In this document: in pieces, positions 1 to 64,000 of the stretch | Layout: the number at the start of each line of letters is the position of its first letter | Numbering within the stretch: position 1 is the first letter of the stretch | Assembly: GCF_000975035.1 (NCBI RefSeq) | Contig: NZ_BBRA01000001.1 | Span: forward strand, 186,001-250,000 | Reading direction: 5' to 3' | From: Demequina flava | GTDB lineage: Bacteria; Actinomycetota; Actinomycetes; Actinomycetales; Demequinaceae | DNA: 64,000 nucleotides | Notes under the pieces: generated by a model | What the model saw: the letters and a program-made list of their open reading frames with translations, nothing else | What the model was told of the DNA's origin: nothing | Database searches by the model: none | Translations under genes and position numbers: made by a program

Positions 1-838
1 GCATAAGCCGGCCTGCCAATAGCGAGCCCGCGAGCCCACCGACACCAATCCCCGCGGTCACGACACCCACGGCCGCCTCGGTGACGCCAAAGTGCTCCAC
101 GAACACGAGAACGGTCACGGACTGGGCAAGTGCGATCGAGGCACCGATGGCCGTCGTCAAGAGCGTGACGGACCGCAGATACCGGTGGTTCCACAAGAAT
201 CGCATCGCCTCGCGCAATGGAATCGGCGCAGTCGCCTCCTCACCTGGCACCGCGCGAGGTCCGGCGGCAGCGACGGGAAGGGCCAGGACGAGGACCACGG
301 CGACGATGTATCCCGCGCCCGAGACGATCATCGGCAGGGCCACGGCGATGGCGTAAAGGAGCCCGCTGAGCGGGGTGGCGACGAACATGTCGACGCCCAC
401 TTGGGCCGCTTGGATCCGCCCGTTGGCTGCACCGAACTTCTTGCGCGGTACCAGCGAGGGCACGACGGCATTGGTGGCGTTGTCAAACAGCGTCTCGCCC
501 ATGCCGAGAAAGAGCGTCGCTGCGGCGAGAATTGCGATCGAGATTGTGCCCGTGGCGATCGACACCGCCACGAGCGCGGCAGTCAGCATCCGCGCGACAT
601 TCGCGATGGCCATCGCTTTGCGGCGGTCGATGCGGTCGACCAACATGCCCGAGGGGATTCCGAAGATCAGCCACGGAACGTACGTCAGTGCCGTCAGCAG
701 GCCGATTGCGAGGGGGTCTTGAGTGAGCGCGACCGCGGTGAGTGGGATCGCTAGGCGGCCAATGCCGTCGGCAAGATTCGAGCTGATGGCGGCGGTGAAG
801 AGTTTGCCGAAGTCAGCGCCCAGGCCCGCGCGGGTCAT
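1..838 (-). CDS. MFS efflux transporter, cut by window edge
   Basis: The reading frame is open from ATG at 838 to the window edge, giving about 279 N-terminal residues. It begins MTRAGLGADFGKLFTAAISS and has strongly hydrophobic segments consistent with about seven membrane helices. The MFS loop motif between helices 2 and 3 is visible as GMLVDRIDRR. The overall look is that of the MFS_3/EntS-type exporter group, proton-driven pumps of the inner membrane. Its ATG overlaps the stop of the upstream ArsR-like regulator (ATGA at 835-838), so the two are translationally coupled. The regulator probably controls this pump. The substrate cannot be told, and the C-terminal third is not in the window. 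Confidence 0.85.
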   Translation of the reverse strand, partial: MTRAGLGADFGKLFTAAISSNLADGIGRLAIPLTAVALTQDPLAIGLLTALTYVPWLIFGIPSGMLVDRIDRRKAMAIANVARMLTAALVAVSIATGTISIAILAAATLFLGMGETLFDNATNAVVPSLVPRKKFGAANGRIQAAQVGVDMFVATPLSGLLYAIAVALPMIVSGAGYIVAVVLVLALPVAAAGPRAVPGEEATAPIPLREAMRFLWNHRYLRSVTLLTTAIGASIALAQSVTVLVFVEHFGVTEAAVGVVTAGIGVGGLAGSLLAGRLM

Positions 839-1425
839 GACCCACTCTCCGGCTCTCCCTCGAGCGGGAAGACGTTGATGTGCGTTGCGACGCGGCGTGC
901 ACCGTGAGGCGTGTCGCGCTCACGTCTGGGATCAAGAAAGTCACTCAGAGTGTCCATGAGCAGTTCGGACAGTTCGCCCATCTCTTCGAGCGTGAGCGAG
1001 GCGGTCGCACTACTCAGCACAGACGCGTCAACCCAGTCAGCGCCCATACCCCTTTCGCCCGCGCGAATGAAGGCGTCCGCCCGTCGAGCCCGCTGGTCAA
1101 TGAACTGACGCGCGACCATTCCCACGGCTTCACGCGCAGCGGCGTCGTCCCCCATCCCCGATGCCGCAATGGTCATGCCACCATGAACGACTCGCCACCA
1201 CCGCTCGCGCCCACTCGCGTGGTCAGGGTCGTCCTCGATGTAGCCGTGGCGCGCGAGCTGGCGCAGGTGATAGCTGGTGGCGCCGGACGACTCACCCAAC
1301 TGCTCAGCCAAGGCGCTGGCGGTCGCTGGCCCACCCACGACGAGGGCGTCCAGCAGATCCACACGCATGGGGTGCGCAAGACCCTTCAGTGCGGCGGCAT
1401 CAACTCTGCGTTGCGGTGTGGTCAT
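835..1425 (-). CDS. ArsR-like winged-helix transcriptional regulator
   Basis: This 196-residue protein has an N-terminal winged helix-turn-helix. Residues about 10-80 read LKGLAHPMRVDLLDALVVGG, then ALAEQLGESSGATSYHLRQL, then a wing, as in the HTH_20/ArsR group. The rest resembles no ligand domain I can name. It is translationally coupled on both sides: its ATG overlaps the stop of the degraded MFS gene (ATGA, 1422-1425) and its stop overlaps the ATG of the next MFS gene. It most likely represses the efflux genes around it. A short inverted repeat (1444-1457) lies just upstream of its start. No metal-binding cysteine cluster typical of ArsR/SmtB is evident, so the signal is probably organic. 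Confidence 0.85.
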   Translation of the reverse strand: MTTPQRRVDAAALKGLAHPMRVDLLDALVVGGPATASALAEQLGESSGATSYHLRQLARHGYIEDDPDHASGRERWWRVVHGGMTIAASGMGDDAAAREAVGMVARQFIDQRARRADAFIRAGERGMGADWVDASVLSSATASLTLEEMGELSELLMDTLSDFLDPRRERDTPHGARRVATHINVFPLEGEPESGS

Positions 1426-1443
1426 ACGGAAACGATACGACTA

Positions 1444-1457
1444 CAAAGAAACCTTTG
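1444..1457. promoter_or_regulatory. candidate operator, CAAAG-N4-CTTTG
   Basis: A perfect 5-bp inverted repeat with a 4-bp spacer, CAAAGAAACCTTTG, lies 19 bp before the regulator start in a pocket of low GC content. Further CTTTG-like half sites lie nearby on the same strand. It is a plausible autoregulatory site for the adjacent ArsR-like protein. The repeat is short, so chance is not excluded. Confidence 0.3.
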
Positions 1458-1506
1458 CAACACTTTCTTTGCGATCAGGCCGCGCTTGAGTACTCGCGGG
1501 GTGGAG

Positions 1507-1516
1507 GGCCGATGCT
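1507..1516 (+). repeat. first copy of dispersed 10-mer GGCCGATGCT (about 20 copies)
   Basis: Exact copies found by eye, as GGCCGATGCT on the plus strand: 1507, 3751, 22234, 22309, 28537, 30348, 49489, 51608, 54949, 60634, 63763. As the complement AGCATCGGCC: 1965, 15191, 15821, 23608, 24724, 27428, 41633, 56583, 61243. They occur inside genes and between them, on both strands, often preceded by G or GAG. Near copies with one mismatch (for example 6612, 8024, 51709) also occur. Function unknown. Confidence 0.8.
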
Positions 1517-3104
1517 GACTAGGCTCGGGCGGGAGGCTCGCCGTCGGATTCTGGTCCCGAGTCGGAAGACTCGCCGGGCCCGGGCTCGCCTGAGAATCTT
1601 GCGCAAGCAGAGCCTTTGCCTCGGCATCCAGTTCGCGCGCGAGCTCTCGCGCGTCAGCGCTGGCATCTTCGAGGATCACCGCGCGCAGTTCGTGCGTCGC
1701 GGGCGCGGTGTAGTCCGACTCCCACTGCCCGTCGCGGTCCAGCGCCTCCCCCGGCCCAAAGTCACGGTCAATGTGCGTGCGCAACGGAACCCCTTCAACG
1801 AACATGAGGAGAACCATGGCGATCAGGGTCAGTGGCGCGATCAGGCCCAGCACGGGTGCGAGCGCATCGCTATAGGAGCTCACCACGATGTCGTGATACG
1901 GATTTGGCAGCGACGCGACCGCCTCCGGCGTGATCGAGTTGAAGTCAGCGCCCGACTGTTCCACAGCATCGGCCGGAAGCCTTTCTTGGAACAGGCCCGT
2001 GAGGTTCGCGGTGAACATCGAACCCACCAGCGCCGCGCCCAGCGAGGCGCCGATCTGGCGGAAGTAGTTGTTCGAGGACGTCGCCGTGCCCACGACCTTC
2101 AGCGGGAAGGTGTTCTGCACGACCAGCACGCGGTTCTGCATCGTCATACCCAGGCCCATGGCCAGGTACGTGCACGTCAGCCACAGCGGCTCATCCCACA
2201 CCATCGTCGACATCAGGAACAGCGCGATCGTCGAGATGCCTGCGCCCGCAACGAGCAGCTTCTTGTACCTTCCGGTGCGGCTCACCGCGCGGCCCGCCAC
2301 GATCGACGTGACCAGCATGGTTCCCATCATCGGCACCAGCAACAGACCAGCCTCCGTGGTGTTAACGCCGGTGACCATCTGCATGTACGTCGGCATGTAG
2401 GTCAGCGTGCCGAACATCGTGATACCGATCAGCAGGCCGGCCGCGGTGGTGAGGACAAAATTGCGCTTGCGGAACAACTCGAGCGGCAGGACTGGCTCGG
2501 CAGTCGCGTTCGACGGCGACGAACGCGACTGCCGCCGCCACCGTGACGATCGCGAGACCGATAATCATGGGCGAGATCCAGTCGTACTCGTGCCCGCCAC
2601 AGACGAGAATGCGAAGACGGACCCGAGGATGCCCATGTAGCGCCCGCGCTCGCGGGCTGGAATGACGTCCGCAATGATCGCTTGGGACAGCACCATGAGG
2701 CCACCACCGCCGAGGCCCTGGATCGCGCGGCCCGCAATCAGCTCGGGCATGTCAGTCGCAAGCGCACCCACGACCGACCCGAGCATGAACACGGCGATGG
2801 CGGCAAGCAGGAGGCCCTTGCGGCCAATGAGGTCGCCGAACTTCCCGGACAGCGGCATCATGATGGTCGCGGCGAGGATGTAGGCAGTGGTCACCCACCG
2901 CGTCAGGTTGACTCCGCCAAGCTCGCCCACAATGGTGGGCAAGGCCGTCGCGAACATCGTCTGGTCAAGGGCTGACAGCAGCATCGCCGTCATCAGCCCA
3001 ATGAACATGGGGACAATCCCGGCACGGGACTGAGAAGACGCCGTCGTCGCCATGTCGCCGACCCTAGCGACCGGGGTTTACCAGGCGCGAAAAAAACCCA
3101 GCGG

Positions 3105-3437
3105 TCAGCGTCCCCTGATCTGACGGATGTCCGGCATCGCGTCATCCTGCGCGAGTTCTTCGATGTTGACGTCCTTGAACGTCACGACGCGAACGTTCTT
3201 CACCAACCGTGCGGAACGGTAGACGTCCCACACCCAGGCATCGGTCATATTGACCTCGAAGTACACGTCATTGCCGGACGAGCGCACGCCTAGGTCCACC
3301 TTGTTGCACAGGTAGAAACGTCGCTCAGTCTCCACCACATACTGAAAGAGCCCCACGACGTCGCGGTACTCGCGGTACAGGGCCAGTTCGGCTGCGGTTT
3401 CGTAGTTCTCAAGATCGTCACTGCTCACAGGAACCAT
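3105..3437 (-). CDS. DUF2469 family protein
   Basis: A 110-residue protein from ATG 3437, matching the actinobacterial DUF2469 family along its length. Conserved stretches include YREYRDVVGLFQYVVETERR, FYLCNKVDL, DAWVWDVYR and NVRVVTFKDVNIEEL. The function is not established. The gene almost always follows rnhB in actinobacteria, as here. The open frame extends further upstream to 3692, but that part overlaps rnhB and lacks family similarity, so the internal ATG is chosen. Confidence 0.85.
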   Translation of the reverse strand: MVPVSSDDLENYETAAELALYREYRDVVGLFQYVVETERRFYLCNKVDLGVRSSGNDVYFEVNMTDAWVWDVYRSARLVKNVRVVTFKDVNIEELAQDDAMPDIRQIRGR

Positions 3438-3492
3438 CTTGGTGGCTTGGGCGTGTTGGTGCGGACCGGCGCGCCGCGATTCGACTGGCGAC

Positions 3493-4200
3493 CTACGCGT
3501 CTTGCGCGGGCAGTGACCAGCTGCGGCGATGCAAATCGGACGGACCCAGCCGCCGAATCGCATCGAGATGACCGGCGGCCCCATAGCCCTTGTTGCCGTC
3601 CCAGCCGTATTGCGGGTGCTGCTCGTGCGCGGCGACCATGATGGCGTCGCGCTCCACCTTCGCTCCGATCGACGCCGCCGCGATCGACGCACAGCGGTCG
3701 TCGCCCTTGATCACCATGGTCACCGGGGGCACGGGAACATCCGGGAAGAGGGCCGATGCTGCGGTCGCCTCAGGCTCCACACTTGCGAAGAGGTCGGCTT
3801 GCGGGGGCGTGAGCCAGTCGTGTTTGCCGTCCAAGAGGATGGCGTCAACGCGGATGCCTTGCGCTGAGACCTGCGCGAGCGCACGCATCCCGGCGAGGCG
3901 GAGTGCGCCGACGATGCCAACTTGGTCGATTTCAAGGGCACTGGCGTGGGCAACGGTGCGGGCCAATCCAAAACCCGTGCCGTCGTGCTCGGCCAGAGCA
4001 TCAACCATCGCCACGCGGCGCGCGGGCGTCAACCGCTTCGAGTCGGCGAGGCCATCTGGCCATGAGTCACACGCAGCGGCGGCGCACACGCCCACCGTCA
4101 CGGGGCCAGCCAGTGCTCCCCTGCCTACCTCATCTATACCGGCCACCACGCGCGCGCCGGCAGACCAGAGGTCGTGCTCAAATTCGAGGGAGACGGGCAC
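3493..4200 (-). CDS. rnhB: ribonuclease HII
   Basis: A 235-residue enzyme that cleaves the RNA strand of RNA-DNA hybrids and single ribonucleotides in DNA. The N-terminal signature VAGIDEVGRGALAGPVTVG (about residues 19-37) carries the catalytic Asp-Glu pair. LLDGKHDW and the later KGDDRCASIAAASIGAKVERD supply the remaining conserved acidic region. It starts 3 bp after lepB stops, within the rplS-lepB-rnhB-DUF2469 run that is standard for actinobacteria. Length and motifs look intact. Confidence 0.95.
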   Translation of the reverse strand: MPVSLEFEHDLWSAGARVVAGIDEVGRGALAGPVTVGVCAAAACDSWPDGLADSKRLTPARRVAMVDALAEHDGTGFGLARTVAHASALEIDQVGIVGALRLAGMRALAQVSAQGIRVDAILLDGKHDWLTPPQADLFASVEPEATAASALFPDVPVPPVTMVIKGDDRCASIAAASIGAKVERDAIMVAAHEQHPQYGWDGNKGYGAAGHLDAIRRLGPSDLHRRSWSLPAQDA

Positions 4201-4203
4201 GGG

Positions 4204-4833
4204 CTAGTCCGTGACGACGTCGGGGTCCTCGTAAGGGTTCCCGATGCCGTGGAAGTGCGACAGCGGCCACACCGTGGCGAATGCGGTTCCCACGATCGAG
4301 TCGATCGGGACGGAGCCGCCGCCGGGGTTGCCCACGTGAGCACGGGAGTCGGCGCTGTTGGCGCGATTATCTCCCATTACCCAGATGTAGCCCTCGGGCA
4401 CGGTGGTCTCGAACTCGCTCAGCGAGGGGTCAACGTCGCTGGGCAGATACGTCTCGTCGAGCGGTTCACCGTCGATAGTGATGTTGCCGTCCGCATCGCA
4501 GCACACCACGGTCTCGCCGGGAAGGCCCACGACGCGCTTGACCAGGTGGGTTCCGGCGTCCTCGGGGAGGAGCCCGGTGAAGGTCAGGACGGTCTTGCCG
4601 AACGCCTCGAGCTCAGTGTCGTCGGTGTCCTCGGGGACGGTCGGCAACCATCCGCCCGGGTCTTTGAAGACGACGATGTCACCGCGGCGCAGATCCAAGG
4701 GGTCCGGGCGCCACTTCGTGACAAGAATGCGGTCGTTCTCTTGAAGGGTGGGATCCATCGACGCTGACGGGATCCAGAACGACTGGAAAACAAACGTCTT
4801 GAGGATCAGCGACAACGCCAGCGCGCACAGCAC
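4204..4833 (-). CDS. lepB: signal peptidase I
   Basis: This membrane protease removes signal peptides from secreted proteins. One N-terminal helix (ALALSLILKTFVFQSFWIPS) leads directly into the catalytic serine motif PSASMDPTL. The catalytic lysine is in HLVKRVVGLPGETV, and the C-terminal box MGDNRANSADSR is present. The given start is GTG 4833 (209 residues). The same frame stays open upstream and encodes plausible family sequence (RRLWGFIKELLVIV), but I find no ATG, GTG or TTG there. The true start may be a rare codon nearer the rplS stop at 4926, and the start is the uncertain part. Confidence 0.9.
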   Translation of the reverse strand: MLCALALSLILKTFVFQSFWIPSASMDPTLQENDRILVTKWRPDPLDLRRGDIVVFKDPGGWLPTVPEDTDDTELEAFGKTVLTFTGLLPEDAGTHLVKRVVGLPGETVVCCDADGNITIDGEPLDETYLPSDVDPSLSEFETTVPEGYIWVMGDNRANSADSRAHVGNPGGGSVPIDSIVGTAFATVWPLSHFHGIGNPYEDPDVVTD

Positions 4834-4925
4834 GATGACTAGGAGTTCCTTGATAAACCCCCACAGACGCCGACCGGCGGAGGGCGCTGAGCCCTCCGCC
4901 GGTGCGTGCGACGTGTCGCCGATGA

Positions 4926-5273
4926 TCAGTTCTCGCGCTTCTCGCGGATGCGAGCAGCCTTACCGCGCAGGTTGCGCATGTAGTACAGCTTGGCGCGGCG
5001 AACGTCTCCGCGGCTGACGAGTTCGACGTGGTCGATCGTGGGGGCGTGAACCGGGAACGTACGCTCCACACCCACGCCGAAGGAAACCTTGCGGACCGTG
5101 AAGGTCTCGCCGATGCCGTGACCCTGGCGACGCAGGACGAAGCCCTGGAACACCTGGATACGAGAGCGGTTGCCCTCAACGACGTTGACGTGGACCTTAA
5201 CGTTGTCGCCCGGACGGAAGTCGGGGACGTCATCGCGGACCTGGCCCGCGGTGACGTGGTCAAGCTTCTGCAT
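4926..5273 (-). CDS. rplS: 50S ribosomal protein L19
   Basis: A 115-residue L19 that sits at the interface of the two ribosomal subunits. It matches the family end to end: [53 protein letters not shown] and [15 protein letters not shown]. It lies between trmD and lepB in the conserved rpsP-rimM-trmD-rplS order. A gap of about 130 bp separates it from trmD, enough for its own promoter or processing site. Confidence 0.97.
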
Positions 5274-5405
5274 GACTTACTCCTACGCACACGCCACAGG
5301 TCCTGCACGCACTCTGCCTTACGGCCTTGTTCAGTGGTGGTGAAAAGTCGGGATGTGCTGAGGCCCCCTGTGGCAGGCGTCAGCCCCGCTTACACCGAAG
5401 ATCGA

Positions 5406-6107
5406 TTATGCCATATCTGAAGGCTCACCGGGGAGCAGATCGGGCCTGCGCTCGCGCGTGCGCTCCACCTGCTGCTCGTGACGCCATTGCGCAATCTTGC
5501 CGTGGTGGCCGCTCAAGAGAATCTCGGGGACGTCGAGGCCGCGCCATGAGGCCGGTCGCGTGAAGCTTGGGTATTCGAGCAGCCCGTCCGAGTGTGACTC
5601 CTCAACGATCGACTGCGCATTACCCATGAATCCCGGGATGAGGCGCGTGATCGCCTCAATCATCGCGACCACGGCGACCTCTCCCCCGTTGAGCACGTAG
5701 TCGCCGATCGACACTTCGGAGACAGTAAATCCCGCCTCGGCGTAGTGCTGCGGAACACGCGCGTCGATGCCTTCGTAGCGGCCACAGGCAAAGACCAACT
5801 GCTGTTCCTGCGACAGCTCCGCCGCCATGGCCTGCGTGAAGGGACGCCCTGCGGGTGTCGGCACCACAAGGTGAGCGCCCGGCTGCATGACGTCGTCGAG
5901 TGCGGCTCCCCACACATCGGCCTTCATCACCATGCCAGCCCCGCCGCCAAAGGGAGCATCGTCGACTGTGCCGTGAACGTCGGACGTCCAGCCGCGCAGG
6001 TCATGAATGTGCGCGTCAACGAGTTCCTTGGCACGAGCCTTGCCCAATAGCGAGAGGTCCAACACCGAGAAGAACTCGGGAAAAATGGAAACGACGTCGA
6101 TCCTCAT
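5406..6107 (-). CDS. trmD: tRNA (guanine-37-N1)-methyltransferase
   Basis: A 233-residue SPOUT methyltransferase that makes m1G37 next to the anticodon and prevents +1 frameshifting. Visible family motifs are [13 protein letters not shown] at the N-terminus, [27 protein letters not shown], and [12 protein letters not shown]-type sequence read here as [20 protein letters not shown], which forms the trefoil-knot SAM site. Its ATG overlaps the rimM stop (ATGA at 6104-6107), so the two are translationally coupled. Confidence 0.97.
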
Positions 6108-6637
6108 CCGTGCGTCTCCCCTGTCTGCTCGGGCTGCTCGCCGTCCAGGAGCCCGTACGGGGGCGTCACGATCACGTGCCCGGCCTCGAGGTCAACCTCC
6201 TGCACAAACTCCTCCACGAACGGAATCATCGCGCGCGAGCCACTGCCCTGCCGCACCACGAGCAGGTCCTGAGCCGGCATCGACTGCAGATCAACAACCT
6301 CACCAAGGACCTCGCCGGACGGGCGCTGCACGCCCAGCCCCACCAACTCATGCACGTACCAGGCGTCCTCTTCGTCAGACTCGTCACCGTCGAGAACCAG
6401 CTCCACGCCGCGGACGGCATCAGCCTCTTCGCGGGTTGCGATCTCCTCGAAGCGGACGTACCAGCGGCCCGACTGAGTGCGCACATTCTCGATGGTGAGG
6501 GGCCCCGCGGTGGCCGGCTCCGTCTCGTATACCTCGCCCGGGACCAAACGGTCCTCGGGGATGTCGGTTCGAACCTCAACGGTGAGTTCACCCTTGAGCC
6601 CGTGAGCACGGCCGATGCGCGCAACAGTCAGTTTCAT
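6104..6637 (-). CDS. rimM: 16S rRNA processing factor RimM
   Basis: A 177-residue assembly factor for the 30S subunit head; it binds S19. The N-terminal RimM domain ([20 protein letters not shown]) is followed by a linker and the PRC-barrel part ([37 protein letters not shown]). It is coupled to trmD by a 4-bp overlap. On the upstream side a plus-strand gene and a terminator separate it from khpA-rpsP. In most relatives rimM directly follows khpA, so the plus-strand gene at 6735 is an insertion into the usual operon. Confidence 0.95.
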
Positions 6638-6734
6638 AGGTCCAAGGGTAGGCGACGCTCACCACGGCAGTTCCGCGGGCGAGGGCACTACATTGGTGCG
6701 TGAACACACTTTTGTCCCCCGACAAGGAGCTGCC

Positions 6735-7145
6735 ATGGCCCCCCGGAACGTGCGACCTGGGTCCGTCACCTTCGTCGTCGTGCTGACGTGGATCTACGCG
6801 ATCCTCATGATGATCAACGGAGGGCTGTGGCTCTTCGCGATGGGCGAGGACGGCTTCCTGTCCGAGGTGGATGCCACGGCAAACACCGTGGAGATCTACG
6901 CGTGGAGCATCCTGATCATCGGGGTATTCATCGCATTGCTGGCGATAGGCCTTGGCAATGGCTCACGCTTCGCGCGGTTCCTGATCAACGCAGTGATGGT
7001 CATCCGCATCGGCCTCGATGTCTGGGGACTGATCTCCATTCCGGGGTATCCGCTGTGGCAGGCCGTCATCTCGATCGCGTGGGCTGCGCTGATCTTGGCG
7101 TTGCTGAACCACCGCAGCGCATCGCAGTGGTTCCTCGACACGTAA
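6735..7145 (+). CDS. four-helix membrane protein of unknown function
   Basis: A 136-residue hydrophobic protein with about four predicted helices (for example FVVVLTWIYAILMMINGGLW, YAWSILIIGVFIALLAIGLG, FLINAVMVIRIGLDVWGLIS, AVISIAWAALILALL). ATG 6735 is chosen because a GGAG-type ribosome binding site (AAGGAG, 6724-6729) lies at good spacing. I recognise no named domain with certainty; it resembles small DUF-type integral membrane proteins of actinobacteria. It lies in the opposite orientation inside the rpsP-khpA / rimM-trmD block and is followed by a strong hairpin shared with the convergent khpA. Confidence 0.75.
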   Translation: MAPRNVRPGSVTFVVVLTWIYAILMMINGGLWLFAMGEDGFLSEVDATANTVEIYAWSILIIGVFIALLAIGLGNGSRFARFLINAVMVIRIGLDVWGLISIPGYPLWQAVISIAWAALILALLNHRSASQWFLDT

Positions 7146-7162
7146 GGTCCTCGGCTCCACGC

Positions 7163-7198
7163 AAAAGCCCCCGCCACCTCACGGTGACGGGGGCTTTT
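7163..7198. terminator. bidirectional intrinsic terminator
   Basis: A perfect 11-bp stem, AAAAGCCCCCG / CGGGGGCTTTT, encloses a smaller CACC-TCAC-GGTG hairpin. It lies between the convergent ends of the four-helix membrane protein (stop 7145) and khpA (stop 7215). The A-run on one side and T-run on the other let it stop transcription from both strands. Confidence 0.85.
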
Positions 7199-7214
7199 CT
7201 CGCTACGTAGGGGT

Positions 7215-7445
7215 TTAGGCCACGTCGACGATGTTGACGCGTACGTCGTCGCGCGCAATGGCGTCGACAACGGTGCGCAGTGAGGTCGCGGTGCGGCCAC
7301 GACGGCCGATCACGCGCGGAAGGTCCTCGGGGTGCACCACGACGTTCAGCGTGGTGCCACGACGGCCGGAGCGCTCGGACACGGTGACGTCGTCCGGGTG
7401 ACGGACGATGCTACGAACCAGGTACTCCACGACGTCGACAACCAC
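7215..7445 (-). CDS. khpA: KH-domain RNA-binding protein KhpA
   Basis: A 76-residue single KH domain with the GxxG RNA-binding loop (RVIGRRGRTATSLRTVV). KhpA proteins bind RNA broadly and partner KhpB in Gram-positives. It begins 2 bp after the rpsP stop, the usual rpsP-khpA pairing. Size and position match the family exactly. Confidence 0.92.
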   Translation of the reverse strand: MVVDVVEYLVRSIVRHPDDVTVSERSGRRGTTLNVVVHPEDLPRVIGRRGRTATSLRTVVDAIARDDVRVNIVDVA

Positions 7446-7447
7446 GA

Positions 7448-7942
7448 TTACTTCTCCTCGGCCTCAGCAGCCTCGTCGGCTGCGGGCTCCTCGGTGGCGG
7501 CGTCAGCCTCAGCGGCCTTCTCAGCCTCGGCAGCCTTTGCGGCCTCCTCGGCTTCCTTCTTCGCCTTCTCAGCCTCAGCGGCCTTTTCAGCCTTGAGCTT
7601 CTCGGCGGCGTCAGCGGTCGCCTTGATCTGGTCGTCTGCGCTGGCCTTGCCTGCAGGCATTTCGAGAGTGGACTTTGCGTCCTTGTCACCCTTGAAGGTG
7701 CCCCAGTCGCCGGTGAGCTCGAGCAGCTTGCGGACCTGGTCGGAGGGCTGTGCGCCCACCGAGAGCCAGTACTGCGCGCGCTCGGAGTCAATCTCGACGA
7801 ACGAGGGGTTGGACAGCGGGTGGTACTTGCCGATCTCTTCGATCGCGCGACCATCACGCTTGGCCTTGCCATCGATCACGATGACACGGTAGAAAGGCGC
7901 CTTCTTCTTGCCGAAGCGCTTGAGTCGAATCTTCACAGCCAT
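7448..7942 (-). CDS. rpsP: 30S ribosomal protein S16 with long charged tail
   Basis: 164 residues from ATG 7942 ([20 protein letters not shown]), chosen over an upstream in-frame ATG because it matches the S16 N-terminus and follows AAGGAGA. The S16 core occupies roughly the first 90 residues ([38 protein letters not shown]). The last ~75 residues are a low-complexity Ala/Glu/Lys tail with repeated AEKA/AAEAEK units. Such tails are common in actinobacterial S16 and are likely disordered or helical at the ribosome surface. Confidence 0.95.
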
Positions 7943-8123
7943 GGCTGTTCTCCTTGTATTTTCGGTGTGAGCCGGTCCGCTATCCACGGGGAAAATCGCG
8001 GAGACGGACTAGCCAGACGAAAGGCCGATGCGGGTAGAGGGCCACATCAGCCAACGCACCATTGTGCCAGATGTTGACCCCTGCCGCGAAACCGGCGCTA
8101 CCGCCCAGGTGCAACCCTCGCGG

Positions 8124-8756
8124 TTACGCGAACTCGTCCAGCCGCGGCTCGATGACCGCCTGCACGACCGCATCGTCAACGAGCAACCACAATCCGGCTG
8201 CACGGCGCTCAGTAATGGCTTCGCGCGCGTCCTCCGCAGCGACATCGGAACCCACCGGCTCCCAGTTGTGAGCGGCGAGATACATCTGCGCGTCCCGAGC
8301 GACCTCAACTTCGATATCCAGACGCACGTCGTTGGTAATGACATGGTTGCTCGGCGCGACATCGTCATCCAGGCCCTCTGCGTACGCCTCCCACGCCGCA
8401 GAGTTGACGCCGAACATGCAAGCAACGTCAACGGTCAACGTGTGAGCGCTCTCGTCCACCGCGTGGACGAACACGAACCACTGCCCGTCAGGCAATTCGG
8501 TAGCTTCCTCAATCTCACACCCCGAGCCCAGCGAACCATCTTCGTTCGTGGGGCCCGAAAGGTTAGACAGCGCGGGAGCGGACAACCGGACAAGATCACG
8601 GGTGTCACCCGTGGCCGTAGCCGATGCTGTGGCCGCGACAGCCGCCTGCGAGTGGGCGGCGGCGTCACTTAAGACCTGGCTCGACGGAACCGTACAAGAA
8701 GCCGTGAGTGCGGCCGTCACCATGACGACTCCCACCCGGCGGAGCGAGTTTGCCAT
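8124..8756 (-). CDS. predicted lipoprotein of unknown function
   Basis: A 210-residue protein with a lipoprotein signal (RRVGVVMVTAALTASC, lipobox LTASC), so it is probably anchored outside the membrane. A Ser/Ala/Thr-rich linker follows, then a soluble region with no motif I can name. GAGGGAG upstream of ATG 8756 supports the start. It is the last gene of the minus-strand run that begins with ffh and lies about 90 bp after apbE, so it could be co-transcribed with the flavin cassette. That link is positional only. Confidence 0.7.
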   Translation of the reverse strand: MANSLRRVGVVMVTAALTASCTVPSSQVLSDAAAHSQAAVAATASATATGDTRDLVRLSAPALSNLSGPTNEDGSLGSGCEIEEATELPDGQWFVFVHAVDESAHTLTVDVACMFGVNSAAWEAYAEGLDDDVAPSNHVITNDVRLDIEVEVARDAQMYLAAHNWEPVGSDVAAEDAREAITERRAAGLWLLVDDAVVQAVIEPRLDEFA

Positions 8757-8848
8757 CGCACTCCCTCGGACAATGAAGTGCCTATGAACCTACCGCACTC
8801 ACGCGTCGTGACGCACCTATACGCCATCGACGGCACGCATCGTGCCTG

Positions 8849-9655
8849 TTAAGCCGGCCACCCTGGCGTGCGTGACGACTTGATCCGCTCCCCGACCTGA
8901 CGCAGTGCCAACACCTCGACGCCGTACTTCGGTGCACGTCTGGCCACCTCTGCGCCGCCGGCGACAATCGCGGTGGCCCAGGCATCGCACTGAACAATGT
9001 CGGGACCGATGACGCTCGCCTGTGCCACCTGGGCCCCGCGCTCCTGTCGAGGGGTCCAGATAGACCCCGCGGTCGCCCTCCCTGATGTCGCGATGGCATG
9101 TGGGGAGCGCTTCCCGCCTCCCAAGACGACCTTGGCCACCGTCCGTGCCGCGGGCCCAGGTTCAGCGCGCGGATCGGCTACGCCGATGCGCCACCCGGCA
9201 TCGGTCGGCGGCGTGCCACTAACTTGGATGTCTCCTGCACACCCCCACGACCAGCCTTCTGCACCGAGGAGCGCAATCCTCCACGCGCTGCGTTGCATCG
9301 CCCACGTCTTCACGATTCCGGTGGGGTCGATGCGCCCGTCAGGAGTGCGTGCGTCGAAGTGGCCGCCCGTTTCCTCTCGAAAGTGCTCGCATAGGTCGAG
9401 CACCTCGGCAACGGCGGGTGGCGCATCGGACACTGTCGCGGCGCCTGCCCCCATGCGCGATATCCACGAATCCTCGCGGAACGTCGAGAACACAGCGTCG
9501 ACCCATTGGAGGTCGCTGTCGACATGCGGCATCACGGTATCCAGGGAGGCGTCGGCAACGTCGCCCACGACGGTCAAGGTGAAGTCCATCGCCATCGCGG
9601 TGACCGTGCGCGCATGGGTCGGCCGGGGCGGGCTCGGCGTGGGTCCGTCGCTCAC
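8849..9655 (-). CDS. apbE: FAD:protein FMN transferase (ApbE family)
   Basis: A 268-residue ApbE-type enzyme, which covalently attaches FMN to Ser/Thr of FMN-binding domains using FAD. Recognisable segments are AMAMDFTLTVVG, WVDAVFSTFREDSWISRM, TGGHFDARTPDGRIDPTGIV, CAGDIQVSG (the GGD/AGD flavin site) and AIATSGRATAGSIWTPR. Its start overlaps the stop of the FMN-binding gene (9652-9655). The obvious substrate is that neighbour. No signal peptide is clear, so it may act before export or be anchored otherwise. Confidence 0.88.
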   Translation of the reverse strand: MSDGPTPSPPRPTHARTVTAMAMDFTLTVVGDVADASLDTVMPHVDSDLQWVDAVFSTFREDSWISRMGAGAATVSDAPPAVAEVLDLCEHFREETGGHFDARTPDGRIDPTGIVKTWAMQRSAWRIALLGAEGWSWGCAGDIQVSGTPPTDAGWRIGVADPRAEPGPAARTVAKVVLGGGKRSPHAIATSGRATAGSIWTPRQERGAQVAQASVIGPDIVQCDAWATAIVAGGAEVARRAPKYGVEVLALRQVGERIKSSRTPGWPA

Positions 9656-10119
9656 AGCCCGGCGTCCTCAAACGCCCCCTGAGCGGACTCGATCATGGCC
9701 GGCGAGGTGTAGCTGGCACCCGAGACATGCTCCACGTCCCAGTCTTGAGCCTCGAGGAACTCTTCTTCAAGGATGGGCAACGCCATGTCGTTGACGCGTC
9801 GCGACTCGGCCGCCTCGGTGCCGGCGACCGGATAGTCGACAGCCACGAGAACCCCCGCCTCGAACGTCAACTGAACCTGATAGTCACCGCGGATGTTCGA
9901 CACGACTGGACCATCGAAGGTCCCGGTGACTGCGGCATCGGCCCCCTGCTCCCTTTCGCTCGCCTCAGCGGCAGGGCTAGGCTCCCCCGTCGTTGTACCG
10001 TCAGCATCGGACTCGGCGAGCCCGTCAGTCTCCTTCGCTGTGGGTTGCGGGGCCGCGGCAAATCCTCCAACGAGAATCACCGCGGAGGCGCCTCCCACCA
10101 TCACAGCTCTTGCGCGCTT
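9652..10119 (-). CDS. membrane-anchored FMN-binding domain protein
   Basis: 155 residues from GTG 10119, which puts the signal/anchor helix (RARAVMVGGASAVILVGGFA) at the very N-terminus. The longer frame (ATG 10194) would overlap the upstream reductase. After an acidic linker comes an FMN_bind domain with repeated family features: YQVQLTFEAGVLVAVDYPVA and the flavinylation motif VSGASYTSPAMIESAQGA, in which the Thr of SYTS is the likely FMN acceptor. It probably carries electrons outside the membrane between the reductase encoded by the adjacent gene and an extracellular acceptor. Confidence 0.85.
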   Translation of the reverse strand, partial: KRARAVMVGGASAVILVGGFAAAPQPTAKETDGLAESDADGTTTGEPSPAAEASEREQGADAAVTGTFDGPVVSNIRGDYQVQLTFEAGVLVAVDYPVAGTEAAESRRVNDMALPILEEEFLEAQDWDVEHVSGASYTSPAMIESAQGAFEDAGL

Positions 10120-10126
10120 CACACCA

Positions 10127-11503
10127 TCACCACCCAAACTCTTCACGGTGAATTGCAGCTGGCGCGACGCCCGCCGCGAGCGCATCGGCAGCAACGACCT
10201 GCGCCCATCCCCGGGGTCCGCAAATGTAGACGTCTGCGTCTTGGGGTGAGGCGACCAGATCGCTTATGGACGCCGGATTCTCGCGCGTTCCCCACGTCTG
10301 GCCCCTCGATCCCAGGAGCAGGTGCACTGTGGCCCCGCGCGCAGTCGCGAGGTCCTCAATTTCATCTAGCAGCGGTGCCTCGTCGCGTGAACGTGCACGG
10401 ACAATGACCGTGACGTCGTCGCCGGGTTCGCACTCTTCGAGCATCGACCGCACAGGTGTGACTCCGATGCCGGCGGCGACCAGCACGAGCGCGCTACGAG
10501 TTCTGGACTGATGAGTGAAGATTCCTAGCGGCCCCTCCACCATGACCCTGGTTCCCGGCGTGAGGTTCTTCACCGCGGTCGACCCGAACCCCGATGGCTT
10601 GACCGTAATGCGCAGACGGTCCCCGGGCGCGGCAGACAGCGAGTATGGATGCTGTTGCGTCCGCAGCTCAGGGCTGAGGAAGCGCCACAGGAAGAACTGC
10701 CCGGGTTGCGCCTTGAGTCGGTCCAGGTTGCGGCCGGCGACCGTCACCGTGGTGCTGCCGTCCGCCAGTGGCGTGACCGACTCCACCATGAGCCCGTGCC
10801 GCCCAATGCGAACGACCGGGCGAATGAGACGGAAGAGTACGAACGAACCGATCGACAGTGTCCACAGCACGGCCCAGAACCACCACGCGATACCGCCTGC
10901 GCGGAATGTCGAGCCTTCTAAGAACTGGTGCGGGACCGCGAACGCCACGCCTATGTACACAAGCATGTGCACCGCGTGCCAGCGCTCATAAGGCCACCGC
11001 AGTCGCACTGCCGTCAGCGACGTGACGAGGACGACGATGAAGGCCGTTGCAGCCACGAGCGCCGCGAGCATCCACCAGCCGTACTCGGGCCACGCGAACA
11101 CCTGCGCTCCGACTGAGCGCCCGTCGTACGAGGCGGTGACGGTCGTCATGATGGCCAGATGCACGAGCATCAGGACAATCGCGACCTTGCCCCACCTGGT
11201 GTGCACTGCAATGGCCCGGTCGTGCCCGATGGCCCGCTCCACCCACGGCACCCGCGACGCAAGCAATACCTGCGCCATCATCAGGACAGCAGCCACGATG
11301 CCGAACGCGCGGCCTGCCGCATACAGCCAGTCGGCCGGGGAGGTCGCGTAGGCGACACCGCCGGAGGCGATCATGAGCGCGATTCCGGTCACGGCAGCGA
11401 GCCAGACTGCGGCCTCGAGCCCGTCGGTCCACCAAGAGCGGCGCGCCGACCGGCGGCGACGATCTTCCAGGAGAGTCAGAGCCGGTTGCCGTGTCGAGCT
11501 CAT
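10127..11503 (-). CDS. ferric-reductase-like transmembrane flavoprotein
   Basis: 458 residues. The N-terminal half is a ferric-reductase-like membrane domain of about six helices with heme-ligand-type histidines (AVHTRWGKVAIVLMLVHLAI, YERWHAVHMLVYIGVAFAVP). The C-terminal half is an FNR-like module: FAD-binding HPYSLSAAP, NAD(P)-binding AAGIGVTPVRSMLE and a terminal CGPRGW box with the EEFGW end. It should move electrons from cytosolic NAD(P)H across the membrane. Its ATG overlaps the amidohydrolase stop, and the FMN-binding gene follows after 7 bp. Ferric iron reduction is possible but not shown. Confidence 0.88.
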   Translation of the reverse strand: MSSTRQPALTLLEDRRRRSARRSWWTDGLEAAVWLAAVTGIALMIASGGVAYATSPADWLYAAGRAFGIVAAVLMMAQVLLASRVPWVERAIGHDRAIAVHTRWGKVAIVLMLVHLAIMTTVTASYDGRSVGAQVFAWPEYGWWMLAALVAATAFIVVLVTSLTAVRLRWPYERWHAVHMLVYIGVAFAVPHQFLEGSTFRAGGIAWWFWAVLWTLSIGSFVLFRLIRPVVRIGRHGLMVESVTPLADGSTTVTVAGRNLDRLKAQPGQFFLWRFLSPELRTQQHPYSLSAAPGDRLRITVKPSGFGSTAVKNLTPGTRVMVEGPLGIFTHQSRTRSALVLVAAGIGVTPVRSMLEECEPGDDVTVIVRARSRDEAPLLDEIEDLATARGATVHLLLGSRGQTWGTRENPASISDLVASPQDADVYICGPRGWAQVVAADALAAGVAPAAIHREEFGW

Positions 11504-12591
11504 GCGGTCCGGCCTGCGACGACGCGGCCACGGAGGACGACCGCGTCCGGCTCATGCAGCACAGAGATGTCCTCGCGCGGGTCACGCGGATAGGCCACAA
11601 GGTCAGCGGACGCCCCCTCGGTGAGCGTGTCCACGCCAAGGAACCGTCGCGCCCGCCACGTCGCGCCGGCCAACACCTCGGCGTCAGGAATGGCGCGGGC
11701 CATCTCGACCGCCTCCTGTGGCAACAGTCCGTGCCCCAAGGTTCCCCCAGCATCGGTCCCCACCAACAGTATGACCCCAGCGTCGTGGAGGTCACGTACG
11801 TGGTCGTAGCGACGTTCGTGCATGCGCCGCATACGTGCCGCGTACTCCGGATACTTGGCCGCACCCGCGTCCGCGAAGCCGATGAAGTTGTCCACCTGCA
11901 GCATGGTCGGCACCACCGGGACGCCGCGCTGGGCAGCCACGCGCATGTGCTCCGCGGTCATGCCGGTGCCGTGTTCGATGCAGTCGATGCCAGCGTCCAG
12001 TAGCGGCCCGATGGCTTCGGTTGAGAACGTGTGCGCGGTGGCGCGGGCACCAGCATCATGGACACGGACAAGCGCCTCGCGCAGTTGCTCCGGCGTCCAC
12101 AGCGGCGTCAGGTCTCCCGCGTCGCGGTCGATCCAGTCCGCGATGAGTTTGATCCACCCGTCGCCCTTGGCGGCTTCCTCTGCCGCGACGTCGGGAAGTT
12201 CGGTGGGCTCAACCTCGCGTGCGTAGTAGCGCAAGTAGCGCTTGGGGCGGGCGATGAAACGTGCGGCCCGGATGAGCCGGGGAAGGTCCTCGCGGGCGTG
12301 CACAAAAGATGTGTCGAGCGGGCTACCCGCGTCTCGGATAAGAAGTGTGCCGGCGTCACGGTCGAGCGTCGCCTGCTTGACGGCCAGCTCCGGATCCGTC
12401 GCCCCACCGGAGTCCAAGCCCACGTGACAGTGCATGTCGACAAGTCCAGGCACCACGAACCCGCCGACCGTGGTGATCTCCCCGCTGTGACGGGGCTGCT
12501 CAAACGTGAGGCGGCCACCCACGGACCAGGCCTGGTCGGCGACGGTGTCGTCGTCGACCAGCACGGGCCCGGTGAAGTGGAGCGCCTCCAC
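11500..12591 (-). CDS. metal-dependent amidohydrolase (imidazolonepropionase-like)
   Basis: A 363-residue amidohydrolase-superfamily enzyme. Metal ligands are visible as VDMHCHVG (HxH), the candidate carboxylated lysine in WIKLIADW, HTFS and IEHGTG histidines, and the late Asp in LVGTDAGGTLGHG. The C-terminal composite beta domain ends EPDAVVLRGRVVAGRTA. Relatives hydrolyse small amides, lactams or dipeptides; the substrate is unknown. It starts 5 bp after ffh stops and its stop overlaps the reductase ATG (ATGA), so it is co-expressed with both. Confidence 0.85.
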   Translation of the reverse strand: MEALHFTGPVLVDDDTVADQAWSVGGRLTFEQPRHSGEITTVGGFVVPGLVDMHCHVGLDSGGATDPELAVKQATLDRDAGTLLIRDAGSPLDTSFVHAREDLPRLIRAARFIARPKRYLRYYAREVEPTELPDVAAEEAAKGDGWIKLIADWIDRDAGDLTPLWTPEQLREALVRVHDAGARATAHTFSTEAIGPLLDAGIDCIEHGTGMTAEHMRVAAQRGVPVVPTMLQVDNFIGFADAGAAKYPEYAARMRRMHERRYDHVRDLHDAGVILLVGTDAGGTLGHGLLPQEAVEMARAIPDAEVLAGATWRARRFLGVDTLTEGASADLVAYPRDPREDISVLHEPDAVVLRGRVVAGRTA

Positions 12592-12596
12592 GGCGA

Positions 12597-14189
12597 CTAC
12601 TTCCCGAGGTACTTGCTGAAGTCGGTGTCGAGGTCCTTGGGGTCAAACTTGGGCTTCTCTGCGAGTCCGAACGCGCTTCCCTGCGCGCCCTGGCCAGACG
12701 CCCGAGACTTGGCGGCGGCCTCTTGCTGAGCTCTCTTGGCGGGGTTGCCCGACTTGCCCTTGACCTTCTTCTGCGGAGCCTGCTTGCCCTTGGACTTCTT
12801 GCCGCCGGGCATTCCGCCCCACGCACCGGGAGCACCGCCGCCTTGACCTGGCATTTGCGGCATGCCCCCACCGGCGGACATCGCGCGCATCATCTGCTGT
12901 GCCTGCTCAAAACGCTTCACGAGCGAATTGACCTCGGTGACTGTGGTGCCGGCACCGGCCGCGATGCGCGAGCGACGCGATCCATTGAGCACCTTGGGGT
13001 TGTCGCGCTCAAGCGGCGTCATGGACTGGACGATGGCCTCGGTGCGCACAAGCTCGCGCTCGTCGAAGTTCTCGATCTGGTCGCGCATCTGCCCCATACC
13101 AGGCAACATGCCCAGCATCTTCTTCATGGAGCCCATGTTCTTGAGCTGCTGCATCTGCGACAGGAAGTCGGTGAAGGTGAAGTCTTCGCCCTTGGAGACC
13201 TTGTCGGCCATGCGCTGGGCTTCGTCCTGATCAAAGGACTTCTCAGCCTGCTCAATCAGGGTGAGGATGTCACCCATGTCGAGGATGCGGCTAGCCATGC
13301 GGTCCGGGTGGAAGACCTCGAACTCGTCGAGCTTCTCACCGGTGGACGCGAACAGAATCGGCTTGCCGGTCACTTCGCGCACCGATAGCGCCGCACCACC
13401 GCGGGTGTCGCCATCGAGCTTGGTCAACACGACACCGGTGAGGTCGACGCCCTCGTCGAACGCGGTGGCCGTAGCAACGGCGTCCTGACCGATCATCGCG
13501 TCGATGACGAACAGAACCTCGTCGGGCTCTACGGCCTTGCGGATGTCCGAGGCCTGCTTCATCAGCTCGGCGTCAACACCCAAGCGACCCGCGGTGTCAA
13601 CAATCACGACGGAGTGCTGCTTGGTGGCAGCTTCCTTCATCGCCTTCTTTGCGACCTTGACGGGATTGCCCTTGACGCGCTCCCCTTCGCGGGTCACACC
13701 CGGCTCCGGCGCGAACACGGGAACACCCGCGCGCTCACCAACGACCTGGAGCTGGTTCACAGCGTTGGGTCGCTGGAGGTCGGCCGCCACCAGCATTGGC
13801 GTCTGGCCCTGGTCCTTCAGGTAGTGCGCGAGTTTTCCGGCCAGAGTGGTCTTACCCGCACCCTGGAGACCGGCCAGCATGATGACCGTGGGGCCAGTCT
13901 TGGCAAACTGCAGCGGACGCGCTTCGCCACCGAGGATGGCGATGAGCTCCTCGTTAACGATCTTGACGACCTGCTCGCCGGGGTTCAGCGCACCGGAGAC
14001 TTCGGCGCCCAGGGCACGCTCACGGATGTTGCCGGTGAAGGTGCGGACGACGGGCACGGCGACGTCGGCGTCCAGGAGGGCACGACGGATCTCCCGAATG
14101 GTGCCGTCGATGTCTGCCTCAGTGAGGCGACCCTTGCCCCGCAGGTTGCGGAAGGTCGACGTCAATCGGTCGGAGAGGTTGGCGAACAC
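12597..14189 (-). CDS. ffh: signal recognition particle protein Ffh
   Basis: The GTPase that, with 4.5S RNA, targets nascent membrane proteins to FtsY. GTG 14189 (VFANLSDRLTSTFRNLRGKG) is preferred over an upstream TTG because it matches the family start and follows GAAGGGA. Motifs: P-loop GLQGAGKTTLAGKL, DTAGRLGVD, TKLDGDTRGG; then a Met-rich M domain (LSQMQQLKNMGSMKKMLGML, GSRRSRIAAGAG). The tail is Gly/Met/Lys-rich (GGGMPQMPGQGGGAPG) and ends DPKDLDTDFSKYLGK. Confidence 0.97.
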   Translation of the reverse strand: MFANLSDRLTSTFRNLRGKGRLTEADIDGTIREIRRALLDADVAVPVVRTFTGNIRERALGAEVSGALNPGEQVVKIVNEELIAILGGEARPLQFAKTGPTVIMLAGLQGAGKTTLAGKLAHYLKDQGQTPMLVAADLQRPNAVNQLQVVGERAGVPVFAPEPGVTREGERVKGNPVKVAKKAMKEAATKQHSVVIVDTAGRLGVDAELMKQASDIRKAVEPDEVLFVIDAMIGQDAVATATAFDEGVDLTGVVLTKLDGDTRGGAALSVREVTGKPILFASTGEKLDEFEVFHPDRMASRILDMGDILTLIEQAEKSFDQDEAQRMADKVSKGEDFTFTDFLSQMQQLKNMGSMKKMLGMLPGMGQMRDQIENFDERELVRTEAIVQSMTPLERDNPKVLNGSRRSRIAAGAGTTVTEVNSLVKRFEQAQQMMRAMSAGGGMPQMPGQGGGAPGAWGGMPGGKKSKGKQAPQKKVKGKSGNPAKRAQQEAAAKSRASGQGAQGSAFGLAEKPKFDPKDLDTDFSKYLGK

Positions 14190-14251
14190 GTACTGTCCCT
14201 TCAAAGTGCTTCAGGTGCATAGCCTACCGGCGTGCCGAGGGACCGTGGCCG

Positions 14252-16018
14252 CTACGCCCGCTTCGCCAGCTGCGCCCTCGCGTTGTCGGTCAGCGTGTCC
14301 ACGAGCTTGGCCCGCCACGAGGTCCATGCCTTGGGGCCGGCAGCCCGAGCATCGGCTTCCGTCAGCGCCCGCAGCGTATCGAGGAGATCTACACGGCCGT
14401 CCAGGCGATCCAGGAGGGCCGCTGCTGTGGTCGGGTCTGCGGGGTCGTGTTTCGTGGCGAACTCGGCCAGGGTCAGGTGCTCCCGGACAAGGAGGGTCAC
14501 GTCGGCGGTGAACTGGTCGGACAGGCCAAGACGGGAGCCGATGCCGGGGATCAGTTCCGCGCCATCAGCGGAGTGATCGGTGGCGCCGGGGCGCTTGCCG
14601 ATGTCGTGGAGCCAGGCGGTGACGACGAGAAGGTCGAGATCGGGAACGTGCCGGCGCATCTTTCCCGCCAGCGCCGTTGCCTCGATCATGTGGCGGTCCA
14701 CGGTGAAGCGGTGGACCGGACTGCGCTGCGGACGGTTGCGCACGCCCTCCCACTCGGGAACCCAGCGCGTGGCAAGGCCGTACAGGTCGATCGCCTCCCA
14801 CACATTCACCAGGTGATTGGAACCGCGCAGCAACTCACGCAAGTGCTCGCGAGCCTCCGCAGGCCACGGTGCCGGGAGGTCGGGGCACTCGGCAAGGGCT
14901 TCGAGCGTGCCCGGCGTGAGGGGAAGTCCCGTTGTGGCGGCGATTCCCGCGGCGCGCGCTGGGAGCAACGCATCCAGCTCAGCCTTGGGCGCCAATGCGA
15001 GCTCGCCGTCAACATCGATGAGCCCCGGCGCCACTTCAAAGTGGCGCGGCGCTGACCTCTGCCGCCGTGCCTTCCATGCGCGCGAGCCGATTCCGGAACG
15101 CTCGAGCGAACGGCGCGCTCCCCTCTCCGTCGTATCTACCGCAAAGGCGACCGTGCGCCCGGCCTGGGCAAGGGATGCCAACAGATCATCAGCATCGGCC
15201 ATCCCCATCACCTGGGCGACGTCATCGGCCAGGTGCCGGCCCAAGATATTTACAGGACGGCCAGAGACAAGATGGATCGCGTCGCGCACGTCACGCAGGT
15301 GCTCGGCGGCCGCGTCGACAGCACCGTGGGGCTTGTCGGTCAGCCACGTCGCACTCAGTGCCTGAAGGCTCGCGTAATCGCGTAGGCCTCCCCTGGCCTC
15401 CTTGAGGTGGGGCTCGATGAGGTAGGCAATCTCGCCGTGACGCTCGGTGCGTGCGTGCGAGGCGGCGAGGAGTTCAGGAAGGCGCTTGCGGGCGGCGGCG
15501 CGCCAGTCTTGATAGATGGCCGCGCGGGCCTGGGTGACGAGCGCATCGTCTCCAGCCAGCGGCTGCACGTCCAACAGTCCGGCTGCGGCGGCGAGGTCCT
15601 TGGATGCGACCTGCCGGCACTGGGTAATCGACCGCGTGGAGTGATCGAGCTCGAGGCCGGTGTCCCAGATCGGGTACCACAGCCGCTGCGCGAGTTCGCC
15701 GAGCCCGGCATCGTCAAGCGTGCGACCGTCGTGCAAGAGCACCAAGTCGAGGTCGGAGGCAGGGCCCATATCTCCACGGCCCAACGACCCGACCGCAGCG
15801 AGGGCAACGCCCTCAGCCGGAGCATCGGCCTCGTTCCAATGCTGGATAAGACGCTCTCGCACAAGGCGCGTGAGTGCGGCCCGGCGCTCAGGACCAAGAA
15901 CGCCATCATCGAAAAGCTGCTGAGCGAGGTCCGCCCTGACGCGCTTGAGGTCCCGCACCCCAGAAGGGTGCGGGACCTCAGCGTCGGAGCCCTCAGCAGT
16001 GCTGGGGGGTGTCTCCAT
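14252..16018 (-). CDS. glnD: PII nucleotidyltransferase GlnD lacking ACT domains
   Basis: 588 residues. The nucleotidyltransferase domain shows [20 protein letters not shown] (about 75-95); the helical linker and HD phosphohydrolase domain show [16 protein letters not shown] and [20 protein letters not shown]. The enzyme modifies and demodifies PII according to nitrogen state; in actinobacteria the modification is adenylylation. The protein ends soon after the HD region ([15 protein letters not shown]), whereas many GlnD proteins are roughly 700-900 residues with two C-terminal glutamine-sensing ACT domains. It follows glnB by 20 bp. Confidence 0.9.
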
Positions 16019-16038
16019 TAGTTCTGCATGACTCCCAT

Positions 16039-17609
<1,571 letters not shown>

Positions 17610-17689
17610 TCTGCTTCTCCTTTGTTCCCGCCCCTCGGCGAGTCAGGAGTCACACTTCCGCACTGCTGTTGCCCCTGCGCGGCCATTGT

Positions 17690-17705
17690 GTTTCGCGACT
17701 GTTAC
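17690..17705 (-). promoter_or_regulatory. GlnR-type binding site upstream of amtB
   Basis: Read on the minus strand the site is GTAACAGTCGCGAAAC, a full match to the actinobacterial GlnR half-site pair gTnAC-N6-GaAAC. It lies about 80 bp before the amtB start, where nitrogen-control activators of this group bind. I see no second adjacent pair. GlnR activates ammonium uptake genes under nitrogen limitation in Streptomyces and Mycobacterium; its role here is inferred from the match and its position. Confidence 0.65.
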
Positions 17706-17754
17706 AACAGGCTCTCTCAGGTAAAAACTCTGTTGCGACAACAAATATGGGGAA

Positions 17755-18132
17755 CTAATTGGCGATAACTGAGTCGACGACCCAGTCGCCGTCCGGATCG
17801 ACGACCAGTCCATAGGTGAGGGTGTCGGTGATGTAGTCGGTGCCATCCAGCACCGTTTCGACCATCACAACCGTCGCTTTGTTGCCGTCAATCGTGAAGT
17901 CCGTGACCATGCGTTGGGCGGACTCGGCCTCTTCCGCGTAGTCCGCGGCGCTGTCCGCAAACTGCTCGCGGGAGTTAATCCCGAGCGACTCGAGCAGATG
18001 TGCCGTCGTGATCCACAGCAGGGCGCGGTAGTTGGCCTCGTCCCATGCGCGGCAGTACGCGTTGACGATCTCGACAGGCGTGCCGTTTTGTGGCAACCAG
18101 TCGATGCTCTTCTCGTCGAGCGGATCGCTCAC
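17755..18132 (-). CDS. small conserved protein downstream of ftsY, function unknown
   Basis: 125 residues from GTG 18132, which lies 1 bp after the ftsY stop; the longer frame runs back inside ftsY and is not used. The sequence (VEIVNAYCRAWDEANYRALL, FTIDGNKATVVMVETVLDGT, GLVVDPDGDWVVDSVIAN) has the helix-then-strands pattern of NTF2-like or SnoaL-like folds, but this is only a resemblance. No signal peptide is evident. It is probably co-transcribed with ftsY. Confidence 0.65.
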   Translation of the reverse strand: MSDPLDEKSIDWLPQNGTPVEIVNAYCRAWDEANYRALLWITTAHLLESLGINSREQFADSAADYAEEAESAQRMVTDFTIDGNKATVVMVETVLDGTDYITDTLTYGLVVDPDGDWVVDSVIAN

Positions 18133-18133
18133 G

Positions 18134-19267
18134 TTAGGAACCCAGGAGTCCGTCGACAAACTCTGCGGCGTCGAACGGCGCCAGGTCGTCAGCGCCCTCG
18201 CCGAGGCCAATCAGCTTGACCGGAACGCCCAGTTCGCGCTGCACCGCGACGACAATGCCACCCTTTGCGGTGCCATCCATCTTTGTCAGGACGATGCCGG
18301 ACACCGGTGCCGCTTCTGCGAACACCTTGGCCTGGGTCATCCCGTTTTGACCCGTGGTGGCGTCAAGGACGAGGAGCACCTCGACCGGCGTCGCCGCCTT
18401 GGAGGACACCCGGATGATCTTGCCCAGCTGATCCATGAGGCCCGCCTTGTTCTGCAAGCGTCCCGCGGTGTCGATCAGGACGACGTCCGTGCCGTCTTCC
18501 TTTGCCTTTGCGGCGGCCTCGAAGGCAACCGACGCGGGATCGGCGCCATCGCGGTCCGAGCGCACGACGGGCACACCCACGTGGGCGCCCCATGTTTCGA
18601 GCTGGTCTGCGGCGGCCGCGCGGAAGGTGTCGGCGGCGCCCATCACCACGGTGCGGCCCTGCGCGACGAGAACGCGCGCAATCTTGCCTGCGGACGTGGT
18701 CTTACCGACTCCGTTTACGCCCACGACGATGATCGCCTCGTGCGCGCCGGATGCGGGAGCGGACAGATTGAGTTCGCGGTCGAGCGTGGGATCGACGATT
18801 TCGAGGAGGACCGCTCGCAACGTCTCGCGGGGATCGGCGTCGGGGTCAGCCTTCAGTCGCGCCTTGAGAGATTCGAGGATCTCGTCGGTGGCGCTGGCTC
18901 CCACGTCTGCCATGAGCAGCGTTTCTTCGAGTTCGTCCCAGTCATCCGCGGACAGCGAGCCGCGCGAGAAGATCGCCAGCAGGCTCGCCCCGAGGCCACC
19001 GGACAGGCGTGAACGTAGCCGTCCGAGGCGGCCATCGGGAGACTCCGGCGCCTCAACAGTCGCGGTCGCGGCGGGGGAACTGGGTTCCTCGCTCGCTGGT
19101 GCGGATGCCTCAGCGCCCGCGTCGCGTGTCTCTGGGGGGCGCGTGGTCGGGGTCGAATCCGAGCCCTTGCCTAGCTTGAGGAACCCGACGGCACCGCCGA
19201 GTGCTGCCAATGCCACAACGGCGACGACGATGAGGTCGGCATCACCGGGAATCCAGGTCACGTCCAT
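18134..19267 (-). CDS. ftsY: signal recognition particle receptor FtsY
   Basis: 377 residues. The N-terminus has a hydrophobic segment (ADLIVVAVVALAALGGAVGF), the membrane anchor seen in many actinobacterial FtsY, then an acidic Pro/Ala/Glu linker. The NG domain follows: GVNGVGKTTSAGKIARVL (P-loop), DTFRAAAADQLETW, DTAGRLQNKAGLMDQL, LTKMDGTAKGGIVVAV. It docks the Ffh-ribosome complex at the membrane; ffh lies 5 kb downstream on the same strand. Confidence 0.96.
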   Translation of the reverse strand: MDVTWIPGDADLIVVAVVALAALGGAVGFLKLGKGSDSTPTTRPPETRDAGAEASAPASEEPSSPAATATVEAPESPDGRLGRLRSRLSGGLGASLLAIFSRGSLSADDWDELEETLLMADVGASATDEILESLKARLKADPDADPRETLRAVLLEIVDPTLDRELNLSAPASGAHEAIIVVGVNGVGKTTSAGKIARVLVAQGRTVVMGAADTFRAAAADQLETWGAHVGVPVVRSDRDGADPASVAFEAAAKAKEDGTDVVLIDTAGRLQNKAGLMDQLGKIIRVSSKAATPVEVLLVLDATTGQNGMTQAKVFAEAAPVSGIVLTKMDGTAKGGIVVAVQRELGVPVKLIGLGEGADDLAPFDAAEFVDGLLGS

Positions 19268-19331
19268 GACGCCCAGTCTCTCAGGTCAGCGCAGTGCTTC
19301 ACACCCGCGCACTGGATATTAAGGTCAGGCG

Positions 19332-19727
19332 TTAGCGGCGTCCCACGGCGAGTTCGCCAGTGGTGGGGAACTCGCTCGTGTCAGTCGAGGGCTCGATGGG
19401 AGCAGCCTTAGCGATCTGCTCGCGGCCAGCGTCGAAGGCGGAACGCGTCAGGTCCTTGGCCTGGCCGTAGGCGTCGATGGTCCATGCCTTGGCGCGGTCG
19501 GCACCAGAGAGCTCCTCGGGCTCAGCGTGGATTCCCTGCAATAGGGACCAGTCGCTGGCGGGGCGCTCGATCTCGTCGTAGACGTGTTCCTTGCCCCGAT
19601 TGCGCTCCAGGCCAAAGGCGATCCGGAGCACGTGCCGCAGGCGACCCTCCGACAGTCCGGCGACAGCCACAACGGCGAGCGACAGCAGGACGGTGACGAT
19701 GAGGAAAGACACGGGCGAACTGAACAT
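19332..19727 (-). CDS. single-pass membrane protein of unknown function
   Basis: 131 residues from ATG 19727, supported by GGAGG eight bases upstream. One N-terminal helix (SFLIVTVLLSLAVVAVAGL) precedes a charged cytoplasmic-looking region (RNRGKEHVYDEIERPASDWS) and a tail rich in Ala, Glu and Thr. It lies about 65 bp upstream of ftsY on the same strand. I do not recognise a family. The frame extends upstream to 19874 but has no better ribosome site there. Confidence 0.6.
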   Translation of the reverse strand: MFSSPVSFLIVTVLLSLAVVAVAGLSEGRLRHVLRIAFGLERNRGKEHVYDEIERPASDWSLLQGIHAEPEELSGADRAKAWTIDAYGQAKDLTRSAFDAGREQIAKAAPIEPSTDTSEFPTTGELAVGRR

Positions 19728-19861
19728 CGAAGCAACCTCCATGCGAGACAAACGGACAAAACGGACACTCGCGGACGGCGCCAATAACCTTGGGATACAA
19801 GGAGGTGGCCCGCGCCGCGTCGTGGCCGCGCATGCACTCCGGAGCCGATAGCCTCCCCCAC

Positions 19862-21097
19862 ATGATGAACGCATCGCCTGCGCGCACCCGCGGAATCTGG
19901 ATAGCCGTCGCCATCGCGCTCGTGGCGCTTGGCGTGGTCACCGTAGTGCTGACCACGGGATCAAATGAGGGCCCGACGGAGACCTCGTCCACTCCCGTGG
20001 CGGAAGCCGGCTGCAACGCCGACGGTGTCGAGTATATCGACCTCAATACTCAGGTCTCTGAGCCCGAGGACCCCATCTGCGTCACGATCGACACCGATAC
20101 GACGCTGACCGTGGGCGCCGCATCGCTCGAGCCCGACACCCCCATTACGGTGACGCTCGCGACTGCCAGCGGTGATGTCCTCGCGACGGCGGACTCCACG
20201 CCTGAGGCCGACCCCGAAGTGACCGCTGAGGTCACCCCAGGAATCTATGAAATTCAGGTCACAGTGACCGGCGCGCCGAGTGATCCTCCCCCGCCGTTCC
20301 TCTTGGTGACCGCCACCTCCCAGGCAACTGAAGCATCGGACGAACCCACGAGCGAGCCCGATTCCTCGACGGCCGCCGCGACCGCGTGCCCAGCGGACGT
20401 ACCGACTGTGGCCACCGATGCGCCCGCGACCGTGTCCGACGAGAACCCCTTGGCGTGCCTTGAGGTATCCGCGGACGCGTTCGTGAAGATCGGGGCGGAC
20501 TCCGACGGCGGCGATGCGGACCTGAGACTGCTCGTCACGACGGCCGACGAGGCCCGCTCCCCCATCATCGCGATCGACGACACGTTCGGCACCGACCCGG
20601 AAGTGAGTTGGGACTTGGAGGCTGGCGCGTACTTCGTCGAGATCGCCGCCTGGGACGAGGCGCCCTTCGCGGACGTCGAGGTTTATGTCGACGACACCGG
20701 AACGCTGATGCGCCACGGAACGCCGTCCGCATCACAGGCCTCGCTCACGCCGGACGTGTGCGAGGACGCCCCGGCGCTCAGTGTGGGCGACGCGATGACC
20801 GTCGAGAGCGAAGGCGAATACCTCTGCGTCAGCGTCGATGAAAGCCAGCGCCTCACTATCCAGGCGGCAACGCTCGGCTCTCAGGATCTGGTGCTCGAGG
20901 TGCTGGGATTCGAGGCCGATGGCACACCGTTCCGCGTGGCGTGGGCCGACGGGAATCCGCTGGCAACCAGCCTCGCCGACACCGATCCACTGCTCGACCA
21001 GGTGTTCAGCAGCGGCACATGGGTTGTTGCGGTGACGGACTACCTCGGCGAGCCAGGCGAGGCCTACGACTTCCGGGTTGTCGCGACGGATTCGTAG
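19862..21097 (+). CDS. exported protein with three PPC-like beta repeats
   Basis: About 411 residues from ATG 19862. The alternative starts are ATG 19865, or one further upstream near AAGGAGG at 19799. A signal/anchor helix (GIWIAVAIALVALGVVTVVL) is followed by a Thr/Ser/Ala/Asp-rich, very acidic ectodomain. Three related blocks each begin with a Cys near CVTID, CLEVS or CVSVD and end in a strand pattern such as GIYEIQVTVTG, GAYFVEIAAWD or GTWVVAVTDYL. This resembles bacterial pre-peptidase C-terminal (PPC) beta-sandwich domains. It is convergent with smc (17 bp gap). Function unknown; likely surface-exposed. Confidence 0.65.
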   Translation: MMNASPARTRGIWIAVAIALVALGVVTVVLTTGSNEGPTETSSTPVAEAGCNADGVEYIDLNTQVSEPEDPICVTIDTDTTLTVGAASLEPDTPITVTLATASGDVLATADSTPEADPEVTAEVTPGIYEIQVTVTGAPSDPPPPFLLVTATSQATEASDEPTSEPDSSTAAATACPADVPTVATDAPATVSDENPLACLEVSADAFVKIGADSDGGDADLRLLVTTADEARSPIIAIDDTFGTDPEVSWDLEAGAYFVEIAAWDEAPFADVEVYVDDTGTLMRHGTPSASQASLTPDVCEDAPALSVGDAMTVESEGEYLCVSVDESQRLTIQAATLGSQDLVLEVLGFEADGTPFRVAWADGNPLATSLADTDPLLDQVFSSGTWVVAVTDYLGEPGEAYDFRVVATDS

Positions 21098-21114
21098 CGC
21101 GCCGCGGGCGTGAG

Positions 21115-24100
21115 TTAGACCTCGTCGCTGAGGCGCTGCGAGATCACCGTCGTCACACCGTCGCCGCGCATCGTGACGCCATAGAGCGCATCGGCGATCT
21201 CCATGGTGTGCTTTTGGTGCGTGATGACAATGAGCTGGCTGTCTTCTTGGAGCTCGGTGAAGATCTCGAGAAGGCGACCCAAGTTGATGTCGTCGAGCGC
21301 CGCCTCGACCTCGTCCATTACGTAGAACGGGCTAGGGCGGGCCTTAAAGATTGAGACGAGCATCGCCACGGCCGTGAGTGACCGCTCGCCGCCCGACAGC
21401 AGCGATAGCCGCTTGACCTTCTTGCCCGCGGGGCGCGCCTCAATCTCGATGCCCGTGGTGAGCATGTTCTTGGGGTCAGTGAGGACGAGCTTTCCCTCGC
21501 CGCCAGGGAAGAGCCGCGGGAAGATCCTGTCGAACTGCTTCGCGGTGTCCTCGAAGGCCTCGACGAAGATGCGCTCAACGCGTTCGTCGATCTCGCGCAC
21601 GATCTCGAGCAGGTCCTCGCGGGACTTCTTGATGTCGGCGAGCTGATCTTGGAGGAAGGTGTGGCGTTCCTCGAGCGCGGCGAACTCCTCGAGCGCGAGA
21701 GGGTTGACCTTGCCCAGCTGGTTCATGGCGCGCTCAGCGGTGCGCAGGCGCTTCTCCTGACGCTCGCGCACGTACGGCTCGGTCGGGGGGTTGCCGTCCT
21801 CGTCCGGTTCACCTTCGTGGACGGGGACCGGGAGGTGAGGGCCAAACTCCTCGACCAGCTGCGCCGGGTCCATGCTCAGGTCATCGACGGCGCGCTGTTC
21901 CAACTGCTCATGGCGCACACGTAGCTGCGTGCGCATGACCTCGTCGCGGTGGGCGTCGTCGGTCAAGCGACGGTGCTCGTCGGCCATCTGCTCGACAAGC
22001 TTGCGTACGTCACCGAGCTGTCCGGAGCGCTCGTTGCGAGCGGCCTCCGCCGCGGCGCGCGCGTCGTCTGCCTGGGCGACCGAGGAGTCGATGGCCGCGA
22101 GCGCGTCCGTGCAGCCAGCAATGACCTCTCGCGCGGCGAGGGCCTGGCGTTCGCGTCGCTTGGCGGCCTCTTCAGCGCGCACGCGGGCGTCCCGCTCGGC
22201 TTCCACAGCGCGCTCAAGTGACTCGGCACGGGCGGCCGATGCTCGGGCTCGCTCTTCAGAAGTACGTAGCGAGAGGCGGGCTTCAGTTTCGCGGGCACGT
22301 GCGGAACGGGCCGATGCTTCATCGTCATCGCGCTGCGTTTGCGCTTCGCGGGTGTCGGCTTCGGTTTGCTCGGGTTCGGCCTGAGCTGCGGCAAGGCGTT
22401 CGGTGAGGCTCTTGAGCTCCTCGGACTGCTCGGCCATGCGGGCTTGGGCGGCCTCAATCTGGCCGACGTGGCGTTCAGAGTCCGCCTTTGCGGCACGGGC
22501 TGAAGCGCCCAAGTGGCCAAGTTGCTCCGCGACGGCGGCCATTTTGGCGTCCGACTCGTTGAGGCGCTCGAGGGTGCGTTCATGGTGGCTGCGGGCGTCC
22601 GCGGTGGCCTCTTCGGCATCGGCGAGATCCTGGGTGATCTTCTCCACCTGCTTGGCCGCGGCGTCCCGCTTGGCGCGTGCCTCGTCGTGCGCTGCCTGCA
22701 TCTGGAGGACGCTTGGGGCGTCTCCGGCACCTCCCGAAGCGGACCGTGCTCCCAGCACATCTCCGCGGCGCGTGACTGCGGTCACTTGAGGAAGCTTCCC
22801 GACCAGGGAGCGCGCTGCGGCGAGGTCGTCGACGACGGCGACGCCGGACACCAGCGAACGAACGGTCTCCGCGATTCCGCCGGCTCCGGACACGAGGTCT
22901 GCGGCCCAGTCAGCGCCTGCAGGCAGCGTGACATCAGGCTGGCTGATCGTTGCTGATGGGTCGGCCACCAGGAACCGCGCGCGACCTGCGTCTTCATCGC
23001 GTAGCCAGCGAATGGCGTCGACGGCGTCTTCGACGGATTCAACGGCGAGTGCGTCAGCAAGTGGGCCGAGCGCGGCGGCAATCGCGTCCTCTGCTTCTGC
23101 GCCCACTTCGATCAGGGCGGCGACGGTTCCGCGCACTGACGTCGAACCCGAGGCCAGAAGCTCTCCGGCGCCGTCCTTACGGGCCAGCGACATCTCGAGG
23201 GCTTCGACCTTCGCGGCCCACGTGTCACGCTCGCGCATCGCGACGTGGAGGGCGTCCTTAAGTTCGTCGCGCTTGGCCTTGGCGTTGTCCCACGCCTCGG
23301 TGGCGGCTTCGTGAAGTGCGTCGAGGTCTTCCTCGTCGCCCTCGACCGATGCAACGGTCGTTTCGAGCGCCTTGAACTCGGTGTTGGCGTCGTGGGCGCG
23401 CTTGTCGGCATCGTCCTTGGCCTCGCGCAGACGCCCGATCTCTTGCTCGGCCGCCTCGACACGGCTGCGGCGCGCGGATACGTCGCCCGCTAGGCGCGCA
23501 ACGCCTTCACGTCGGTCGGCGACCGACCGCATGAGGTTAGCCAGGTGCTTTTCTGAAGCCTCGGCGACCTTCTCCGCTTCTTGACGCTCCTCCTCAGCAG
23601 TGACCAAAGCATCGGCCGCTTGCTGGACTTCCGCATCCAACTCCTGCTTGGCCGCCCGAGCCCGCTCGAGCTGCTCGTCCAGGTCCACGAGGTCGGTGGG
23701 CGGCGCGGCGTCGGTCGCGGTGCCGAGCATGCGTAGGCGCTCTTGGGCGAGCGACTCGAGATTGCGCAGGCGCTCACGGATCGCGCTGAGTCGGTAGTAA
23801 ATGTCATTCGCGGCGGTAAGGGCGGGGGTGGCTTCGGCGGCGCTGCGCTCGAGTGTCGCGAGGCGGTCGCGGGCCTCCCCCAGTTCTTTCTCGACCTGTT
23901 CACGGCGTTCAAGGAGTGCTGACTCATCTGCCTTACCGGCATCCAGCTTGGCCTGCATCTGCGCCAGGTCATCTGCAAGCAGTCGGGCACGTGCGTCGCG
24001 CACATCGATTTGGATCTGCTGAGCGCGGCGGGCGACCTCTGCCTGCTTGCCGAGGGGCCCGAGCTGGCGGCGAATCTCAGCGGTCAGGTCCTGGACGCGC

Positions 24101-24666
24101 GTGAGATTCGCTTGCATCCCGTCAAGCTTGCGCAGCGCTTTGTCCTTACGGCGGCGGTGCTTAAGGATGCCGGCGGCCTCCTCAATGAAGTGGCGTCGCT
24201 CCTCAGGGGTCGCGCGCAACACGGCATCAAGCTGACCCTGACCCACGATGACGTGCATCTCACGGCCGAGCCCAGAGTCACTCAGCAGGTCCTGAATATC
24301 CATCAGACGGCAGTTGGAGCCGTTGATCGCGTACTCGGACCCGCCGGAGCGGAACAGGGTCCGCGAGATCGTGACCTCGGTGTACTCAATGGGAAGAGCG
24401 CCGTCGGTGTTGTCGATCGTCAGCGAGACCTCGGCGCGGCCCAACGGAGCACGACCGGAAGTACCAGCGAAGATGACATCGTCCATCTTGCCGCCACGCA
24501 GGGTTTTCGCACCCTGCTCACCCATCACCCAGGCGAGCGCATCCACGACGTTGGACTTGCCCGAGCCGTTAGGGCCCACCACACAGGTGACTCCCGGCTC
24601 GAACTCCAGCGTCGTGGCAGACGCAAAGGACTTAAAGCCTCGGAGCGTCAGTGTCTTGAGGTACAC
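21115..24666 (-). CDS. smc: chromosome segregation ATPase SMC
   Basis: 1183 residues, normal for SMC. The N-terminal head has the Walker A motif GPNGSGKSNVVDALAWVMGE and GGKMDDVIFAGT; long coiled coils flank a hinge (about residues 500-650, including GTVAALIEVGAEAEDAIAAA). The C-terminal head carries the ABC signature LSLLSGGERSLTAVA and Walker B YVMDEVEAALDD. It loads with ScpAB at the origin and compacts and separates chromosomes. Intact. Three copies of the dispersed GGCCGATGCT motif (22234, 22309, 23608) fall in the coiled-coil part. Confidence 0.97.
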   Translation of the reverse strand: MYLKTLTLRGFKSFASATTLEFEPGVTCVVGPNGSGKSNVVDALAWVMGEQGAKTLRGGKMDDVIFAGTSGRAPLGRAEVSLTIDNTDGALPIEYTEVTISRTLFRSGGSEYAINGSNCRLMDIQDLLSDSGLGREMHVIVGQGQLDAVLRATPEERRHFIEEAAGILKHRRRKDKALRKLDGMQANLTRVQDLTAEIRRQLGPLGKQAEVARRAQQIQIDVRDARARLLADDLAQMQAKLDAGKADESALLERREQVEKELGEARDRLATLERSAAEATPALTAANDIYYRLSAIRERLRNLESLAQERLRMLGTATDAAPPTDLVDLDEQLERARAAKQELDAEVQQAADALVTAEEERQEAEKVAEASEKHLANLMRSVADRREGVARLAGDVSARRSRVEAAEQEIGRLREAKDDADKRAHDANTEFKALETTVASVEGDEEDLDALHEAATEAWDNAKAKRDELKDALHVAMRERDTWAAKVEALEMSLARKDGAGELLASGSTSVRGTVAALIEVGAEAEDAIAAALGPLADALAVESVEDAVDAIRWLRDEDAGRARFLVADPSATISQPDVTLPAGADWAADLVSGAGGIAETVRSLVSGVAVVDDLAAARSLVGKLPQVTAVTRRGDVLGARSASGGAGDAPSVLQMQAAHDEARAKRDAAAKQVEKITQDLADAEEATADARSHHERTLERLNESDAKMAAVAEQLGHLGASARAAKADSERHVGQIEAAQARMAEQSEELKSLTERLAAAQAEPEQTEADTREAQTQRDDDEASARSARARETEARLSLRTSEERARASAARAESLERAVEAERDARVRAEEAAKRRERQALAAREVIAGCTDALAAIDSSVAQADDARAAAEAARNERSGQLGDVRKLVEQMADEHRRLTDDAHRDEVMRTQLRVRHEQLEQRAVDDLSMDPAQLVEEFGPHLPVPVHEGEPDEDGNPPTEPYVRERQEKRLRTAERAMNQLGKVNPLALEEFAALEERHTFLQDQLADIKKSREDLLEIVREIDERVERIFVEAFEDTAKQFDRIFPRLFPGGEGKLVLTDPKNMLTTGIEIEARPAGKKVKRLSLLSGGERSLTAVAMLVSIFKARPSPFYVMDEVEAALDDINLGRLLEIFTELQEDSQLIVITHQKHTMEIADALYGVTMRGDGVTTVISQRLSDEV

Positions 24667-24768
24667 GCAGGTCAGCCTAGGGGACGCACAGCGCTACGAA
24701 CGTGAGGCGTACCAGGTATAGCCAGCATCGGCCCTCCTCCCGAATGGCCTCACGCCTTGGGTTGCGCA

Positions 24769-25206
24769 CTACAGCGAAGGGAACCAGATCCCAATCTCGC
24801 GGGCGGACGACTCGGTGGAGTCGGAGCCGTGCACGAGGTTTTGGAGCACCTTGGTGGGCCACTGACGACCCAGGTCACCGCGAATGGTGCCAGGCGCTGC
24901 CGACGTGGGGTCGGTGGTGCCGGCCAGCGAGCGGAAGCCCTCGATGACGCGGTCACCCTCGGCGACGACCGCCAGCGTGGGCCCGGACAGCATGAACTCA
25001 ACCAGCGGCTCGTAGAACGGCTTGCCGACGTGCTCTTCGTAGTGCTGCTCGAGGAGTTCGGGGGTCGCGGTGCGCAGTTCGACGGCGGCGAGCTTGTAGC
25101 CCTTGGCCTCGATGCGGCGCAGGATCTCGCCGGACAGGCCGCGGCTGACGCCATCAGGCTTGACGAGGATGAGGGTGCGTTCGGTGGGCGTATTCGCATC
25201 GGTCAT
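24769..25206 (-). CDS. ndk: nucleoside diphosphate kinase
   Basis: 145 residues from ATG 25206 (MTDANTPTERTLILVKPDGV). The enzyme transfers the gamma phosphate from ATP to NDPs through a phosphohistidine; the active-site His is in NLVHGSDSTESSAREIGIWF. LVKPDGVSRGL and TIRGDLGRQW are the other signature stretches. It is divergent from apt, with only about 45 bp between start codons, so promoters overlap. Confidence 0.96.
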   Translation of the reverse strand: MTDANTPTERTLILVKPDGVSRGLSGEILRRIEAKGYKLAAVELRTATPELLEQHYEEHVGKPFYEPLVEFMLSGPTLAVVAEGDRVIEGFRSLAGTTDPTSAAPGTIRGDLGRQWPTKVLQNLVHGSDSTESSAREIGIWFPSL

Positions 25207-25252
25207 GGCCACGACCATACCGGCGCGAAGGCGCGCGTGGGAGCATAGTGCG

Positions 25253-25753
25253 GTGATCACGCTCGATGACTTTGCGACCTTTCCCGACTTCCCCGTTCCC
25301 GGCGTCTTGTTCTACGACATCTCGCCGATCCTGGCCGACCCTGCGCGCTTCCGTGACGCGTGCGATGGGTTGATGCCTGTCTCCCCCGTCGATGTCGTCG
25401 TGGGCGTGGACGCGCGCGGCTTCATCTTTGCGCCGGTTGTTGCTCAGTCCCTTGAACTCGGCATGGCGATGGTGCGTAAGAAGGGCAAGATGCCCGGCGA
25501 ACTGCTCGAGGCCGACGCGACCATTGAGTACGGCGCATCCGAGCTCGTCCTCGACCCAAACGGCATTGCGGGCAAGCGCGTGCTCGTGATCGACGACGTG
25601 CTCGCCACGGGCGGTACCGCGGTCGCCGTTGCGGACATGCTGGAGCGCGCGGGTGCGGCGAGCGTGCAGTTCAGTTTCTTGATGGAGATCGAAGCCTTGA
25701 TGGGCCGCGAGCGGTTGGCCGACTACGCCGTCAACACGGTCGTGCACGTCTAG
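25253..25753 (+). CDS. apt: adenine phosphoribosyltransferase
   Basis: 166 residues from GTG 25253 (VITLDDFATFPDFPVPGVLF). The enzyme makes AMP from adenine and PRPP. The PRPP loop is VLVIDDVLATGGTAVAVADM; VVVGVDARGFIFAPVVA and VRKKGKMPGE are the usual Apt neighbours. It is slightly shorter than many Apt proteins but all core motifs are present. It is divergent from ndk, and a repeated intergenic element follows its stop. Confidence 0.93.
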   Translation: MITLDDFATFPDFPVPGVLFYDISPILADPARFRDACDGLMPVSPVDVVVGVDARGFIFAPVVAQSLELGMAMVRKKGKMPGELLEADATIEYGASELVLDPNGIAGKRVLVIDDVLATGGTAVAVADMLERAGAASVQFSFLMEIEALMGRERLADYAVNTVVHV

Positions 25754-25797
25754 CGCTCCGTCGCCCCCTTCCCTGCCCTCTCCCTCGCCCCCTTGTG

Positions 25798-25852
25798 CCC
25801 TGGCCGTACATACTCGGCGGGGTTTGGGAGCCGGAGGGCTCGTGGCCGTCAG
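25798..25852 (+). repeat. copy 1 of a two-part intergenic repeat
   Basis: Positions 25798-25828 (31 bp) are identical to 63691-63721. After a 14-bp stretch of unrelated sequence, both copies share TGGCCGTCAG at the same spacing (25843-25852 and 63736-63745). The element starts 45 bp after the apt stop. Both copies lie 3' of a plus-strand gene. The identical core contains TACATACTCGGCGGGGTTTG. No open frame or strong hairpin is apparent in it. Confidence 0.8.
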
Positions 25853-25889
25853 TTCTCGGTGATTGCTGCGTGAGTGGTGCTGGCCGGGG

Positions 25890-26933
25890 TTAACCGCGTC
25901 CGACTTTGTCGAGGTAGGTGTTGATGTCGTCGTCTGGGACGGTGTAGTTGTCGGTGCCGTCGGCATCCGGGTCGGTCAATGTTGGGACCGCACCGGTGGG
26001 TGCCTTCTGGCCGGATGCGCAGTTGCCGCCCAAGTCACAGTCCACCAGGCGTGGCGTCGGCGAATAGAGGTGGACGGAGCGCTGTTCGCTGGTCGTGGTT
26101 GCCGTGCCCGGCGCATCGATCCAGGTATCACCGCCGTTGAGGCTGTAGGCACCTTCCCATGTCGTGGTGAGATTCCAGCCGATGCGTCGCTCACCCGGCA
26201 TGAACGTGATCGGATCATCATCGCTCTCGTAGCCACCTGACGGGGTGGTGTGGACGTATTCGTCGCCGTCGGTGGAAGACCAGTGCCATGTAGTTGGAGT
26301 GGCTCGCAGTGTGACCGTGGTGCCTGCGAGCGTCACGGTCGCAGTCTGCGGTTCTCCATTGGGAATCGCGTAGAACCCCTGGTGAGTGGTCGCCCATCCG
26401 TTGTCGGGCTGCAACACATAGCCCTCGGGCGCGATCGTCATGGACTGCCACGCCTCAATCGCCAACGCATGAATCGGATCCGTAGTGCAGGTGTAGTTGC
26501 TCACACGTCGCCACGGACCGTATGCGGTGTCAGAAACCGGATCCGACCGCCAAAGCGGATCCTGAAGAACTTGCCCATCCGTGCATTCGACGCCTGGGGT
26601 GGCCTCTCCCGCACCTCCACAGACGGGGATTGTGCCGTGAAACTCTACTGACACCCCTGCGGCATACTCGCCCGACATAGTCCATGCCGCACAAATCGGC
26701 GCCCGTTCCCAACGCACTTCGCGATGCTCGGCACCTTCACCGAAACCGGACTGGTCGACGGTCTGTCCGGAATCCTCGCGGAGCTCCGCTTCAAGGCGGT
26801 CTCCGCAAGTCATCGCAAAGAGGCCCGAACTCGCATCGCCGTCATTACATGGGGCAGAGGCCCGAGCCAGCGGCTGGGAAATCAGCAAGCTGCCGGCCGC
26901 TAACCCAAGCGCGACCACGACAGGAGACATCAC
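25890..26933 (-). CDS. secreted beta-rich protein paired with a DUF6318 lipoprotein
   Basis: 347 residues with a signal peptide (VVVALGLAAGSLLISQPLARA). The ectodomain is rich in Trp, Thr, Gly and Asp, and contains cysteines (CGDRLEAEL, ICAAWTMSG, CTTDP, DCDLGGNC) that could form disulfides. The strand pattern GTTVTLRATPTTWHWSSTDG and the following IGWNLTTTWEGAYSLNGGD resemble the secreted PKD-like proteins often annotated beside DUF6318 in Micrococcales. It starts at GTG/ATG overlapping the stop of the DUF6318 gene, so the two are coupled. Role unknown, probably at the cell surface. Confidence 0.65.
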   Translation of the reverse strand: MMSPVVVALGLAAGSLLISQPLARASAPCNDGDASSGLFAMTCGDRLEAELREDSGQTVDQSGFGEGAEHREVRWERAPICAAWTMSGEYAAGVSVEFHGTIPVCGGAGEATPGVECTDGQVLQDPLWRSDPVSDTAYGPWRRVSNYTCTTDPIHALAIEAWQSMTIAPEGYVLQPDNGWATTHQGFYAIPNGEPQTATVTLAGTTVTLRATPTTWHWSSTDGDEYVHTTPSGGYESDDDPITFMPGERRIGWNLTTTWEGAYSLNGGDTWIDAPGTATTTSEQRSVHLYSPTPRLVDCDLGGNCASGQKAPTGAVPTLTDPDADGTDNYTVPDDDINTYLDKVGRG

Positions 26934-27562
26934 GTGCGCTCTGCTCCGACGTATTGCACGCGCCAGTGGTCTTCATAGATCAGAATTACAGTCGCAAGCC
27001 CTGGACCACCATCGTCAATCACCTCAGAAGCGCCATCCGACGAGGTCCTCACCAAGTCCTCGACGTCAACCTCAAACTCGATTGCCCAGGTGCCGTCTTG
27101 CTGCAGGCCTGATTTTGAGTCGACTGCTCGCGCTTCGATGGCACCGCCACTGAGCTCGGCATTCTCACTCGCCACTTGTTCATAGTGATCCTTAACACCA
27201 GAACAGAAGTCACAGTCCGCGGTGGTCAACGCGGCGAAGAGCGCCGGTGCCTCACCAACAATGTCGTGGTAACTCGAAAGAAACCGCGTGGCAAACGCAG
27301 TTGCGCCCGCGACGTCTTCAACTGACTGCGCTTCGGGAAAATCCTCAGCCAACTCCACTGGGTTCACCTCGGCCGCCGTCGCGGGTGGCGTGATCGAAGT
27401 AGGCGCCGCGGACACCTCTGCCGCGCCAGCATCGGCCGATGGGCTCACCGAGACCCCAGCAACACCTTCCCCGGTGCACCCGGCGAGCAGTACCAACGTA
27501 CCCAGGCCAGCAACGGCGCCGACCAAGGTTCTACGAATTCGAGAAGTCTGTTGTGCCCCCAT
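26930..27562 (-). CDS. DUF6318-like lipoprotein
   Basis: About 210 residues from ATG 27562 (an in-frame GTG lies at 27586). The lipoprotein signal ends LGTLVLLAGC, followed by a Ser/Ala/Pro linker and a soluble domain with NTF2-like flavour: DVAGATAFATRFLSSYHDIV, LFAALTTADCDFCSGVKDHY with two close cysteines, GTWAIEFEVDVEDLV. The sequence fits the actinobacterial DUF6318 group. It is translationally coupled to the secreted protein downstream, suggesting a joint envelope function. Confidence 0.7.
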   Translation of the reverse strand: MGAQQTSRIRRTLVGAVAGLGTLVLLAGCTGEGVAGVSVSPSADAGAAEVSAAPTSITPPATAAEVNPVELAEDFPEAQSVEDVAGATAFATRFLSSYHDIVGEAPALFAALTTADCDFCSGVKDHYEQVASENAELSGGAIEARAVDSKSGLQQDGTWAIEFEVDVEDLVRTSSDGASEVIDDGGPGLATVILIYEDHWRVQYVGAERT

Positions 27563-27637
27563 GCCACGCGACGATAGCCGCGCCACGCGCCACCTCGCGA
27601 GGGCAAAACCGCAATCTGTGGAAAACCCGCGTCGAGC

Positions 27638-28123
27638 TCAGCGCTTGCGCGGAACCGCCTTATACCCAGGCGCCCAGCGCACGCCGATCAACACCAGCGG
27701 GACGAGCACGAGCGTCAGGCACAGAGTCTCGAACAGAATGAATCCGAGGTCGGGCTCGAGCGGCACCGGGCTCTGCTCGCGCATCCAACCCGCGTGGATG
27801 GCAAGCGCGGTAATCAGCAACGCACCGGAGATCGCCATGACCAGGATCGCCACCCACAGCGGCATCTGCTTGGTCCCGGGGTTCTCCCGCAGGTGCTGGG
27901 CCCACGTCCGTAGCGCGAACGCGACGGTGAAGAACGTCACGAGAAGGCCAAAGAAGATCGTCATATAGACCGTGAAAGGCAGGTTTCCATCGGACTCACC
28001 TCGCACCTCCGCCATCCGCAAGAGCGCGGCCTGCTCCAAGCCCCAGAACACCATCGAGATGCCGATGGTCCCGGCCACAAGAGCAAGCATCATGCGCCTG
28101 AGGAAGACCCGCGCGGAACTCAC
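27638..28123 (-). CDS. four-helix membrane protein downstream of DUF4233
   Basis: 161 residues from GTG 28123, whose codon overlaps the DUF4233 stop (GTGA). Four likely helices: LALVAGTIGISMVFWGLEQA, VYMTIFFGLLVTFFTVAFAL, WVAILVMAISGALLITALAI, and FILFETLCLTLVLVPLVLIG. No recognisable catalytic motif. It is the last gene of the folC operon; function unknown. Confidence 0.7.
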   Translation of the reverse strand: MSSARVFLRRMMLALVAGTIGISMVFWGLEQAALLRMAEVRGESDGNLPFTVYMTIFFGLLVTFFTVAFALRTWAQHLRENPGTKQMPLWVAILVMAISGALLITALAIHAGWMREQSPVPLEPDLGFILFETLCLTLVLVPLVLIGVRWAPGYKAVPRKR

Positions 28124-28614
28124 TCCGGCGACTCCCGTGCTTCCTGGGCCGCGTCGAACTCGGCTCGTTCGCGGTCAATACGGCCGCCAATGCGCAGTCC
28201 CATGATCCACAGAATCAAGAAGACGACGCCGACGACGGCAATCGCGGGGTCAAGCAAGCCGGCAACGATCAGGGGTACCTGCAGCGCCCATCCAAGCGGC
28301 TGGCCCCACGACTTCGCTTGCTTCCCTGACGCCCAGGCCATGATGAGCACCAGCACGAGTCCGCCGCCAAGCAGCCACGGGATCGGCACGTCAACCATGC
28401 CGCCACGCGCGAGACCCCACAGAAGCAGCGTCGCAAACAGAGCGCAGAACGCCTCGAGCATGAGAACGGCCTGTGTGAAGATCAGCTTCGCGGAGCGCTT
28501 CTTGCCGGTCTTGGGGACGTCCGGTTCCGTGGTTTCGGCCGATGCTGGGGCCGGGCTGGAAGCGGCGCCTTCACCATCGAGTGGCGTGGGAGGCGTGGGG
28601 TCTTGCTCGGTCAT
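28120..28614 (-). CDS. DUF4233 membrane protein
   Basis: 164 residues. A Pro/Ala/Glu-rich cytoplasmic N-terminus is followed by about four helices (FTQAVLMLEAFCALFATLLL, IPWLLGGGLVLVLIMAW, LGWALQVPLIVAGLLDPAIA, VVFLILWIMGLRIGGRI). This is the DUF4233 family that in actinobacteria lies between folC and ndk. Its ATG overlaps the folC stop (ATGA). Function not established. Confidence 0.82.
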   Translation of the reverse strand: MTEQDPTPPTPLDGEGAASSPAPASAETTEPDVPKTGKKRSAKLIFTQAVLMLEAFCALFATLLLWGLARGGMVDVPIPWLLGGGLVLVLIMAWASGKQAKSWGQPLGWALQVPLIVAGLLDPAIAVVGVVFLILWIMGLRIGGRIDRERAEFDAAQEARESPE

Positions 28615-30017
28615 CGTGCCTGCCCGGTGCCCTTACGCTCGTCGGCCCGCATGAGGATGCGCACCTCTGAAATGAGCGTGACGGAACCGACGGCGAGCAC
28701 ACCCGCGCCCATGTCGTGGTCGCGCTCGGCAATCTGCACGGCGCGGTCGAGCGCATCAGGCAGGTTGCTCGCGACGGTGACGCGGTCCTCGCCGAACAGC
28801 GGAGTGGCGATGGCTTCAAGGTCATCAGTCGACATTGCGCGCGGCGAGGTCGACGCGGTCAGGACCACGTGGTCGAGCGCAGGCTCGAGTCCCGCCAGGA
28901 TTCCCTCGGCATCCTTGTCCTCGAGGATCCCGACGACGCCGACGAGCGACTTGAATGTGAACGACTCCTCGAGCGCGCCCACGAGCGCGTCGATGCCCGC
29001 AGGGTTGTGAGCGGCATCGACAAGAACCATGGGCGAGGTGCGCACAGCCTCGAGGCGGCCCGGCGACGTGACGTTTCCGAAGCCGGTCTCGATGGTCTCG
29101 CCGGCTAGTGCGGCGGGCTCTCCCCCGTCGGCCATGAGTGCCTCGACCGCCGCGAGCGCCAGCAGCGCGTTGGATGCCTGGTAGTCGCCGTAAAGCGGGA
29201 CAAAGATGTCGGTGTAGGTCGCCGCCGTGGTGCGCAGAGTGACGAGCTGGCCGCCTACGCCTGGCTGGCGTTCAACAACCTCGATGTCGGAGCCCTCCCA
29301 CTGCACGCGGGCTTCGCGCTCCGCCGCAGCGCCAATCAGCACCGGCAGGACCGCCTCCGACTGCTCGGAGATGATGGTCGCGGCTCCGGGCTTGATGATG
29401 CCCGCCTTCTCGCTCGCGATACCGGCGAGCGAATCGCCAAGCCACTGCGCGTGGTCCATCGAGATGGGCGCGATGACGGACACGTCGCCATCGGCAACGT
29501 TGGTCGCATCCCACACGCCACCCATGCCGACCTCGATCACTGCGACATCAACGGGCGCGTCGGCGAAGGCCGCGAATGCGAGCACCACGAGCACCTCGAA
29601 GAAACTCAGTCGCGGCCCGCCGTTCTCGATCGACTTCGCATCGACCAGGTGGATGATCGGCGCGACCTCGGTCCACAGGCGGATGAAGTCCTCCTGCGCA
29701 ATGGGCTCACCGTCGATCTGGATACGCTCGCGCACGGACGACAGGTGCGGCGACGTGAACATCCCGGTCCGCAGTCCGTGCTCGCGCACGAGCGACTCGG
29801 CCATGCGGGCGGTCGACGTCTTCCCGTTGGTACCGGTGAGGTGAATCACCTTGTACGCATGCTGGGGATCGCCGAGCAGCGCGCACACGTCGCGCACACG
29901 GTCAAGGGTCGGTTCAAAGGAGTGCTCGGGGTTGCGGGAGATGATGTGCTGATAAATCTCGCGCTCGGCCTCGTCCGGAGAGAGGCCACCAAGCATGAGG
30001 TCAGAAGACTCAGGCAT
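28611..30017 (-). CDS. folC: folylpolyglutamate / dihydrofolate synthase
   Basis: A 468-residue Mur-ligase-fold enzyme adding glutamate to folates. The ATP loop GTNGKTSTARMAESLVREHG, the folate loop GMFTSPHLSSVRERIQIDGE, VGMGGVWDATNVADGDVSVI and ISMDHAQWLG, and DAAHNPAGIDALVGALEE are all present. ATG 30017 (MPESSDLMLGG) is preferred over the upstream ATG 30041, which would push into the divergent promoter region. Only about 37 bp separate its start from that of the cyclase gene on the other strand. Confidence 0.94.
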   Translation of the reverse strand: MPESSDLMLGGLSPDEAEREIYQHIISRNPEHSFEPTLDRVRDVCALLGDPQHAYKVIHLTGTNGKTSTARMAESLVREHGLRTGMFTSPHLSSVRERIQIDGEPIAQEDFIRLWTEVAPIIHLVDAKSIENGGPRLSFFEVLVVLAFAAFADAPVDVAVIEVGMGGVWDATNVADGDVSVIAPISMDHAQWLGDSLAGIASEKAGIIKPGAATIISEQSEAVLPVLIGAAAEREARVQWEGSDIEVVERQPGVGGQLVTLRTTAATYTDIFVPLYGDYQASNALLALAAVEALMADGGEPAALAGETIETGFGNVTSPGRLEAVRTSPMVLVDAAHNPAGIDALVGALEESFTFKSLVGVVGILEDKDAEGILAGLEPALDHVVLTASTSPRAMSTDDLEAIATPLFGEDRVTVASNLPDALDRAVQIAERDHDMGAGVLAVGSVTLISEVRILMRADERKGTGQAR

Positions 30018-30054
30018 GGGACCCAGTCTCCCATGCCGCACCTAGACTCGCGCC

Positions 30055-30711
30055 ATGCCCGTCACTCACATCGACCTGTCGCAGCCCGTCGCCGACGGCA
30101 CGGTAACCACTCCCGGCCAGCCCAGCGCGCGCATCGGCTGGTGGCGCACCCATTCCGACACCGCGTCGATGTACGCCGAAGGGACGTCGTTCGCGTTCTC
30201 TCACCTGGATGTCATTGGCGGCACCGGCACGTACATGGACGCTCCCCTACACCGCTTCCCCGGCGGCGCGGACATCACCGGATACGAGTTGGACCGTCTC
30301 GTGAGTGTTCCCGGGATCGTGATCGACGTTGAGGGGTCTTTTCTTTCGGCCGATGCTGTGGCCGGCCTGGACATCGAAGGCAAAGCCGTCCTTGTGCGCA
30401 CCGGCGCGAGTGCACGGTTCAATACGGATGGCTACGTGGTCGACGCTCCGTTCATCAGCGCCGACGCCGGAGCCGCGCTTGCTGCCGCGGGGCCGGCCAT
30501 GGTGGGAATCGACGGCCCAAACGTCGACGGCACATCCACGAACGCGAGACCCGTCCACACTTCGCTGCTCGCTGCGGGCATTCCGATCATCGAGCACATG
30601 ACGAACATCGACCGGCTGCCACGCGACGGCTTCACCGTGACAGCCGTTCCGTTGAACTTCGCGGGCCTGGCGACCTCGCCCGTCCGTCCGTTCGCAACCG
30701 TTCCCGCGTAG
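30055..30711 (+). CDS. cyclase / kynurenine-formamidase-family hydrolase
   Basis: A 218-residue member of the PF04199 cyclase family, which hydrolyses formamides, isatin and related compounds with a metal site. The metal motif region reads GGTGTYMDAPLHRFPGG: the GT, D, P and last His of HxGTHxDxPxH are kept, but the first two His positions are Gly and Tyr. A GTYxDxPxHR subgroup of this family exists, so the gene is not necessarily defective, but its chemistry may differ from formamidase. The phosphotransferase gene begins 26 bp downstream and is likely co-transcribed. Confidence 0.8.
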   Translation: MPVTHIDLSQPVADGTVTTPGQPSARIGWWRTHSDTASMYAEGTSFAFSHLDVIGGTGTYMDAPLHRFPGGADITGYELDRLVSVPGIVIDVEGSFLSADAVAGLDIEGKAVLVRTGASARFNTDGYVVDAPFISADAGAALAAAGPAMVGIDGPNVDGTSTNARPVHTSLLAAGIPIIEHMTNIDRLPRDGFTVTAVPLNFAGLATSPVRPFATVPA

Positions 30712-30737
30712 CACCACCACTCGCAAGGAGTTCTCGC

Positions 30738-31484
30738 ATGACAGAAGACATCTCTGGAGGTCACGTCAACGAGGTCGAACGGATTGGCGACACCGTTCAC
30801 CGCACAGCGGGGCCATGGACGCCGACCATCCACGCATTCCTCACACACGTGCGCGACAGTGGCATGACATTCGTACCGGCGCCCCTGGGCTTCGACTCCC
30901 AAGGCCGCGAGGTACTGACGTGGATCGACGGCAACGTGGGCGGCTGGCCGGTTCCGCAGTGGGTGTGGACGGAGAAGACTCGAGTCCAGGTTGGCCAGAT
31001 GTTGCGCTTCTTGCACGACGCATCCGTGGACTTTGATCCCGATTCCCCGCACTGGCGTTCGCCCAGCCACGAGCCGCCCGAAGTCATCTGTCTCAACGAC
31101 GCCGCCCCCTACAACATGGTCCATGACGGCACTCGTGTCGTGGCGTTTATTGACGTCGATATGTCCTCGCCCGGCCCCAGAGTGTGGGATCTCGCCTACC
31201 TCGCGTATCGCCTGTGTGGCTGGTGCGAAGATATGCCCGCCCCGGCGGGTACGACTCCAGGAGATCGTCTCCACGATCTTCTCGACGCGTACGGTCGCGA
31301 TGTAGCACCCACGTCACGCGAAGTACTCGCCACCATGCACACGCGCCTCCTGGACCTCGCGGATTGGTCAGATAACCATGCGGTCGCTTCGGGCGCGTCG
31401 GAGCTCCACGCTCACGCTGAGATGTACCGCCGCGACGCGACCCGCCTGACCGGCCAGCCGGACTGCGGGCAACGGCCCTGGTGA
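30738..31484 (+). CDS. APH-family phosphotransferase
   Basis: 248 residues from ATG 30738, with AAGGAG eight bases upstream. It belongs to the aminoglycoside/choline-kinase-like fold (PF01636). The catalytic loop is read as CLNDAAPYNMV, where the usual HxD is LxD; the catalytic Asp and metal-binding Asn remain. The next metal motif is FIDVDMSSPGPRVWDLAYLA. Physiological substrates of such small actinobacterial phosphotransferases are mostly unknown, and nothing here points to antibiotic resistance specifically. Confidence 0.8.
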   Translation: MTEDISGGHVNEVERIGDTVHRTAGPWTPTIHAFLTHVRDSGMTFVPAPLGFDSQGREVLTWIDGNVGGWPVPQWVWTEKTRVQVGQMLRFLHDASVDFDPDSPHWRSPSHEPPEVICLNDAAPYNMVHDGTRVVAFIDVDMSSPGPRVWDLAYLAYRLCGWCEDMPAPAGTTPGDRLHDLLDAYGRDVAPTSREVLATMHTRLLDLADWSDNHAVASGASELHAHAEMYRRDATRLTGQPDCGQRPW

Positions 31485-31828
31485 GCCGTAACGTTTGGTG
31501 GAGCCGCATCGATACCGTCCGACCCTAAAAGATCGCTGGCTGAACCCGCGCCCTCGGACACCGCAGCCATAACGGCGGGGTTGGCGATTGGACACTCAAC
31601 GGTTCCCGCGAAAACACACCCCAGGCACAACCCATCGCTGTCGCTCCCAGCGGGTCCGCATCGGGTCCAGTGGGCGCGAACGAGGGACCGCGTGAGGAAA
31701 TAGCGCGGACAACGATGGAGACGACCGACAGTCCATCAGAAATCACCCACTTGAAGGCCGGGAGTGCTAGCGGGATTAAGGCTGCGGGGGCACATCAGGC
31801 AGAGCAATTTGACGCCCCCGCAAGAAAG
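31485..31828. other. intergenic region before the catabolic island; no gene recognised
   Basis: About 340 bp without a convincing gene. Short minus-strand frames (for example 31525-31746) have no ribosome site or recognisable homology, and could be a decayed gene fragment. The main visible structure is a perfect 9-bp inverted repeat at 31783-31791 / 31814-31822 with a 22-base loop, listed separately. Base composition becomes less GC-rich towards 31830, where the promoter of the allophanate hydrolase gene should lie. Confidence 0.5.
31783..31822. terminator. possible hairpin / terminator at the island edge
   Basis: The arms TGCGGGGGC and GCCCCCGCA pair perfectly across a 22-base loop. A short purine-rich stretch rather than a T-run follows, so it could be a factor-assisted stop for transcription leaving the phosphotransferase gene, or a separate regulatory hairpin. 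Confidence 0.4.
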
Positions 31829-31857
31829 GTATCCAATTAACGTATTATCGGATGCAA
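31829..31857. promoter_or_regulatory. degenerate GntR operator pair before allophanate hydrolase
   Basis: GTATCCAAT (31829-31837; reverse TTGGATAC) and TCGGATGCAA (31848-31857; 8 of 10 to TTGGATCCAA) flank an AT-rich stretch with TATTAT, 32 to 60 bp before the start codon. A similar pairing of a GGATAC site and a GGATGC site lies before the ABC importer (41734-41763). Likely bound by the local GntR regulator. Confidence 0.5.
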
Positions 31858-31888
31858 CATACCTAACGGCTGATCATCGGAGGCCCCC

Positions 31889-33589
31889 GTGGACAACCAC
31901 ACGACTGCCGTCTCGCGCGCACACGCAACCCTGAAGCGCATCGACGCCGACCCCACTCGAGCGGTGTGGATTGAGCTCCGAGACGCCTCAGCCATTCTCG
32001 CCGAGGCGCAGGCTGTCGATGAGAGGGTCACAACGGGCGAACCACTCCCCCTCGCGGGGCTCACCGTCGCAGTCAAGAACAACATTGACGTGGAGGGGAT
32101 TCGCACCACTGCTGCACACCCGAACTTTGGTGCGGTTGCCAGTGCCGACTCTGCAGCTGTCGCGAGGCTTCGCGAAGCTGGCGCAATCATCATTGGGTCG
32201 ACAAACATGGACCAGTTCGCCACTGGGCTCGTCGGCACCCGTTCCCCTTTTGGAGCCCTGGAGTCCGCCACCCACTCAGGCAGGATCGCAGGAGGCTCGT
32301 CCTCAGGCTCGGCGGTGGCGACGGCCCGCAATTTAGTCGACATCGCACTCGGAACCGACACCGCCGGCAGTGGCCGTGTTCCTGCCGCCCTGAACGGCAT
32401 CGTCGGCATCAAGTGCACTCGCGGACTCATCCCTGCGTCCGGCGTCGTGCCCGCCTCTCGCACTTATGACTGTGTCACCGTGTTTGCACGGGACGTCGCC
32501 ACTGCAGCAAGGGCCGCCGCAGTCCTCATCGGCCCCAATACTGCGGACCCGCTATCTCGAACATGGTCACTAGATGCCCCGCTGGCGGCTCCCCCGACGC
32601 CTACCGTTGCAGTTCCTCGCGCCGAAGACCTCACGTCTCTCGACGCTGAACGAGTAGAGGCCTTCGAGGCGGCCGCGCGCCGCCTCGAGGCGAGCGGAGC
32701 CCGGTTGGTGACAGTGGACATCAGCGGACTGCTCGAAGCCGCGAAGCTCCTGTATGGCGGCGCCATCGCCGCAGAACGTGCCGCAGCATACGGAGAATTC
32801 CTTGCCAGCCACCCGGAAGGTGCGAACCCGATTGTCGCGAGCATCGCCGCTGGCGCAAGCCGGCACAACGCTGTCGACCTTGTGAAGGACACCGAGCGGC
32901 TTGACCAGGCGCGCGCCGAGGCAAGACGGCTCCTCAAAGAAACTCACGCACTACTCATTCCCACGGCGCCCATGCACCCCACTCTGGCCGAGGTGGAAGC
33001 GGATCCCGTCGCCACGAATACGCGCATGGGGACTTTCACAAACTTCATGAACCTTCTTGACCTGTGCGGCGTCGCAGTGCCGGCAGCAAGCACGAAAACC
33101 GGCGGCTTTGGCGTCACCGTGGTCGCGCGCGCCTTCGAGGATCAGGTTGCGCTGGACCTCGCCGCTATCTTAACCGGGGAGAGTTCGCCACCGCGGCTGG
33201 GTGGGGGCACCCCCCTAGCAGTCTTTGGCGCCCACCTCTCGGGAGAGCCGCTGAACGGTCAACTCACTGACCGAGGCGCCACTCTTGTCGGCCCAATCGC
33301 CACCACGGAGAGCTACCGCATGGTCGAGCTACCAGGAGATGTGCCGAAACCAGGAGTAGCACCAGCACCGCAGGGTGAAGGCGCACGCATCAACGGGGAA
33401 CTGTGGATGCTCCCTCCGAGCGCTTGGGGCCCGCTCCTCGCCGACGTTCGAGTACCGCTGGCACTCGGCCCGGTTGAACTCGATACCGGCGCAGTGGTCA
33501 CCGGGTTCTTGTCTACGAACATGGACGGCACGGACATCACCTCCGTTGGTGACTGGCGAGCACACAGGCGTTCCCAACGGACCGCCTGA
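31889..33589 (+). CDS. atzF: allophanate hydrolase
   Basis: 566 residues with both family parts. The amidase-signature domain (about 1-430) has the Ser-cisSer-Lys triad regions TVAVKNNIDVEGIRTTAAHP, RIAGGSSSGSAVATARN and LGTDTAGSGRVPAALNGIVG. The C-terminal domain (LAVFGAHLSGEPLNGQLTDR, TTESYRMVELPGDVPKPGV, ELDTGAVVTGFLS) is the one seen only in complete allophanate hydrolases. The enzyme converts allophanate to two ammonia and two CO2. Its partner urea carboxylase is encoded 4 kb downstream on the other strand. An operator-like site precedes the gene. Confidence 0.92.
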   Translation: MDNHTTAVSRAHATLKRIDADPTRAVWIELRDASAILAEAQAVDERVTTGEPLPLAGLTVAVKNNIDVEGIRTTAAHPNFGAVASADSAAVARLREAGAIIIGSTNMDQFATGLVGTRSPFGALESATHSGRIAGGSSSGSAVATARNLVDIALGTDTAGSGRVPAALNGIVGIKCTRGLIPASGVVPASRTYDCVTVFARDVATAARAAAVLIGPNTADPLSRTWSLDAPLAAPPTPTVAVPRAEDLTSLDAERVEAFEAAARRLEASGARLVTVDISGLLEAAKLLYGGAIAAERAAAYGEFLASHPEGANPIVASIAAGASRHNAVDLVKDTERLDQARAEARRLLKETHALLIPTAPMHPTLAEVEADPVATNTRMGTFTNFMNLLDLCGVAVPAASTKTGGFGVTVVARAFEDQVALDLAAILTGESSPPRLGGGTPLAVFGAHLSGEPLNGQLTDRGATLVGPIATTESYRMVELPGDVPKPGVAPAPQGEGARINGELWMLPPSAWGPLLADVRVPLALGPVELDTGAVVTGFLSTNMDGTDITSVGDWRAHRRSQRTA

Positions 33590-33613
33590 CAGGCGTGCCC
33601 TAGACTGTGTCAA

Positions 33614-33623
33614 TTGGATCCAA
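33614..33623. promoter_or_regulatory. TTGGATCCAA operator upstream of the GntR gene
   Basis: A perfect 10-bp palindrome, TTGGATCCAA, lies 52 bp before the start of the GntR/FCD regulator and 25 bp after the allophanate hydrolase gene. The same core (ATTGGATCCAAT) is the established operator of VanR, another FCD-type GntR protein. It points to autoregulation. Confidence 0.75.
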
Positions 33624-33674
33624 CGGCGCGGTATCGCGCGCGCTCCAAGACAACCTGCGAGGGGCAATTCCTAT

Positions 33675-34382
33675 ATGACCGCCACAGACAGCGCCGCACT
33701 GGTCGACGATCTTGCCAACAAGCTTCGTGACTTGATCGTGTCGGGAGAAATCGCCGCGGGGACACCACTGCGCCAAGCGGATCTGGCCGTGCGCTTTGGC
33801 ACGAGCCGCACTCCCGTACGAGAAGCCCTCCGTCAACTTCAGGCAGGCGGGCTGATCGAAATATTCCCTCACCGCGGCGCGATCGTGCGGATTCCCACAC
33901 CCTGGGAGGTCCGCGAGTCCTACGAAGTGCGCGCAGAACTAGAGGCCCTCGCCGCACGACGCGCGGCGACGCGGCTGTCGACTCAAGCCATCGCCCAGAT
34001 GCGCGAGCACAACGACAAGCTCTTCGACCTCACCCGAGCGGCCGCCCAGGAGGGCTCCCAGGACTCCACGAGTCAGATACTGGATGCGGCGAACGAGTAC
34101 GCACTGCACCCAGCAATCCTGGCGGCCGCCGACAACGCCCGCCTCGAGTCCGTGCTCGACGGCGTTCAAGCGTCTCTTCCCAAGAATGTGCCAGGTTTGC
34201 TCCTACTCGAAAACGCAAGCCACCGCGAAGAAAACCACCGAGAACACACACGCATCATCGACGCGCTTGCCGCCCAGGACGCCAACGCGGCATCGGACCT
34301 GATGCGGGCCCACGTCCTCAGCGCGGGTGATCAGGTCGCACGCTGGTACGAACGGCGTTCGACCAAGATACTTCGCCACTAA
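33675..34382 (+). CDS. GntR-family (FCD) transcriptional regulator
   Basis: 235 residues from ATG 33675. The N-terminal winged helix (LRDLIVSGEIAAGTPLRQAD, VRFGTSRTPVREALRQLQAGG, GLIEIFPHRGAIVRIP) is typical of GntR. The all-helical C-terminal FCD domain (YEVRAELEALAARRAATRLS, EYALHPAILAAADNARLESV, EHTRIIDALAAQDANAASDL) binds a small organic acid or amide and usually a metal. Exact TTGGATCCAA sites before its own gene, the next MFS gene and the urea carboxylase gene suggest it controls the whole island. It is probably a repressor relieved by the pathway substrate. Confidence 0.9.
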   Translation: MTATDSAALVDDLANKLRDLIVSGEIAAGTPLRQADLAVRFGTSRTPVREALRQLQAGGLIEIFPHRGAIVRIPTPWEVRESYEVRAELEALAARRAATRLSTQAIAQMREHNDKLFDLTRAAAQEGSQDSTSQILDAANEYALHPAILAAADNARLESVLDGVQASLPKNVPGLLLLENASHREENHREHTRIIDALAAQDANAASDLMRAHVLSAGDQVARWYERRSTKILRH

Positions 34383-34436
34383 GCCCTCACTCCCGGTTTT
34401 GACATCCGACACTGAGCCAGTGCACGTCATTCGGGT

Positions 34437-34446
34437 TTGGATCCAA
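34437..34446. promoter_or_regulatory. TTGGATCCAA operator upstream of the island MFS gene
   Basis: A perfect TTGGATCCAA followed at once by TATACTGATAAT, which holds -10-like hexamers, 45 bp before the MFS start. The overlap of operator and promoter fits repression. Confidence 0.75.
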
Positions 34447-34490
34447 TATACTGATAATAGGGTCCATTACGCTATGTCTCGGAGCACTCC

Positions 34491-35675
34491 ATGCCTCTTG
34501 CCCCCGCAGGTCACCGTTCATGGGGCTTTTGGCTCGTCACTCTTGCCGCGACCGCGAACTACGCAGTTATGGCAGCCACAGCCCCGCTCCTGAATAGATC
34601 CGTCCCTGAACTTCTCGGGTACGACACGGCCATCGCGGGTAGCTTTGTTGCGATAGCGGGGTTCGCGGGAATGGCCACCATGCCCGCGCTGGGCTACTTA
34701 GCAGGACGATTCGGCCCACCGAGAGTCACAATTGTGGCAGCCGCCCTGGCCACCATCGGGATCGGGATCGCGACCATCGCGTTCGCAACTCCTGGAATCG
34801 TGGCGAGCCGGATCGTATACGGCCTCGGAAACGCTGGAATTACCGTGGCGACCACAGCGTGGGTTAGCGCCACCTCCCCTGCGGCTTCTCGCGGCCGCGC
34901 TCTCGGTTATTACGGGATGAGCGTCTGGTTGGGCTTGGCGATCGGGCCAGTGCTGGCAGAGAACGTATATGCAGCCATTGGCAACGGCCGCACCTGGGCC
35001 GTTCTGCTCGCGGTCCAGGCTCTGACCTTTATTCTCGCTGTGACGGTACGGGGCAACCCCGTGCGTGGTGAAGACTCCCGGGCGGGTCAGGCCTCCACCG
35101 TGACGACCGTGCGCCGAGCCGTCGCCGTGCCCGCCGCAGTGGCCATTGCAGCTTGGGGCGCACAGGGCGTGCTCACGGCATTCCTCGTTTCGCATCTGGA
35201 GGCACGCAGCATTCCCGCAACGGGGCTCCAGGGCGGAGCCACCATCCTGCTGGTGTTCGCGAGTTCAGTATTACTCGCCCGTATCGCGCTGGCGTCCTTC
35301 ACCGACCGCCTTGGACCCACACGCGCCACGCAAACGGCGCTCGGAGTCGTTGCACTAGGACTAGCGGGACTTGCTGTTGCCCCAGGATTCGCTACTGCAT
35401 GCGCGGCAGCAATCGCCCTTGGATTTGGCTATGCGCCGCTCTATCCCTCGCTGACCGTGCTGGCGACCCAGTCGCTCGCGGGGCCAGATAGGTCAACCGC
35501 CATTGGCTGGTTCTCCGCCGCGACGTCAGCAGGCATGGCAGTCGGGGCCGTCGCTGGAGGATCCCTGATTGTTGTCGTGGGATCGACAGCGACGATCGCG
35601 CTCTGTGCTGTGGCTCAAATCGCAGTTATCCCCCTCTTACCTCCGGCTAAAACTCGAAATGCCGCGAGGAGTTAA
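34491..35675 (+). CDS. MFS transporter of the catabolic island
   Basis: A 394-residue, 12-helix MFS protein. Helix 2-3 loop ALGYLAGRFGPPRVTIVAAA and repeated Gly-rich helices (LGYYGMSVWLGLAIGPVLA, ALGFGYAPLYPSLTVLATQS) are typical of the DHA1/YfcJ-like group. It may import the compound degraded by the island or export a product. It has its own operator and is followed by a hairpin terminator before the convergent creatininase-family gene. Confidence 0.85.
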   Translation: MPLAPAGHRSWGFWLVTLAATANYAVMAATAPLLNRSVPELLGYDTAIAGSFVAIAGFAGMATMPALGYLAGRFGPPRVTIVAAALATIGIGIATIAFATPGIVASRIVYGLGNAGITVATTAWVSATSPAASRGRALGYYGMSVWLGLAIGPVLAENVYAAIGNGRTWAVLLAVQALTFILAVTVRGNPVRGEDSRAGQASTVTTVRRAVAVPAAVAIAAWGAQGVLTAFLVSHLEARSIPATGLQGGATILLVFASSVLLARIALASFTDRLGPTRATQTALGVVALGLAGLAVAPGFATACAAAIALGFGYAPLYPSLTVLATQSLAGPDRSTAIGWFSAATSAGMAVGAVAGGSLIVVVGSTATIALCAVAQIAVIPLLPPAKTRNAARS

Positions 35676-35725
35676 AAGGCACGCGCGTCAAGGGTCGATG
35701 GACGCGACGCAAGGCCAACGAAAAG

Positions 35726-35757
35726 CAGCCGGCGGCCACCACAGTGACCGCCGGCTG
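35726..35757. terminator. hairpin between convergent MFS and creatininase-family genes
   Basis: A perfect 10-bp GC-rich stem, CAGCCGGCGG / CCGCCGGCTG, with a 12-base loop and an AAAA run just before it. It lies 50 bp after the MFS stop and 15 bp from the creatininase-family stop, so it can serve both strands. Confidence 0.8.
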
Positions 35758-35771
35758 AATCGTCGAAATGC

Positions 35772-36581
35772 CTATCGCGTGCGTTGCGGCTCCTGCTCGC
35801 GAACAGCCGCTGCAAGCGCTCGCGAGGTGCGTTCGACACAACGATCAAACTCGGCTCGTCCATGCTCGGCATTTGCCGCTTCAACTTCGTTGCCCCACAC
35901 CCCCGACTCCGACACCTGATCCATTCGGTAGTCCCAGAACGAATCTACGTCGGCATGTGAGATCGCCTTGTCCATGCGCACCAGATCGGGCCGCAAGTGC
36001 AGCATTACAGAAGTTTCAAAGAAGTTGGCGTGCATCAAACCACGTCCGAATTGGACTCGCCCGTCAACCTCGGGCCCGGGATACATGGTTACGTACCCGA
36101 TCGAGCGAGCGCGCACGTCGTCGTAACGAGTACGGAGCTTTTCTATCGACACGTCGAGGGCACCGTTGTTCCAGATGTGCCCCGAAATGAAGATGAACTG
36201 GCGCACACCGGAGGCGTACAAAGAGTCGGTCAAGTCATGCATGACAGCAATGAGCGTTTCTGGGCGCAAGGTGAGCGTGCCGGGAAAGTCGCCGTGAGAC
36301 CCGGAGACCCCGATCGAGACGGGGGGTACAACTGGAATTCCAGTAATGGCGGACACGCAGTCGGTCAGTGCGGCATCGATCTCGGTGTCAACATTCATGG
36401 GCAAGTGCGGCCCATGCTGTTCGATCGCACCGATAGGAATGATGGCTGCACGGTGGTGTTCGACGGTCGAGGACACTGATAGCCAATCGAGTTCCTCCCA
36501 CCTCAACGGCGCGCCGGTTCCTCCTAGTTCTGAGGCAAGTGCGCGGATATCAAGTCCAGTGGGTGGCAATGATGGGGTCAT
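35772..36581 (-). CDS. creatininase-superfamily hydrolase with altered metal site
   Basis: 269 residues from ATG 36581, which overlaps the deaminase stop (ATGA) and follows AAGGAGGA. Family motifs: IPIGAIEQHGPHLPMNVDTE (Glu, His, Asp ligands), SHGDFPGTLTLRPETL, IFISGHIWNNGAL and LMHANFFETSVMLHLRPD. In creatininase itself the third region is GHYEN, where His and Glu bind metal; here the Glu position is Trp. Members open cyclic or linear amides (creatinine, formamidopyrimidines, a scyllo-inosose derivative). The substrate is probably an amide intermediate of the island pathway; creatinine itself is not established. Confidence 0.82.
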   Translation of the reverse strand: MTPSLPPTGLDIRALASELGGTGAPLRWEELDWLSVSSTVEHHRAAIIPIGAIEQHGPHLPMNVDTEIDAALTDCVSAITGIPVVPPVSIGVSGSHGDFPGTLTLRPETLIAVMHDLTDSLYASGVRQFIFISGHIWNNGALDVSIEKLRTRYDDVRARSIGYVTMYPGPEVDGRVQFGRGLMHANFFETSVMLHLRPDLVRMDKAISHADVDSFWDYRMDQVSESGVWGNEVEAANAEHGRAEFDRCVERTSRALAAAVREQEPQRTR

Positions 36582-37048
36582 GCGGGGTCCTCCTTGAAAG
36601 GCGTAGTTAGGCGTCCTATGCGCTGATGGCGGTAGGGCAACAGCTCTTCTGCAGTAACGGCCGCTGGATCCCCCGCCTTGCCAGCCCATACACGCGCGCT
36701 CGGCCACATCTCGGCCAGGAGCTCAGCGCACACGCCGCAAGGCTCAATGAGATGATCCGTGCCGTCTGGCCTCCTCACAACCGCCACGAGGGACACGACG
36801 CGCAGCCCGACGGCCACCGCGGCAGAGGCGACTCCCGACTCTGCGCATATTGAAGCGCGACCCTGGGAGGCTTCGACGTGAATGCCCGTCACCACTCGGC
36901 CGTCCTCTAAACGCGCAGCGGCCGCGACCTCATGTCGACGAACCTCATACCGCGCCTCAAGAAGTGCGATGGCTTCGCTCATGAGCGCAGAGTCAGCGGT
37001 TCCCATACAGGCCTGGGCCTGGATCACTGTTGGGCGTTGGGCGCTCAT
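36578..37048 (-). CDS. cytidine-deaminase-like zinc deaminase
   Basis: 156 residues from ATG 37048, coupled to the amidohydrolase-2 stop (ATGA). Zinc motifs of the cytidine deaminase fold are present: GRASICAESG (Cys-Ala-Glu, zinc ligand plus catalytic Glu) and EPCGVCAELL (Cys-x2-Cys). The rest is unlike cellular Cdd; it is nearer to the divergent blasticidin-S-deaminase-like group in layout. It probably removes an amino or imino group from a heterocycle or amidine handled by the island. A start at ATG 37069 is also possible. Confidence 0.82.
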   Translation of the reverse strand: MSAQRPTVIQAQACMGTADSALMSEAIALLEARYEVRRHEVAAAARLEDGRVVTGIHVEASQGRASICAESGVASAAVAVGLRVVSLVAVVRRPDGTDHLIEPCGVCAELLAEMWPSARVWAGKAGDPAAVTAEELLPYRHQRIGRLTTPFKEDPA

Positions 37049-37806
37049 ACCCAGCCCATGATTCGGCACATGTTCCCTCCTTCAATCAACGCACGATCAT
37101 CGGCATCCGGTACCGCCTTCGCAATCTTCATACGCTCAAGGTCGAAGTCGGAACCGGGCCACTCGGAACCCATCAGGATCTTCTCCGCCCCGACCCGAGC
37201 GTACGCTCGCTTAACGTCTGACATGAGGGTCGCCGACGTTTCTAAGTAGACGTTCTCGCGGCGCTCAGCGACGATGATCGCTTCTGGGACGTTCCACACT
37301 GCACCCATGTGAGCGATGATGGTGGGCACCGTCGGGTGGTCTTTCGCAATCTCCTCGATAGCAAACGGCGCACAAAACGCATCATCCAGCGCGTTAATAA
37401 GTACCGGGATCTTCAACTCAGCGCAAACCTCAAAAACGGGATCGAGCAGTCCGTGATCGGCAACGTGGTAGCCGTGCATACTCGGATGAAGCTTTAGTCC
37501 GACAAGACCCGCATCGACGAACGTTCGGATCTGCTCGGTGGCGTCGTCGTCTTGTGGCATGACTTGGCCAAACCCGAAGAGTCGGTCAGGGTGACGCTTG
37601 ACAAGTCCCGCGAGGAACTCATTCTCGATGCGCTGCGCTAGCGAACACACCATCGCCTTGTCCACTCCCGCCGCGTCCATCCGGTCGAGGATGCGAGAGG
37701 CATCAAACGGCACATAAGGCGGCGCCTGTTGCCCTGGACGCGCGCCGGTGAGGTAGTCACTGCGCCCACGCACATCCTGCGTTGTGTTGTAACTATCAAT
37801 AATCAT
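37045..37806 (-). CDS. amidohydrolase-2 family protein without the usual HxH motif
   Basis: A 253-residue TIM-barrel protein of PF04909. Recognisable parts are FGFGQVMPQDD, GLVGLKLHPSMHGYHVADHG, PTIIAHMGAVWNVPEAI, NVYLETSATL and the end KILMGSEWPGSDF. The N-terminal metal motif, normally DxHxH, is IIDSYNTTQD, and the late Asp of the SD/TD motif is Glu. Metal binding is therefore reduced or different; it might be a lyase, lactonase or isomerase rather than a standard hydrolase. AAGGAG precedes ATG 37806, 16 bp after the carboxylase stop. Confidence 0.8.
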   Translation of the reverse strand: MIIDSYNTTQDVRGRSDYLTGARPGQQAPPYVPFDASRILDRMDAAGVDKAMVCSLAQRIENEFLAGLVKRHPDRLFGFGQVMPQDDDATEQIRTFVDAGLVGLKLHPSMHGYHVADHGLLDPVFEVCAELKIPVLINALDDAFCAPFAIEEIAKDHPTVPTIIAHMGAVWNVPEAIIVAERRENVYLETSATLMSDVKRAYARVGAEKILMGSEWPGSDFDLERMKIAKAVPDADDRALIEGGNMCRIMGWV

Positions 37807-37822
37807 GAGCTTCTCCTTGTGT

Positions 37823-40800
37823 TCAGACGATGGGACGGACGATGGCTACCGGTTGGCCCGCGGTGACCGGTTCGCCGGGGTTGACAAGTAGTTCCAGGAC
37901 AGTGACGGCACGCTCGGGCACAACGGGAACTTCCATCTTCATGGCCTCGAGGACAACGATTGCGTCGCCCGCGCCAGCTTCCTGACCTGGTACGGCGGGT
38001 ACTTTCCAGACGACACCGGCCATGGGTGCTACGCACACGTCCGCCCCGTCGGGGACCTCAGTAGCGGGACTAGTTCCGAGGTCGGAATCGCCCAAGGGCC
38101 CGGGGTCGGCCACTTCAAATTCCCCTGAGGCCTCCCATGCGGCGCGCTCTGCTTCGAAGGCTTCGCCTTGTCGCCCGCGGAACAGCGATATTGATTCGGC
38201 TTCCCGCTCCAAGAACTCACGATGCTCCGCCAGCGAGAACTCTCCTTCAGTCACAGGGACTTCGAAGCGCCCTGCTGCGAAGGCAATCCGCTGTTCTTCA
38301 AGGGTGTCTGGATCGACCTCGACAAATTTCACGCGGTCGAAGAACCGCAGCAACCACGGTTCACCCGGGAGAAAGTTTGGGTTTGAATTACGAACTCCGC
38401 CCCAGATCGGGAGCGTTCTTCCAACAAGTTGATATCCACCGGGGCTATCCATGCCATAGATACACATGTAACTTCCACCGATGCCAACTGTTCCTTCCGC
38501 AGTCCATGTGCGTGCCGGGTTGTACTTAGTCGTGACGAGGCGGTGCCGGGGGTCGATCGGTACAGCCGCGGGCGCACCCAGGTATACGTCGCCGAGTCCG
38601 AGCACCATGTATGACGCGTCAAAGACCGTCCGCCGTACATCGTCGGCCTCTGCCAAGCCATTGATGCGGCGAATGAACTCAATATTGTCCGGGCTCCATG
38701 GTGCGTCGTCACGAACGAGATCTTCGTAGCGGCCTATCGCAGCTCTAACCACAGGGTCATCCCACGACATGGGGAGGTGCACCTCCCTACTCGGCACCAC
38801 GAGGTTGTCAGTGGCAGGCAAAGCGGATTCGAGCTCTTCCAAGAGACGATGAAGGTCCCGCACACTCATCTGGTCGGCGTCGACGTGGAGGTGCAACGAC
38901 CGGATACCGGGTGTCACATCGACGACCCCACGCGCGGAATGTTCGGTCAGCGCCTCCATCAGCGCATGGACGCGCAAGCGGAGTCCGAGGTCGAGTTCCA
39001 TGTCGCCGTACTCGACTAAGAGATTGTCGTCACCGCCACGGCGGTACACAACGGCTGGGCTGTCGGCTTCAGCCTCGCGTCGCCCAAGCACACCGTCGTC
39101 CGAGTCACTGCCGACGTGGGAAGGGTTGAAGACAGCAGCCTTTGCGCGGGCGGAACGGATATCAGACGTTATTGAGTCATCTACGGGGACGAGCGTTACC
39201 GTGTCACCAGGACGCATCTGGCCGATCTTCCATCGATCAGCCGAGACCACGGTCACCGGGCACGCGAACCCTCCCAGAGACGGGCCGTCGGGGCCGAGAA
39301 TCGAGGGAGTGTCACCAGTAAAGTTGATTGCCCCGACGGAGTAGGCATTGTCGTGGAGGTTGGATGGGTGCAGTCCAGCTTCGCCGCCATCTGGCCGTGC
39401 CCACGTAGGCTTCGGGCCGATCAGCCTCACACCGGTCCTCGCAGCGTGGACGTGAACGCGCCATTCGGCTTCATAAAGCGCGTTAATAGACTCTCGAGTG
39501 AAGTACTCCGGCGCTGGCTGCGGGCCCTCAGCAACATGCAACACCCACGCACCGGGGAACTCAGGACGGTCGAGCCCGGCACTCTTGTCAGGGGCAAGAG
39601 CGGCACCCGCCCCTGCCCGCAAGACGTCTCCGAGCCGCAATGCTCGCCCGCCGTGGCCGCCAAATCCTCCTGCGACAAAGGTCGATGCACTCCCCAGGTA
39701 CGTGGGAGCGTCGAATCCTCCAGCAACCGCGATATACGTACGCGCACCTGCCGTAGGAGTTGCGACATCGAGCACCTGCCCGGCATCGACCCGGATCAGT
39801 TCCCACTGCTCCACGTTTACGCCGTCAAGTCGGACCTGCGCTGGCGCTCCCGTGACCGCCACATAGGTGTCATAGCTGAATGAAAGGGCGGGACCCTGCA
39901 TCGTAGCTTCAAGCGCAGTTGCTCCTTCATCGTTACCCACCAACCGATTGGCGCGGCGCATCGAGACATCATCGAAGGGCCCGGACGGAGGAACTCCCAC
40001 TTGCCAGTGGCCAACACGGCCCGGCCAATCCTGCAATGTTGTCGACATACCCGGCCGTTCAACAACGATCCTGGCGTCAGTTACGTCGACGGACGCCAAG
40101 GTATTCGTCGTGGGAGTCGTATCGACCACAAGCGGATCCACGGCGAGCGCCTTCAGCAAAGGAAGGTTCGTCTCGATGCCGTCTATTCGAGTGTCAGCGA
40201 GCGCACCCGCCAAGATGGAGAAGGCTTCGGCCCGATCCTGACCAGTCGCGATGATTTTGACCAGCAAACTGTCGTAGTCAGTCGTCACGACATCACCGGT
40301 TTCGATTCCCGCTTCGACGCGGACGCCGGTGCCCTCGGGCAGTAGCACCCGGGTAACCAGTCCCGAACTTGGTCGAAAGCCTGCAGAGACGTCCTCCGCA
40401 CACACTCGAGCTTCTACGGAGTGTCCTGTCTGGACTATTTCAGGCAGAGTTTTCTCACCGCCAGCGAGCCGGAGCATCACGTCGACCAAGTCAACTCCGC
40501 TCACCTGCTCGGTCACCGGGTGTTCAACTTGGAGACGGGTATTCGCCTCTAAGAAATAGTGATCATCACCGCTCACGAGGAACTCCACAGTTCCTACGGA
40601 GCGGTAGTTCACTGCCGATGCGATACGTCGCGCATCCTCCCAAAGCTGGTCACGCAGACGGCAGTGAAGGCCAATCGCCGGAGCCTCCTCCATCACCTTC
40701 TGATGACGCCGCTGGAGACTACAATCTCGATCACCCAGCACGACAACATTCCCGCTTCCATCCCCTACGATCTGGACCTCGACGTGGCGCGGAGCGATGA

Positions 40801-41407
40801 TGGCCTTTTCAAGAAACACGCTGGAGTCACCGAACAGGCGGAATGCAAGCGAACCTAGCGCCGAGTAGGCCTCAACGAGCTCTGTCTCGTTGTCGCACCG
40901 CTGAACTCCCATCCCTCCTCCCCCAGCAACGGCCTTCAGCATGACCGGATATCCAATCAACGCTGCGGCTCGATTCGCTTCCGCCGCAGAGCCAAGAACC
41001 CCCGTGCCTGGGATGCTGCTTACGCCTGCACTGGCGGCGAGCGATCGGGCACGGGATTTGGAACCGAACAACGCGATTTGGCGGGCTGTTGGGCCGATGA
41101 ACGTGAGCCCTGCGTCATCGACAGCTTCAGCAAACGCGGCGTTCTCCGAAAGGAACCCGTACCCTGGATGAATAGCGTCAGCTCCGACACCAGTGGCAAT
41201 GTCAATAATCTCAGCGATGTCGAGATATCCGGCTCCGTCCGCAGACAATGCGACCGCCACATCCGCCTCGCGCACGTGCGCAGCAGCAGCATCGGCAGCC
41301 GTGTATACCGCGATTGCTGTCTGTCCCGCGGACTGAACGGCACGGATGATACGGCGCGCGATCTCGCCGCGATTCGCAACCAATACAGCGGTAATGGTGA
41401 GTGACAT
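37823..41407 (-). CDS. biotin-dependent urea carboxylase (or guanidine carboxylase)
   Basis: 1194 residues in the standard order. Biotin carboxylase (about 1-450): KAVAGGGGMGVQRCDN, RHVEVQIVGDGSG, FLEANTRLQVEHPVTEQ. Carboxyltransferase made of KipA- and KipI-like parts (about 455-1060): STTLQDWPGRVGHWQVGVPP, LIGPKPTWARPDGGEAGLHP, DAPWSPDNIEFIRRINGL. Biotinyl domain at the end: VVLEAMKMEVPV with the biotin Lys. The enzyme makes allophanate from urea, ATP and bicarbonate; close relatives prefer guanidine. No CgdAB/UAAP genes or urease lie in the window. It leads a four-gene operon behind a TTGGATCCAA site. Confidence 0.93.
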   Translation of the reverse strand: MSLTITAVLVANRGEIARRIIRAVQSAGQTAIAVYTAADAAAAHVREADVAVALSADGAGYLDIAEIIDIATGVGADAIHPGYGFLSENAAFAEAVDDAGLTFIGPTARQIALFGSKSRARSLAASAGVSSIPGTGVLGSAAEANRAAALIGYPVMLKAVAGGGGMGVQRCDNETELVEAYSALGSLAFRLFGDSSVFLEKAIIAPRHVEVQIVGDGSGNVVVLGDRDCSLQRRHQKVMEEAPAIGLHCRLRDQLWEDARRIASAVNYRSVGTVEFLVSGDDHYFLEANTRLQVEHPVTEQVSGVDLVDVMLRLAGGEKTLPEIVQTGHSVEARVCAEDVSAGFRPSSGLVTRVLLPEGTGVRVEAGIETGDVVTTDYDSLLVKIIATGQDRAEAFSILAGALADTRIDGIETNLPLLKALAVDPLVVDTTPTTNTLASVDVTDARIVVERPGMSTTLQDWPGRVGHWQVGVPPSGPFDDVSMRRANRLVGNDEGATALEATMQGPALSFSYDTYVAVTGAPAQVRLDGVNVEQWELIRVDAGQVLDVATPTAGARTYIAVAGGFDAPTYLGSASTFVAGGFGGHGGRALRLGDVLRAGAGAALAPDKSAGLDRPEFPGAWVLHVAEGPQPAPEYFTRESINALYEAEWRVHVHAARTGVRLIGPKPTWARPDGGEAGLHPSNLHDNAYSVGAINFTGDTPSILGPDGPSLGGFACPVTVVSADRWKIGQMRPGDTVTLVPVDDSITSDIRSARAKAAVFNPSHVGSDSDDGVLGRREAEADSPAVVYRRGGDDNLLVEYGDMELDLGLRLRVHALMEALTEHSARGVVDVTPGIRSLHLHVDADQMSVRDLHRLLEELESALPATDNLVVPSREVHLPMSWDDPVVRAAIGRYEDLVRDDAPWSPDNIEFIRRINGLAEADDVRRTVFDASYMVLGLGDVYLGAPAAVPIDPRHRLVTTKYNPARTWTAEGTVGIGGSYMCIYGMDSPGGYQLVGRTLPIWGGVRNSNPNFLPGEPWLLRFFDRVKFVEVDPDTLEEQRIAFAAGRFEVPVTEGEFSLAEHREFLEREAESISLFRGRQGEAFEAERAAWEASGEFEVADPGPLGDSDLGTSPATEVPDGADVCVAPMAGVVWKVPAVPGQEAGAGDAIVVLEAMKMEVPVVPERAVTVLELLVNPGEPVTAGQPVAIVRPIV

Positions 41408-41500
41408 GTCCGGCTAGGTCCTTTCAGACAAATCCGCGACCGCCCTGGGGATCTCACAAGTCGGAGCAACCATGCGGAGTTGTCTACTATTTAGAGCAAG

Positions 41501-41510
41501 TTGGATCCAA
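41501..41510. promoter_or_regulatory. TTGGATCCAA operator upstream of urea carboxylase
   Basis: A perfect TTGGATCCAA about 95 bp before the carboxylase start, in an AT-richer stretch with a TAAATAGT-like -10 region between the site and the gene on the minus strand. This is the third exact copy; I found no exact copies elsewhere in the window by eye. Confidence 0.75.
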
Positions 41511-41866
41511 TCTACACGCTTGAGTATCCGAACAGCGACACGAGCGTTTCCCCCATGTAAATTTTCCCGCCGATGGCGCGAACGACTCATGCCGCGGGGT
41601 GATCCTGGAATCGAGACAGGGCCTGGCCTGCAAGCATCGGCCCCGACCGCAACCCCTCGACACCCGCATCGTCGGCCTCGAATTTACAAGAACGTAACCT
41701 GGGAGTTCACGTTCGGATACACGGGAATGTAGATTGGATACACATCAGCACAAGTTGGATGCCTGACCGCTCTCCGCGACTCACCTTTGAGCTGATCCGC
41801 AGCGGCCTCGCAAACGTGAGGCGGAACCACTGCGGCTACCTCCCCCTCCGTCCACTAGGAGTAACA
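41511..41866. other. divergent promoter region between urea carboxylase and the ABC importer
   Basis: This 356-bp region has no convincing gene. It holds one copy of the dispersed 10-mer (AGCATCGGCC at 41633) and, from 41711, three GGATAC/GGAT half-sites before the importer. A short open frame continuing upstream of the importer ATG (from 41759) has no ribosome site. Confidence 0.5.
41734..41763. promoter_or_regulatory. degenerate GntR operator pair before the ABC importer
   Basis: TTGGATAC (41734-41741) and TTGGATGC (41755-41762) lie 21 bp apart start to start, about two helical turns, and share the GGATAC/GGATGC combination seen before the allophanate hydrolase gene. A further CGGATAC lies at 41714. 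The match to the palindrome is partial. Confidence 0.5.
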
Positions 41867-43450
41867 ATGGCTAGGAAAACCGTCGCCTTCGCGACTTACG
41901 CACTTACCGCGACACTTACGCTCGCGGCATGCTCAGCCGCCACGGAAGAACCAGGAACCGCTACCTCGGCTGGCGAGTCTTCGGCACCGACCGCATCGAC
42001 CGACACCATCAATACAGAGCTCTTTTCCGCTCCGACTCAGTTTGATCCCGCAATCGCATCCGGCTCGGCAAGCGTCTCGGCCGCCCGCCTTGGGTTCGAC
42101 ACCCTGCTCAGGGCTAGCGACGAAGGATATGTTGGCGGATTGGCATCGGACTGGGAAGCCCAGTCCGCGTCGGACTACACTCTCACCATTCGCAGCGACG
42201 CCACGTGTTCCGATGGCACAAGCATCGATGCGCAGGTTGTCGCGGACTCGCTGACGTACCTCACAACCGTCGACGATGCCGCCGCACAAGCCGCCACGGC
42301 ACAGGCATTCGGAGCGGGCAGCGCGACGTTCACCGCGAGCGACGATGTCCTCACCATCAGTTTGAGCGAACCGTATTCAGCAGTGTTGGCGGGCCTTGCG
42401 CTCGAGAACACCGGCGTGATCTGCCCTGCCGGTCTCGAAGACCTCGAGGGCCTCGCAGCGGGGACAGTTGAGGGTGCCTGGTCGGGCCCTTACACCCTGA
42501 GCGACAGCAACCCAGGCGTGAGCGCTTCCTACGCCTTGCGTGACGACTACACAGTCTGGCCCTACGAGCTCGACGGTGTGCCGGCGGAAACGATCAACAT
42601 CACCGTTGCCGCAGATTCGACTACCTCCGCCAATCTCCTGCAGTCAGGAGGAGTGGACGTTACTCGTTTCTACGATTCCAACGCGCTTCAGTTCACCGAA
42701 AGCGATGACTACTCATATGAGACAACCAACGCCTCAGCTTACTCTCTCGTCTTTAACCAAACGGAGGGTTCTGGATCCATCTTCATCGATGCTCCGGAAC
42801 TCCGTGCCGCTGCTGCCAGCGCAGTATCGCGCGAAAGGTTCAACGAGGCCGCACTCGATGGTCTCGGCACTCCGCTGACCTCCATCACGTACACGCAGTC
42901 CCCGTGTGTAGCTGATGACGAGTCACTACTTCAGCCGTACGACACGGCGGCCGCCACGAGCGAGCTCGAAGGCGTGACGATCCGTCTGCTCACGATGTCG
43001 AACTGGGACGCCGCGACTGACTACATGTCAGAGTCTCTGCGGGCCGCAGGCGCAACCGTCGAAGTTACCGAACTTGACCCCGCCGACTGGAGAGCAGCTC
43101 AGCGGGCCGAGAAGGGCATCTGGGATGTCACTCTCGTCGCCGATGGCAACACCACCGGAATTGTCAGCCTTTCTCTCGAACGTGTAATGGGGCCGCTGAC
43201 TGAAGACGGCGGTTCCAACATCACAGGCAAGGTCAACGACGTTGCAGACTCTGCACTCGCCGTCTCGATGTCGACCGACGATGAGGATGCCGCGTGCGCT
43301 TCCTTGCTCGAAGCTCAAGAGTCGGTACTTGCCGACGTCGCCTTTGCCCCCCTGATCTCCGACACGCACTTCATCGTGTCGCGCGCAGGTTTCTCGTCGC
43401 CGATCATCGCCGGCAACTGGGACCTCACCGCCATGCGTGTGACGGCGTAG
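41867..43450 (+). CDS. peptide/amide ABC importer, substrate-binding lipoprotein
   Basis: 527 residues from ATG 41867 (AGGAG six bases upstream). The lipoprotein signal ends LTLAAC, then an acidic linker and a family-5 (DppA/OppA) binding domain: DTINTELFSAPTQFDPAIAS, LASDWEAQSASDYTLTIRSD, YSAVLAGLALENTGVICPA, ELRAAAASAVSRERFNEAAL. Family-5 proteins bind peptides, nickel, opines, ureido compounds and others. It leads a five-gene plus-strand operon ending in an amidohydrolase, so the ligand is probably the island substrate. Confidence 0.88.
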   Translation: MARKTVAFATYALTATLTLAACSAATEEPGTATSAGESSAPTASTDTINTELFSAPTQFDPAIASGSASVSAARLGFDTLLRASDEGYVGGLASDWEAQSASDYTLTIRSDATCSDGTSIDAQVVADSLTYLTTVDDAAAQAATAQAFGAGSATFTASDDVLTISLSEPYSAVLAGLALENTGVICPAGLEDLEGLAAGTVEGAWSGPYTLSDSNPGVSASYALRDDYTVWPYELDGVPAETINITVAADSTTSANLLQSGGVDVTRFYDSNALQFTESDDYSYETTNASAYSLVFNQTEGSGSIFIDAPELRAAAASAVSRERFNEAALDGLGTPLTSITYTQSPCVADDESLLQPYDTAAATSELEGVTIRLLTMSNWDAATDYMSESLRAAGATVEVTELDPADWRAAQRAEKGIWDVTLVADGNTTGIVSLSLERVMGPLTEDGGSNITGKVNDVADSALAVSMSTDDEDAACASLLEAQESVLADVAFAPLISDTHFIVSRAGFSSPIIAGNWDLTAMRVTA

Positions 43451-43454
43451 AGAC

Positions 43455-44546
43455 ATGAATAGCGCCGCTCGCGCCGGAGACCAAGGAAGGAACGACACCA
43501 CAGTGCCCGAATCGCTGTCGAACGACTCCGAGGCCCCCGGCACGGGCGGCGCTCCCGCCGTCAGCCCGCATGGAGCAGGAAGTCGGGCTCAGACGTGGAA
43601 ACGGTTCCTCATTCGCAGGTTCAAGAGCCTCGCAATCAGCCTCGTCATGCTCGTCCTCATGACGTTTTTCATCGTTCAACTTATTCCTGGGGACCCAGCT
43701 GAGGCTATCGCCGGCCCCGACGCCTCGCCGGCCACCGTCGATGCTGTGCGCTCAGAGCTTGGCCTTGATGACCCCACCCTTGCCCAACTGTGGGACTACC
43801 TCGTAGGGGTGGCGACCGGCAATTTTGGCGAATCATTTCGCTACGGCGTTCCGGCCCTCGACATCGTCATGGCTGCTGCGCCGTACACAATCACAATCGC
43901 GTTCGCGTCCGTTCTGATCGTGCTGGTGGGCGGTGTGGCGTTGGGGATCTCGGTCGCAATCGCAACGCGTGGCGACCGCCGCCGCTGGCTCGGCACAAGT
44001 TTCACCACGATTACAAGTGTTCTCACATCGATTCCCCCGTACATCCTCGCAACATTTCTCGTCGTGATTTTCGCTCTGTGGCTGTCGTGGTTTCCGCCGG
44101 CGTACACCCTTGCCTATGGGTTTTGGCAATCTGCCGTGCTGCCTATCGCAGCACTGTCCATTGGCAGCATCGGAGGCATGGCCCGCATCGTGCGGCGTGA
44201 AGCCGCGGTGATCGAAGAAATGGACTACATGCGTAGCGCGCGCGGATGGCGACTTCCGGCCATCGTGCGATATGGGAAGCACTTGCTCCCAAACGTGCTC
44301 ACCACCGCGCTCACGCTGTCAGGGATCATCCTCACCGCGTTGCTCGGTTCCGCTCTTATCGTGGAGACGGTGTTCGGCTGGCCGGGAATTGGCAGTGCAG
44401 TGATCCGCGCTATCGCTGAAGACAAGGACTATCCCGTCATCCGCGCCGCGGTGTTCGTCATCGGCGCGATCTCGCTGATCACTACCCTCGTCATCGACAT
44501 CGTCCTTGGCGCTATCGACCCTCGGACCCTCGGAGAAGAACGTTGA
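43455..44546 (+). CDS. ABC importer permease, DppB-like
   Basis: Up to 363 residues from ATG 43455; GTG 43503, which has AAGGAAGG upstream, is an alternative and better matches family length. The membrane domain has the DppB order: LISLVM-type first helix with FIVQLIPGDPAEAIAG, the periplasmic LGLDDPTLAQLWDYLVG, GNFGESFRYG, and the ATPase-coupling EAA loop MDYMRSARGWRLPAIVRYGK, then ALLGSALIVETVFGWPGIG. It overlaps the next gene by 4 bp (TTGA). Confidence 0.9.
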   Translation: MNSAARAGDQGRNDTTVPESLSNDSEAPGTGGAPAVSPHGAGSRAQTWKRFLIRRFKSLAISLVMLVLMTFFIVQLIPGDPAEAIAGPDASPATVDAVRSELGLDDPTLAQLWDYLVGVATGNFGESFRYGVPALDIVMAAAPYTITIAFASVLIVLVGGVALGISVAIATRGDRRRWLGTSFTTITSVLTSIPPYILATFLVVIFALWLSWFPPAYTLAYGFWQSAVLPIAALSIGSIGGMARIVRREAAVIEEMDYMRSARGWRLPAIVRYGKHLLPNVLTTALTLSGIILTALLGSALIVETVFGWPGIGSAVIRAIAEDKDYPVIRAAVFVIGAISLITTLVIDIVLGAIDPRTLGEER

Positions 44547-46237
44547 ACGCCACCGTAGCGCGCCCGCAGACGCGCCGTGTCCGTTGGAACGGCACACTGA
44601 TCGCGGGCATCGTCATGTTCGCGATCGTGGCGCTCGTCGCCATCTTTGCGCCGTTTTTCTACACCGACCAGGCGGCCGAGTTAACGGGAAACTCAAACCT
44701 TGGCACCGTTGCCGGTCACCCACTCGGGACGGATGCCCTTGGACGAGACATGCTCGCCAGGACCCTCGTCGCCACACGGACGACAGTATTGATGGCTCTC
44801 GCGGCGACCTCGCTGGCGGCAGTCGTGGGAATCGGCTTCGGGATCGGCGTCTGGCTGGCTCCTCGACGTATCCGCAACCTTGGACTACGGCTAATCGAGT
44901 TCTTCATTTCCTACCCGGGACTCCTGCTGGCGATCATCGTGGCCGCTATCTTGGGACAGGGTGCGGTCACTGCAGTGATCGCGGTCGCCATCGCCAGTAT
45001 CGCGGGATTTGCGCGCCTCACTGCCAACCTCGCGTCAGGCATTGCGGCCCGCCAGTACGTGACGACAGCCCGTCTCTTGGGCGTTCCAGGCCCCCGCATC
45101 GCAATTCGGCACGTGCTCCCTAATATGGCTGAGCCGATGCTAATCATTACCGCTCAGGCATTCGCCGGAGCCTTAGTCGAGATATCCGGGCTATCGTTCG
45201 TCGGCCTAGGCACACAAGCTCCGTACTACGACTACGGGACCCTACTTTCCGACAGCCTGTCAAAGATCATGACGAACCCGATTTTGCTCGTTGGTCCTGC
45301 GGTGGCCATCATCTTTGTCTCAATGGCCGCCCTCTTCGTTGGAGACGGGCTAGCCGCCGCAGCAAACCCCCGGTCCAACGCAAAGCAAGCGCGCGTCTCC
45401 GCGCGATCTGACAAGTCCACTTCACTCGAGGTGCCGCAAGACGCACTCCTTGTCGCCGATGGTATCCACGTGAGCCACATTGAGTCTGGACGGGAGATTG
45501 TCTCCGACGTCTCGTTCACGATTCGCCGCGGGGAGATCGTGGGAATTGTGGGAGAGTCCGGCTCGGGAAAGTCTCTGACCGCTTCTGTCGCATCTTGTCT
45601 TTTGCAGGATGGATTGCACGCTTCCGCACGCCGCCTGACCCTAGGTGAAACCGACCTCCTTGGGCGAGTTCCACAACCTGAACTCGCTTCACGCATCGGC
45701 CTTGTGTACCAAGACCCAGGAACAGCGCTCAATCCCGCCCTTACTCTCGGTTCGCAACTCACAGACGTGTTGCGCACCAGGATGGGGATGCGACGGCGTG
45801 AAGCTCGCAATGCCCTAGTCGCGGCATTCAAAGATGTTCTCATGCCAGACCCAGAGGGCCGCCTGCGCCAGAATCCTCATGAGCTCTCTGGAGGCATGAA
45901 CCAAAGGGCGATGATTGCATCCGCGATGAGTGTTGAGCCCGAGTTGCTGATTGCAGATGAGCCAACCACCGCACTTGACGTCACTGTGCAGCGTGAGGTC
46001 CTGGCGCTCATCCATCGCCTTAACTCAGAACGAGGCACCGCCGTGCTCTTCATCTCACATGACCTCGGAGTGGTTCGTCGCCTATGCGACCGAGTTCTGG
46101 TCATGCAGCGGGGTCAGATTGTTGAGGAAATCTCTTCGATGGAGAATCTCACTGTTGAGGGGGCTCAACACCCGTACACCAGGCAACTCCTTGCGGCCAC
46201 TCCCGTCGTGAGCGTGGCAAACGAGGAGCAGCAATGA
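44543..46237 (+). CDS. ABC importer permease-ATPase fusion (DppC-DppD type)
   Basis: 564 residues from TTG 44543, overlapping the DppB stop. Residues about 1-280 are a DppC-like permease (GHPLGTDALGRDMLARTLVA, EAA-loop region ARLLGVPGPRIAIRHVLPNM). Residues about 300-564 are a DppD-like ATPase: IVGESGSGKSLTAS, LSGGMNQRAMIASAMS, LLIADEPTTALDVT, SHDLGVVRR, and the C-terminal HPYTRQLLAATP oligopeptide-type tail. Such fusions occur in actinobacterial peptide importers, so this is probably natural and not an error. It overlaps the next gene by ATGA. Confidence 0.9.
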   Translation: MNATVARPQTRRVRWNGTLIAGIVMFAIVALVAIFAPFFYTDQAAELTGNSNLGTVAGHPLGTDALGRDMLARTLVATRTTVLMALAATSLAAVVGIGFGIGVWLAPRRIRNLGLRLIEFFISYPGLLLAIIVAAILGQGAVTAVIAVAIASIAGFARLTANLASGIAARQYVTTARLLGVPGPRIAIRHVLPNMAEPMLIITAQAFAGALVEISGLSFVGLGTQAPYYDYGTLLSDSLSKIMTNPILLVGPAVAIIFVSMAALFVGDGLAAAANPRSNAKQARVSARSDKSTSLEVPQDALLVADGIHVSHIESGREIVSDVSFTIRRGEIVGIVGESGSGKSLTASVASCLLQDGLHASARRLTLGETDLLGRVPQPELASRIGLVYQDPGTALNPALTLGSQLTDVLRTRMGMRRREARNALVAAFKDVLMPDPEGRLRQNPHELSGGMNQRAMIASAMSVEPELLIADEPTTALDVTVQREVLALIHRLNSERGTAVLFISHDLGVVRRLCDRVLVMQRGQIVEEISSMENLTVEGAQHPYTRQLLAATPVVSVANEEQQ

Positions 46238-47067
46238 ACGAGACCATCGTCAACGTCGCCAATCTCAACGTCCACTTTGGCTCGGCCCACGTCCTGCGCG
46301 ATGTGTCGTTCGCCCTCGCTACCGGCACGACCATCGGGGTCGTTGGCGAGTCAGGATCGGGAAAGTCCACGCTCGCGAAGACGCTCGTAGGAACTGTGCC
46401 TGCATCCGACGGTGAGGTGTGGGTGGACGGCCTGGATGTGCGTCACGCCACCCGCCGGCAACTTGCAGACTACCGACGACGAACCCAGATGATCCCGCAA
46501 GACCCTTTCTCCTCGCTATCACCCAGGAGGACCATTGGCCAAACGTTGGCGGAAGCGATCGAGCCCGGCCGAGGCCGTGTGCGGCCGCACCGCGAACGGA
46601 TCGTCGACTGGCTCGAGAGAGTGGGCCTCGCAGGGTCGATGATGGATCGCTATCCCCACGAGTTCTCCGGCGGCCAACGCCAACGAATTGCAATCGCGCG
46701 TGGGCTGATTGTGGACCCGACCCTGGTCATCGCAGATGAGATTACGTCGGCGCTCGATGTGTCTGTACAGTCGCAAATCCTGGAACTTCTGGCCGAGATC
46801 AGGGACACCCTCGGCCTCACCATGATGTTCATCTCGCACAACCTTGCCGTCGTCCAGCGTGTGAGCGATGAGGTGCTGGTTCTGTACAGGGGCGTCGTGG
46901 TCGAACGCGGGCCTGTGGCACAGATTTTCAACGATCCAAAGCACTGGTACACGCGCTCGCTCCTGGAAGCTGACCCGGGATCGCCAGGCTTCACCCTCGA
47001 TGCCACAGCACTGGACGCCGAGCGGTCAATGGCTTCCACTCCGCGGGGAAAGGCATCTCACCAATGA
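46234..47067 (+). CDS. ABC importer ATPase, DppF-like
   Basis: 277 residues. Walker A GESGSGKSTLAKTLVG, Q-loop MIPQDPFSSLSPRRT, signature FSGGQRQRIAIARGLIV and Walker B VIADEITSALDVSVQ are intact. It pairs with the ATPase half of the upstream fusion to form the two-site motor. Overlaps its neighbours by ATGA at both ends, so the importer and the amidohydrolase are made together. Confidence 0.92.
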   Translation: MNETIVNVANLNVHFGSAHVLRDVSFALATGTTIGVVGESGSGKSTLAKTLVGTVPASDGEVWVDGLDVRHATRRQLADYRRRTQMIPQDPFSSLSPRRTIGQTLAEAIEPGRGRVRPHRERIVDWLERVGLAGSMMDRYPHEFSGGQRQRIAIARGLIVDPTLVIADEITSALDVSVQSQILELLAEIRDTLGLTMMFISHNLAVVQRVSDEVLVLYRGVVVERGPVAQIFNDPKHWYTRSLLEADPGSPGFTLDATALDAERSMASTPRGKASHQ

Positions 47068-48347
47068 CGGTCGCTCGACTCCCACACGTGCCCGCTTCTC
47101 CCGGCATCACTCGCATCGTGGGCGCCACCGTGCTCGATGGGACGCTCCGGGATCCTCTATTCGATGCTGAGGTGGAGTTTGTCGACGGCGTAGTGTCCTA
47201 CGTCGGCCCTCGCCGCCCGTCACGCGGCCACGCTATGACCGTGGTCGATGCTCGGGGCGGGTTTGTCATGCCCGGCTTTGTCGACCTCCATGTGCACCTT
47301 GCGATGTCCCATGAAGCGGATCAGGAGGAACAACGGCGATGGTTCCCTGAAGAGGAAGCCTTTGCCACCGCGTCGACCATGCGATCGACGCTGAACGCTG
47401 GCGTCACCACGGCTCGTGACCTCTCGGGACTGACCCCGGGATATCGCAAGGCCATCGCGCAGGGCAGAGTCTCTGGCCCCCGTCTACACCTGGCTATCGC
47501 ACTGCTCTCCCCCACCGGTGGGCACGGAGATCCAGTCCACCCGAATGGCTCCGTCCCTCTCTACGCCGAGCGCGCCACCACGCCGGGGTGGGAGGTTGTT
47601 GACACTGACGACGAAGTGATCCGCGCCGTTCGCAGACTCGCCCGGACTGGGGCGGATGTCATCAAAGTTTGCACCACTGGGGGCATGTCGTCACCGAGTT
47701 ACGGTCCCGACCACCCCGGCGTACCCACGTCCCAAGTCTCGCTCATTGTTGAAGAAATGGCGAAGCTTCAAGGCCAGCCCGTCACTGCCCACGCACAAGG
47801 TGCGGACGGCGTGACGGCTGCGGTAGTTGGTGGTGCATCCAGCGTCGAGCACGGGTACGACGTTACAGACGAGACCTTGTCGCTGATGGCCGAACGCGGG
47901 ACTGCATTGATTCCCACGCTTGCCACTCTCCTCAAGCCAGCGGACCCCACAGTGGTCGGACCAGAGAGGGCAGCACTCAAGCGAGGTTGGCAGGAGCGCG
48001 GTCGTGATTCGACGCGACGCGCCATCGACGCCGGCGTCACCCTTGGGATGGGTACTGACGCGGGGATCCATACACAAGGACGCAACCTAGCGGAACTCGG
48101 CCACCTGGTCGATGCTGGGTTGACCCCTTTCGAGGCTATTCACGCAGGGACTGCGGTAGGTGCACGCATTCTTCGTCTCGGCGACAGCCTAGGGACTCTG
48201 GGACCGGGGATGATGGCGGACCTCGTCGTTACTGAAATCGACCCGCTCAAGAGCATTCACGCCCTCGAGGATCCAGACACGATCCGCGCGGTTGTCCAAG
48301 CGGGCACGGTAGTCAAGGACCTCGACTCGATGACAAGCCGAGTGTGA
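47064..48347 (+). CDS. amidohydrolase (imidazolonepropionase / prolidase-like) of the island
   Basis: 427 residues. Metal ligands are visible: VDLHVHLAM (HxH), the carboxylated Lys in VIKVCTTGGMSSPS, TAHAQGADGVTAAV and SVEHGYDVTDE histidines, and MGTDAGIHTQGRN (Asp). A C-terminal beta part ends LVVTEIDPLKSIHALEDPDT. Related enzymes cleave Xaa-Pro or N-acyl/N-carbamoyl amides and imidazolones. Its ATG overlaps the importer ATPase stop, so it most likely performs the first cytoplasmic hydrolysis of the imported compound. Its stop codon lies inside a long hairpin. Confidence 0.88.
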   Translation: MTVARLPHVPASPGITRIVGATVLDGTLRDPLFDAEVEFVDGVVSYVGPRRPSRGHAMTVVDARGGFVMPGFVDLHVHLAMSHEADQEEQRRWFPEEEAFATASTMRSTLNAGVTTARDLSGLTPGYRKAIAQGRVSGPRLHLAIALLSPTGGHGDPVHPNGSVPLYAERATTPGWEVVDTDDEVIRAVRRLARTGADVIKVCTTGGMSSPSYGPDHPGVPTSQVSLIVEEMAKLQGQPVTAHAQGADGVTAAVVGGASSVEHGYDVTDETLSLMAERGTALIPTLATLLKPADPTVVGPERAALKRGWQERGRDSTRRAIDAGVTLGMGTDAGIHTQGRNLAELGHLVDAGLTPFEAIHAGTAVGARILRLGDSLGTLGPGMMADLVVTEIDPLKSIHALEDPDTIRAVVQAGTVVKDLDSMTSRV

Positions 48348-48394
48348 AGTAGCTTTCCTCCGCGCGGTGCCCGCCTTGAGGAAAGCTACTTCAC
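48344..48394. repeat. 17-bp perfect inverted repeat between convergent genes
   Basis: Arms GTGAAGTAGCTTTCCTC (48344-48360) and its exact complement (48378-48394) surround a 17-base loop; one more T-A pair extends it. The left arm contains the amidohydrolase stop codon, and the ileS stop is 9 bp away. No T-run follows, so it is either a factor-assisted bidirectional terminator or a dispersed palindromic element. Confidence 0.8.
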
Positions 48395-48402
48395 ATACGC
48401 AC

Positions 48403-51400
48403 TCAGTTCCCGACGGCGATCTCCGCTAGCAGGTCATCCCCGGCCACCACGGACACTCGAGCCGCTCCGGTCGCAGGGTCGACCGCCAAGGTTTCCGACG
48501 CGATGAGCTCGGCCCACGTCTCCACGGCCGCAACGCGGTCGGAAGGCACCGTCAGCGCAAGCACGATCCGGTCTGCGACGTTGAGGTCGAGCGACTTGCG
48601 GGTGTCCTGCACGGTGCGAATGACGTCGCGCGCGTAGCCCTCGTCTTCCAGCGACGGCGTCAGCGCGGTGTCGAGCAGCGCGAAGCCGCCAGACGGCAGA
48701 ACAGACGCGGCGTCCGAGGACTCGCCCCCGTCCCCAATCACGGTCGCAAGCTCGTACTCGCCCTCGACCAGCGCGATCCCGCCGGACACCAGCTCACCAG
48801 AGTCGGACACAGACCAGTCGCCCGTCTTGGATCCCTTGATCGCGGCCTGGACCTGCTTGCCGATGCGCGGACCAGCGGCACGCGCGTTAACCGACAAGCG
48901 CTGTTCAACGGGGTGCGCGGCGGTGAAGTCCTCCACGGACACCAGCGACACCGCCTTGACGTTGAGCTCGGACGCAATGAGGCCCGCGTACGGCTCGAGC
49001 GAGACGGGTGAGGCGACGGCAACCTTGAGCAGCGCGAGCGGCTGGCGCACACGGATCTGCTCGGCCTTGCGCAGCGCGTGAGCCGAGGACACGACCTCAC
49101 GTACCTGGTCCATGACGCCACCCAGCGAATCGTCTCGCCACGCATCCAAAGCCACCGGGTAGTCGGTGAGGTGCACGGAGCGCTCGCCAGTCAGCCCTCG
49201 GTAGACCTCTTCGGTCAGCAGCGGCAGCAGCGGAGCGGCCAGGCGCGTGACCGTCGTGAGGACGGTGTAGAGCGTGTCGAACGCCTGAGCATCCTCCGAC
49301 CAGAAGCGGTCGCGCTGGGTGCGCACGTACCAGTTGGTCAGCAGGTCCATGAAGGACTGCAGGGTGTCGGATGCTCCGGGCACGTCGTACTCCGCCAGTT
49401 GCGCGGACATGGTGTCGACCAGTTCCGCGGTCTTGGCGAGCACGTAGCGGTCCATCACGGGCAAGCCCGTGACGGCGTCCGGCGATACGGCCGATGCTTC
49501 GTATCCGTTTCCGCCGTTGGCGGCACCCGCGTAGAGGGTGAAGAAGTAGTACGACGACCATAGCGGCAGCATCACCTCGCGTACGCCTTCGCGGATGCCG
49601 TCCTCTGTCACGACCAGGTTGCCGCCACGGAGGATTGGTGAGGCCATGAGGAACCAGCGCATCGCGTCGGAGCCGTCGCGGTTGAAGACCTCGTTGACGT
49701 CCGGGTAGTTGCGCAGGCTCTTGGACATCTTGCGTCCGTCAGAACCCAGCACAATGCCGTGCGAGATGGCACTCGAGAACGCCGGGCGGTCAAACAGCGC
49801 GGTCGCGAGCACGTGCATCACGTAGAACCAGCCGCGGGTTTGCCCGATGTACTCGACGATGAAGTCCGCCGGGTTGTGGGTGTCGAACCACTGCTCGTTC
49901 TCGAACGGGTAGTGCACCTGTGCGAACGGCATGGAACCGGAGTCGAACCACACGTCGAACACGTCGGAGATGCGGCGCATCGTGGACTGGCCGGAGGGGT
50001 CGTCCGGGTTGGGGCGCGTGAGCTCGTCGATGAACGGCCGGTGGAGGTCGGGCTCGCCGTCCTCGTTCAGGGGGAGGCGACCAAAGTCGGCCTCGAGTTC
50101 AGCAAAGGAACCATAGACGTCGACGCGCGGAAACTCCGGGTTGTCCGAGACCCACACGGGGATGGGCGTGCCGAAGTAACGATTGCGGCTGATGGACCAG
50201 TCGCGCGCACCCTCGAGCCACTTGCCGAACTGACCATCCTTGATGTGCTCGGGCACCCAGGTGATGTCGCCGTTGAGCTCGACCATGCGGTCGCGGAAGT
50301 CGGTGACCTTGATGAACCACGACGAGATGGCGCGGTAGATCAGAGGGTTGCGGCAGCGCCAGCAGTGCGGGTAGCTGTGGTCGTAGGTCTCGTGGCGCAA
50401 CACGATGCTGCGTTCTTTGAGATCGCGGATGATGTTCGCGTTCGCGTCGAACACCTGCTGCCCCGCATAGTCAGACACCTGACTGGTGAAGCGACCCTTG
50501 GAGTCAACCGGCACGACCGTCTCGATGCCTGCCTCGCCACACACGGCGGCGTCGTCCTCACCAAAGCCGGGAGCCATGTGCACGATTCCCGTACCGTCCT
50601 CGACCGACACGAAGTCGGCAACGAGCACCTGGTGCGCGTTGTCGAGGTCCGCGAAGTACTGGAACGGAGCGTCGTAGGTGAGCGCGCCAAGCTGCGCGCC
50701 CGTCACCGTCGCGACAACTTCGGCATCCTCGCCAAGTTCACGCGCATACGCAGCCACGCGACCAGAGCCAACGACAACCTTGCGGCCAGCAAACGCCGAC
50801 TCGGCGCCGGGAGCCACAATCGAGTACTCGATTTCCGGCCCCACCGCGACGGCAAGGTTGCTGGGCAGCGTCCACGGGGTCGTCGTCCAGATCAGGATCT
50901 CCGCGCCAGTGAGCGCCTCCTTCACGGAAGGATCAAGCGCAGACCCAGCCACGGCATCGGCCCGTAGCGGCATTGCAACCGTGAGCGCGGGGTCCTGGCG
51001 CATCGCGTACACGTCGTCGTCCATGCGCAGCTCGTGGTTGGACAGCGGCGTCTCATCGCGCCAGCAGTACGGAAGCACGCGGTGCCCCTCGTAGGCCAGG
51101 CCCTTGTCGTACAGCGTCTTGAATGCCCAGATCACCGACTCCATGAAGGTGGGGTCGAGCGTCTTGTAGTCGTTGTCGAAGTCCACCCAGCGCGCCTGGC
51201 GAGTGACGTACTCCTGCCACTCGTCGGTGTACTTCAGGACCGAGTCCCGGCATGCCTTGTTGAAGGCGGCAATGCCCATCTCGTCGATCTGCGACTTATC
51301 GGTGATGCCAAGGATGCGCTCGGCCTCAAGCTCAGCGGGCAGTCCGTGCGTGTCCCAGCCAAAACGCCGCTCGACCTTGAATCCGCGCATAGTCTCGAAG

Positions 51401-51633
51401 CGCGGCACCACGTCCTTGACGTAGCCGGTCAGCAGGTGGCCGTAGTGCGGCAACCCATTCGCGAAGGGAGGACCGTCGTAGAAGACGAACTCCTCGGCCT
51501 CCGCGCGGTTGTCGATCGACGCCTGGAAGGTGTCGTCGTCCTTCCAGTACCCGAGCACTTCCTCCTCAATGGAGGGAAAGCTCGGCGAGGCCGGGATGGA
51601 GGATTCGGGCCGATGCTGGGGGTAGGCACTCAT
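48403..51633 (-). CDS. ileS: isoleucyl-tRNA synthetase
   Basis: 1076 residues from ATG 51633 ([20 protein letters not shown]); the longer frame reads through the T-box leader and is rejected. Class I motifs: the HIGH-like [30 protein letters not shown], editing domain [27 protein letters not shown], and [17 protein letters not shown] (KMSKS). The anticodon-binding domain follows with the Met/Ile-specific helix bundle. The ribosome site AAAGGAC at the leader end is part of the T-box switch. Confidence 0.96.
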
Positions 51634-51925
51634 AGCAGCTTCAGTGGTCCTTTGCGCGGGTCTCGTGGGACTGTTCCGTACGAGGACGCAACCTTCCGTG
51701 CTCACACGGCCGATGCGCGGTACCACCTCGCTTGCCGCACTCCCCTGCCGTTGCAGGCAAAGCGCGACCGCTCATGCTCTCGCTTCCACGAAAGCGCCGC
51801 TGTGACGGGCTGCCCGTGCGGTTCTACTGAGACCCACGTCCTAGGACAAGAATCCGTTCTTCCGCAAGCTCACCGGTGATGGCCGGGTCTGTGCTGATGC
51901 TCCCAGTGTATCGCCCGGACCGGCA
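51634..51925 (-). promoter_or_regulatory. T-box riboswitch controlling ileS translation
   Basis: Read on the minus strand, the T-box sequence GGTGGTACCGCG lies at 51727-51716, and the Stem I specifier region GGCCATCACCGGTGAGC puts an ATC (Ile) triplet at 51880-51878, followed by GCGGAAGAAC (AG-bulge type). After the T-box, GTCCT (51687-51683) is complementary to AGGAC in the ileS ribosome site (51651-51647), giving a sequestering helix. Uncharged tRNA-Ile should free the site. Such translational T-boxes before ileS are known in actinobacteria. The 5' limit is approximate. Confidence 0.88.
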
Positions 51926-52059
51926 CGCGCAGATCAGGAACAAACCGGGCACGCGCGCCGTTGTCGGGACGGACATGCGCAGCACCCAGATTGCGCCCAC
52001 AGACAAGGGACTGTACCCATGGAGTAGCCACTCTCCACCAGCCGCGAAAGGAGTGCTGC

Positions 52060-53787
52060 GTGAACGACGTGCCCCGCACCCTAGAACTGGACATGCGGCC
52101 GTACCTTGAGAGTGACGCGACGCGCACGATGGAGATCATCGAGCGCATCGACGCCGAGGAGGCGGAAGCCGCGGCGCACTCCGCCGAGCAGTCCTCCGAA
52201 CCGGGCCAATCGGATGGCGAAACGACTGACGGAATCCCTACCGTCGAGGCACACGCCACCGACGATACCGCCGACGCGGAGCCCACCCACGACTCGTATT
52301 ACGCAGAGCACTACGAGCACCAGCCCACCACGATGTCCATACCGGTCATCGGCGGTGCGGCAGCCGTGGTGCTCGAGGAAGAAGAGCCGGGTAGCCGGTC
52401 CGAAGCCTCGCTTCTGGTCAGCGCGCGGCGCGCCAAGCTTGGACTTCTGACCCTTGCAGTCGGCGCCTTCGCGATGGGTGTGAACGAGGCGACGATTGTC
52501 GCGTTGAGCACCGATATCGCCGCGGGGCTGGGCGTCAGCGTCTCTGCTGTAGGTCTCTTGGCCACGGCGTTCGCGCTCACGGTCGTGCTCAGCGCGATCC
52601 CTCTGACGTTCCTCACAAAGCGATGGAGCCGCCGTGTCTCGATCACCGCGGCAATGTCGGTGTGGAGCGTTGGGCTCGTCATCGCAGCGACATCGACCAC
52701 CATGGGGCAACTCGCGGCTGGCCGTGTCACGTCGGGCGTGGCACACGCACTGTTCTGGGCTCTTGTCGCGCCTACTGCTGCGAGTCTCTTCGCGCCTCAT
52801 CTGCGCCCCAAGACGGTGACCGGCATCATGTTGGGCGCCGCAGCCGCGGGTGTCATCGGTACACCGCTGGTCACGGCTGCGGGCGCAAACCTGAGCTGGC
52901 GCGTGCCGTACTTCGCGCTCGCCGTCCTCGGTATTGCGCTCGCCGTTGCCGTCGCCATGGTGTTGCCGAGCAGTCGCGGAGTGACCTCCACGTCACACAC
53001 CCTCGGTGACCTGCCGTCCCGCAACGACTTCTTCCGCGTGCTTGCGGTGACCTTCCTGGCCGCGATGGGCATGTCCGCGACGTGGACCTACATCGTGCCG
53101 TTCTTCACCGAAGTGTCCGGTCTTGACACCGACATGTTGCCGCTGATGTTTGCGTTCGGCGGCCTCCTCGCCGTCGCGGCCACGATGGCGGTGTCGCGCT
53201 ACATCGTCCGCCACGCGGTGCGCACGGTCGCGATCGGTGCGGCCATGGTTGCGCTGGCATGGGCGATTCTGTGGACCGGCGGTGGCTGGGCGGCCGTCAT
53301 CGCCCAAGGACTCCAAGCGGCGGGATGGGCCGTGCTGGTCGCGGCGCTACTGAACTGGGCCATGCGTCACACACCGTGGCGCACGGAAGTTGGCGGCGGC
53401 ATCTACACGACGACAGCGAATGCAGGTGCGGCAGCCGGTCCGGTCGTCGGTGCAGGCATCGTCGGCACGTGGGGAACGCAAGCGCTCCCCGCCGTGTCCT
53501 TCTTCATCTTCATGATTGCGCTGCTCATCACGGTCACCGTCGACAAGCGCACCCGCTCCCTGCTGAACGTGCCACGGCACGTGCGCGCGGCCCAAGCGAG
53601 CGTCGCCGAGCTCAATGCGCGCCGTTCCGCCTGGAGGCAGCGCGAAAAGGAGCTCGGAATTCAGCGCCGCAAGGGTGGCAAGCCCAAGTCCGGCAAGGTC
53701 CGCACCCGCTCCGTGCCGGGTGACCGGTCCGAGCGACTGCAGTCGATGGAGAGCGTCGGCTACGGCATCACCACGCGGATGCGCTGA
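52060..53787 (+). CDS. MFS transporter with long acidic N-terminus
   Basis: 575 residues from GTG 52060, with AAAGGAG at good spacing. About 120 N-terminal residues are acidic and low in hydrophobicity (IIERIDAEEAEAAAHSAEQS, DTADAEPTHDSYYAEHYEHQ). Twelve helices of the AraJ/DHA1 type follow (GVNEATIVALSTDIAAGLG, WSVGLVIAATSTTMGQLAAG, GVIGTPLVTAAGANLSWRVP), and a very basic tail ends it (RRKGGKPKSGKVRTRSVPGD). The extensions are unusual for this family and may interact with partners or nucleic acid. Divergent from ileS. Confidence 0.82.
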   Translation: MNDVPRTLELDMRPYLESDATRTMEIIERIDAEEAEAAAHSAEQSSEPGQSDGETTDGIPTVEAHATDDTADAEPTHDSYYAEHYEHQPTTMSIPVIGGAAAVVLEEEEPGSRSEASLLVSARRAKLGLLTLAVGAFAMGVNEATIVALSTDIAAGLGVSVSAVGLLATAFALTVVLSAIPLTFLTKRWSRRVSITAAMSVWSVGLVIAATSTTMGQLAAGRVTSGVAHALFWALVAPTAASLFAPHLRPKTVTGIMLGAAAAGVIGTPLVTAAGANLSWRVPYFALAVLGIALAVAVAMVLPSSRGVTSTSHTLGDLPSRNDFFRVLAVTFLAAMGMSATWTYIVPFFTEVSGLDTDMLPLMFAFGGLLAVAATMAVSRYIVRHAVRTVAIGAAMVALAWAILWTGGGWAAVIAQGLQAAGWAVLVAALLNWAMRHTPWRTEVGGGIYTTTANAGAAAGPVVGAGIVGTWGTQALPAVSFFIFMIALLITVTVDKRTRSLLNVPRHVRAAQASVAELNARRSAWRQREKELGIQRRKGGKPKSGKVRTRSVPGDRSERLQSMESVGYGITTRMR

Positions 53788-53804
53788 CGTTTCCTCGCGC
53801 GCTG

Positions 53805-53853
53805 GCAGGTGCTCAGTGCCCATATCGCGTCGATTCGGGCACTGAGCACCTGC
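53805..53853. repeat. 17-bp perfect inverted repeat after the MFS gene
   Basis: Arms GCAGGTGCTCAGTGCCC (53805-53821) and exact complement (53837-53853) with a 15-base loop, starting 18 bp after the MFS stop. The stem can be lengthened by G-U pairs and one C-G. No T-run follows. Similar in size to the 48344 palindrome but unrelated in sequence. It may be a terminator or a REP-like element. Confidence 0.8.
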
Positions 53854-53905
53854 TGGGGCGACGCGGGGCGGCCCGCGCGTCACACTGGTGAGAAGAGGAG
53901 GCTCC

Positions 53906-55123
53906 ATGATCCGCGCCATCGCGACAGCTGCAGCAACAGCGCTCGCTATCACCGCATGCTCAGGCGACTCCCCTGAGGCAACGCCCTCGGCGACGATCGG
54001 CCTCCCGGTCCCGGGAGTCACCGCGTCCGCCGCGCCCGACAACTCAGGTGACACGAGCATCGTCCCTCCGACTGTCAGCGACCCCGTCGAGTCGATCACC
54101 GTGACCGGCTCCACCGATATCGCGACGGACCTCGATGCCCCGTGGGAGGCAGTCTTCACGTCCGACGGCGCGGCACTCATCACCGAACGCGATGCCGGCC
54201 GCATTGTGCGCGTGGTCGACGGCGAGACCACTACCCTGAACGGCCCAGGTGCGGACGCCATCGCGGAGGCTACCGACCCCACGGGCGAGGCCGGCTTGCT
54301 CGGGATCACGCTCTTGCCGACGGACGAGTCCATGCTGTACGCCTACCTCACGCGCGCCGACGGCAATGCGGTGGTACGTATGGACCTCGACGGTGACAGC
54401 CTCTCCGTCCCCGCCGATGTCCTCACCGGGATCCCCAAGGCGTCGAACCACGACGGCGGCCGCATCGCCTTTGGCCCGGACGGGCACCTCTACGTCGCAA
54501 CCGGCGACGCGGCACAACCCGGCCTAGCGCAGGATCAAGACTCGCTCGCCGGAAAGATCCTACGAGTCACCGCCGACGGCAGCGATGCGGACGGTTCTGT
54601 GCCGGAGGGGAACCCCTTCGATTCACCCGTGTGGTCCATGGGGCACCGCAACGTACAGGGCCTCGCGTGGCTTCCGGACGGCACCATGGTCGCCAGCGAG
54701 TTTGGGCAGTCGCAAGCGGACGAACTCAACGTCATCGAACCGGGCGCAAACTACGGCTGGCCCGCATTCGAGGGACTCTTTGGCGCACCCGAGGGCACCG
54801 AGTTGGGCGAGACGGCCAACGGATTTACCTATCCCGTCGCGCAGTGGTCTCCGACGTCGACGGCGTCGCCCAGCGGCATCGCCGCCACAGAGGCTGGAGT
54901 ATTTGTCGCCGCACTACGTGGCGAAGCTCTCTTTTGGATCCCGTGGAGGGCCGATGCTGGCTTCAGTGAGCCTGAGACCATCGTTGAAGATTTGGGGCGC
55001 CTGCGCGCGGCGGTCGTGGACGCCGACGGATCGCTTCACGCTCTCACGAACAATACCGACGGGCGCGGCTCGCCCACAACGGGCGATGATCGACTCGTGC
55101 GGCTGCAGCTCGAGGTCGACTAG
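53906..55123 (+). CDS. glucose/sorbosone dehydrogenase-like lipoprotein
   Basis: 405 residues from ATG 53906 (AGGAGG upstream). Lipoprotein signal AAATALAITAC, Ser/Pro/Ala linker, then a six-blade beta-propeller of the PQQ-dependent GSDH family: LDAPWEAVFTSDGAALITER, GEAGLLGITLLPTDESMLYA, HDGGRIAFGPDGHLYVATGD, GKILRVTADGS, MGHRNVQGLAWLPDGTMVAS, EFGQSQADELNVIEPGANYG. It probably oxidises a sugar or aldehyde outside the membrane. Its stop overlaps that of the convergent regulator. Confidence 0.9.
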   Translation: MIRAIATAAATALAITACSGDSPEATPSATIGLPVPGVTASAAPDNSGDTSIVPPTVSDPVESITVTGSTDIATDLDAPWEAVFTSDGAALITERDAGRIVRVVDGETTTLNGPGADAIAEATDPTGEAGLLGITLLPTDESMLYAYLTRADGNAVVRMDLDGDSLSVPADVLTGIPKASNHDGGRIAFGPDGHLYVATGDAAQPGLAQDQDSLAGKILRVTADGSDADGSVPEGNPFDSPVWSMGHRNVQGLAWLPDGTMVASEFGQSQADELNVIEPGANYGWPAFEGLFGAPEGTELGETANGFTYPVAQWSPTSTASPSGIAATEAGVFVAALRGEALFWIPWRADAGFSEPETIVEDLGRLRAAVVDADGSLHALTNNTDGRGSPTTGDDRLVRLQLEVD

Positions 55124-55737
55124 TTATTAGGCTCCTCGTCGACACGATCGTCGTCGACAGGAACGTCGGCGACGTCTGACGGCTCGATGACGCCGGTCTC
55201 GGGCACCGCGACGACCATGAGCGCGTGACGCCGAGCATCATCACGCTCGGGCAGCGCCGAGTACTTGGCGTACACAGCCTTGAGGTCAGACGAGAGCTCT
55301 TCACGTTCGGCAGCGGTGAGCCAGACCGACTCGTGACGCAGCGAATAGCGGTCTTCGCGCCACTGGGGTCCGTCATGAGCGATCGATCGCGCCACGGTTG
55401 CTGGAATCCAATCAGCGAACGTCTGGACGGCCGCCATGAACTCGGCGCCGTCCGATGACGTGAACTCCTCCGGCGTCATGAGCGTCTCTTCTGGGACCGC
55501 ACTATAGGTGCGCTCAACGGCGCCGCCCTTGCGCTCTTCCTTGACCACCTCAATGGCGCCACCGGTGAACAATTGCTTGATTGCGCGGTACAGGGAGGCC
55601 TGCGGGACATCGGGAAGCAGTTGTTGCAACTCGCGCGCGGTGAGCTCGTCCTGGCTCAGCGCCATCGCCACCTGCATACGCACAGGGTGCAGGAGAAGTC
55701 TTGCTCGTTCGCTAGCCACCCGCGTCATGTTACTCAC
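55120..55737 (-). CDS. ArsR/HTH_20-type transcriptional regulator
   Basis: 205 residues. Winged helix at residues about 10-80 (RARLLLHPVRMQVAMALSQD, LTARELQQLLPDVPQASLYR, AIKQLFTGGAIEVVKEERKG), then an effector region with a conserved-looking Trp (FADWIPATVARSIAHDGPQW, SLRHESVWLTAAEREELSSD). An acidic tail ends in EEPNN. The target is unknown; it is convergent with the GSDH gene and 3' of nothing it obviously regulates. ATG 55728 is an alternative start. Confidence 0.8.
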   Translation of the reverse strand: MSNMTRVASERARLLLHPVRMQVAMALSQDELTARELQQLLPDVPQASLYRAIKQLFTGGAIEVVKEERKGGAVERTYSAVPEETLMTPEEFTSSDGAEFMAAVQTFADWIPATVARSIAHDGPQWREDRYSLRHESVWLTAAEREELSSDLKAVYAKYSALPERDDARRHALMVVAVPETGVIEPSDVADVPVDDDRVDEEPNN

Positions 55738-55809
55738 TTAACGCCAGGTAACGAGCACCCCGCGCACAATCCGCACATAACCGACAACCGTCGTTTTCCA
55801 GGCTGAACG

Positions 55810-56553
55810 TTAACGTCGCACGAGCTTGGTGGCTCCACCCTGTTCGCGAGGACGCAGCACCATGAGGTCGACGTTCATGTGGTGCGGACGGGTCAAAGCG
55901 TAGGAGATGGCATCGGCGACGTCGGCTGCTGTCAGGGGCTCGACGCCTTCATACACAGCAGCAGCCTTGTCTTCGTCACCGTCAAAACGCTTCTTTGAGA
56001 ACTCTTCCGTCTTCACCATGCCCGGCGCGATCTCGATCACGCGCACGCCGCTGCCCGTCAGTTCGAGCCGGAGTGTCCGTGTCATGGCGGCCTCGGCATG
56101 CTTAGCGGCGACGTATCCGGCGCCGTTCTCGTAGGGCTCATGCCCTGCAGTCGAGGTGAGGTTCACGATGTCGCCACGGCCCGACGCTTCCAGAAGCGGC
56201 AGGAGCGCCTTGGTCACACGGACTGTGCCCACCACATTGAGCGCGTACTGCTGGGTCCATGCATCCAGGTCGGAGACCGCAACGTTTTCCCACCCGATCG
56301 CGCCGCCGGCGTTGTTGACCAGTGCGTGCACCGGGCCTTCGAGCCCGGCCGCGAGCGCCTCGACGTCTGCGTCGCTGGTGATGTCCGCGACAGCAACCGC
56401 ACAGCCGGTCTCAGCCGCAAGGGCCTCGAGGCGGTCGGCGCGACGCGCCACCGCGGTGACTCGCCATCCCAGTCCAATCAGGTCGCGGACGGTGGCTGCA
56501 CCAATACCGGACGATGCTCCAGTCACCACAGCATGCAAAGGTGTCTCAGTCAT
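55810..56553 (-). CDS. short-chain dehydrogenase/reductase
   Basis: A 247-residue SDR. NAD(P) motif VTGASSGIGAATVRDLIG with ARRADRLEAL favouring NADP; NNAGGAIGWE; active-site Ser in VNLTSTAGHEPYENGAGYVA and the YxxxK pair in YVAAKHAEAAMTR. The layout is that of the YdfG/serine 3-dehydrogenase-like group acting on 3-hydroxy acids, but the substrate is uncertain. It stands alone on the minus strand, with about 70 bp to the regulator start. Confidence 0.9.
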   Translation of the reverse strand: MTETPLHAVVTGASSGIGAATVRDLIGLGWRVTAVARRADRLEALAAETGCAVAVADITSDADVEALAAGLEGPVHALVNNAGGAIGWENVAVSDLDAWTQQYALNVVGTVRVTKALLPLLEASGRGDIVNLTSTAGHEPYENGAGYVAAKHAEAAMTRTLRLELTGSGVRVIEIAPGMVKTEEFSKKRFDGDEDKAAAVYEGVEPLTAADVADAISYALTRPHHMNVDLMVLRPREQGGATKLVRR

Positions 56554-56594
56554 GAGGTGAGCCTAGTAGCCGGGGCCACCCGAGCATCGGCCCG

Positions 56595-57074
56595 TCAGCG
56601 TCGCTTGCCGACGCCAGGCAGGAACTTGCCGGTGCGTGCGGCGTACTCGGGATAGCCCTCGTAGCTGCTGGCAAGGTAGCGCTCCTCGACCCGGGTCTTC
56701 ACCTCGAAGAAGATGATCAGCGCGAGGACGCTGAGCCAGCACGCGATGGTTCCGGCGCTGACCGCGATGCCCGCGCACATCATGATCAGCGCGGTGTACA
56801 TGGGGTGGCGGACCCAGCGGTAGAGCCCGCGCGCGACGAGCCCTTCCCCGTTGGGCACGGGAGACGGCGTGAGGGATCCACCGAGCGAGCGCCCCGTCGA
56901 GATCACGCCGATCGCTCCCCCGACGATCAGCACCAAGGCCACCCATAGCGACGACCACAACGACGGGCCGACGGTCACAAATGCGGTAACGGCAACGGCG
57001 AGGAAAAGGAGGCCTTGCACGGCGACCATGACCCACCGGCCCTCGCTCACGATCTCGCTGAAACGGGACATCAC
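56595..57074 (-). CDS. isoprenylcysteine / phospholipid methyltransferase-like membrane protein
   Basis: 159 residues with four or five helices and the ICMT/PEMT signature near the C-terminus: GLVARGLYRWVRHPMYTALI and EERYLASSYEGYPEYAARTG, which form the SAM site. Bacterial members methylate lipids or isoprenoid-type carboxylates; the substrate is not known. Start GTG 57074 (ATG 57071 also possible) overlaps the stop of the acyltransferase gene, linking it to lipid metabolism. Confidence 0.82.
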   Translation of the reverse strand: MMSRFSEIVSEGRWVMVAVQGLLFLAVAVTAFVTVGPSLWSSLWVALVLIVGGAIGVISTGRSLGGSLTPSPVPNGEGLVARGLYRWVRHPMYTALIMMCAGIAVSAGTIACWLSVLALIIFFEVKTRVEERYLASSYEGYPEYAARTGKFLPGVGKRR

Positions 57075-58231
57075 TGGGCTGCCTTTTCTTTGCGCTTTGC
57101 GGCCTTGGACTCGCGTCGGCTCTCGCGACGGGCCTTGGCGACGGCCTCGGGCGAGGTCTGCGGCTGGTTCTCATCAATCCAGGCGTCGATCCGCTCCCAC
57201 CAATCAAAGAGCCACTCCTCGCGGGCTTCGCGGCCCTCAGGAATGTTGGCGGGGTCGGTAGCCCAACCGCGCAGGATGATCTCCTTATCGACCGGGAGTT
57301 CGCGCCATATGTCGCGCACTGTCGAGAGTCGCTCAAGACCGGTGTGGGCCACCATCACGATGGTCGCCTCTGGGCAGGCCTCCATTGCGGACAGCACTCC
57401 CCCGGCGTGCGGCGGCATCACATGGGGCATGGACTCGGCGCGGGCGGCGAGTTCCTCGTGCCCGGAGCGGCGCAGTTGCTCGATACGGCGGTCGCGGCGC
57501 TTGGGTGTCGCGTTGGCGCCTTCAGGGAAGATCAGCAGTGCGTCGTCGCCCTTGAGCCCGGCGGCCAGGGACCCGACGGATGCCGTGCCGCTGGCAGCGC
57601 CAGGCTTGCGTCGCTTGTACGGCGAGACGAAGCGCGTGGGGACACGGTTGAGGAGCACGTCAACGGCAGGGTCCCATTGCAGCGTGTCCTTGAGGACGAT
57701 GGCCGGCTCGCGCTTGAACCGGTTGATGAGCGACTCCACGATGATGAAGGAGTCGGCGGGGCCCGCGTGGCGGGAGACGACGATGATGGGCCGGCCAGGT
57801 GCCACCGCATCGAAGTCTGCGTCACGAAACTCGATGGTGAGGCGCAGGATGCGACGCGCAGCTGCGAACAGCGACTTCAGCATCACTCCCGCCAGCTTGT
57901 AGTGCTCACGCTGGAAGCGGTCCGTGCGGACCTTCCAGCCAAAGCCGGACACGATCCACAAGCCGAACATCCACACGAGCGCCATCGCGTCCCACAGCAA
58001 ATACAGCCCGGCCATGAAGAAGATACGGAACAACCGCAGACGGCCAGGCAGCGCCCACGCCACCACACCTGCGATCAGGATCGCCAGCCACAGTGCAGCT
58101 GGCGTCCACGCGAGTGCCAGCAGGACAATGAACGGCGCAATCACGCAGCGGCGCACCCACACGGGTGGGAGTGACCACGAAATGCGTCGGAGGGCCTTTG
58201 CCCGTTTGCGGTCCTCGGAGTGCGAACTCAC
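57071..58231 (-). CDS. PlsC-type 1-acylglycerol-3-phosphate acyltransferase-like protein
   Basis: About 386 residues from GTG 58231, which overlaps the patatin stop. The N-terminus has two to four helices (CVIAPFIVLLALAWTPAALW, ILIAGVVAWALPGRLRLFRI). The acyltransferase motifs are SRHAGPADSFIIVESLINR (HX4D) and LLIFPEGANATP (FPEG). The tail is a basic Ala/Lys/Arg helix. The family acylates lysophosphatidate or other lipid hydroxyls at the membrane. Genes for a phospholipase-like protein upstream and a methyltransferase downstream are coupled. Confidence 0.87.
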   Translation of the reverse strand: MSSHSEDRKRAKALRRISWSLPPVWVRRCVIAPFIVLLALAWTPAALWLAILIAGVVAWALPGRLRLFRIFFMAGLYLLWDAMALVWMFGLWIVSGFGWKVRTDRFQREHYKLAGVMLKSLFAAARRILRLTIEFRDADFDAVAPGRPIIVVSRHAGPADSFIIVESLINRFKREPAIVLKDTLQWDPAVDVLLNRVPTRFVSPYKRRKPGAASGTASVGSLAAGLKGDDALLIFPEGANATPKRRDRRIEQLRRSGHEELAARAESMPHVMPPHAGGVLSAMEACPEATIVMVAHTGLERLSTVRDIWRELPVDKEIILRGWATDPANIPEGREAREEWLFDWWERIDAWIDENQPQTSPEAVAKARRESRRESKAAKRKEKAAQ

Positions 58232-59058
58232 TGACCGACTCCGGCCTCGCACAGGTATGTTGCCGATGCCTCATACCCAGCGTTCATGCGCACCTGCGCC
58301 AGTTCGAGGTCCTTATAGGCGCCCAGTTTGGTGTCGCCAGGCTGGGGACCACCGTAGGGCAAGACGTGAACGGTGACGCCCTCGGGGACCTCGGACATCT
58401 CGCGCACAAAGCGGTGGCGACGGGAGATCTCGAATGTGACCTTGCCCACGTCTGCGGGGTTGGTCGGCACGGACAATGGCTCGTCGATGCGGCCCACTTG
58501 CAACACGTAGACGGTATTCGCGCCGCGCTTGATCGCTTCGCCCAAGGGGATTGAGTTCACGACTCCGCCGTCGACGTAGTGCTCGCCATCGATGAGGGTA
58601 GGCGGCAGCGCCGCGGGCACGGATGCGCTCGCGATGACGGCGTTCATGAGCGGGCCGGAATCGAACCAGGTCTCGGCAGTTCGCTCGATCGACGCCGCGC
58701 AGACGGCCAGCGGGATCTCAAGGTCCTCGAACGTGCGGACGTCGTCCAGCACTGACTCAATGAGCTTCTTGAGCGGCACATGCGAGTTGAGGTGCGTCCG
58801 CGAGCGCGCCAAGCGGGTGAGTTGCTTGGTGAAAGGTTCGCCGTAGATGGTGGAGGCCGTCTTGGACTTCCACGCGGTCTCGAGCTGCTCAATCACATCC
58901 ATGCTGGGCTTGTGCGCAACCGCGGCGCCGTTAATGGCTCCGATCGACGTGCCAACGACCAGGTCCGGCGTCACGCCGGCCTCGAACAAGGCACGCAACA
59001 TACCTACCTCGACGGCTCCACGTACCCCGCCGCCACCAAGGACGAATCCGACTGTCAT
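58228..59058 (-). CDS. patatin-like phospholipase
   Basis: 276 residues with the full patatin catalytic set: oxyanion loop GFVLGGGGVRGAVEVGML, nucleophile Ser in VVGTSIGAINGAAVA (GxSxG), and the Asp in HYVDGGVVNSIPLGEAIKRG (DGG). No signal peptide, so it is probably a cytosolic or membrane-associated lipid hydrolase. It leads the patatin-PlsC-methyltransferase operon and is divergent from dipZ. Confidence 0.92.
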   Translation of the reverse strand: MTVGFVLGGGGVRGAVEVGMLRALFEAGVTPDLVVGTSIGAINGAAVAHKPSMDVIEQLETAWKSKTASTIYGEPFTKQLTRLARSRTHLNSHVPLKKLIESVLDDVRTFEDLEIPLAVCAASIERTAETWFDSGPLMNAVIASASVPAALPPTLIDGEHYVDGGVVNSIPLGEAIKRGANTVYVLQVGRIDEPLSVPTNPADVGKVTFEISRRHRFVREMSEVPEGVTVHVLPYGGPQPGDTKLGAYKDLELAQVRMNAGYEASATYLCEAGVGQ

Positions 59059-59136
59059 GTGACCAGGCTAGCCGCACCCACCCACACGGCTGCGGACGGC
59101 ATCGGCCCTGTTGCCTTGCCGGCCAGACAGCGCGAC

Positions 59137-59163
59137 CCAACCTCGGGCCGCTTGGCACCGAAT
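59137..59163 (+). promoter_or_regulatory. candidate sigma-K-type promoter of dipZ
   Basis: CCAACC (59137-59142), 15 bp, CCGAAT (59158-59163). It resembles the sigma-K promoter elements described in M. tuberculosis (CCATCC and CCGAAT, from memory) and has the same spacing as the copy at 61234. The -10 element ends 7 bp before ATG 59171, so a transcript from here would be leaderless. Confidence 0.55.
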
Positions 59164-59170
59164 GCCCCAC

Positions 59171-60859
59171 ATGATCACGCTCACCATCGTCGGCTTCCTG
59201 TCCGGCATCATCACGGCGCTGAGCCCGTGTGTGCTGCCGGTCCTCCCTGCGATCCTCACAAGTTCCGTCCAAGATGGCGCCACGTCGCGCCGCCGGCCCC
59301 TCATCGTTGTGTTGGGTCTCGTCACCAGCTTCGCGTTCTTCACGCTGTTGGGTGGCCTGCTCCTCAGTTCGCTCGGCCTGCCCGATGACCTGCTCCGCTG
59401 GGCGGGAATCATCATCCTCGCCATCGTGGGACTGGGACTGGCGATCCCGCCGCTGGGTGAACTGCTCCAGCGCCCGTTCGAGCGCATTCGTCCCATCCAG
59501 ATGGACCGCGACGGCAACGGCTTCGTCATGGGCCTTGCGCTCGGACTCGTCTTCGTTCCGTGCGCCGGCCCCATCCTCGCGTCCATCACCGTTCTCGCCG
59601 CCACCAATGGCTTCAGCTGGGGACTCGTGACTCTGACGTTGTCCTTCGCCGCCGGAATCGCAATCCCCCTGCTGGGCTTCGGGCTCGCGGGTCAGGCCAT
59701 GGGCTCGCGCATCTCCTTCGTGCGTGAACGCCTGAACGCTATCCGCATCGGCTCCGGCGTGGTCCTCATGCTCACCGCCCTGGTCATCGCGACAAATATC
59801 GCCGAGCCGCTGCAGCGCTGGGTTCCCGGCGTGCTCGCCAGCGCCCAGGAGGCCATCGAGGACAACGACACCGTCCGCACCGAACTCGACGATCTCCAGG
59901 GCCGCGAAGAGCAAACAGCCGCTGTTGGCGCGATGACCTTCGACGAGTGCGAGGACGCAGGAGGCGACGTGCTGCGCAATTGCGGCCCCGCCCGCGACCT
60001 CCCCGGAATCCAAGAGTGGCTCAACACCCCGGATGGCGAGGCCGTTGATCTCGACAACCTCGACGGCCCCGTGCTGATCGATTTCTGGACCTATTCCTGC
60101 ATCAACTGCCAGCGCACCTTCCCCTACATCACCGAGTGGGACGACCGCTACCGCGATGAGGGCCTGACAATCGTGGGCGTGCACTCCCCCGAATTCGCAT
60201 TCGAGAAGGAGGTGGGCAATGTCGAGGACGCAGCCGAGCGCTACGGGATCGAGTACCCCATCGCGATCGACAATGACTTCGAGACCTGGCGCGAGTGGGA
60301 CCAGCGCTTCTGGCCCGCCCACTACCTCGTGGACTCGTCCGGAACCGTGGTTCAGGTCCACTACGGCGAGGGTGCCTACGACGACACCGAGCGACTGATC
60401 CAGGAGCTCCTCGACTCCGATCAGCAGGACGTCGTCGAGGCCGATCCCGGCAACCACACCTCGGGCCGCACCCACGAGACGTACGTGGGCTACGGACGCC
60501 TCGAGTACGCCGAGAACGAGGACCAGGTTGTCCGCGACGAGCCCACGACTTACACCTACGGGTCCACGCCCGGCGAGGACATGTTCGCCTATCGGGGCGA
60601 GTGGACCTTGACCGACGAGTACGCCTTGGCTGGGGCCGATGCTTCACTCACCTTGAACTATTACGCGGCCGATGTTCACCTCGTCATGGCAGGTGAGGGA
60701 ACCGTAACCGTCACTTCCCAATCGACGGGTGAGACCACCGAGGTGGTCGTGGACGGCACCTCGGATCGCTACGACCTGGTGCTCGGGGAACCCGAGCGCG
60801 ACGTCATCGACATCGAGTTCGAGGAAGGCATCGAGGTTTACGCCTTCACCTTTGGGTAA
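59171..60859 (+). CDS. dipZ: DipZ: CcdA-like electron carrier fused to thioredoxin domain
   Basis: 562 residues from ATG 59171. The N-terminal half is CcdA-like with six helices and paired cysteines (ALSPCVLPVLPAILTSSV and LVFVPCAGPILASITV) that bring reducing power across the membrane. An extracytoplasmic thioredoxin/TlpA-like domain carries CxxC in FWTYSCINCQRTFPY with RFWPAHYLVD. The C-terminal beta domain (DASLTLNYYAADVHLVMAG) is the carbohydrate-module-like end of mycobacterial DipZ. In M. tuberculosis dipZ lies in the sigma-K regulon, which matches the genes here. Confidence 0.9.
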   Translation: MITLTIVGFLSGIITALSPCVLPVLPAILTSSVQDGATSRRRPLIVVLGLVTSFAFFTLLGGLLLSSLGLPDDLLRWAGIIILAIVGLGLAIPPLGELLQRPFERIRPIQMDRDGNGFVMGLALGLVFVPCAGPILASITVLAATNGFSWGLVTLTLSFAAGIAIPLLGFGLAGQAMGSRISFVRERLNAIRIGSGVVLMLTALVIATNIAEPLQRWVPGVLASAQEAIEDNDTVRTELDDLQGREEQTAAVGAMTFDECEDAGGDVLRNCGPARDLPGIQEWLNTPDGEAVDLDNLDGPVLIDFWTYSCINCQRTFPYITEWDDRYRDEGLTIVGVHSPEFAFEKEVGNVEDAAERYGIEYPIAIDNDFETWREWDQRFWPAHYLVDSSGTVVQVHYGEGAYDDTERLIQELLDSDQQDVVEADPGNHTSGRTHETYVGYGRLEYAENEDQVVRDEPTTYTYGSTPGEDMFAYRGEWTLTDEYALAGADASLTLNYYAADVHLVMAGEGTVTVTSQSTGETTEVVVDGTSDRYDLVLGEPERDVIDIEFEEGIEVYAFTFG

Positions 60860-60976
60860 AGGACTTGGCCAAGATTTTGCCCGTCTCGAGTGGAAGAAAC
60901 GGACATTTCGGGCGTGAATGGTAGAGGCGGGTCAGAGTGGCTCGCCGCAGTACTAAGTCCCCAGGAGGTATCCACC

Positions 60977-61135
60977 ATGGAGCTTCGTAAGGCACTTGCC
61001 CTTCCCGCCACCGTTCTACTCGCCGGCTCACTGCTGGCCGGTTGCGGAGACTCATCGTCGGACACCAGCGACGACTCAACGATGGACACCGAGATGGAGT
61101 CCACCATGGAATCCACGATGGATTCCGAGGGCTAA
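60977..61135 (+). CDS. small acidic lipoprotein, 52 residues
   Basis: ATG 60977 with AGGAGG upstream. A complete lipoprotein signal (RKALALPATVLLAGSLLAGC) is followed by only about 30 residues dominated by Asp, Ser, Thr, Met and Glu (DDSTMDTEMESTMESTMD), with Met every three to four positions. Too short for an enzyme; probably a surface-anchored metal- or oxidant-reactive tail. It lies between dipZ and a longer paralogue, whose signal peptide is similar. Confidence 0.75.
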   Translation: MELRKALALPATVLLAGSLLAGCGDSSSDTSDDSTMDTEMESTMESTMDSEG

Positions 61136-61233
61136 GACCCCTCACCCTCCCATCCGAGGGGCGGCACCGCAGCATGCGGGGTCGCCCCTCGGCCCATGTC
61201 TGGACCCATGCGCAACAAAAGAGAACGCTGCAC

Positions 61234-61260
61234 CCATCCGCAAGCATCGGCCCTCCGAAT
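61234..61260 (+). promoter_or_regulatory. candidate sigma-K-type promoter of the second lipoprotein and sigma factor
   Basis: CCATCC (61234-61239), 15 bp, CCGAAT (61255-61260), 47 bp before ATG 61308. Both hexamers match the published sigma-K elements as I recall them, and the spacing equals that of the dipZ copy. It would drive the lipoprotein, sigma factor and anti-sigma factor, giving autoregulation. A dispersed AGCATCGGCC motif occupies its spacer. Confidence 0.6.
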
Positions 61261-61307
61261 GCTTGATATCGGGCCACCCCTGGCCCGCACCAACGCAAGG
61301 AGGAATC

Positions 61308-61580
61308 ATGCCTGCACTACGCACATTCGCCGTTCCCGCGGTCATCCTGCTGTCCGGCTCGCTGCTGGCTGCCTGTGGCGACTCGTCCGAGCCCGAGGAC
61401 GCCATGAGCGAAGACACCATGATGGAAGAGTCCATGGAGCCCTCGGAAGACGCGATGATGGAAGAGGACGACGCCATGGAGGAAGACGCCATGGAAGACG
61501 ACTCCATGGAGCACGACGAGGACTCGATGGAAGAAGATGACGCCATGGAGGACGACTCCATGGAAGAGGACGACGCGTAA
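61308..61580 (+). CDS. acidic Met-rich repeat lipoprotein
   Basis: 90 residues from ATG 61308 (AAGGAGG upstream). Lipoprotein signal AVPAVILLSGSLLAAC, then a tail of about 65 residues made almost only of Glu, Asp, Met and Ser, built from EDDAMEDDSMEE-type repeats and one His. It is paralogous to the 52-residue lipoprotein before it. The Met/acid pattern suggests binding of soft metals such as copper, or scavenging of oxidants; no enzyme motif. It directly precedes the sigma factor gene. Confidence 0.8.
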   Translation: MPALRTFAVPAVILLSGSLLAACGDSSEPEDAMSEDTMMEESMEPSEDAMMEEDDAMEEDAMEDDSMEHDEDSMEEDDAMEDDSMEEDDA

Positions 61581-61625
61581 CCTAACGCGAGGAATGTGAC
61601 GGAGATGGACGAGAGGGATGACGCG

Positions 61626-62255
61626 ATGAGCGCTCAACGGCACTTGCGCGCCGTCCCCTCGGAGACCTCTGGCGCCACCAGCAAGGACGCGAAACCCGAT
61701 TCCCCGGAAGCCCTCGCATCCTTGCTCGAAAGCACCGCCCGCGGTGACGAGGAGGCGTTTCAAGCGCTGTACGACCTCGTCGCCGCGGCGGTGTTCGGCC
61801 TGGCCGTGCGCATTGTGCGCGACCGCGAAATGGCACGGGACGTGGCACAGGAAGCGCTGGTTGAGGTGTGGCGGCAGTCGTCGCGCTTTGACCGCAGCGC
61901 CGGCACCGCGCGCTCGTGGATCCTCACGATCGCCCACCGCCGCGCCGTTGACCGCGTCCGCTCCGAGCAGGCACATACCGACCGCATGCTCAACCACGGC
62001 GTCGCAGCCGAGGTGGACCACGGCGAGCAGGACGATGTCGTGGACCAGATGCACGGCCAGTGGCGCGCAGCGCGCGTTCGGGCCGGAATGACCGCACTGA
62101 CCGAACGCCAGCGCGAAGCAATTGAGTTGACTTACTTCAAGGGGTATACGCACCGCGAGGTGGCGCATGCCCTCGACGTGCCGCTAGGCACAGCCAAGGC
62201 GCGCATCCGCGACGCCCTTATCAAACTGCGAGACTCGTGGGGAGTGGAACGATGA
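61626..62255 (+). CDS. sigK: ECF sigma factor, SigK-like
   Basis: 209 residues from ATG 61626 (GAGAGG upstream; GTG 61596 and ATG 61605 are alternatives). Sigma-2 region: FQALYDLVAAAVFGLAVRIV, REMARDVAQEALVEVWRQSS, RSWILTIAHRRAVDRVRSEQ. Sigma-4 region: LTERQREAIELTYFKGYTHR, EVAHALDVPLGTAKARIRDA. The sequence and the partner anti-sigma factor fit the SigK group. It should direct RNA polymerase to the CCATCC/CCGAAT-type promoters at 59137 and 61234. Confidence 0.88.
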   Translation: MSAQRHLRAVPSETSGATSKDAKPDSPEALASLLESTARGDEEAFQALYDLVAAAVFGLAVRIVRDREMARDVAQEALVEVWRQSSRFDRSAGTARSWILTIAHRRAVDRVRSEQAHTDRMLNHGVAAEVDHGEQDDVVDQMHGQWRAARVRAGMTALTERQREAIELTYFKGYTHREVAHALDVPLGTAKARIRDALIKLRDSWGVER

Positions 62256-63061
62256 ACGACAACATTCACTCCCTTGCCGCGCCCTACGCCGTGGACGCCC
62301 TCACCGAGCTCGAGCGCACCGCGTTTGAGGCGCACCTGACCTCCTGCGAGGACTGCCAGGAAGAGGTCGTGTCGCTCGCAGGCGCCGTCGAAGAGCTCGC
62401 CCTGGGCGAAGAGACCGCTCCCCCGCTGAGCCTCAAGGGTTCCGTGATGGACGAGGTGCGGCGCACGTCGCAGTTGCCTCCCATCGTGGAATCGGGCGTT
62501 GCTGAGACCGGCGCCGCTGGGCCGCGCACCCACGATTCCGACACCGAGGTGTTGAAAGCCAATTCCGGCGATGACCTGAGCGCCCGCCGCCACCGCCGCG
62601 CCCGCCGCGGATGGGCAGTGTCCGCAGTCGCCGCAGCCTCCGCCGTTGTGCTAACGCTGGCTGGAGTGGCCTGGATGGACGTGCGCTCCGACCGCGAGTC
62701 CGAGCTCGCCATCGAGAAGGACGTGATGATGGTCGCGTCTGCGCCGGACGCCAACTCGATGGACCTCGAACTGGGCAAGGGCCACGTCGTCACGAGCGAG
62801 CGCATGGACTCGCTCGCAGTGATGGGCACGTCTGCCCCCATGCCCGAGGACGGCATGGAGTACCAGTTGTGGCTCGTGATGGCCGACGGCTCCAAGATGG
62901 CCGGCCCCACGTTCATGCCGCACGACGGCGAGTACATGGCCGTTGCCGAGGGCGCGATGGGTGACGTCGCTGCCGTTGCGGTCACGATGGAGCCTCCGGG
63001 CGGCTCGCAGGAGCCCACCTCGGATCCCGTGTGCGTCACCAACATGCCTACTAAAGCCTGA
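62252..63061 (+). CDS. rskA: RskA-like membrane anti-sigma factor
   Basis: 269 residues; ATG 62252 overlaps the sigma factor stop. The N-terminal anti-sigma domain has HSLAAPYAVDALTELERTAF and HLTSCEDCQEEV (HxxxCxxC zinc-binding type). One helix (WAVSAVAAASAVVLTLAGVA) crosses the membrane. The extracytoplasmic part is an anti-sigma-K RskA domain, notably Met-rich (MEYQLWLVMADGSKMAGPTF, MAVAEGAMGDVAAV). It holds the sigma factor until an envelope signal triggers proteolysis. Confidence 0.88.
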   Translation: MNDNIHSLAAPYAVDALTELERTAFEAHLTSCEDCQEEVVSLAGAVEELALGEETAPPLSLKGSVMDEVRRTSQLPPIVESGVAETGAAGPRTHDSDTEVLKANSGDDLSARRHRRARRGWAVSAVAAASAVVLTLAGVAWMDVRSDRESELAIEKDVMMVASAPDANSMDLELGKGHVVTSERMDSLAVMGTSAPMPEDGMEYQLWLVMADGSKMAGPTFMPHDGEYMAVAEGAMGDVAAVAVTMEPPGGSQEPTSDPVCVTNMPTKA

Positions 63062-63122
63062 AGTTTCCGCGCGCATCCCGGTTCACCGCGCGCCGGTGAG
63101 CATCTCGGGGAAGACTGAAGAC

Positions 63123-63686
63123 ATGGCGAACGTCATGCTTTTCCACCACGCGCACGGCCTCACTGGCGGGCTGTGTGCGTTCGCGGATCGCCTGCGTGCC
63201 GACGGCCACACCGTGTACACCCCCGACACCTACTCGGGGCGCGTCTTCACCAATCTTGACGAGGGCATCGGCTTTGCCGAGACCATTGGGCGCGACGCCA
63301 TTGCCCACGTGGGTATGCGCTCGGCGCGCAAGCATCGCGATGCGGATGTGACGATCGGGTTCTCGATGGGCACCATGCAGGCGCAACTGGTCGCGCAGCA
63401 CGTGCGGCGCATGCGCGGTTGCCTGTTGATGGGCGGGGTGTCCGCACCGGACAACTTGGGCTCGTCGTGGCGGCCCAATGTCGCGCTTCAGATCCACGTC
63501 GCGGAGCCGGACGATTGGTGCACATCTGATGAGGTCGAGTCGCTTCACCGCGCCGCCCCCGCAGCCGATGTCTTCACCTACGCCGACCAGGCCCACATGT
63601 TCGTCGACCCGTCGCTGCCTGATTACGACGCGGACGCCGCAGACCTTTTCGAAGAGCGCGCCCTAGCCTGGCTCGCCGCCCTCTAA
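63123..63686 (+). CDS. dienelactone-hydrolase-like alpha/beta hydrolase
   Basis: 187 residues from ATG 63123. The nucleophile elbow is GFSMGTMQAQLVAQ, with Ser where classical dienelactone hydrolases have Cys. Acid and base are the Asp in EPDDWCTSDEV and His in YADQAHMFVDPSLP. Opening strand VMLFHHAHGLTGGLCAFADR is family-typical. The substrate is unknown. It lies 60 bp after rskA and might be read through; a repeated intergenic element follows. Confidence 0.85.
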   Translation: MANVMLFHHAHGLTGGLCAFADRLRADGHTVYTPDTYSGRVFTNLDEGIGFAETIGRDAIAHVGMRSARKHRDADVTIGFSMGTMQAQLVAQHVRRMRGCLLMGGVSAPDNLGSSWRPNVALQIHVAEPDDWCTSDEVESLHRAAPAADVFTYADQAHMFVDPSLPDYDADAADLFEERALAWLAAL

Positions 63687-63690
63687 ATTC

Positions 63691-63745
63691 CCCTGGCCGT
63701 ACATACTCGGCGGGGTTTGGGCTTCTCGCTCGCCCTGGCCGTCAG
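63691..63745 (+). repeat. copy 2 of a two-part intergenic repeat
   Basis: The first 31 bp are identical to 25798-25828 and the last 10 bp (TGGCCGTCAG) to 25843-25852, with an unrelated 14 bp between. It starts 4 bp after the hydrolase stop, again 3' of a plus-strand gene. A GGCCGATGCT copy follows at 63763. Confidence 0.8.
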
Positions 63746-63776
63746 ATTCCGTTGATGCGGAGGGCCGATGCTCGGG

Positions 63777-64000
63777 TTACTCCGCGTCGAAGCCTTCCGT
63801 GACGTCGGCAACAGCGGCCTCGAGCACCTCGACCAGTTGCGCCGGGTCCACGTTTGCGGCCACGCCGTGCGCTCCCCCGCCAATCGACACTGGCCCTTCG
63901 CGAGACACGATGAGGCGATCGGCAATGACTGGCCAGGGCGTGCCCGCGGGCGACGGCAATGAGCCAAACGGCGTGATGGTGCCGCGCTCGTACCCAGTCA
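63777..64000 (-). CDS. YbaK/EbsC-type aminoacyl-tRNA deacylase, cut by window edge
   Basis: Only the C-terminal ~74 residues are in the window: TGYERGTITPFGSLPSPAGT, WPVIADRLIVSREGPVSIGG, GAHGVAANVDPAQLVEVLEA. The TPFG and GGG(A/S) stretches are typical of YbaK/ProX-like deacylases, which clear mischarged tRNAs such as Cys- or Ala-tRNA-Pro. The start lies beyond 64000. Confidence 0.8.
   Translation of the reverse strand, partial: TGYERGTITPFGSLPSPAGTPWPVIADRLIVSREGPVSIGGGAHGVAANVDPAQLVEVLEAAVADVTEGFDAE

Follow-up and report, generated by a model that had tools for sequence, protein, structure and literature searches.

The closest described systems are the atzDGEHF operon of Pseudomonas sp. 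ADP, a compact ring-opening and amide-hydrolysing operon with the allophanate hydrolase as its last gene (PMC6219798), the urea amidolyase pathway of urea carboxylase and allophanate hydrolase, and the guanidine carboxylase pathway, in which a carboxylase of the same family also acts with allophanate hydrolase (PMC12186494, PMC11410670). In the window, that is, the whole 64,000-nt stretch of Demequina flava DNA analysed here, genes for an amidohydrolase-2 family protein (AH2), a zinc deaminase and a creatininase-family hydrolase form a trio in an island that also encodes both urea amidolyase enzymes. In its logic the trio resembles operons already described, atzDGEHF among them, but its enzymes come from other families: no AtzD, AtzE/G or AtzH type gene was recognised among the scanned cluster genes, and cyanuric acid hydrolase is absent from the island, every annotated gene of which falls in another Pfam family. 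Unlike in the plain urea amidolyase pathway, the two enzymes are joined here to an upstream hydrolase trio, which elsewhere occurs without them. The earlier note had found no named pathway to match this arrangement, and none was found in the open-access literature either, the subscription literature lying outside the scope, so that a prior description is possible.

The operon is encoded on the minus strand and runs from urea carboxylase (37823..41407) through AH2 (37045..37806) and a cytidine-deaminase-fold zinc deaminase (36578..37048) to the creatininase-like protein (35772..36581), ending at a strong hairpin. The four genes were assigned to one operon on the basis of the 16-nt gap between the carboxylase and AH2, the common strand, and a 14-bp hairpin with a T-rich tail, the probable terminator, just past the last stop codon (35726..35757, minus strand); a scan for sigma-70 promoters returned no match. 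As the earlier note had described, the trio lies downstream of urea carboxylase and both of its junctions are ATGA overlaps, the plus strand reading 'tcat' at 37045-37048 and 36578-36581, with 4 nt shared between the AH2 stop and the deaminase start and between the deaminase stop and the creatininase start. All three reading frames are open and intact, and their Pfam scores exceed the cut-offs (Amidohydro_2 110 bits, dCMP_cyt_deam_1 32.8 bits, Creatininase 203.6 bits). The ORF listings also contain GTG starts further upstream for the deaminase (37069) and the creatininase-family gene (36707); the overlapping ATGs were favoured because, among 16 close-subfamily AH2 loci, the AH2-deaminase junction is an A/GTGA overlap in 13 and TGATG in one, the remaining two being one junction with no overlap and that of G1198, whose deaminase is encoded on the opposite strand.

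The operon is flanked on both sides by plus-strand genes. On one side lie an AtzF-type allophanate hydrolase (31889..33589), a GntR/FCD regulator (33675..34382; kept in the Demequina loci, L045 and L073) and an MFS transporter (34491..35675; kept in the Demequina loci, L045, L046 and L048), both of the latter assigned by Pfam. On the other side lie the genes of a dipeptide/oligopeptide-type ABC importer, comprising a solute-binding protein (41759..43450, SBP_bac_5), a permease (43455..44546), a permease fused to an ATPase (44543..46237) and an ATPase (46234..47067), and then a prolidase-like Amidohydro_1 protein (47064..48347), whose top NCBIfam match, NF051886, scored 226 bits against a cut-off of 500. 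Folylpolyglutamate synthase and isoleucyl-type tRNA synthetase genes border the island, which has a GC content of 61.6% compared with 65% on both flanks. Cyclase-family and aminoglycoside-phosphotransferase-family genes at 30055-31484, between folylpolyglutamate synthase and allophanate hydrolase, had no counterparts in the other Demequina islands by tblastn. Elsewhere in the window, two overlapping minus-strand ORFs at 25890-27586 had no Pfam match. At the island edge of another genome, Demequina G025 (L026:15764-18676), two adjoining folylpolyglutamate synthase-like genes are 49% and 82% identical to that of the window.

The urea carboxylase and allophanate hydrolase of the window scored above their curated cut-offs (TIGR02712, 1533.7 vs 1303.85 bits; TIGR02713, 573 vs 511.05 bits). 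In Kluyveromyces lactis numbering, the urea type of the carboxylase has been defined by Asn1330 together with Asp1584, and the guanidine type by Asp1330 (PMC11410670, PMC12186494). Asn695 of the window carboxylase aligns with Asn1330, an Asn also found at this position in three Demequina relatives, and the Asp1584 equivalent is kept; by this residue rule the window protein is classed as a urea carboxylase, in contrast to the guanidine enzymes. Urease was found in none of the 33 Demequina genomes tested, and each of the islands in the four trio-bearing Demequina genomes encodes both urea carboxylase and allophanate hydrolase. Among the loci seen, urea carboxylase belongs to the trio cluster in Demequina only, while urease is present in trio genomes without a cluster carboxylase, namely G125, five g42 genomes, G514, G1159 and G1198; G585 lacks both urease and any urea carboxylase scoring above the cut-off. 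In G237 and G339, an allophanate hydrolase gene follows that of a guanidine-type (Asp) carboxylase (L077:6282-11527 and L078:5901-11125), the two lying about 11 kb from the AH2-deaminase pair, and an upstream ORF is a candidate carboxyguanidine deiminase subunit. The absence of urease and the island urea enzymes in Demequina, together with the urease of several carboxylase-less trio genomes, fit urea as a product of the trio, but G585, G237 and G339 do not, and urea is regarded as a likely product in Demequina only. A second urea-carboxylase-like gene is present in Demequina G002, the L024 genome (contig C6:2078309-2081815).

The distribution of the trio is patchy. The island was found in 4 of the 44 Demequina genomes searched, the window's own included, and close AH2 orthologues in 12 of 396 genomes of the order; close creatininase orthologues occurred in 10 of these 396, all of them inside the AH2-bearing set. 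Because genomes within one genus are not independent, the genus-level figure is the fairer one: all three creatininase-bearing genera fall within the four AH2-bearing genera among 109, with a probability of about 2e-5. In a larger survey, the close AH2 subfamily was found in 16 genomes of seven genera and six families, with the deaminase adjoining AH2 in every one and a creatininase homologue kept in 12. The AH2 orthologues outside Demequina, in five further families, are 73-82% identical and likewise stand beside the deaminase, and the 4-nt overlap persists although deaminase identity drops to 36%. The linkage of the trio is not due to chance, and the homologues do not usually occur singly, the situation that the earlier note had named as contrary to its reading, since the deaminase stands beside AH2 in all 16 genomes and the creatininase-family gene is nested in the AH2 set. 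In the g30 and g145 genomes, AH2-deaminase has no creatininase-family gene nearby and no close copy of it elsewhere in the genome. Of the three proteins, AH2 shows the highest conservation (mean identity 83%, against 51% and 71% for the others), and distances within the three protein trees correlate at 0.82-0.95, as expected for genes that travel together, although shared host ancestry would also give this. The nearest relatives with names are Demequina, and a contig search with the deaminase, which is the most variable of the trio, returned Demequina only; plasmid-borne homologues of the trio proteins are distant, with identities of at most about 35-40%. ABC importer genes adjoin the trio, or lie within a few kb of it, in every subfamily-A lineage, but the importer class varies among lineages, so that the imported compound may differ.

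The earlier note had called the active sites of the three enzymes unusual, which held for AH2, where metal ligands are lost, and partly for the creatininase-like protein, where one ligand is replaced, but not for the deaminase, whose zinc site is canonical. AH2 belongs to PF04909 (110 bits vs a cut-off of 26.4), and its predicted model is an amidohydrolase-2 TIM barrel (pLDDT 91) with 3cjp as the nearest solved fold (Z 28.6); its fold is like those of 3cjp and 3irs, both uncharacterised, of decarboxylases and of 2-pyrone-dicarboxylate hydrolase-like proteins (Z 22-29). In contrast to that family, the strand-1 HxH and the strand-5 His are replaced in all 22 orthologues, by Tyr and Thr or Asn, and by Asn, within the motifs D-A/S-Y-N-T/N and NALDD, whereas relatives at 32-35% identity retain both. 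Judged by its sequence and the alignment, 3irs lacks HxH as well. In the orthologues the His of strand 6 is retained, and the Asp position of strand 8 carries Asp or Glu. These replacements indicate that AH2 probably binds no metal. In the deaminase, the zinc motif CAE...PCxxC (CAE and PCGVC) is complete in 16 of 16 sequences. The nucleoside motif of cytidine deaminases binds ribose; it is NVEN in those compared, and in all 16 deaminases this NxEN-type motif is replaced by an HVEA/HVEG-type segment (H-V/L-E/D-A/G) followed by an invariant Arg. The invariant Arg and His in this part of the pocket point to an acidic substrate other than a nucleoside. The predicted model of the creatininase-like protein matches the creatininase fold (Z 19); as the model is moderately confident (pLDDT 72.5, with several loops under 50), we draw no geometric conclusions from it. 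The protein shares with the Pseudomonas putida creatininase (1j2t/3a6h) the equivalents of Glu34, His36, Asp45 and His120, but Glu122 is replaced by Trp137, a Trp invariant in 13 of 13 sequences; these five residues are the metal ligands of creatininase. The family names mislead, as the deaminase scored below the cytidine deaminase equivalog cut-off (top NCBIfam score 78.6 vs 131) and the creatininase-like protein below that of TIGR04448 (122.2 vs 235 bits).

AH2 relatives at 56-60% identity form a second subfamily in other gene settings. In G800, the AH2 cluster comprises an importer of the NMT1/SsuA type, a creatininase homologue at 57% identity and an 8-oxoguanine-deaminase/TRZ-ATZ-like amidohydrolase, but no cytidine-deaminase-like gene; that another deaminase family stands in its place favours deamination as one of the pathway steps. 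ATGA overlaps between AH2 and an allophanate hydrolase gene occur in two further genomes, and GGT-like and other genes lie near other AH2 genes of this subfamily.

The multi-step conversion that the earlier note had proposed as an alternative to a complex is supported by the conserved linkage and overlaps, the co-inheritance, and the transporter and urea context. Our main reading, to which we give a probability of about 55%, is that the trio forms the centre of a catabolic module of patchy distribution that dismantles a small, probably acidic, cyclic nitrogen compound and in Demequina yields urea. The compound would be brought in by the ABC and MFS carriers, the zinc deaminase would replace an exocyclic amino or imino group by oxygen and free ammonia, and the creatininase-family enzyme would then hydrolyse the ring amide. 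AH2, lacking the usual metal site, would cleave the ureido- or amide-type compound left by ring opening, and would probably do so by acid-base chemistry with the retained His of strand 6 and Asp/Glu of strand 8. In Demequina, the urea released would be converted to ammonia and CO2 by the two urea amidolyase enzymes of the island, which would handle it because the genus has no urease. Against this reading count the absence of the creatininase-family gene from the g30 and g145 genomes, the lack of both urease and an above-cut-off urea carboxylase in G585, the guanidine-type carboxylase of G237 and G339, and the varying importer class. Whether the module amounts to an undescribed Actinomycetota pathway with a urea/allophanate outlet, its successive enzymes being a deaminase, a creatininase-family lactam hydrolase of divergent type and a metal-less amidohydrolase, we consider evenly balanced.

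AH2 might instead be a non-enzymatic scaffold or regulatory subunit holding the deaminase and the creatininase-like protein, in favour of which are the loss of HxH and the strand-5 His in every orthologue and the highest conservation of the trio, the latter being expected of a protein with several partners. We regard this as unlikely, since the Lys of strand 4, the His of strand 6 and the Asp/Glu of strand 8 are either retained or exchanged conservatively, many other residues are invariant, and members of the second subfamily are found where the deaminase is missing. Equally doubtful is a more specific version of the main reading, with an oxidised purine or pyrimidine (amino-imidazolone, oxalurate or barbiturate-like) as the compound degraded. 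It agrees with the urea and allophanate enzymes and with the 8-oxoguanine/guanine-deaminase-like enzyme, the PucR-like regulator and the GGT-like amidase beside some loci, the last related to the oxamate amidohydrolase 5hft; but these neighbours vary, the GGT relation is at the family level only, and the scanned genes included no recognisable barbiturase, hydantoinase, allantoinase or xanthine-type oxidase.

Ordinary creatinine or guanidine utilisation, which the creatininase fold and the presence of carboxylase and allophanate hydrolase would suggest, is very improbable given the Asn-type carboxylase, the creatininase score below the equivalog cut-off and the lack of a recognised creatinase among the scanned cluster genes. 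As pathways of the window, guanidine degradation was rejected on account of Asn695 and the lack of any Rfam match, and hence of a guanidine riboswitch, and creatinine degradation on account of that score and the lack of a recognised creatinase. Least probable is an accident of neighbourhood, in which unrelated nitrogen-scavenging hydrolases were collected in one island; the varied neighbours and the lower GC of the island genes would fit it, but the creatininase-family gene is nested within the AH2 genomes and the overlap is conserved over distant taxa.

If the main reading is correct, it adds an organic-nitrogen route to actinobacterial lineages and reveals a clade of amidohydrolase-2 proteins in which the metal ligands were given up as the sequence became highly conserved, and the tight linkage with adjacent transporter genes would make the substrate findable by ligand screening. 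A cyclase-family gene with the motif HPxMLHWGRxP also recurs near the module in three lineages (L050:7568-8206, L074:15691-16335 and L078:1132-1908), in one of them beside a GGT-like gene.

Follow-up and report, generated by a model that had tools for sequence, protein, structure and literature searches.

The sigK locus of Demequina flava

Demequina is a genus of marine actinobacteria. We analysed a window of 64,000 nucleotides from the Demequina flava genome (assembly GCF_000975035.1, contig NZ_BBRA01000001.1). Near its end lie dipZ, two short lipoprotein genes (lip1 and lip2), a gene for an ECF sigma factor (sigK) and a gene for an RskA-type anti-sigma factor (rskA). The original prediction named these genes, together with matched promoters before dipZ and the second lipoprotein gene. 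All were located (Table 1).

Table 1. Features of the sigK locus. Positions are those of the window.
Feature	Position	Strand	Details
dipZ SigK-type promoter	59137..59163	+	-35 CCAACC (59137-59142), N15, -10 CCGAAT (59158-59163)
dipZ	59171..60859	+	CcdA/DsbD membrane domain, thioredoxin domain (SCINCQ), C-terminal Thioredoxin_10 (CBM-like) domain
lip1, first Met-rich lipoprotein	60977..61135	+	52 aa; only in nearest ~10 species
lip2 SigK-type promoter	61234..61260	+	-35 CCATCC (61234-61239), N15, -10 CCGAAT (61255-61260)
lip2, second Met-rich lipoprotein	61308..61580	+	90 aa; signal peptide, lipobox LAAC
sigK, ECF sigma factor, SigK-type (ECF19)	61605..62255	+	no cysteines
rskA, RskA-type anti-sigma factor	62252..63061	+	anti-sigma domain with HX3CX2C, one membrane helix, RskA_C ectodomain
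RskA ectodomain	62672..63058	+	15 Met in 129 residues

The sigma factor matched both Pfam Sigma70_r2 and Sigma70_r4 (sigma-70 regions 2 and 4). SigK (PRK09646) was the top of 100 NCBIfam matches (E 1.2e-62), its 211 bits lying below the curated 226. The best solved relative was Mycobacterium tuberculosis SigK (4NQW, E 3e-37). Activation of M. tuberculosis SigK needs two cysteines, C133 and C183. Here, Ala172 and Ser211 occupy these positions. The pair was also absent from all 29 loci of the class that were checked. We rejected the idea that cysteine loss is special to this lineage, as it is common to nearby genera. SigK proteins without cysteines are known (PMC7509140), and the pair does not define the family. 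The anti-sigma factor matched RskA_N, zf-HC2 and RskA_C, and its segments HSLAAPYAVDAL and LTELERTAFEAHL are similar to the AS19-1 consensus (PMC7406223). DipZ matched the M. tuberculosis DipZ structures 5CYY/2HYX (E 6.8e-71). It has the CcdA-type membrane domain, CxxC thioredoxin domain and C-terminal CBM-like domain of such proteins.

Promoters and predicted regulon

Both promoters were called SigK-type by comparison with CCATCC-N15-CCGAAT, which we take to be the consensus for M. tuberculosis SigK. The dipZ element ends 7 nt before the ATG in all 29 Demequina sequences compared across the genus. Around it, flanks and spacer letters vary while the 12 motif bases are fixed. Because only 7 nt separate the -10 element from the ATG, the dipZ mRNA is predicted to be leaderless, probably. 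In 30/30 Demequina sequences, the lip2 element has a spacer of 15 and stands 40-52 nt 5' of the start of the Met-rich lipoprotein gene (47 nt 5' of the ATG in Demequina flava). No SigK-type promoter was found in the region upstream of lip1.

To define the regulon, we used pattern searches over the whole genome. The motif CCAWCC-N15-CCGAAY occurs four times in 2.55 Mb; two matches are the dipZ and lip2 promoters and two fall within ORFs. The relaxed motif CCAWCC-N15-HCGAAY gave seven matches, compared with one for the reversed control motif. Four precede genes (dipZ, lip2, ccdA and a thioredoxin lipoprotein gene) and three are within ORFs. The ccdA and thioredoxin lipoprotein genes lie at a second locus, away from dipZ and lip2. 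Judging by the promoter match, this branch is probably a further part of the SigK-type regulon. Neither it nor the leaderless dipZ mRNA formed part of the original prediction. Counts of the strict motif CCRWCC-N15-CCGAAY in relatives are mostly due to chance, since the genomes are GC-rich; therefore, position before genes was used instead. In other actinobacteria, a promoter of the same type precedes the fasciclin lipoprotein gene or sigK, scoring at least 11/12 in 13 of 29 loci (opposite-strand control, 0/29). A strict scan detected only 6/29 because many loci have CAATCC.

Could the two motifs be there by chance, or serve a different sigma factor? Short motifs do arise by chance, and three of the seven genomic matches sit within ORFs. 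However, spacing that is the same in 29/29 and in 30/30 sequences contradicts a chance origin. The same element also stands before sigK at locus G014; elsewhere it precedes fasciclin or sigK genes. We consider this explanation very improbable. Chance is ruled out for both promoters because they are conserved across Demequina; both are real. On these sequence grounds, SigK-type regulation of the locus appears near certain, and we infer that transcription depends on this sigma factor.

Met-rich lipoproteins at the fasciclin position

The order dipZ, Met-rich lipoprotein, sigK, rskA is found in 30 of 31 congener loci. In other actinobacteria, a fasciclin (MPT83-like) lipoprotein gene is usually just 5' of sigK, followed by rskA. 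Hence, both synteny and the genome scan bear out the original prediction, with a Met-rich lipoprotein at the fasciclin position. The suggestion that short acidic Met-rich lipoproteins replace MPT70/MPT83 holds for Demequina flava, where no fasciclin gene (PF02469) was found in the whole genome. It does not extend to the genus; 13/36 congeners keep a fasciclin gene elsewhere in the genome. The broader proposal, that the SigK/RskA circuit is conserved but acts through another effector, is supported by the matches to 4NQW, RskA_N/RskA_C and M. tuberculosis DipZ, and by the same type of promoter elsewhere.

No domain, including fasciclin (FAS1), was found by domain search of lip1 and lip2. The mature part of lip2 contains 18% Met, 53% Asp/Glu and no Ile, Leu, Val, Phe, Trp or Tyr. 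Across the Met-rich lipoproteins, Met is kept within 13-21%. Overall, they have 18% Met while those other hydrophobic residues together make up about 0.1%. Hence, it seems that the thioether, rather than hydrophobicity, is retained. In 25 sequences, Met-Met spacing peaks at 1 and 5 and is never 2 or 3. The spacing of 5 agrees with the MXKDX repeat; lip2 matched TIGR02953 (penta_MxKDx) with E 2e-6 and 27.6 bits, below the cut-off of 41. The lipoproteins have no more than one or two His, and their sole Cys is the lipidated one. The same acidic Met-rich stretch serves as a linker in the thioredoxin and fasciclin lipoproteins of Demequina. These Met-rich linkers are new here.

A Met-rich RskA ectodomain

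Met makes up 8-14% of the RskA ectodomain in Demequina but 0-5.4% in 36 comparison loci, among them SigK/RskA paralogues within the genus at 0.8-1.7%. Nine Met columns are near-invariant across the genus, and this Met-rich ectodomain is also new here. An AlphaFold2 model predicts a beta-sandwich (mean pLDDT 91); a fold search with the ectodomain gave no significant match. In one species, G014, dipZ and the Met-rich lipoprotein gene have gone from the locus. According to the tree, the loss is secondary, and it counts as a single event. The G014 RskA retains 2/9 conserved Met. Its sister, L042, keeps dipZ and one Met-rich lipoprotein gene and has lost four of the nine. Over all loci, RskA Met correlates with linker Met (Spearman 0.61), but outside Demequina it does not (0.09, p 0.6). 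The link therefore rests on the contrast between genera.

A possible circuit for methionine oxidants

What SigK/RskA senses, and what MPT70/MPT83 and DipZ do, are questions on which this locus bears. The stimuli are described as obscure in a 2023 paper (PMC9861118). In the Demequina circuit, the fasciclin domain was dropped, a purely Met-rich effector was kept and the sensor ectodomain gained conserved Met. This leads to a specific proposal, that Met-reactive stress at the surface of the cell is what triggers the circuit. The parallel Met enrichment of sensor and effectors suggests that oxidants are both sensed and soaked up via methionine. We put the probability at about 0.5 that the SigK circuit has been rewired in this way, working like MrpX/BcrX without MsrP.

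The mechanism would run as follows. RskA would tether the ECF19-type sigma factor to the membrane. The signal, outside the membrane, would probably be a Met oxidant such as hypochlorous acid, other reactive chlorine or oxygen species, or singlet oxygen. Oxidation of conserved ectodomain Met may then release SigK, via proteolysis or a conformational change. Freed SigK would transcribe dipZ, lip2, ccdA and the gene for the thioredoxin lipoprotein with its Met-rich linker, from CCAWCC-N15-HCGAAY promoters. On the outer face of the membrane, the acidic Met-rich lipoproteins and linkers, which are disordered, could act as sacrificial thioether sinks. DipZ, CcdA and thioredoxin would pass electrons outward, keeping envelope thiols reduced. 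Here, we infer the signal, the route from Met to SigK and the scavenging function. More tentative, and somewhat doubtful, is the proposal that the RskA ectodomain itself is a direct sensor of Met oxidation (or thioethers), so that sensor and effectors share one chemistry in a Gram-positive without MsrP. MsrP (YedY; PF00174) was found in 0/24 Demequina genomes. The MsrA/MsrB of Demequina flava have no signal peptide, and no extracytoplasmic Msr was found. These results, which bear on repair of a Met sink, count against the proposed circuit.

The conserved RskA Met could instead be structural or bind metal. Several lie within strands of the AlphaFold2 model or where strands end, and Leu, also hydrophobic, is found at some of these positions in G014. 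They might simply pack the core of the beta-sandwich, with RskA sensing something else and its Met unrelated to the lipoproteins. However, homologous ectodomains have few Met, often with polar residues at the same columns, and the enrichment coincides with the Met-rich lipoproteins. We regard a purely structural role as rather unlikely.

Fixed Met positions would also fit a metal site. RskA might sense Cu(I) or Ag(I) by Met thioethers, with the metal bound on the cell surface by the acidic Met-rich lipoproteins and linkers. Disulfides formed by copper catalysis would then be undone by DipZ, CcdA and thioredoxin. Periplasmic proteins such as SilE, CusF and PcoC are Met-rich and bind Cu or Ag, and the AztD-like zinc metallochaperone gene adjoining ccdA is a hint of metal involvement. 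Against such a soft-metal circuit, the typical Cu(I) motifs MxM and MxxM are absent from the 25 lipoprotein sequences, His is scarce and Cys limited to the lipidated residue, and no copper gene was seen at the locus. Hence, we think it unlikely. We give as little credence to the idea that regulation stands while the Met-rich stretches serve as disordered spacers without Met chemistry, the free lipoprotein being a remnant of a fasciclin lipoprotein. Their use as linkers fits this, as do linkers with 0-1 Met in several congeners (L080, L130, L138, L139) and the place of lip2 where other loci have the fasciclin gene. A remnant, though, would not be expected to persist with its promoter in 30/31 congener loci, nor a spacer to keep Met while losing other hydrophobic residues, alongside parallel enrichment in RskA.

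Comparison with known systems

The M. tuberculosis SigK/RskA switch controls two surface antigens, MPT70 and MPT83. Its regulon (mpt83, dipZ, mpt70, sigK-rskA) shares with this locus an ECF19-type sigma factor, an RskA-type anti-sigma factor and dipZ with its own SigK-type promoter. Presumably, it also includes ccdA and an MPT53-like thioredoxin lipoprotein gene, matching those apparently controlled here. In contrast, Demequina flava has no fasciclin protein, dipZ is next to sigK, and a Met-rich lipoprotein is encoded between them. SigK lacks both regulatory cysteines, and RskA has a Met-rich ectodomain and HX3CX2C; in M. tuberculosis, RskA is not dependent on zinc (PMC7406223). In other actinobacteria and some Gram-negatives, the mpt83-sigK-rskA cassette (PMC7509140) likewise has a lipoprotein gene directly 5' of sigK-rskA and a SigK-type promoter. 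Here, however, the lipoprotein consists of a Met-rich tail and lacks the fasciclin domain.

Two further parallels are proteobacterial. In Brucella, HOCl induces BcrS/AbcS, which regulates a Met-rich MXKDX peptide (PMC8315932). In this system (BcrS/AbcS-BcrXQP) and in Azospira SigF/NrsF-MrpX-YedYZ, as apparently in Demequina, an ECF sigma/anti-sigma pair controls envelope redox enzymes and a small exported peptide of Met-rich repeats (PMC8315932). Met spacing in MrpX and BcrX is also about 5. Those systems use ECF16, a six-helix NrsF-type anti-sigma factor and MsrPQ, whereas Demequina has ECF19, RskA and DipZ/CcdA/thioredoxin. The Demequina repeats are acidic rather than Lys-containing, the peptide is a lipoprotein and the sensor is Met-rich. 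TIGR02953 proteins similarly carry a Met at every fifth residue after a signal peptide, but lip2 has Glu/Asp in place of Lys-Asp, is lipidated and scores 27.6 against 41. Of the MrpX/BcrX-MsrPQ traits, an MXKDX peptide above the cut-off and MsrP are thus lacking; ECF sigma/anti-sigma control of an exported Met-rich peptide is shared, as judged from promoter conservation alone. If our reading is right, this locus and the MrpX/BcrX hypochlorite sink of proteobacteria would be counterparts, the Gram-positive one being based on another ECF family.

Conserved SigK-type promoters define a rewired regulon

The locus lies in a 2.55 Mb Demequina genome, and its dipZ gene is closest to those of D. globuliformis and D. 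sediminicola (87%). Divergent from dipZ, on its upstream side, is a gene that is patatin-like by sequence. The original prediction placed matched SigK-type promoters before dipZ and lip2, the second of two genes encoding Met-rich lipoproteins. Both motifs are retained, in 29 of 29 and 30 of 30 sequences, respectively. For dipZ, the present sequence and those of 28 congeners align without gaps from the -35 element through the ATG. The consensus is CC(A/G)(A/T)C(C/T), 15 bases, (C/A/T)CGAA(C/T/G), 7 bases, ATG. Remaining positions are mostly near background, except for a few adjoining the elements. Since only 7 bases separate the -10 element from the ATG, the transcript is predicted to begin with the start codon or very close to it. 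Before lip2, the element likewise has an N15 spacer; it lies 40-52 nt upstream of the start and is followed by a good ribosome-binding site. The first lipoprotein gene, lip1, occurs in the nearest ~10 species only. In these, the upstream region has no SigK-type motif and is conserved in other ways, including an inverted repeat, GGCGGGTCAGAGTGGCTCGCC. Transcription of lip1 may use a different promoter, or the gene may be controlled at the RNA level.

Positions of features at the SigK locus and elsewhere
Feature	Location	Strand	Detail
dipZ promoter	window 59137 (start)		CCAACC-N15-CCGAAT
dipZ	window 59171-60859	+	
Conserved stretch upstream of lip1	window 60870-60975		
lip1	window 60977-61135	+	
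lip2 promoter	window 61234 (start)		CCATCC-N15-CCGAAT
lip2	window 61308-61580	+	
Sigma factor gene	window 61605-62255	+	
Anti-sigma factor gene	window 62252-63061	+	
ccdA motif	contig C3 1076616	+	-10 TCGAAC, 35 nt to ATG
Thioredoxin lipoprotein gene motif	contig C3 1078506	-	-10 ACGAAT, 62 nt to ATG
AztD-like lipoprotein gene	contig C3 ~1075021-1076379		present genome
AztD-like lipoprotein gene	locus L122 522-1880	-	
Predicted leaderless thioredoxin lipoprotein gene	locus L079 7398-8030	-	
Examples of the 9-mer GCATCGGCC	window 1502-, 24725+, 56584+, 59099+, 61244+, 63763-		

A genome-wide scan with the relaxed motif CCAWCC-N15-HCGAAY gave seven matches (one for the reversed control). Three are within ORFs; the other four precede dipZ, lip2, ccdA and a thioredoxin lipoprotein gene. 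Most congener thioredoxin lipoprotein genes have the motif. In four species (loci L079, L125, L126 and L128) this gene, which encodes a Met-rich linker, is predicted to be leaderless, with the 7-nt spacing of dipZ. Genome G014 lacks dipZ and lip2 at its SigK locus and has the motif directly before sigK, so SigK probably also drives its own gene there. We conclude that the SigK regulon is rewired throughout the genus, and put the regulatory claim at a probability of about 0.95.

The commonest 9-mer of the window is GCATCGGCC, often found as AGCATCGGCCC. There are 28 copies in 64 kb, compared with 1.9 expected from dinucleotides, and 47 in 111 kb of the present genome. Copies occur on both strands, within genes and between them. 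The 9-mer is enriched in the host's part of the genus and nearly absent from other species; it is reminiscent of a dispersed signal, of the DNA-uptake type or another kind.

Met-rich lipoproteins occupy the fasciclin position

Most of the 29 nearest SigK loci in a class-wide sample carry a fasciclin lipoprotein gene immediately 5' of sigK. By contrast, a Met-rich lipoprotein takes this place in the present genome and at 30 of 31 congener loci, the exception being L066, where no such lipoprotein was found. The predicted replacement of mpt70/83 thus describes the present genome, which has no fasciclin gene, while 13 of 36 congeners still have one elsewhere, mostly adjoining a second, divergent dipZ. 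At loci L081-L084, these fasciclin genes encode Met-rich linkers and the second dipZ is 43-46% identical.

The mature Met-rich lipoproteins are 18% Met and 42% Asp+Glu, and other hydrophobic residues are nearly absent. Met residues are spaced by 1, 4, 5, 6 or more positions, never 2 or 3. A similar acidic Met-rich stretch forms the thioredoxin lipoprotein linker (7 Met in 58 residues in the present genome) and the fasciclin lipoprotein linkers of Demequina and two other genera of the order. Hence, the free lipoprotein looks like such a tail without its domain.

The RskA sensor domain is also Met-rich

The closest solved structure to the sigma factor is M. tuberculosis SigK (4NQW), and the sigma factor's NCBIfam SigK score of 211 bits falls slightly short of the 226 cut-off. 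The protein has no cysteines; Ala and Ser occupy the two positions important in M. tuberculosis, and the same holds for nearby genera. The anti-sigma factor combines RskA_N and an HX3CX2C motif with a single membrane helix and RskA_C, and its N-terminus is similar to the AS19-1 consensus (PMC7406223). Unlike the others, RskA of two species (L043 and L044) lacks HX3CX2C. Several species carry a second SigK/RskA-like pair (L069, L070, L072 and L073) with a Met-poor ectodomain and no Met-rich genes.

Met makes up 8-14% of the RskA ectodomain in Demequina but 0-5.4% in 36 comparison loci. SigK/RskA paralogues within the same genomes have only 0.8-1.7%, so genome composition does not account for the difference. 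Within the genus, nine columns are near-invariant Met; outside it, they are mostly other residues. AlphaFold2 predicts a confident beta-sandwich (pLDDT 91) with no significant match among solved structures. In the tree, G014 falls inside Demequina as sister to G023 (support 100/97), so its loss of dipZ and Met-rich lipoproteins is secondary. RskA of G014 retains two of the nine Met; G023, with a single Met-rich lipoprotein, retains five. As one lineage, this parallel loss is suggestive rather than proof. Neither the Met-rich sensor domain nor the shared Met-rich tails featured in the original prediction.

An oxidant sink or soft metals

Sensor and effectors, both Met-enriched, would act beside a DipZ/CcdA/thioredoxin relay. 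We give the idea that the lipoproteins are oxidant sinks roughly even odds. Light induces mpk83/mpk70 of M. kansasii (PMC9861118), which would be compatible with an oxidative signal; the argument is weak because dipZ is not induced. Were soft metals the chemistry of the circuit instead, the gene for an AztD-like zinc metallochaperone lipoprotein, which scored 318 bits against a cut-off of 400 and adjoins the predicted SigK-controlled ccdA in divergent orientation, would mildly fit. However, MxM and MxxM are absent from the Met-rich lipoproteins, and we consider soft metals unlikely.

The nearest well-characterised parallel to such an oxidant sink comes from Azospira and Brucella, whose ECF16 system uses a Met-rich MXKDX peptide as a sacrificial hypochlorite sink that MsrPQ repairs (PMC8315932). 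In Demequina, MsrP is absent from the 24 genomes searched, and no exported MsrA or MsrB was seen in the present genome. Hence, the sink would either be disposable or the relay would serve another repair route.
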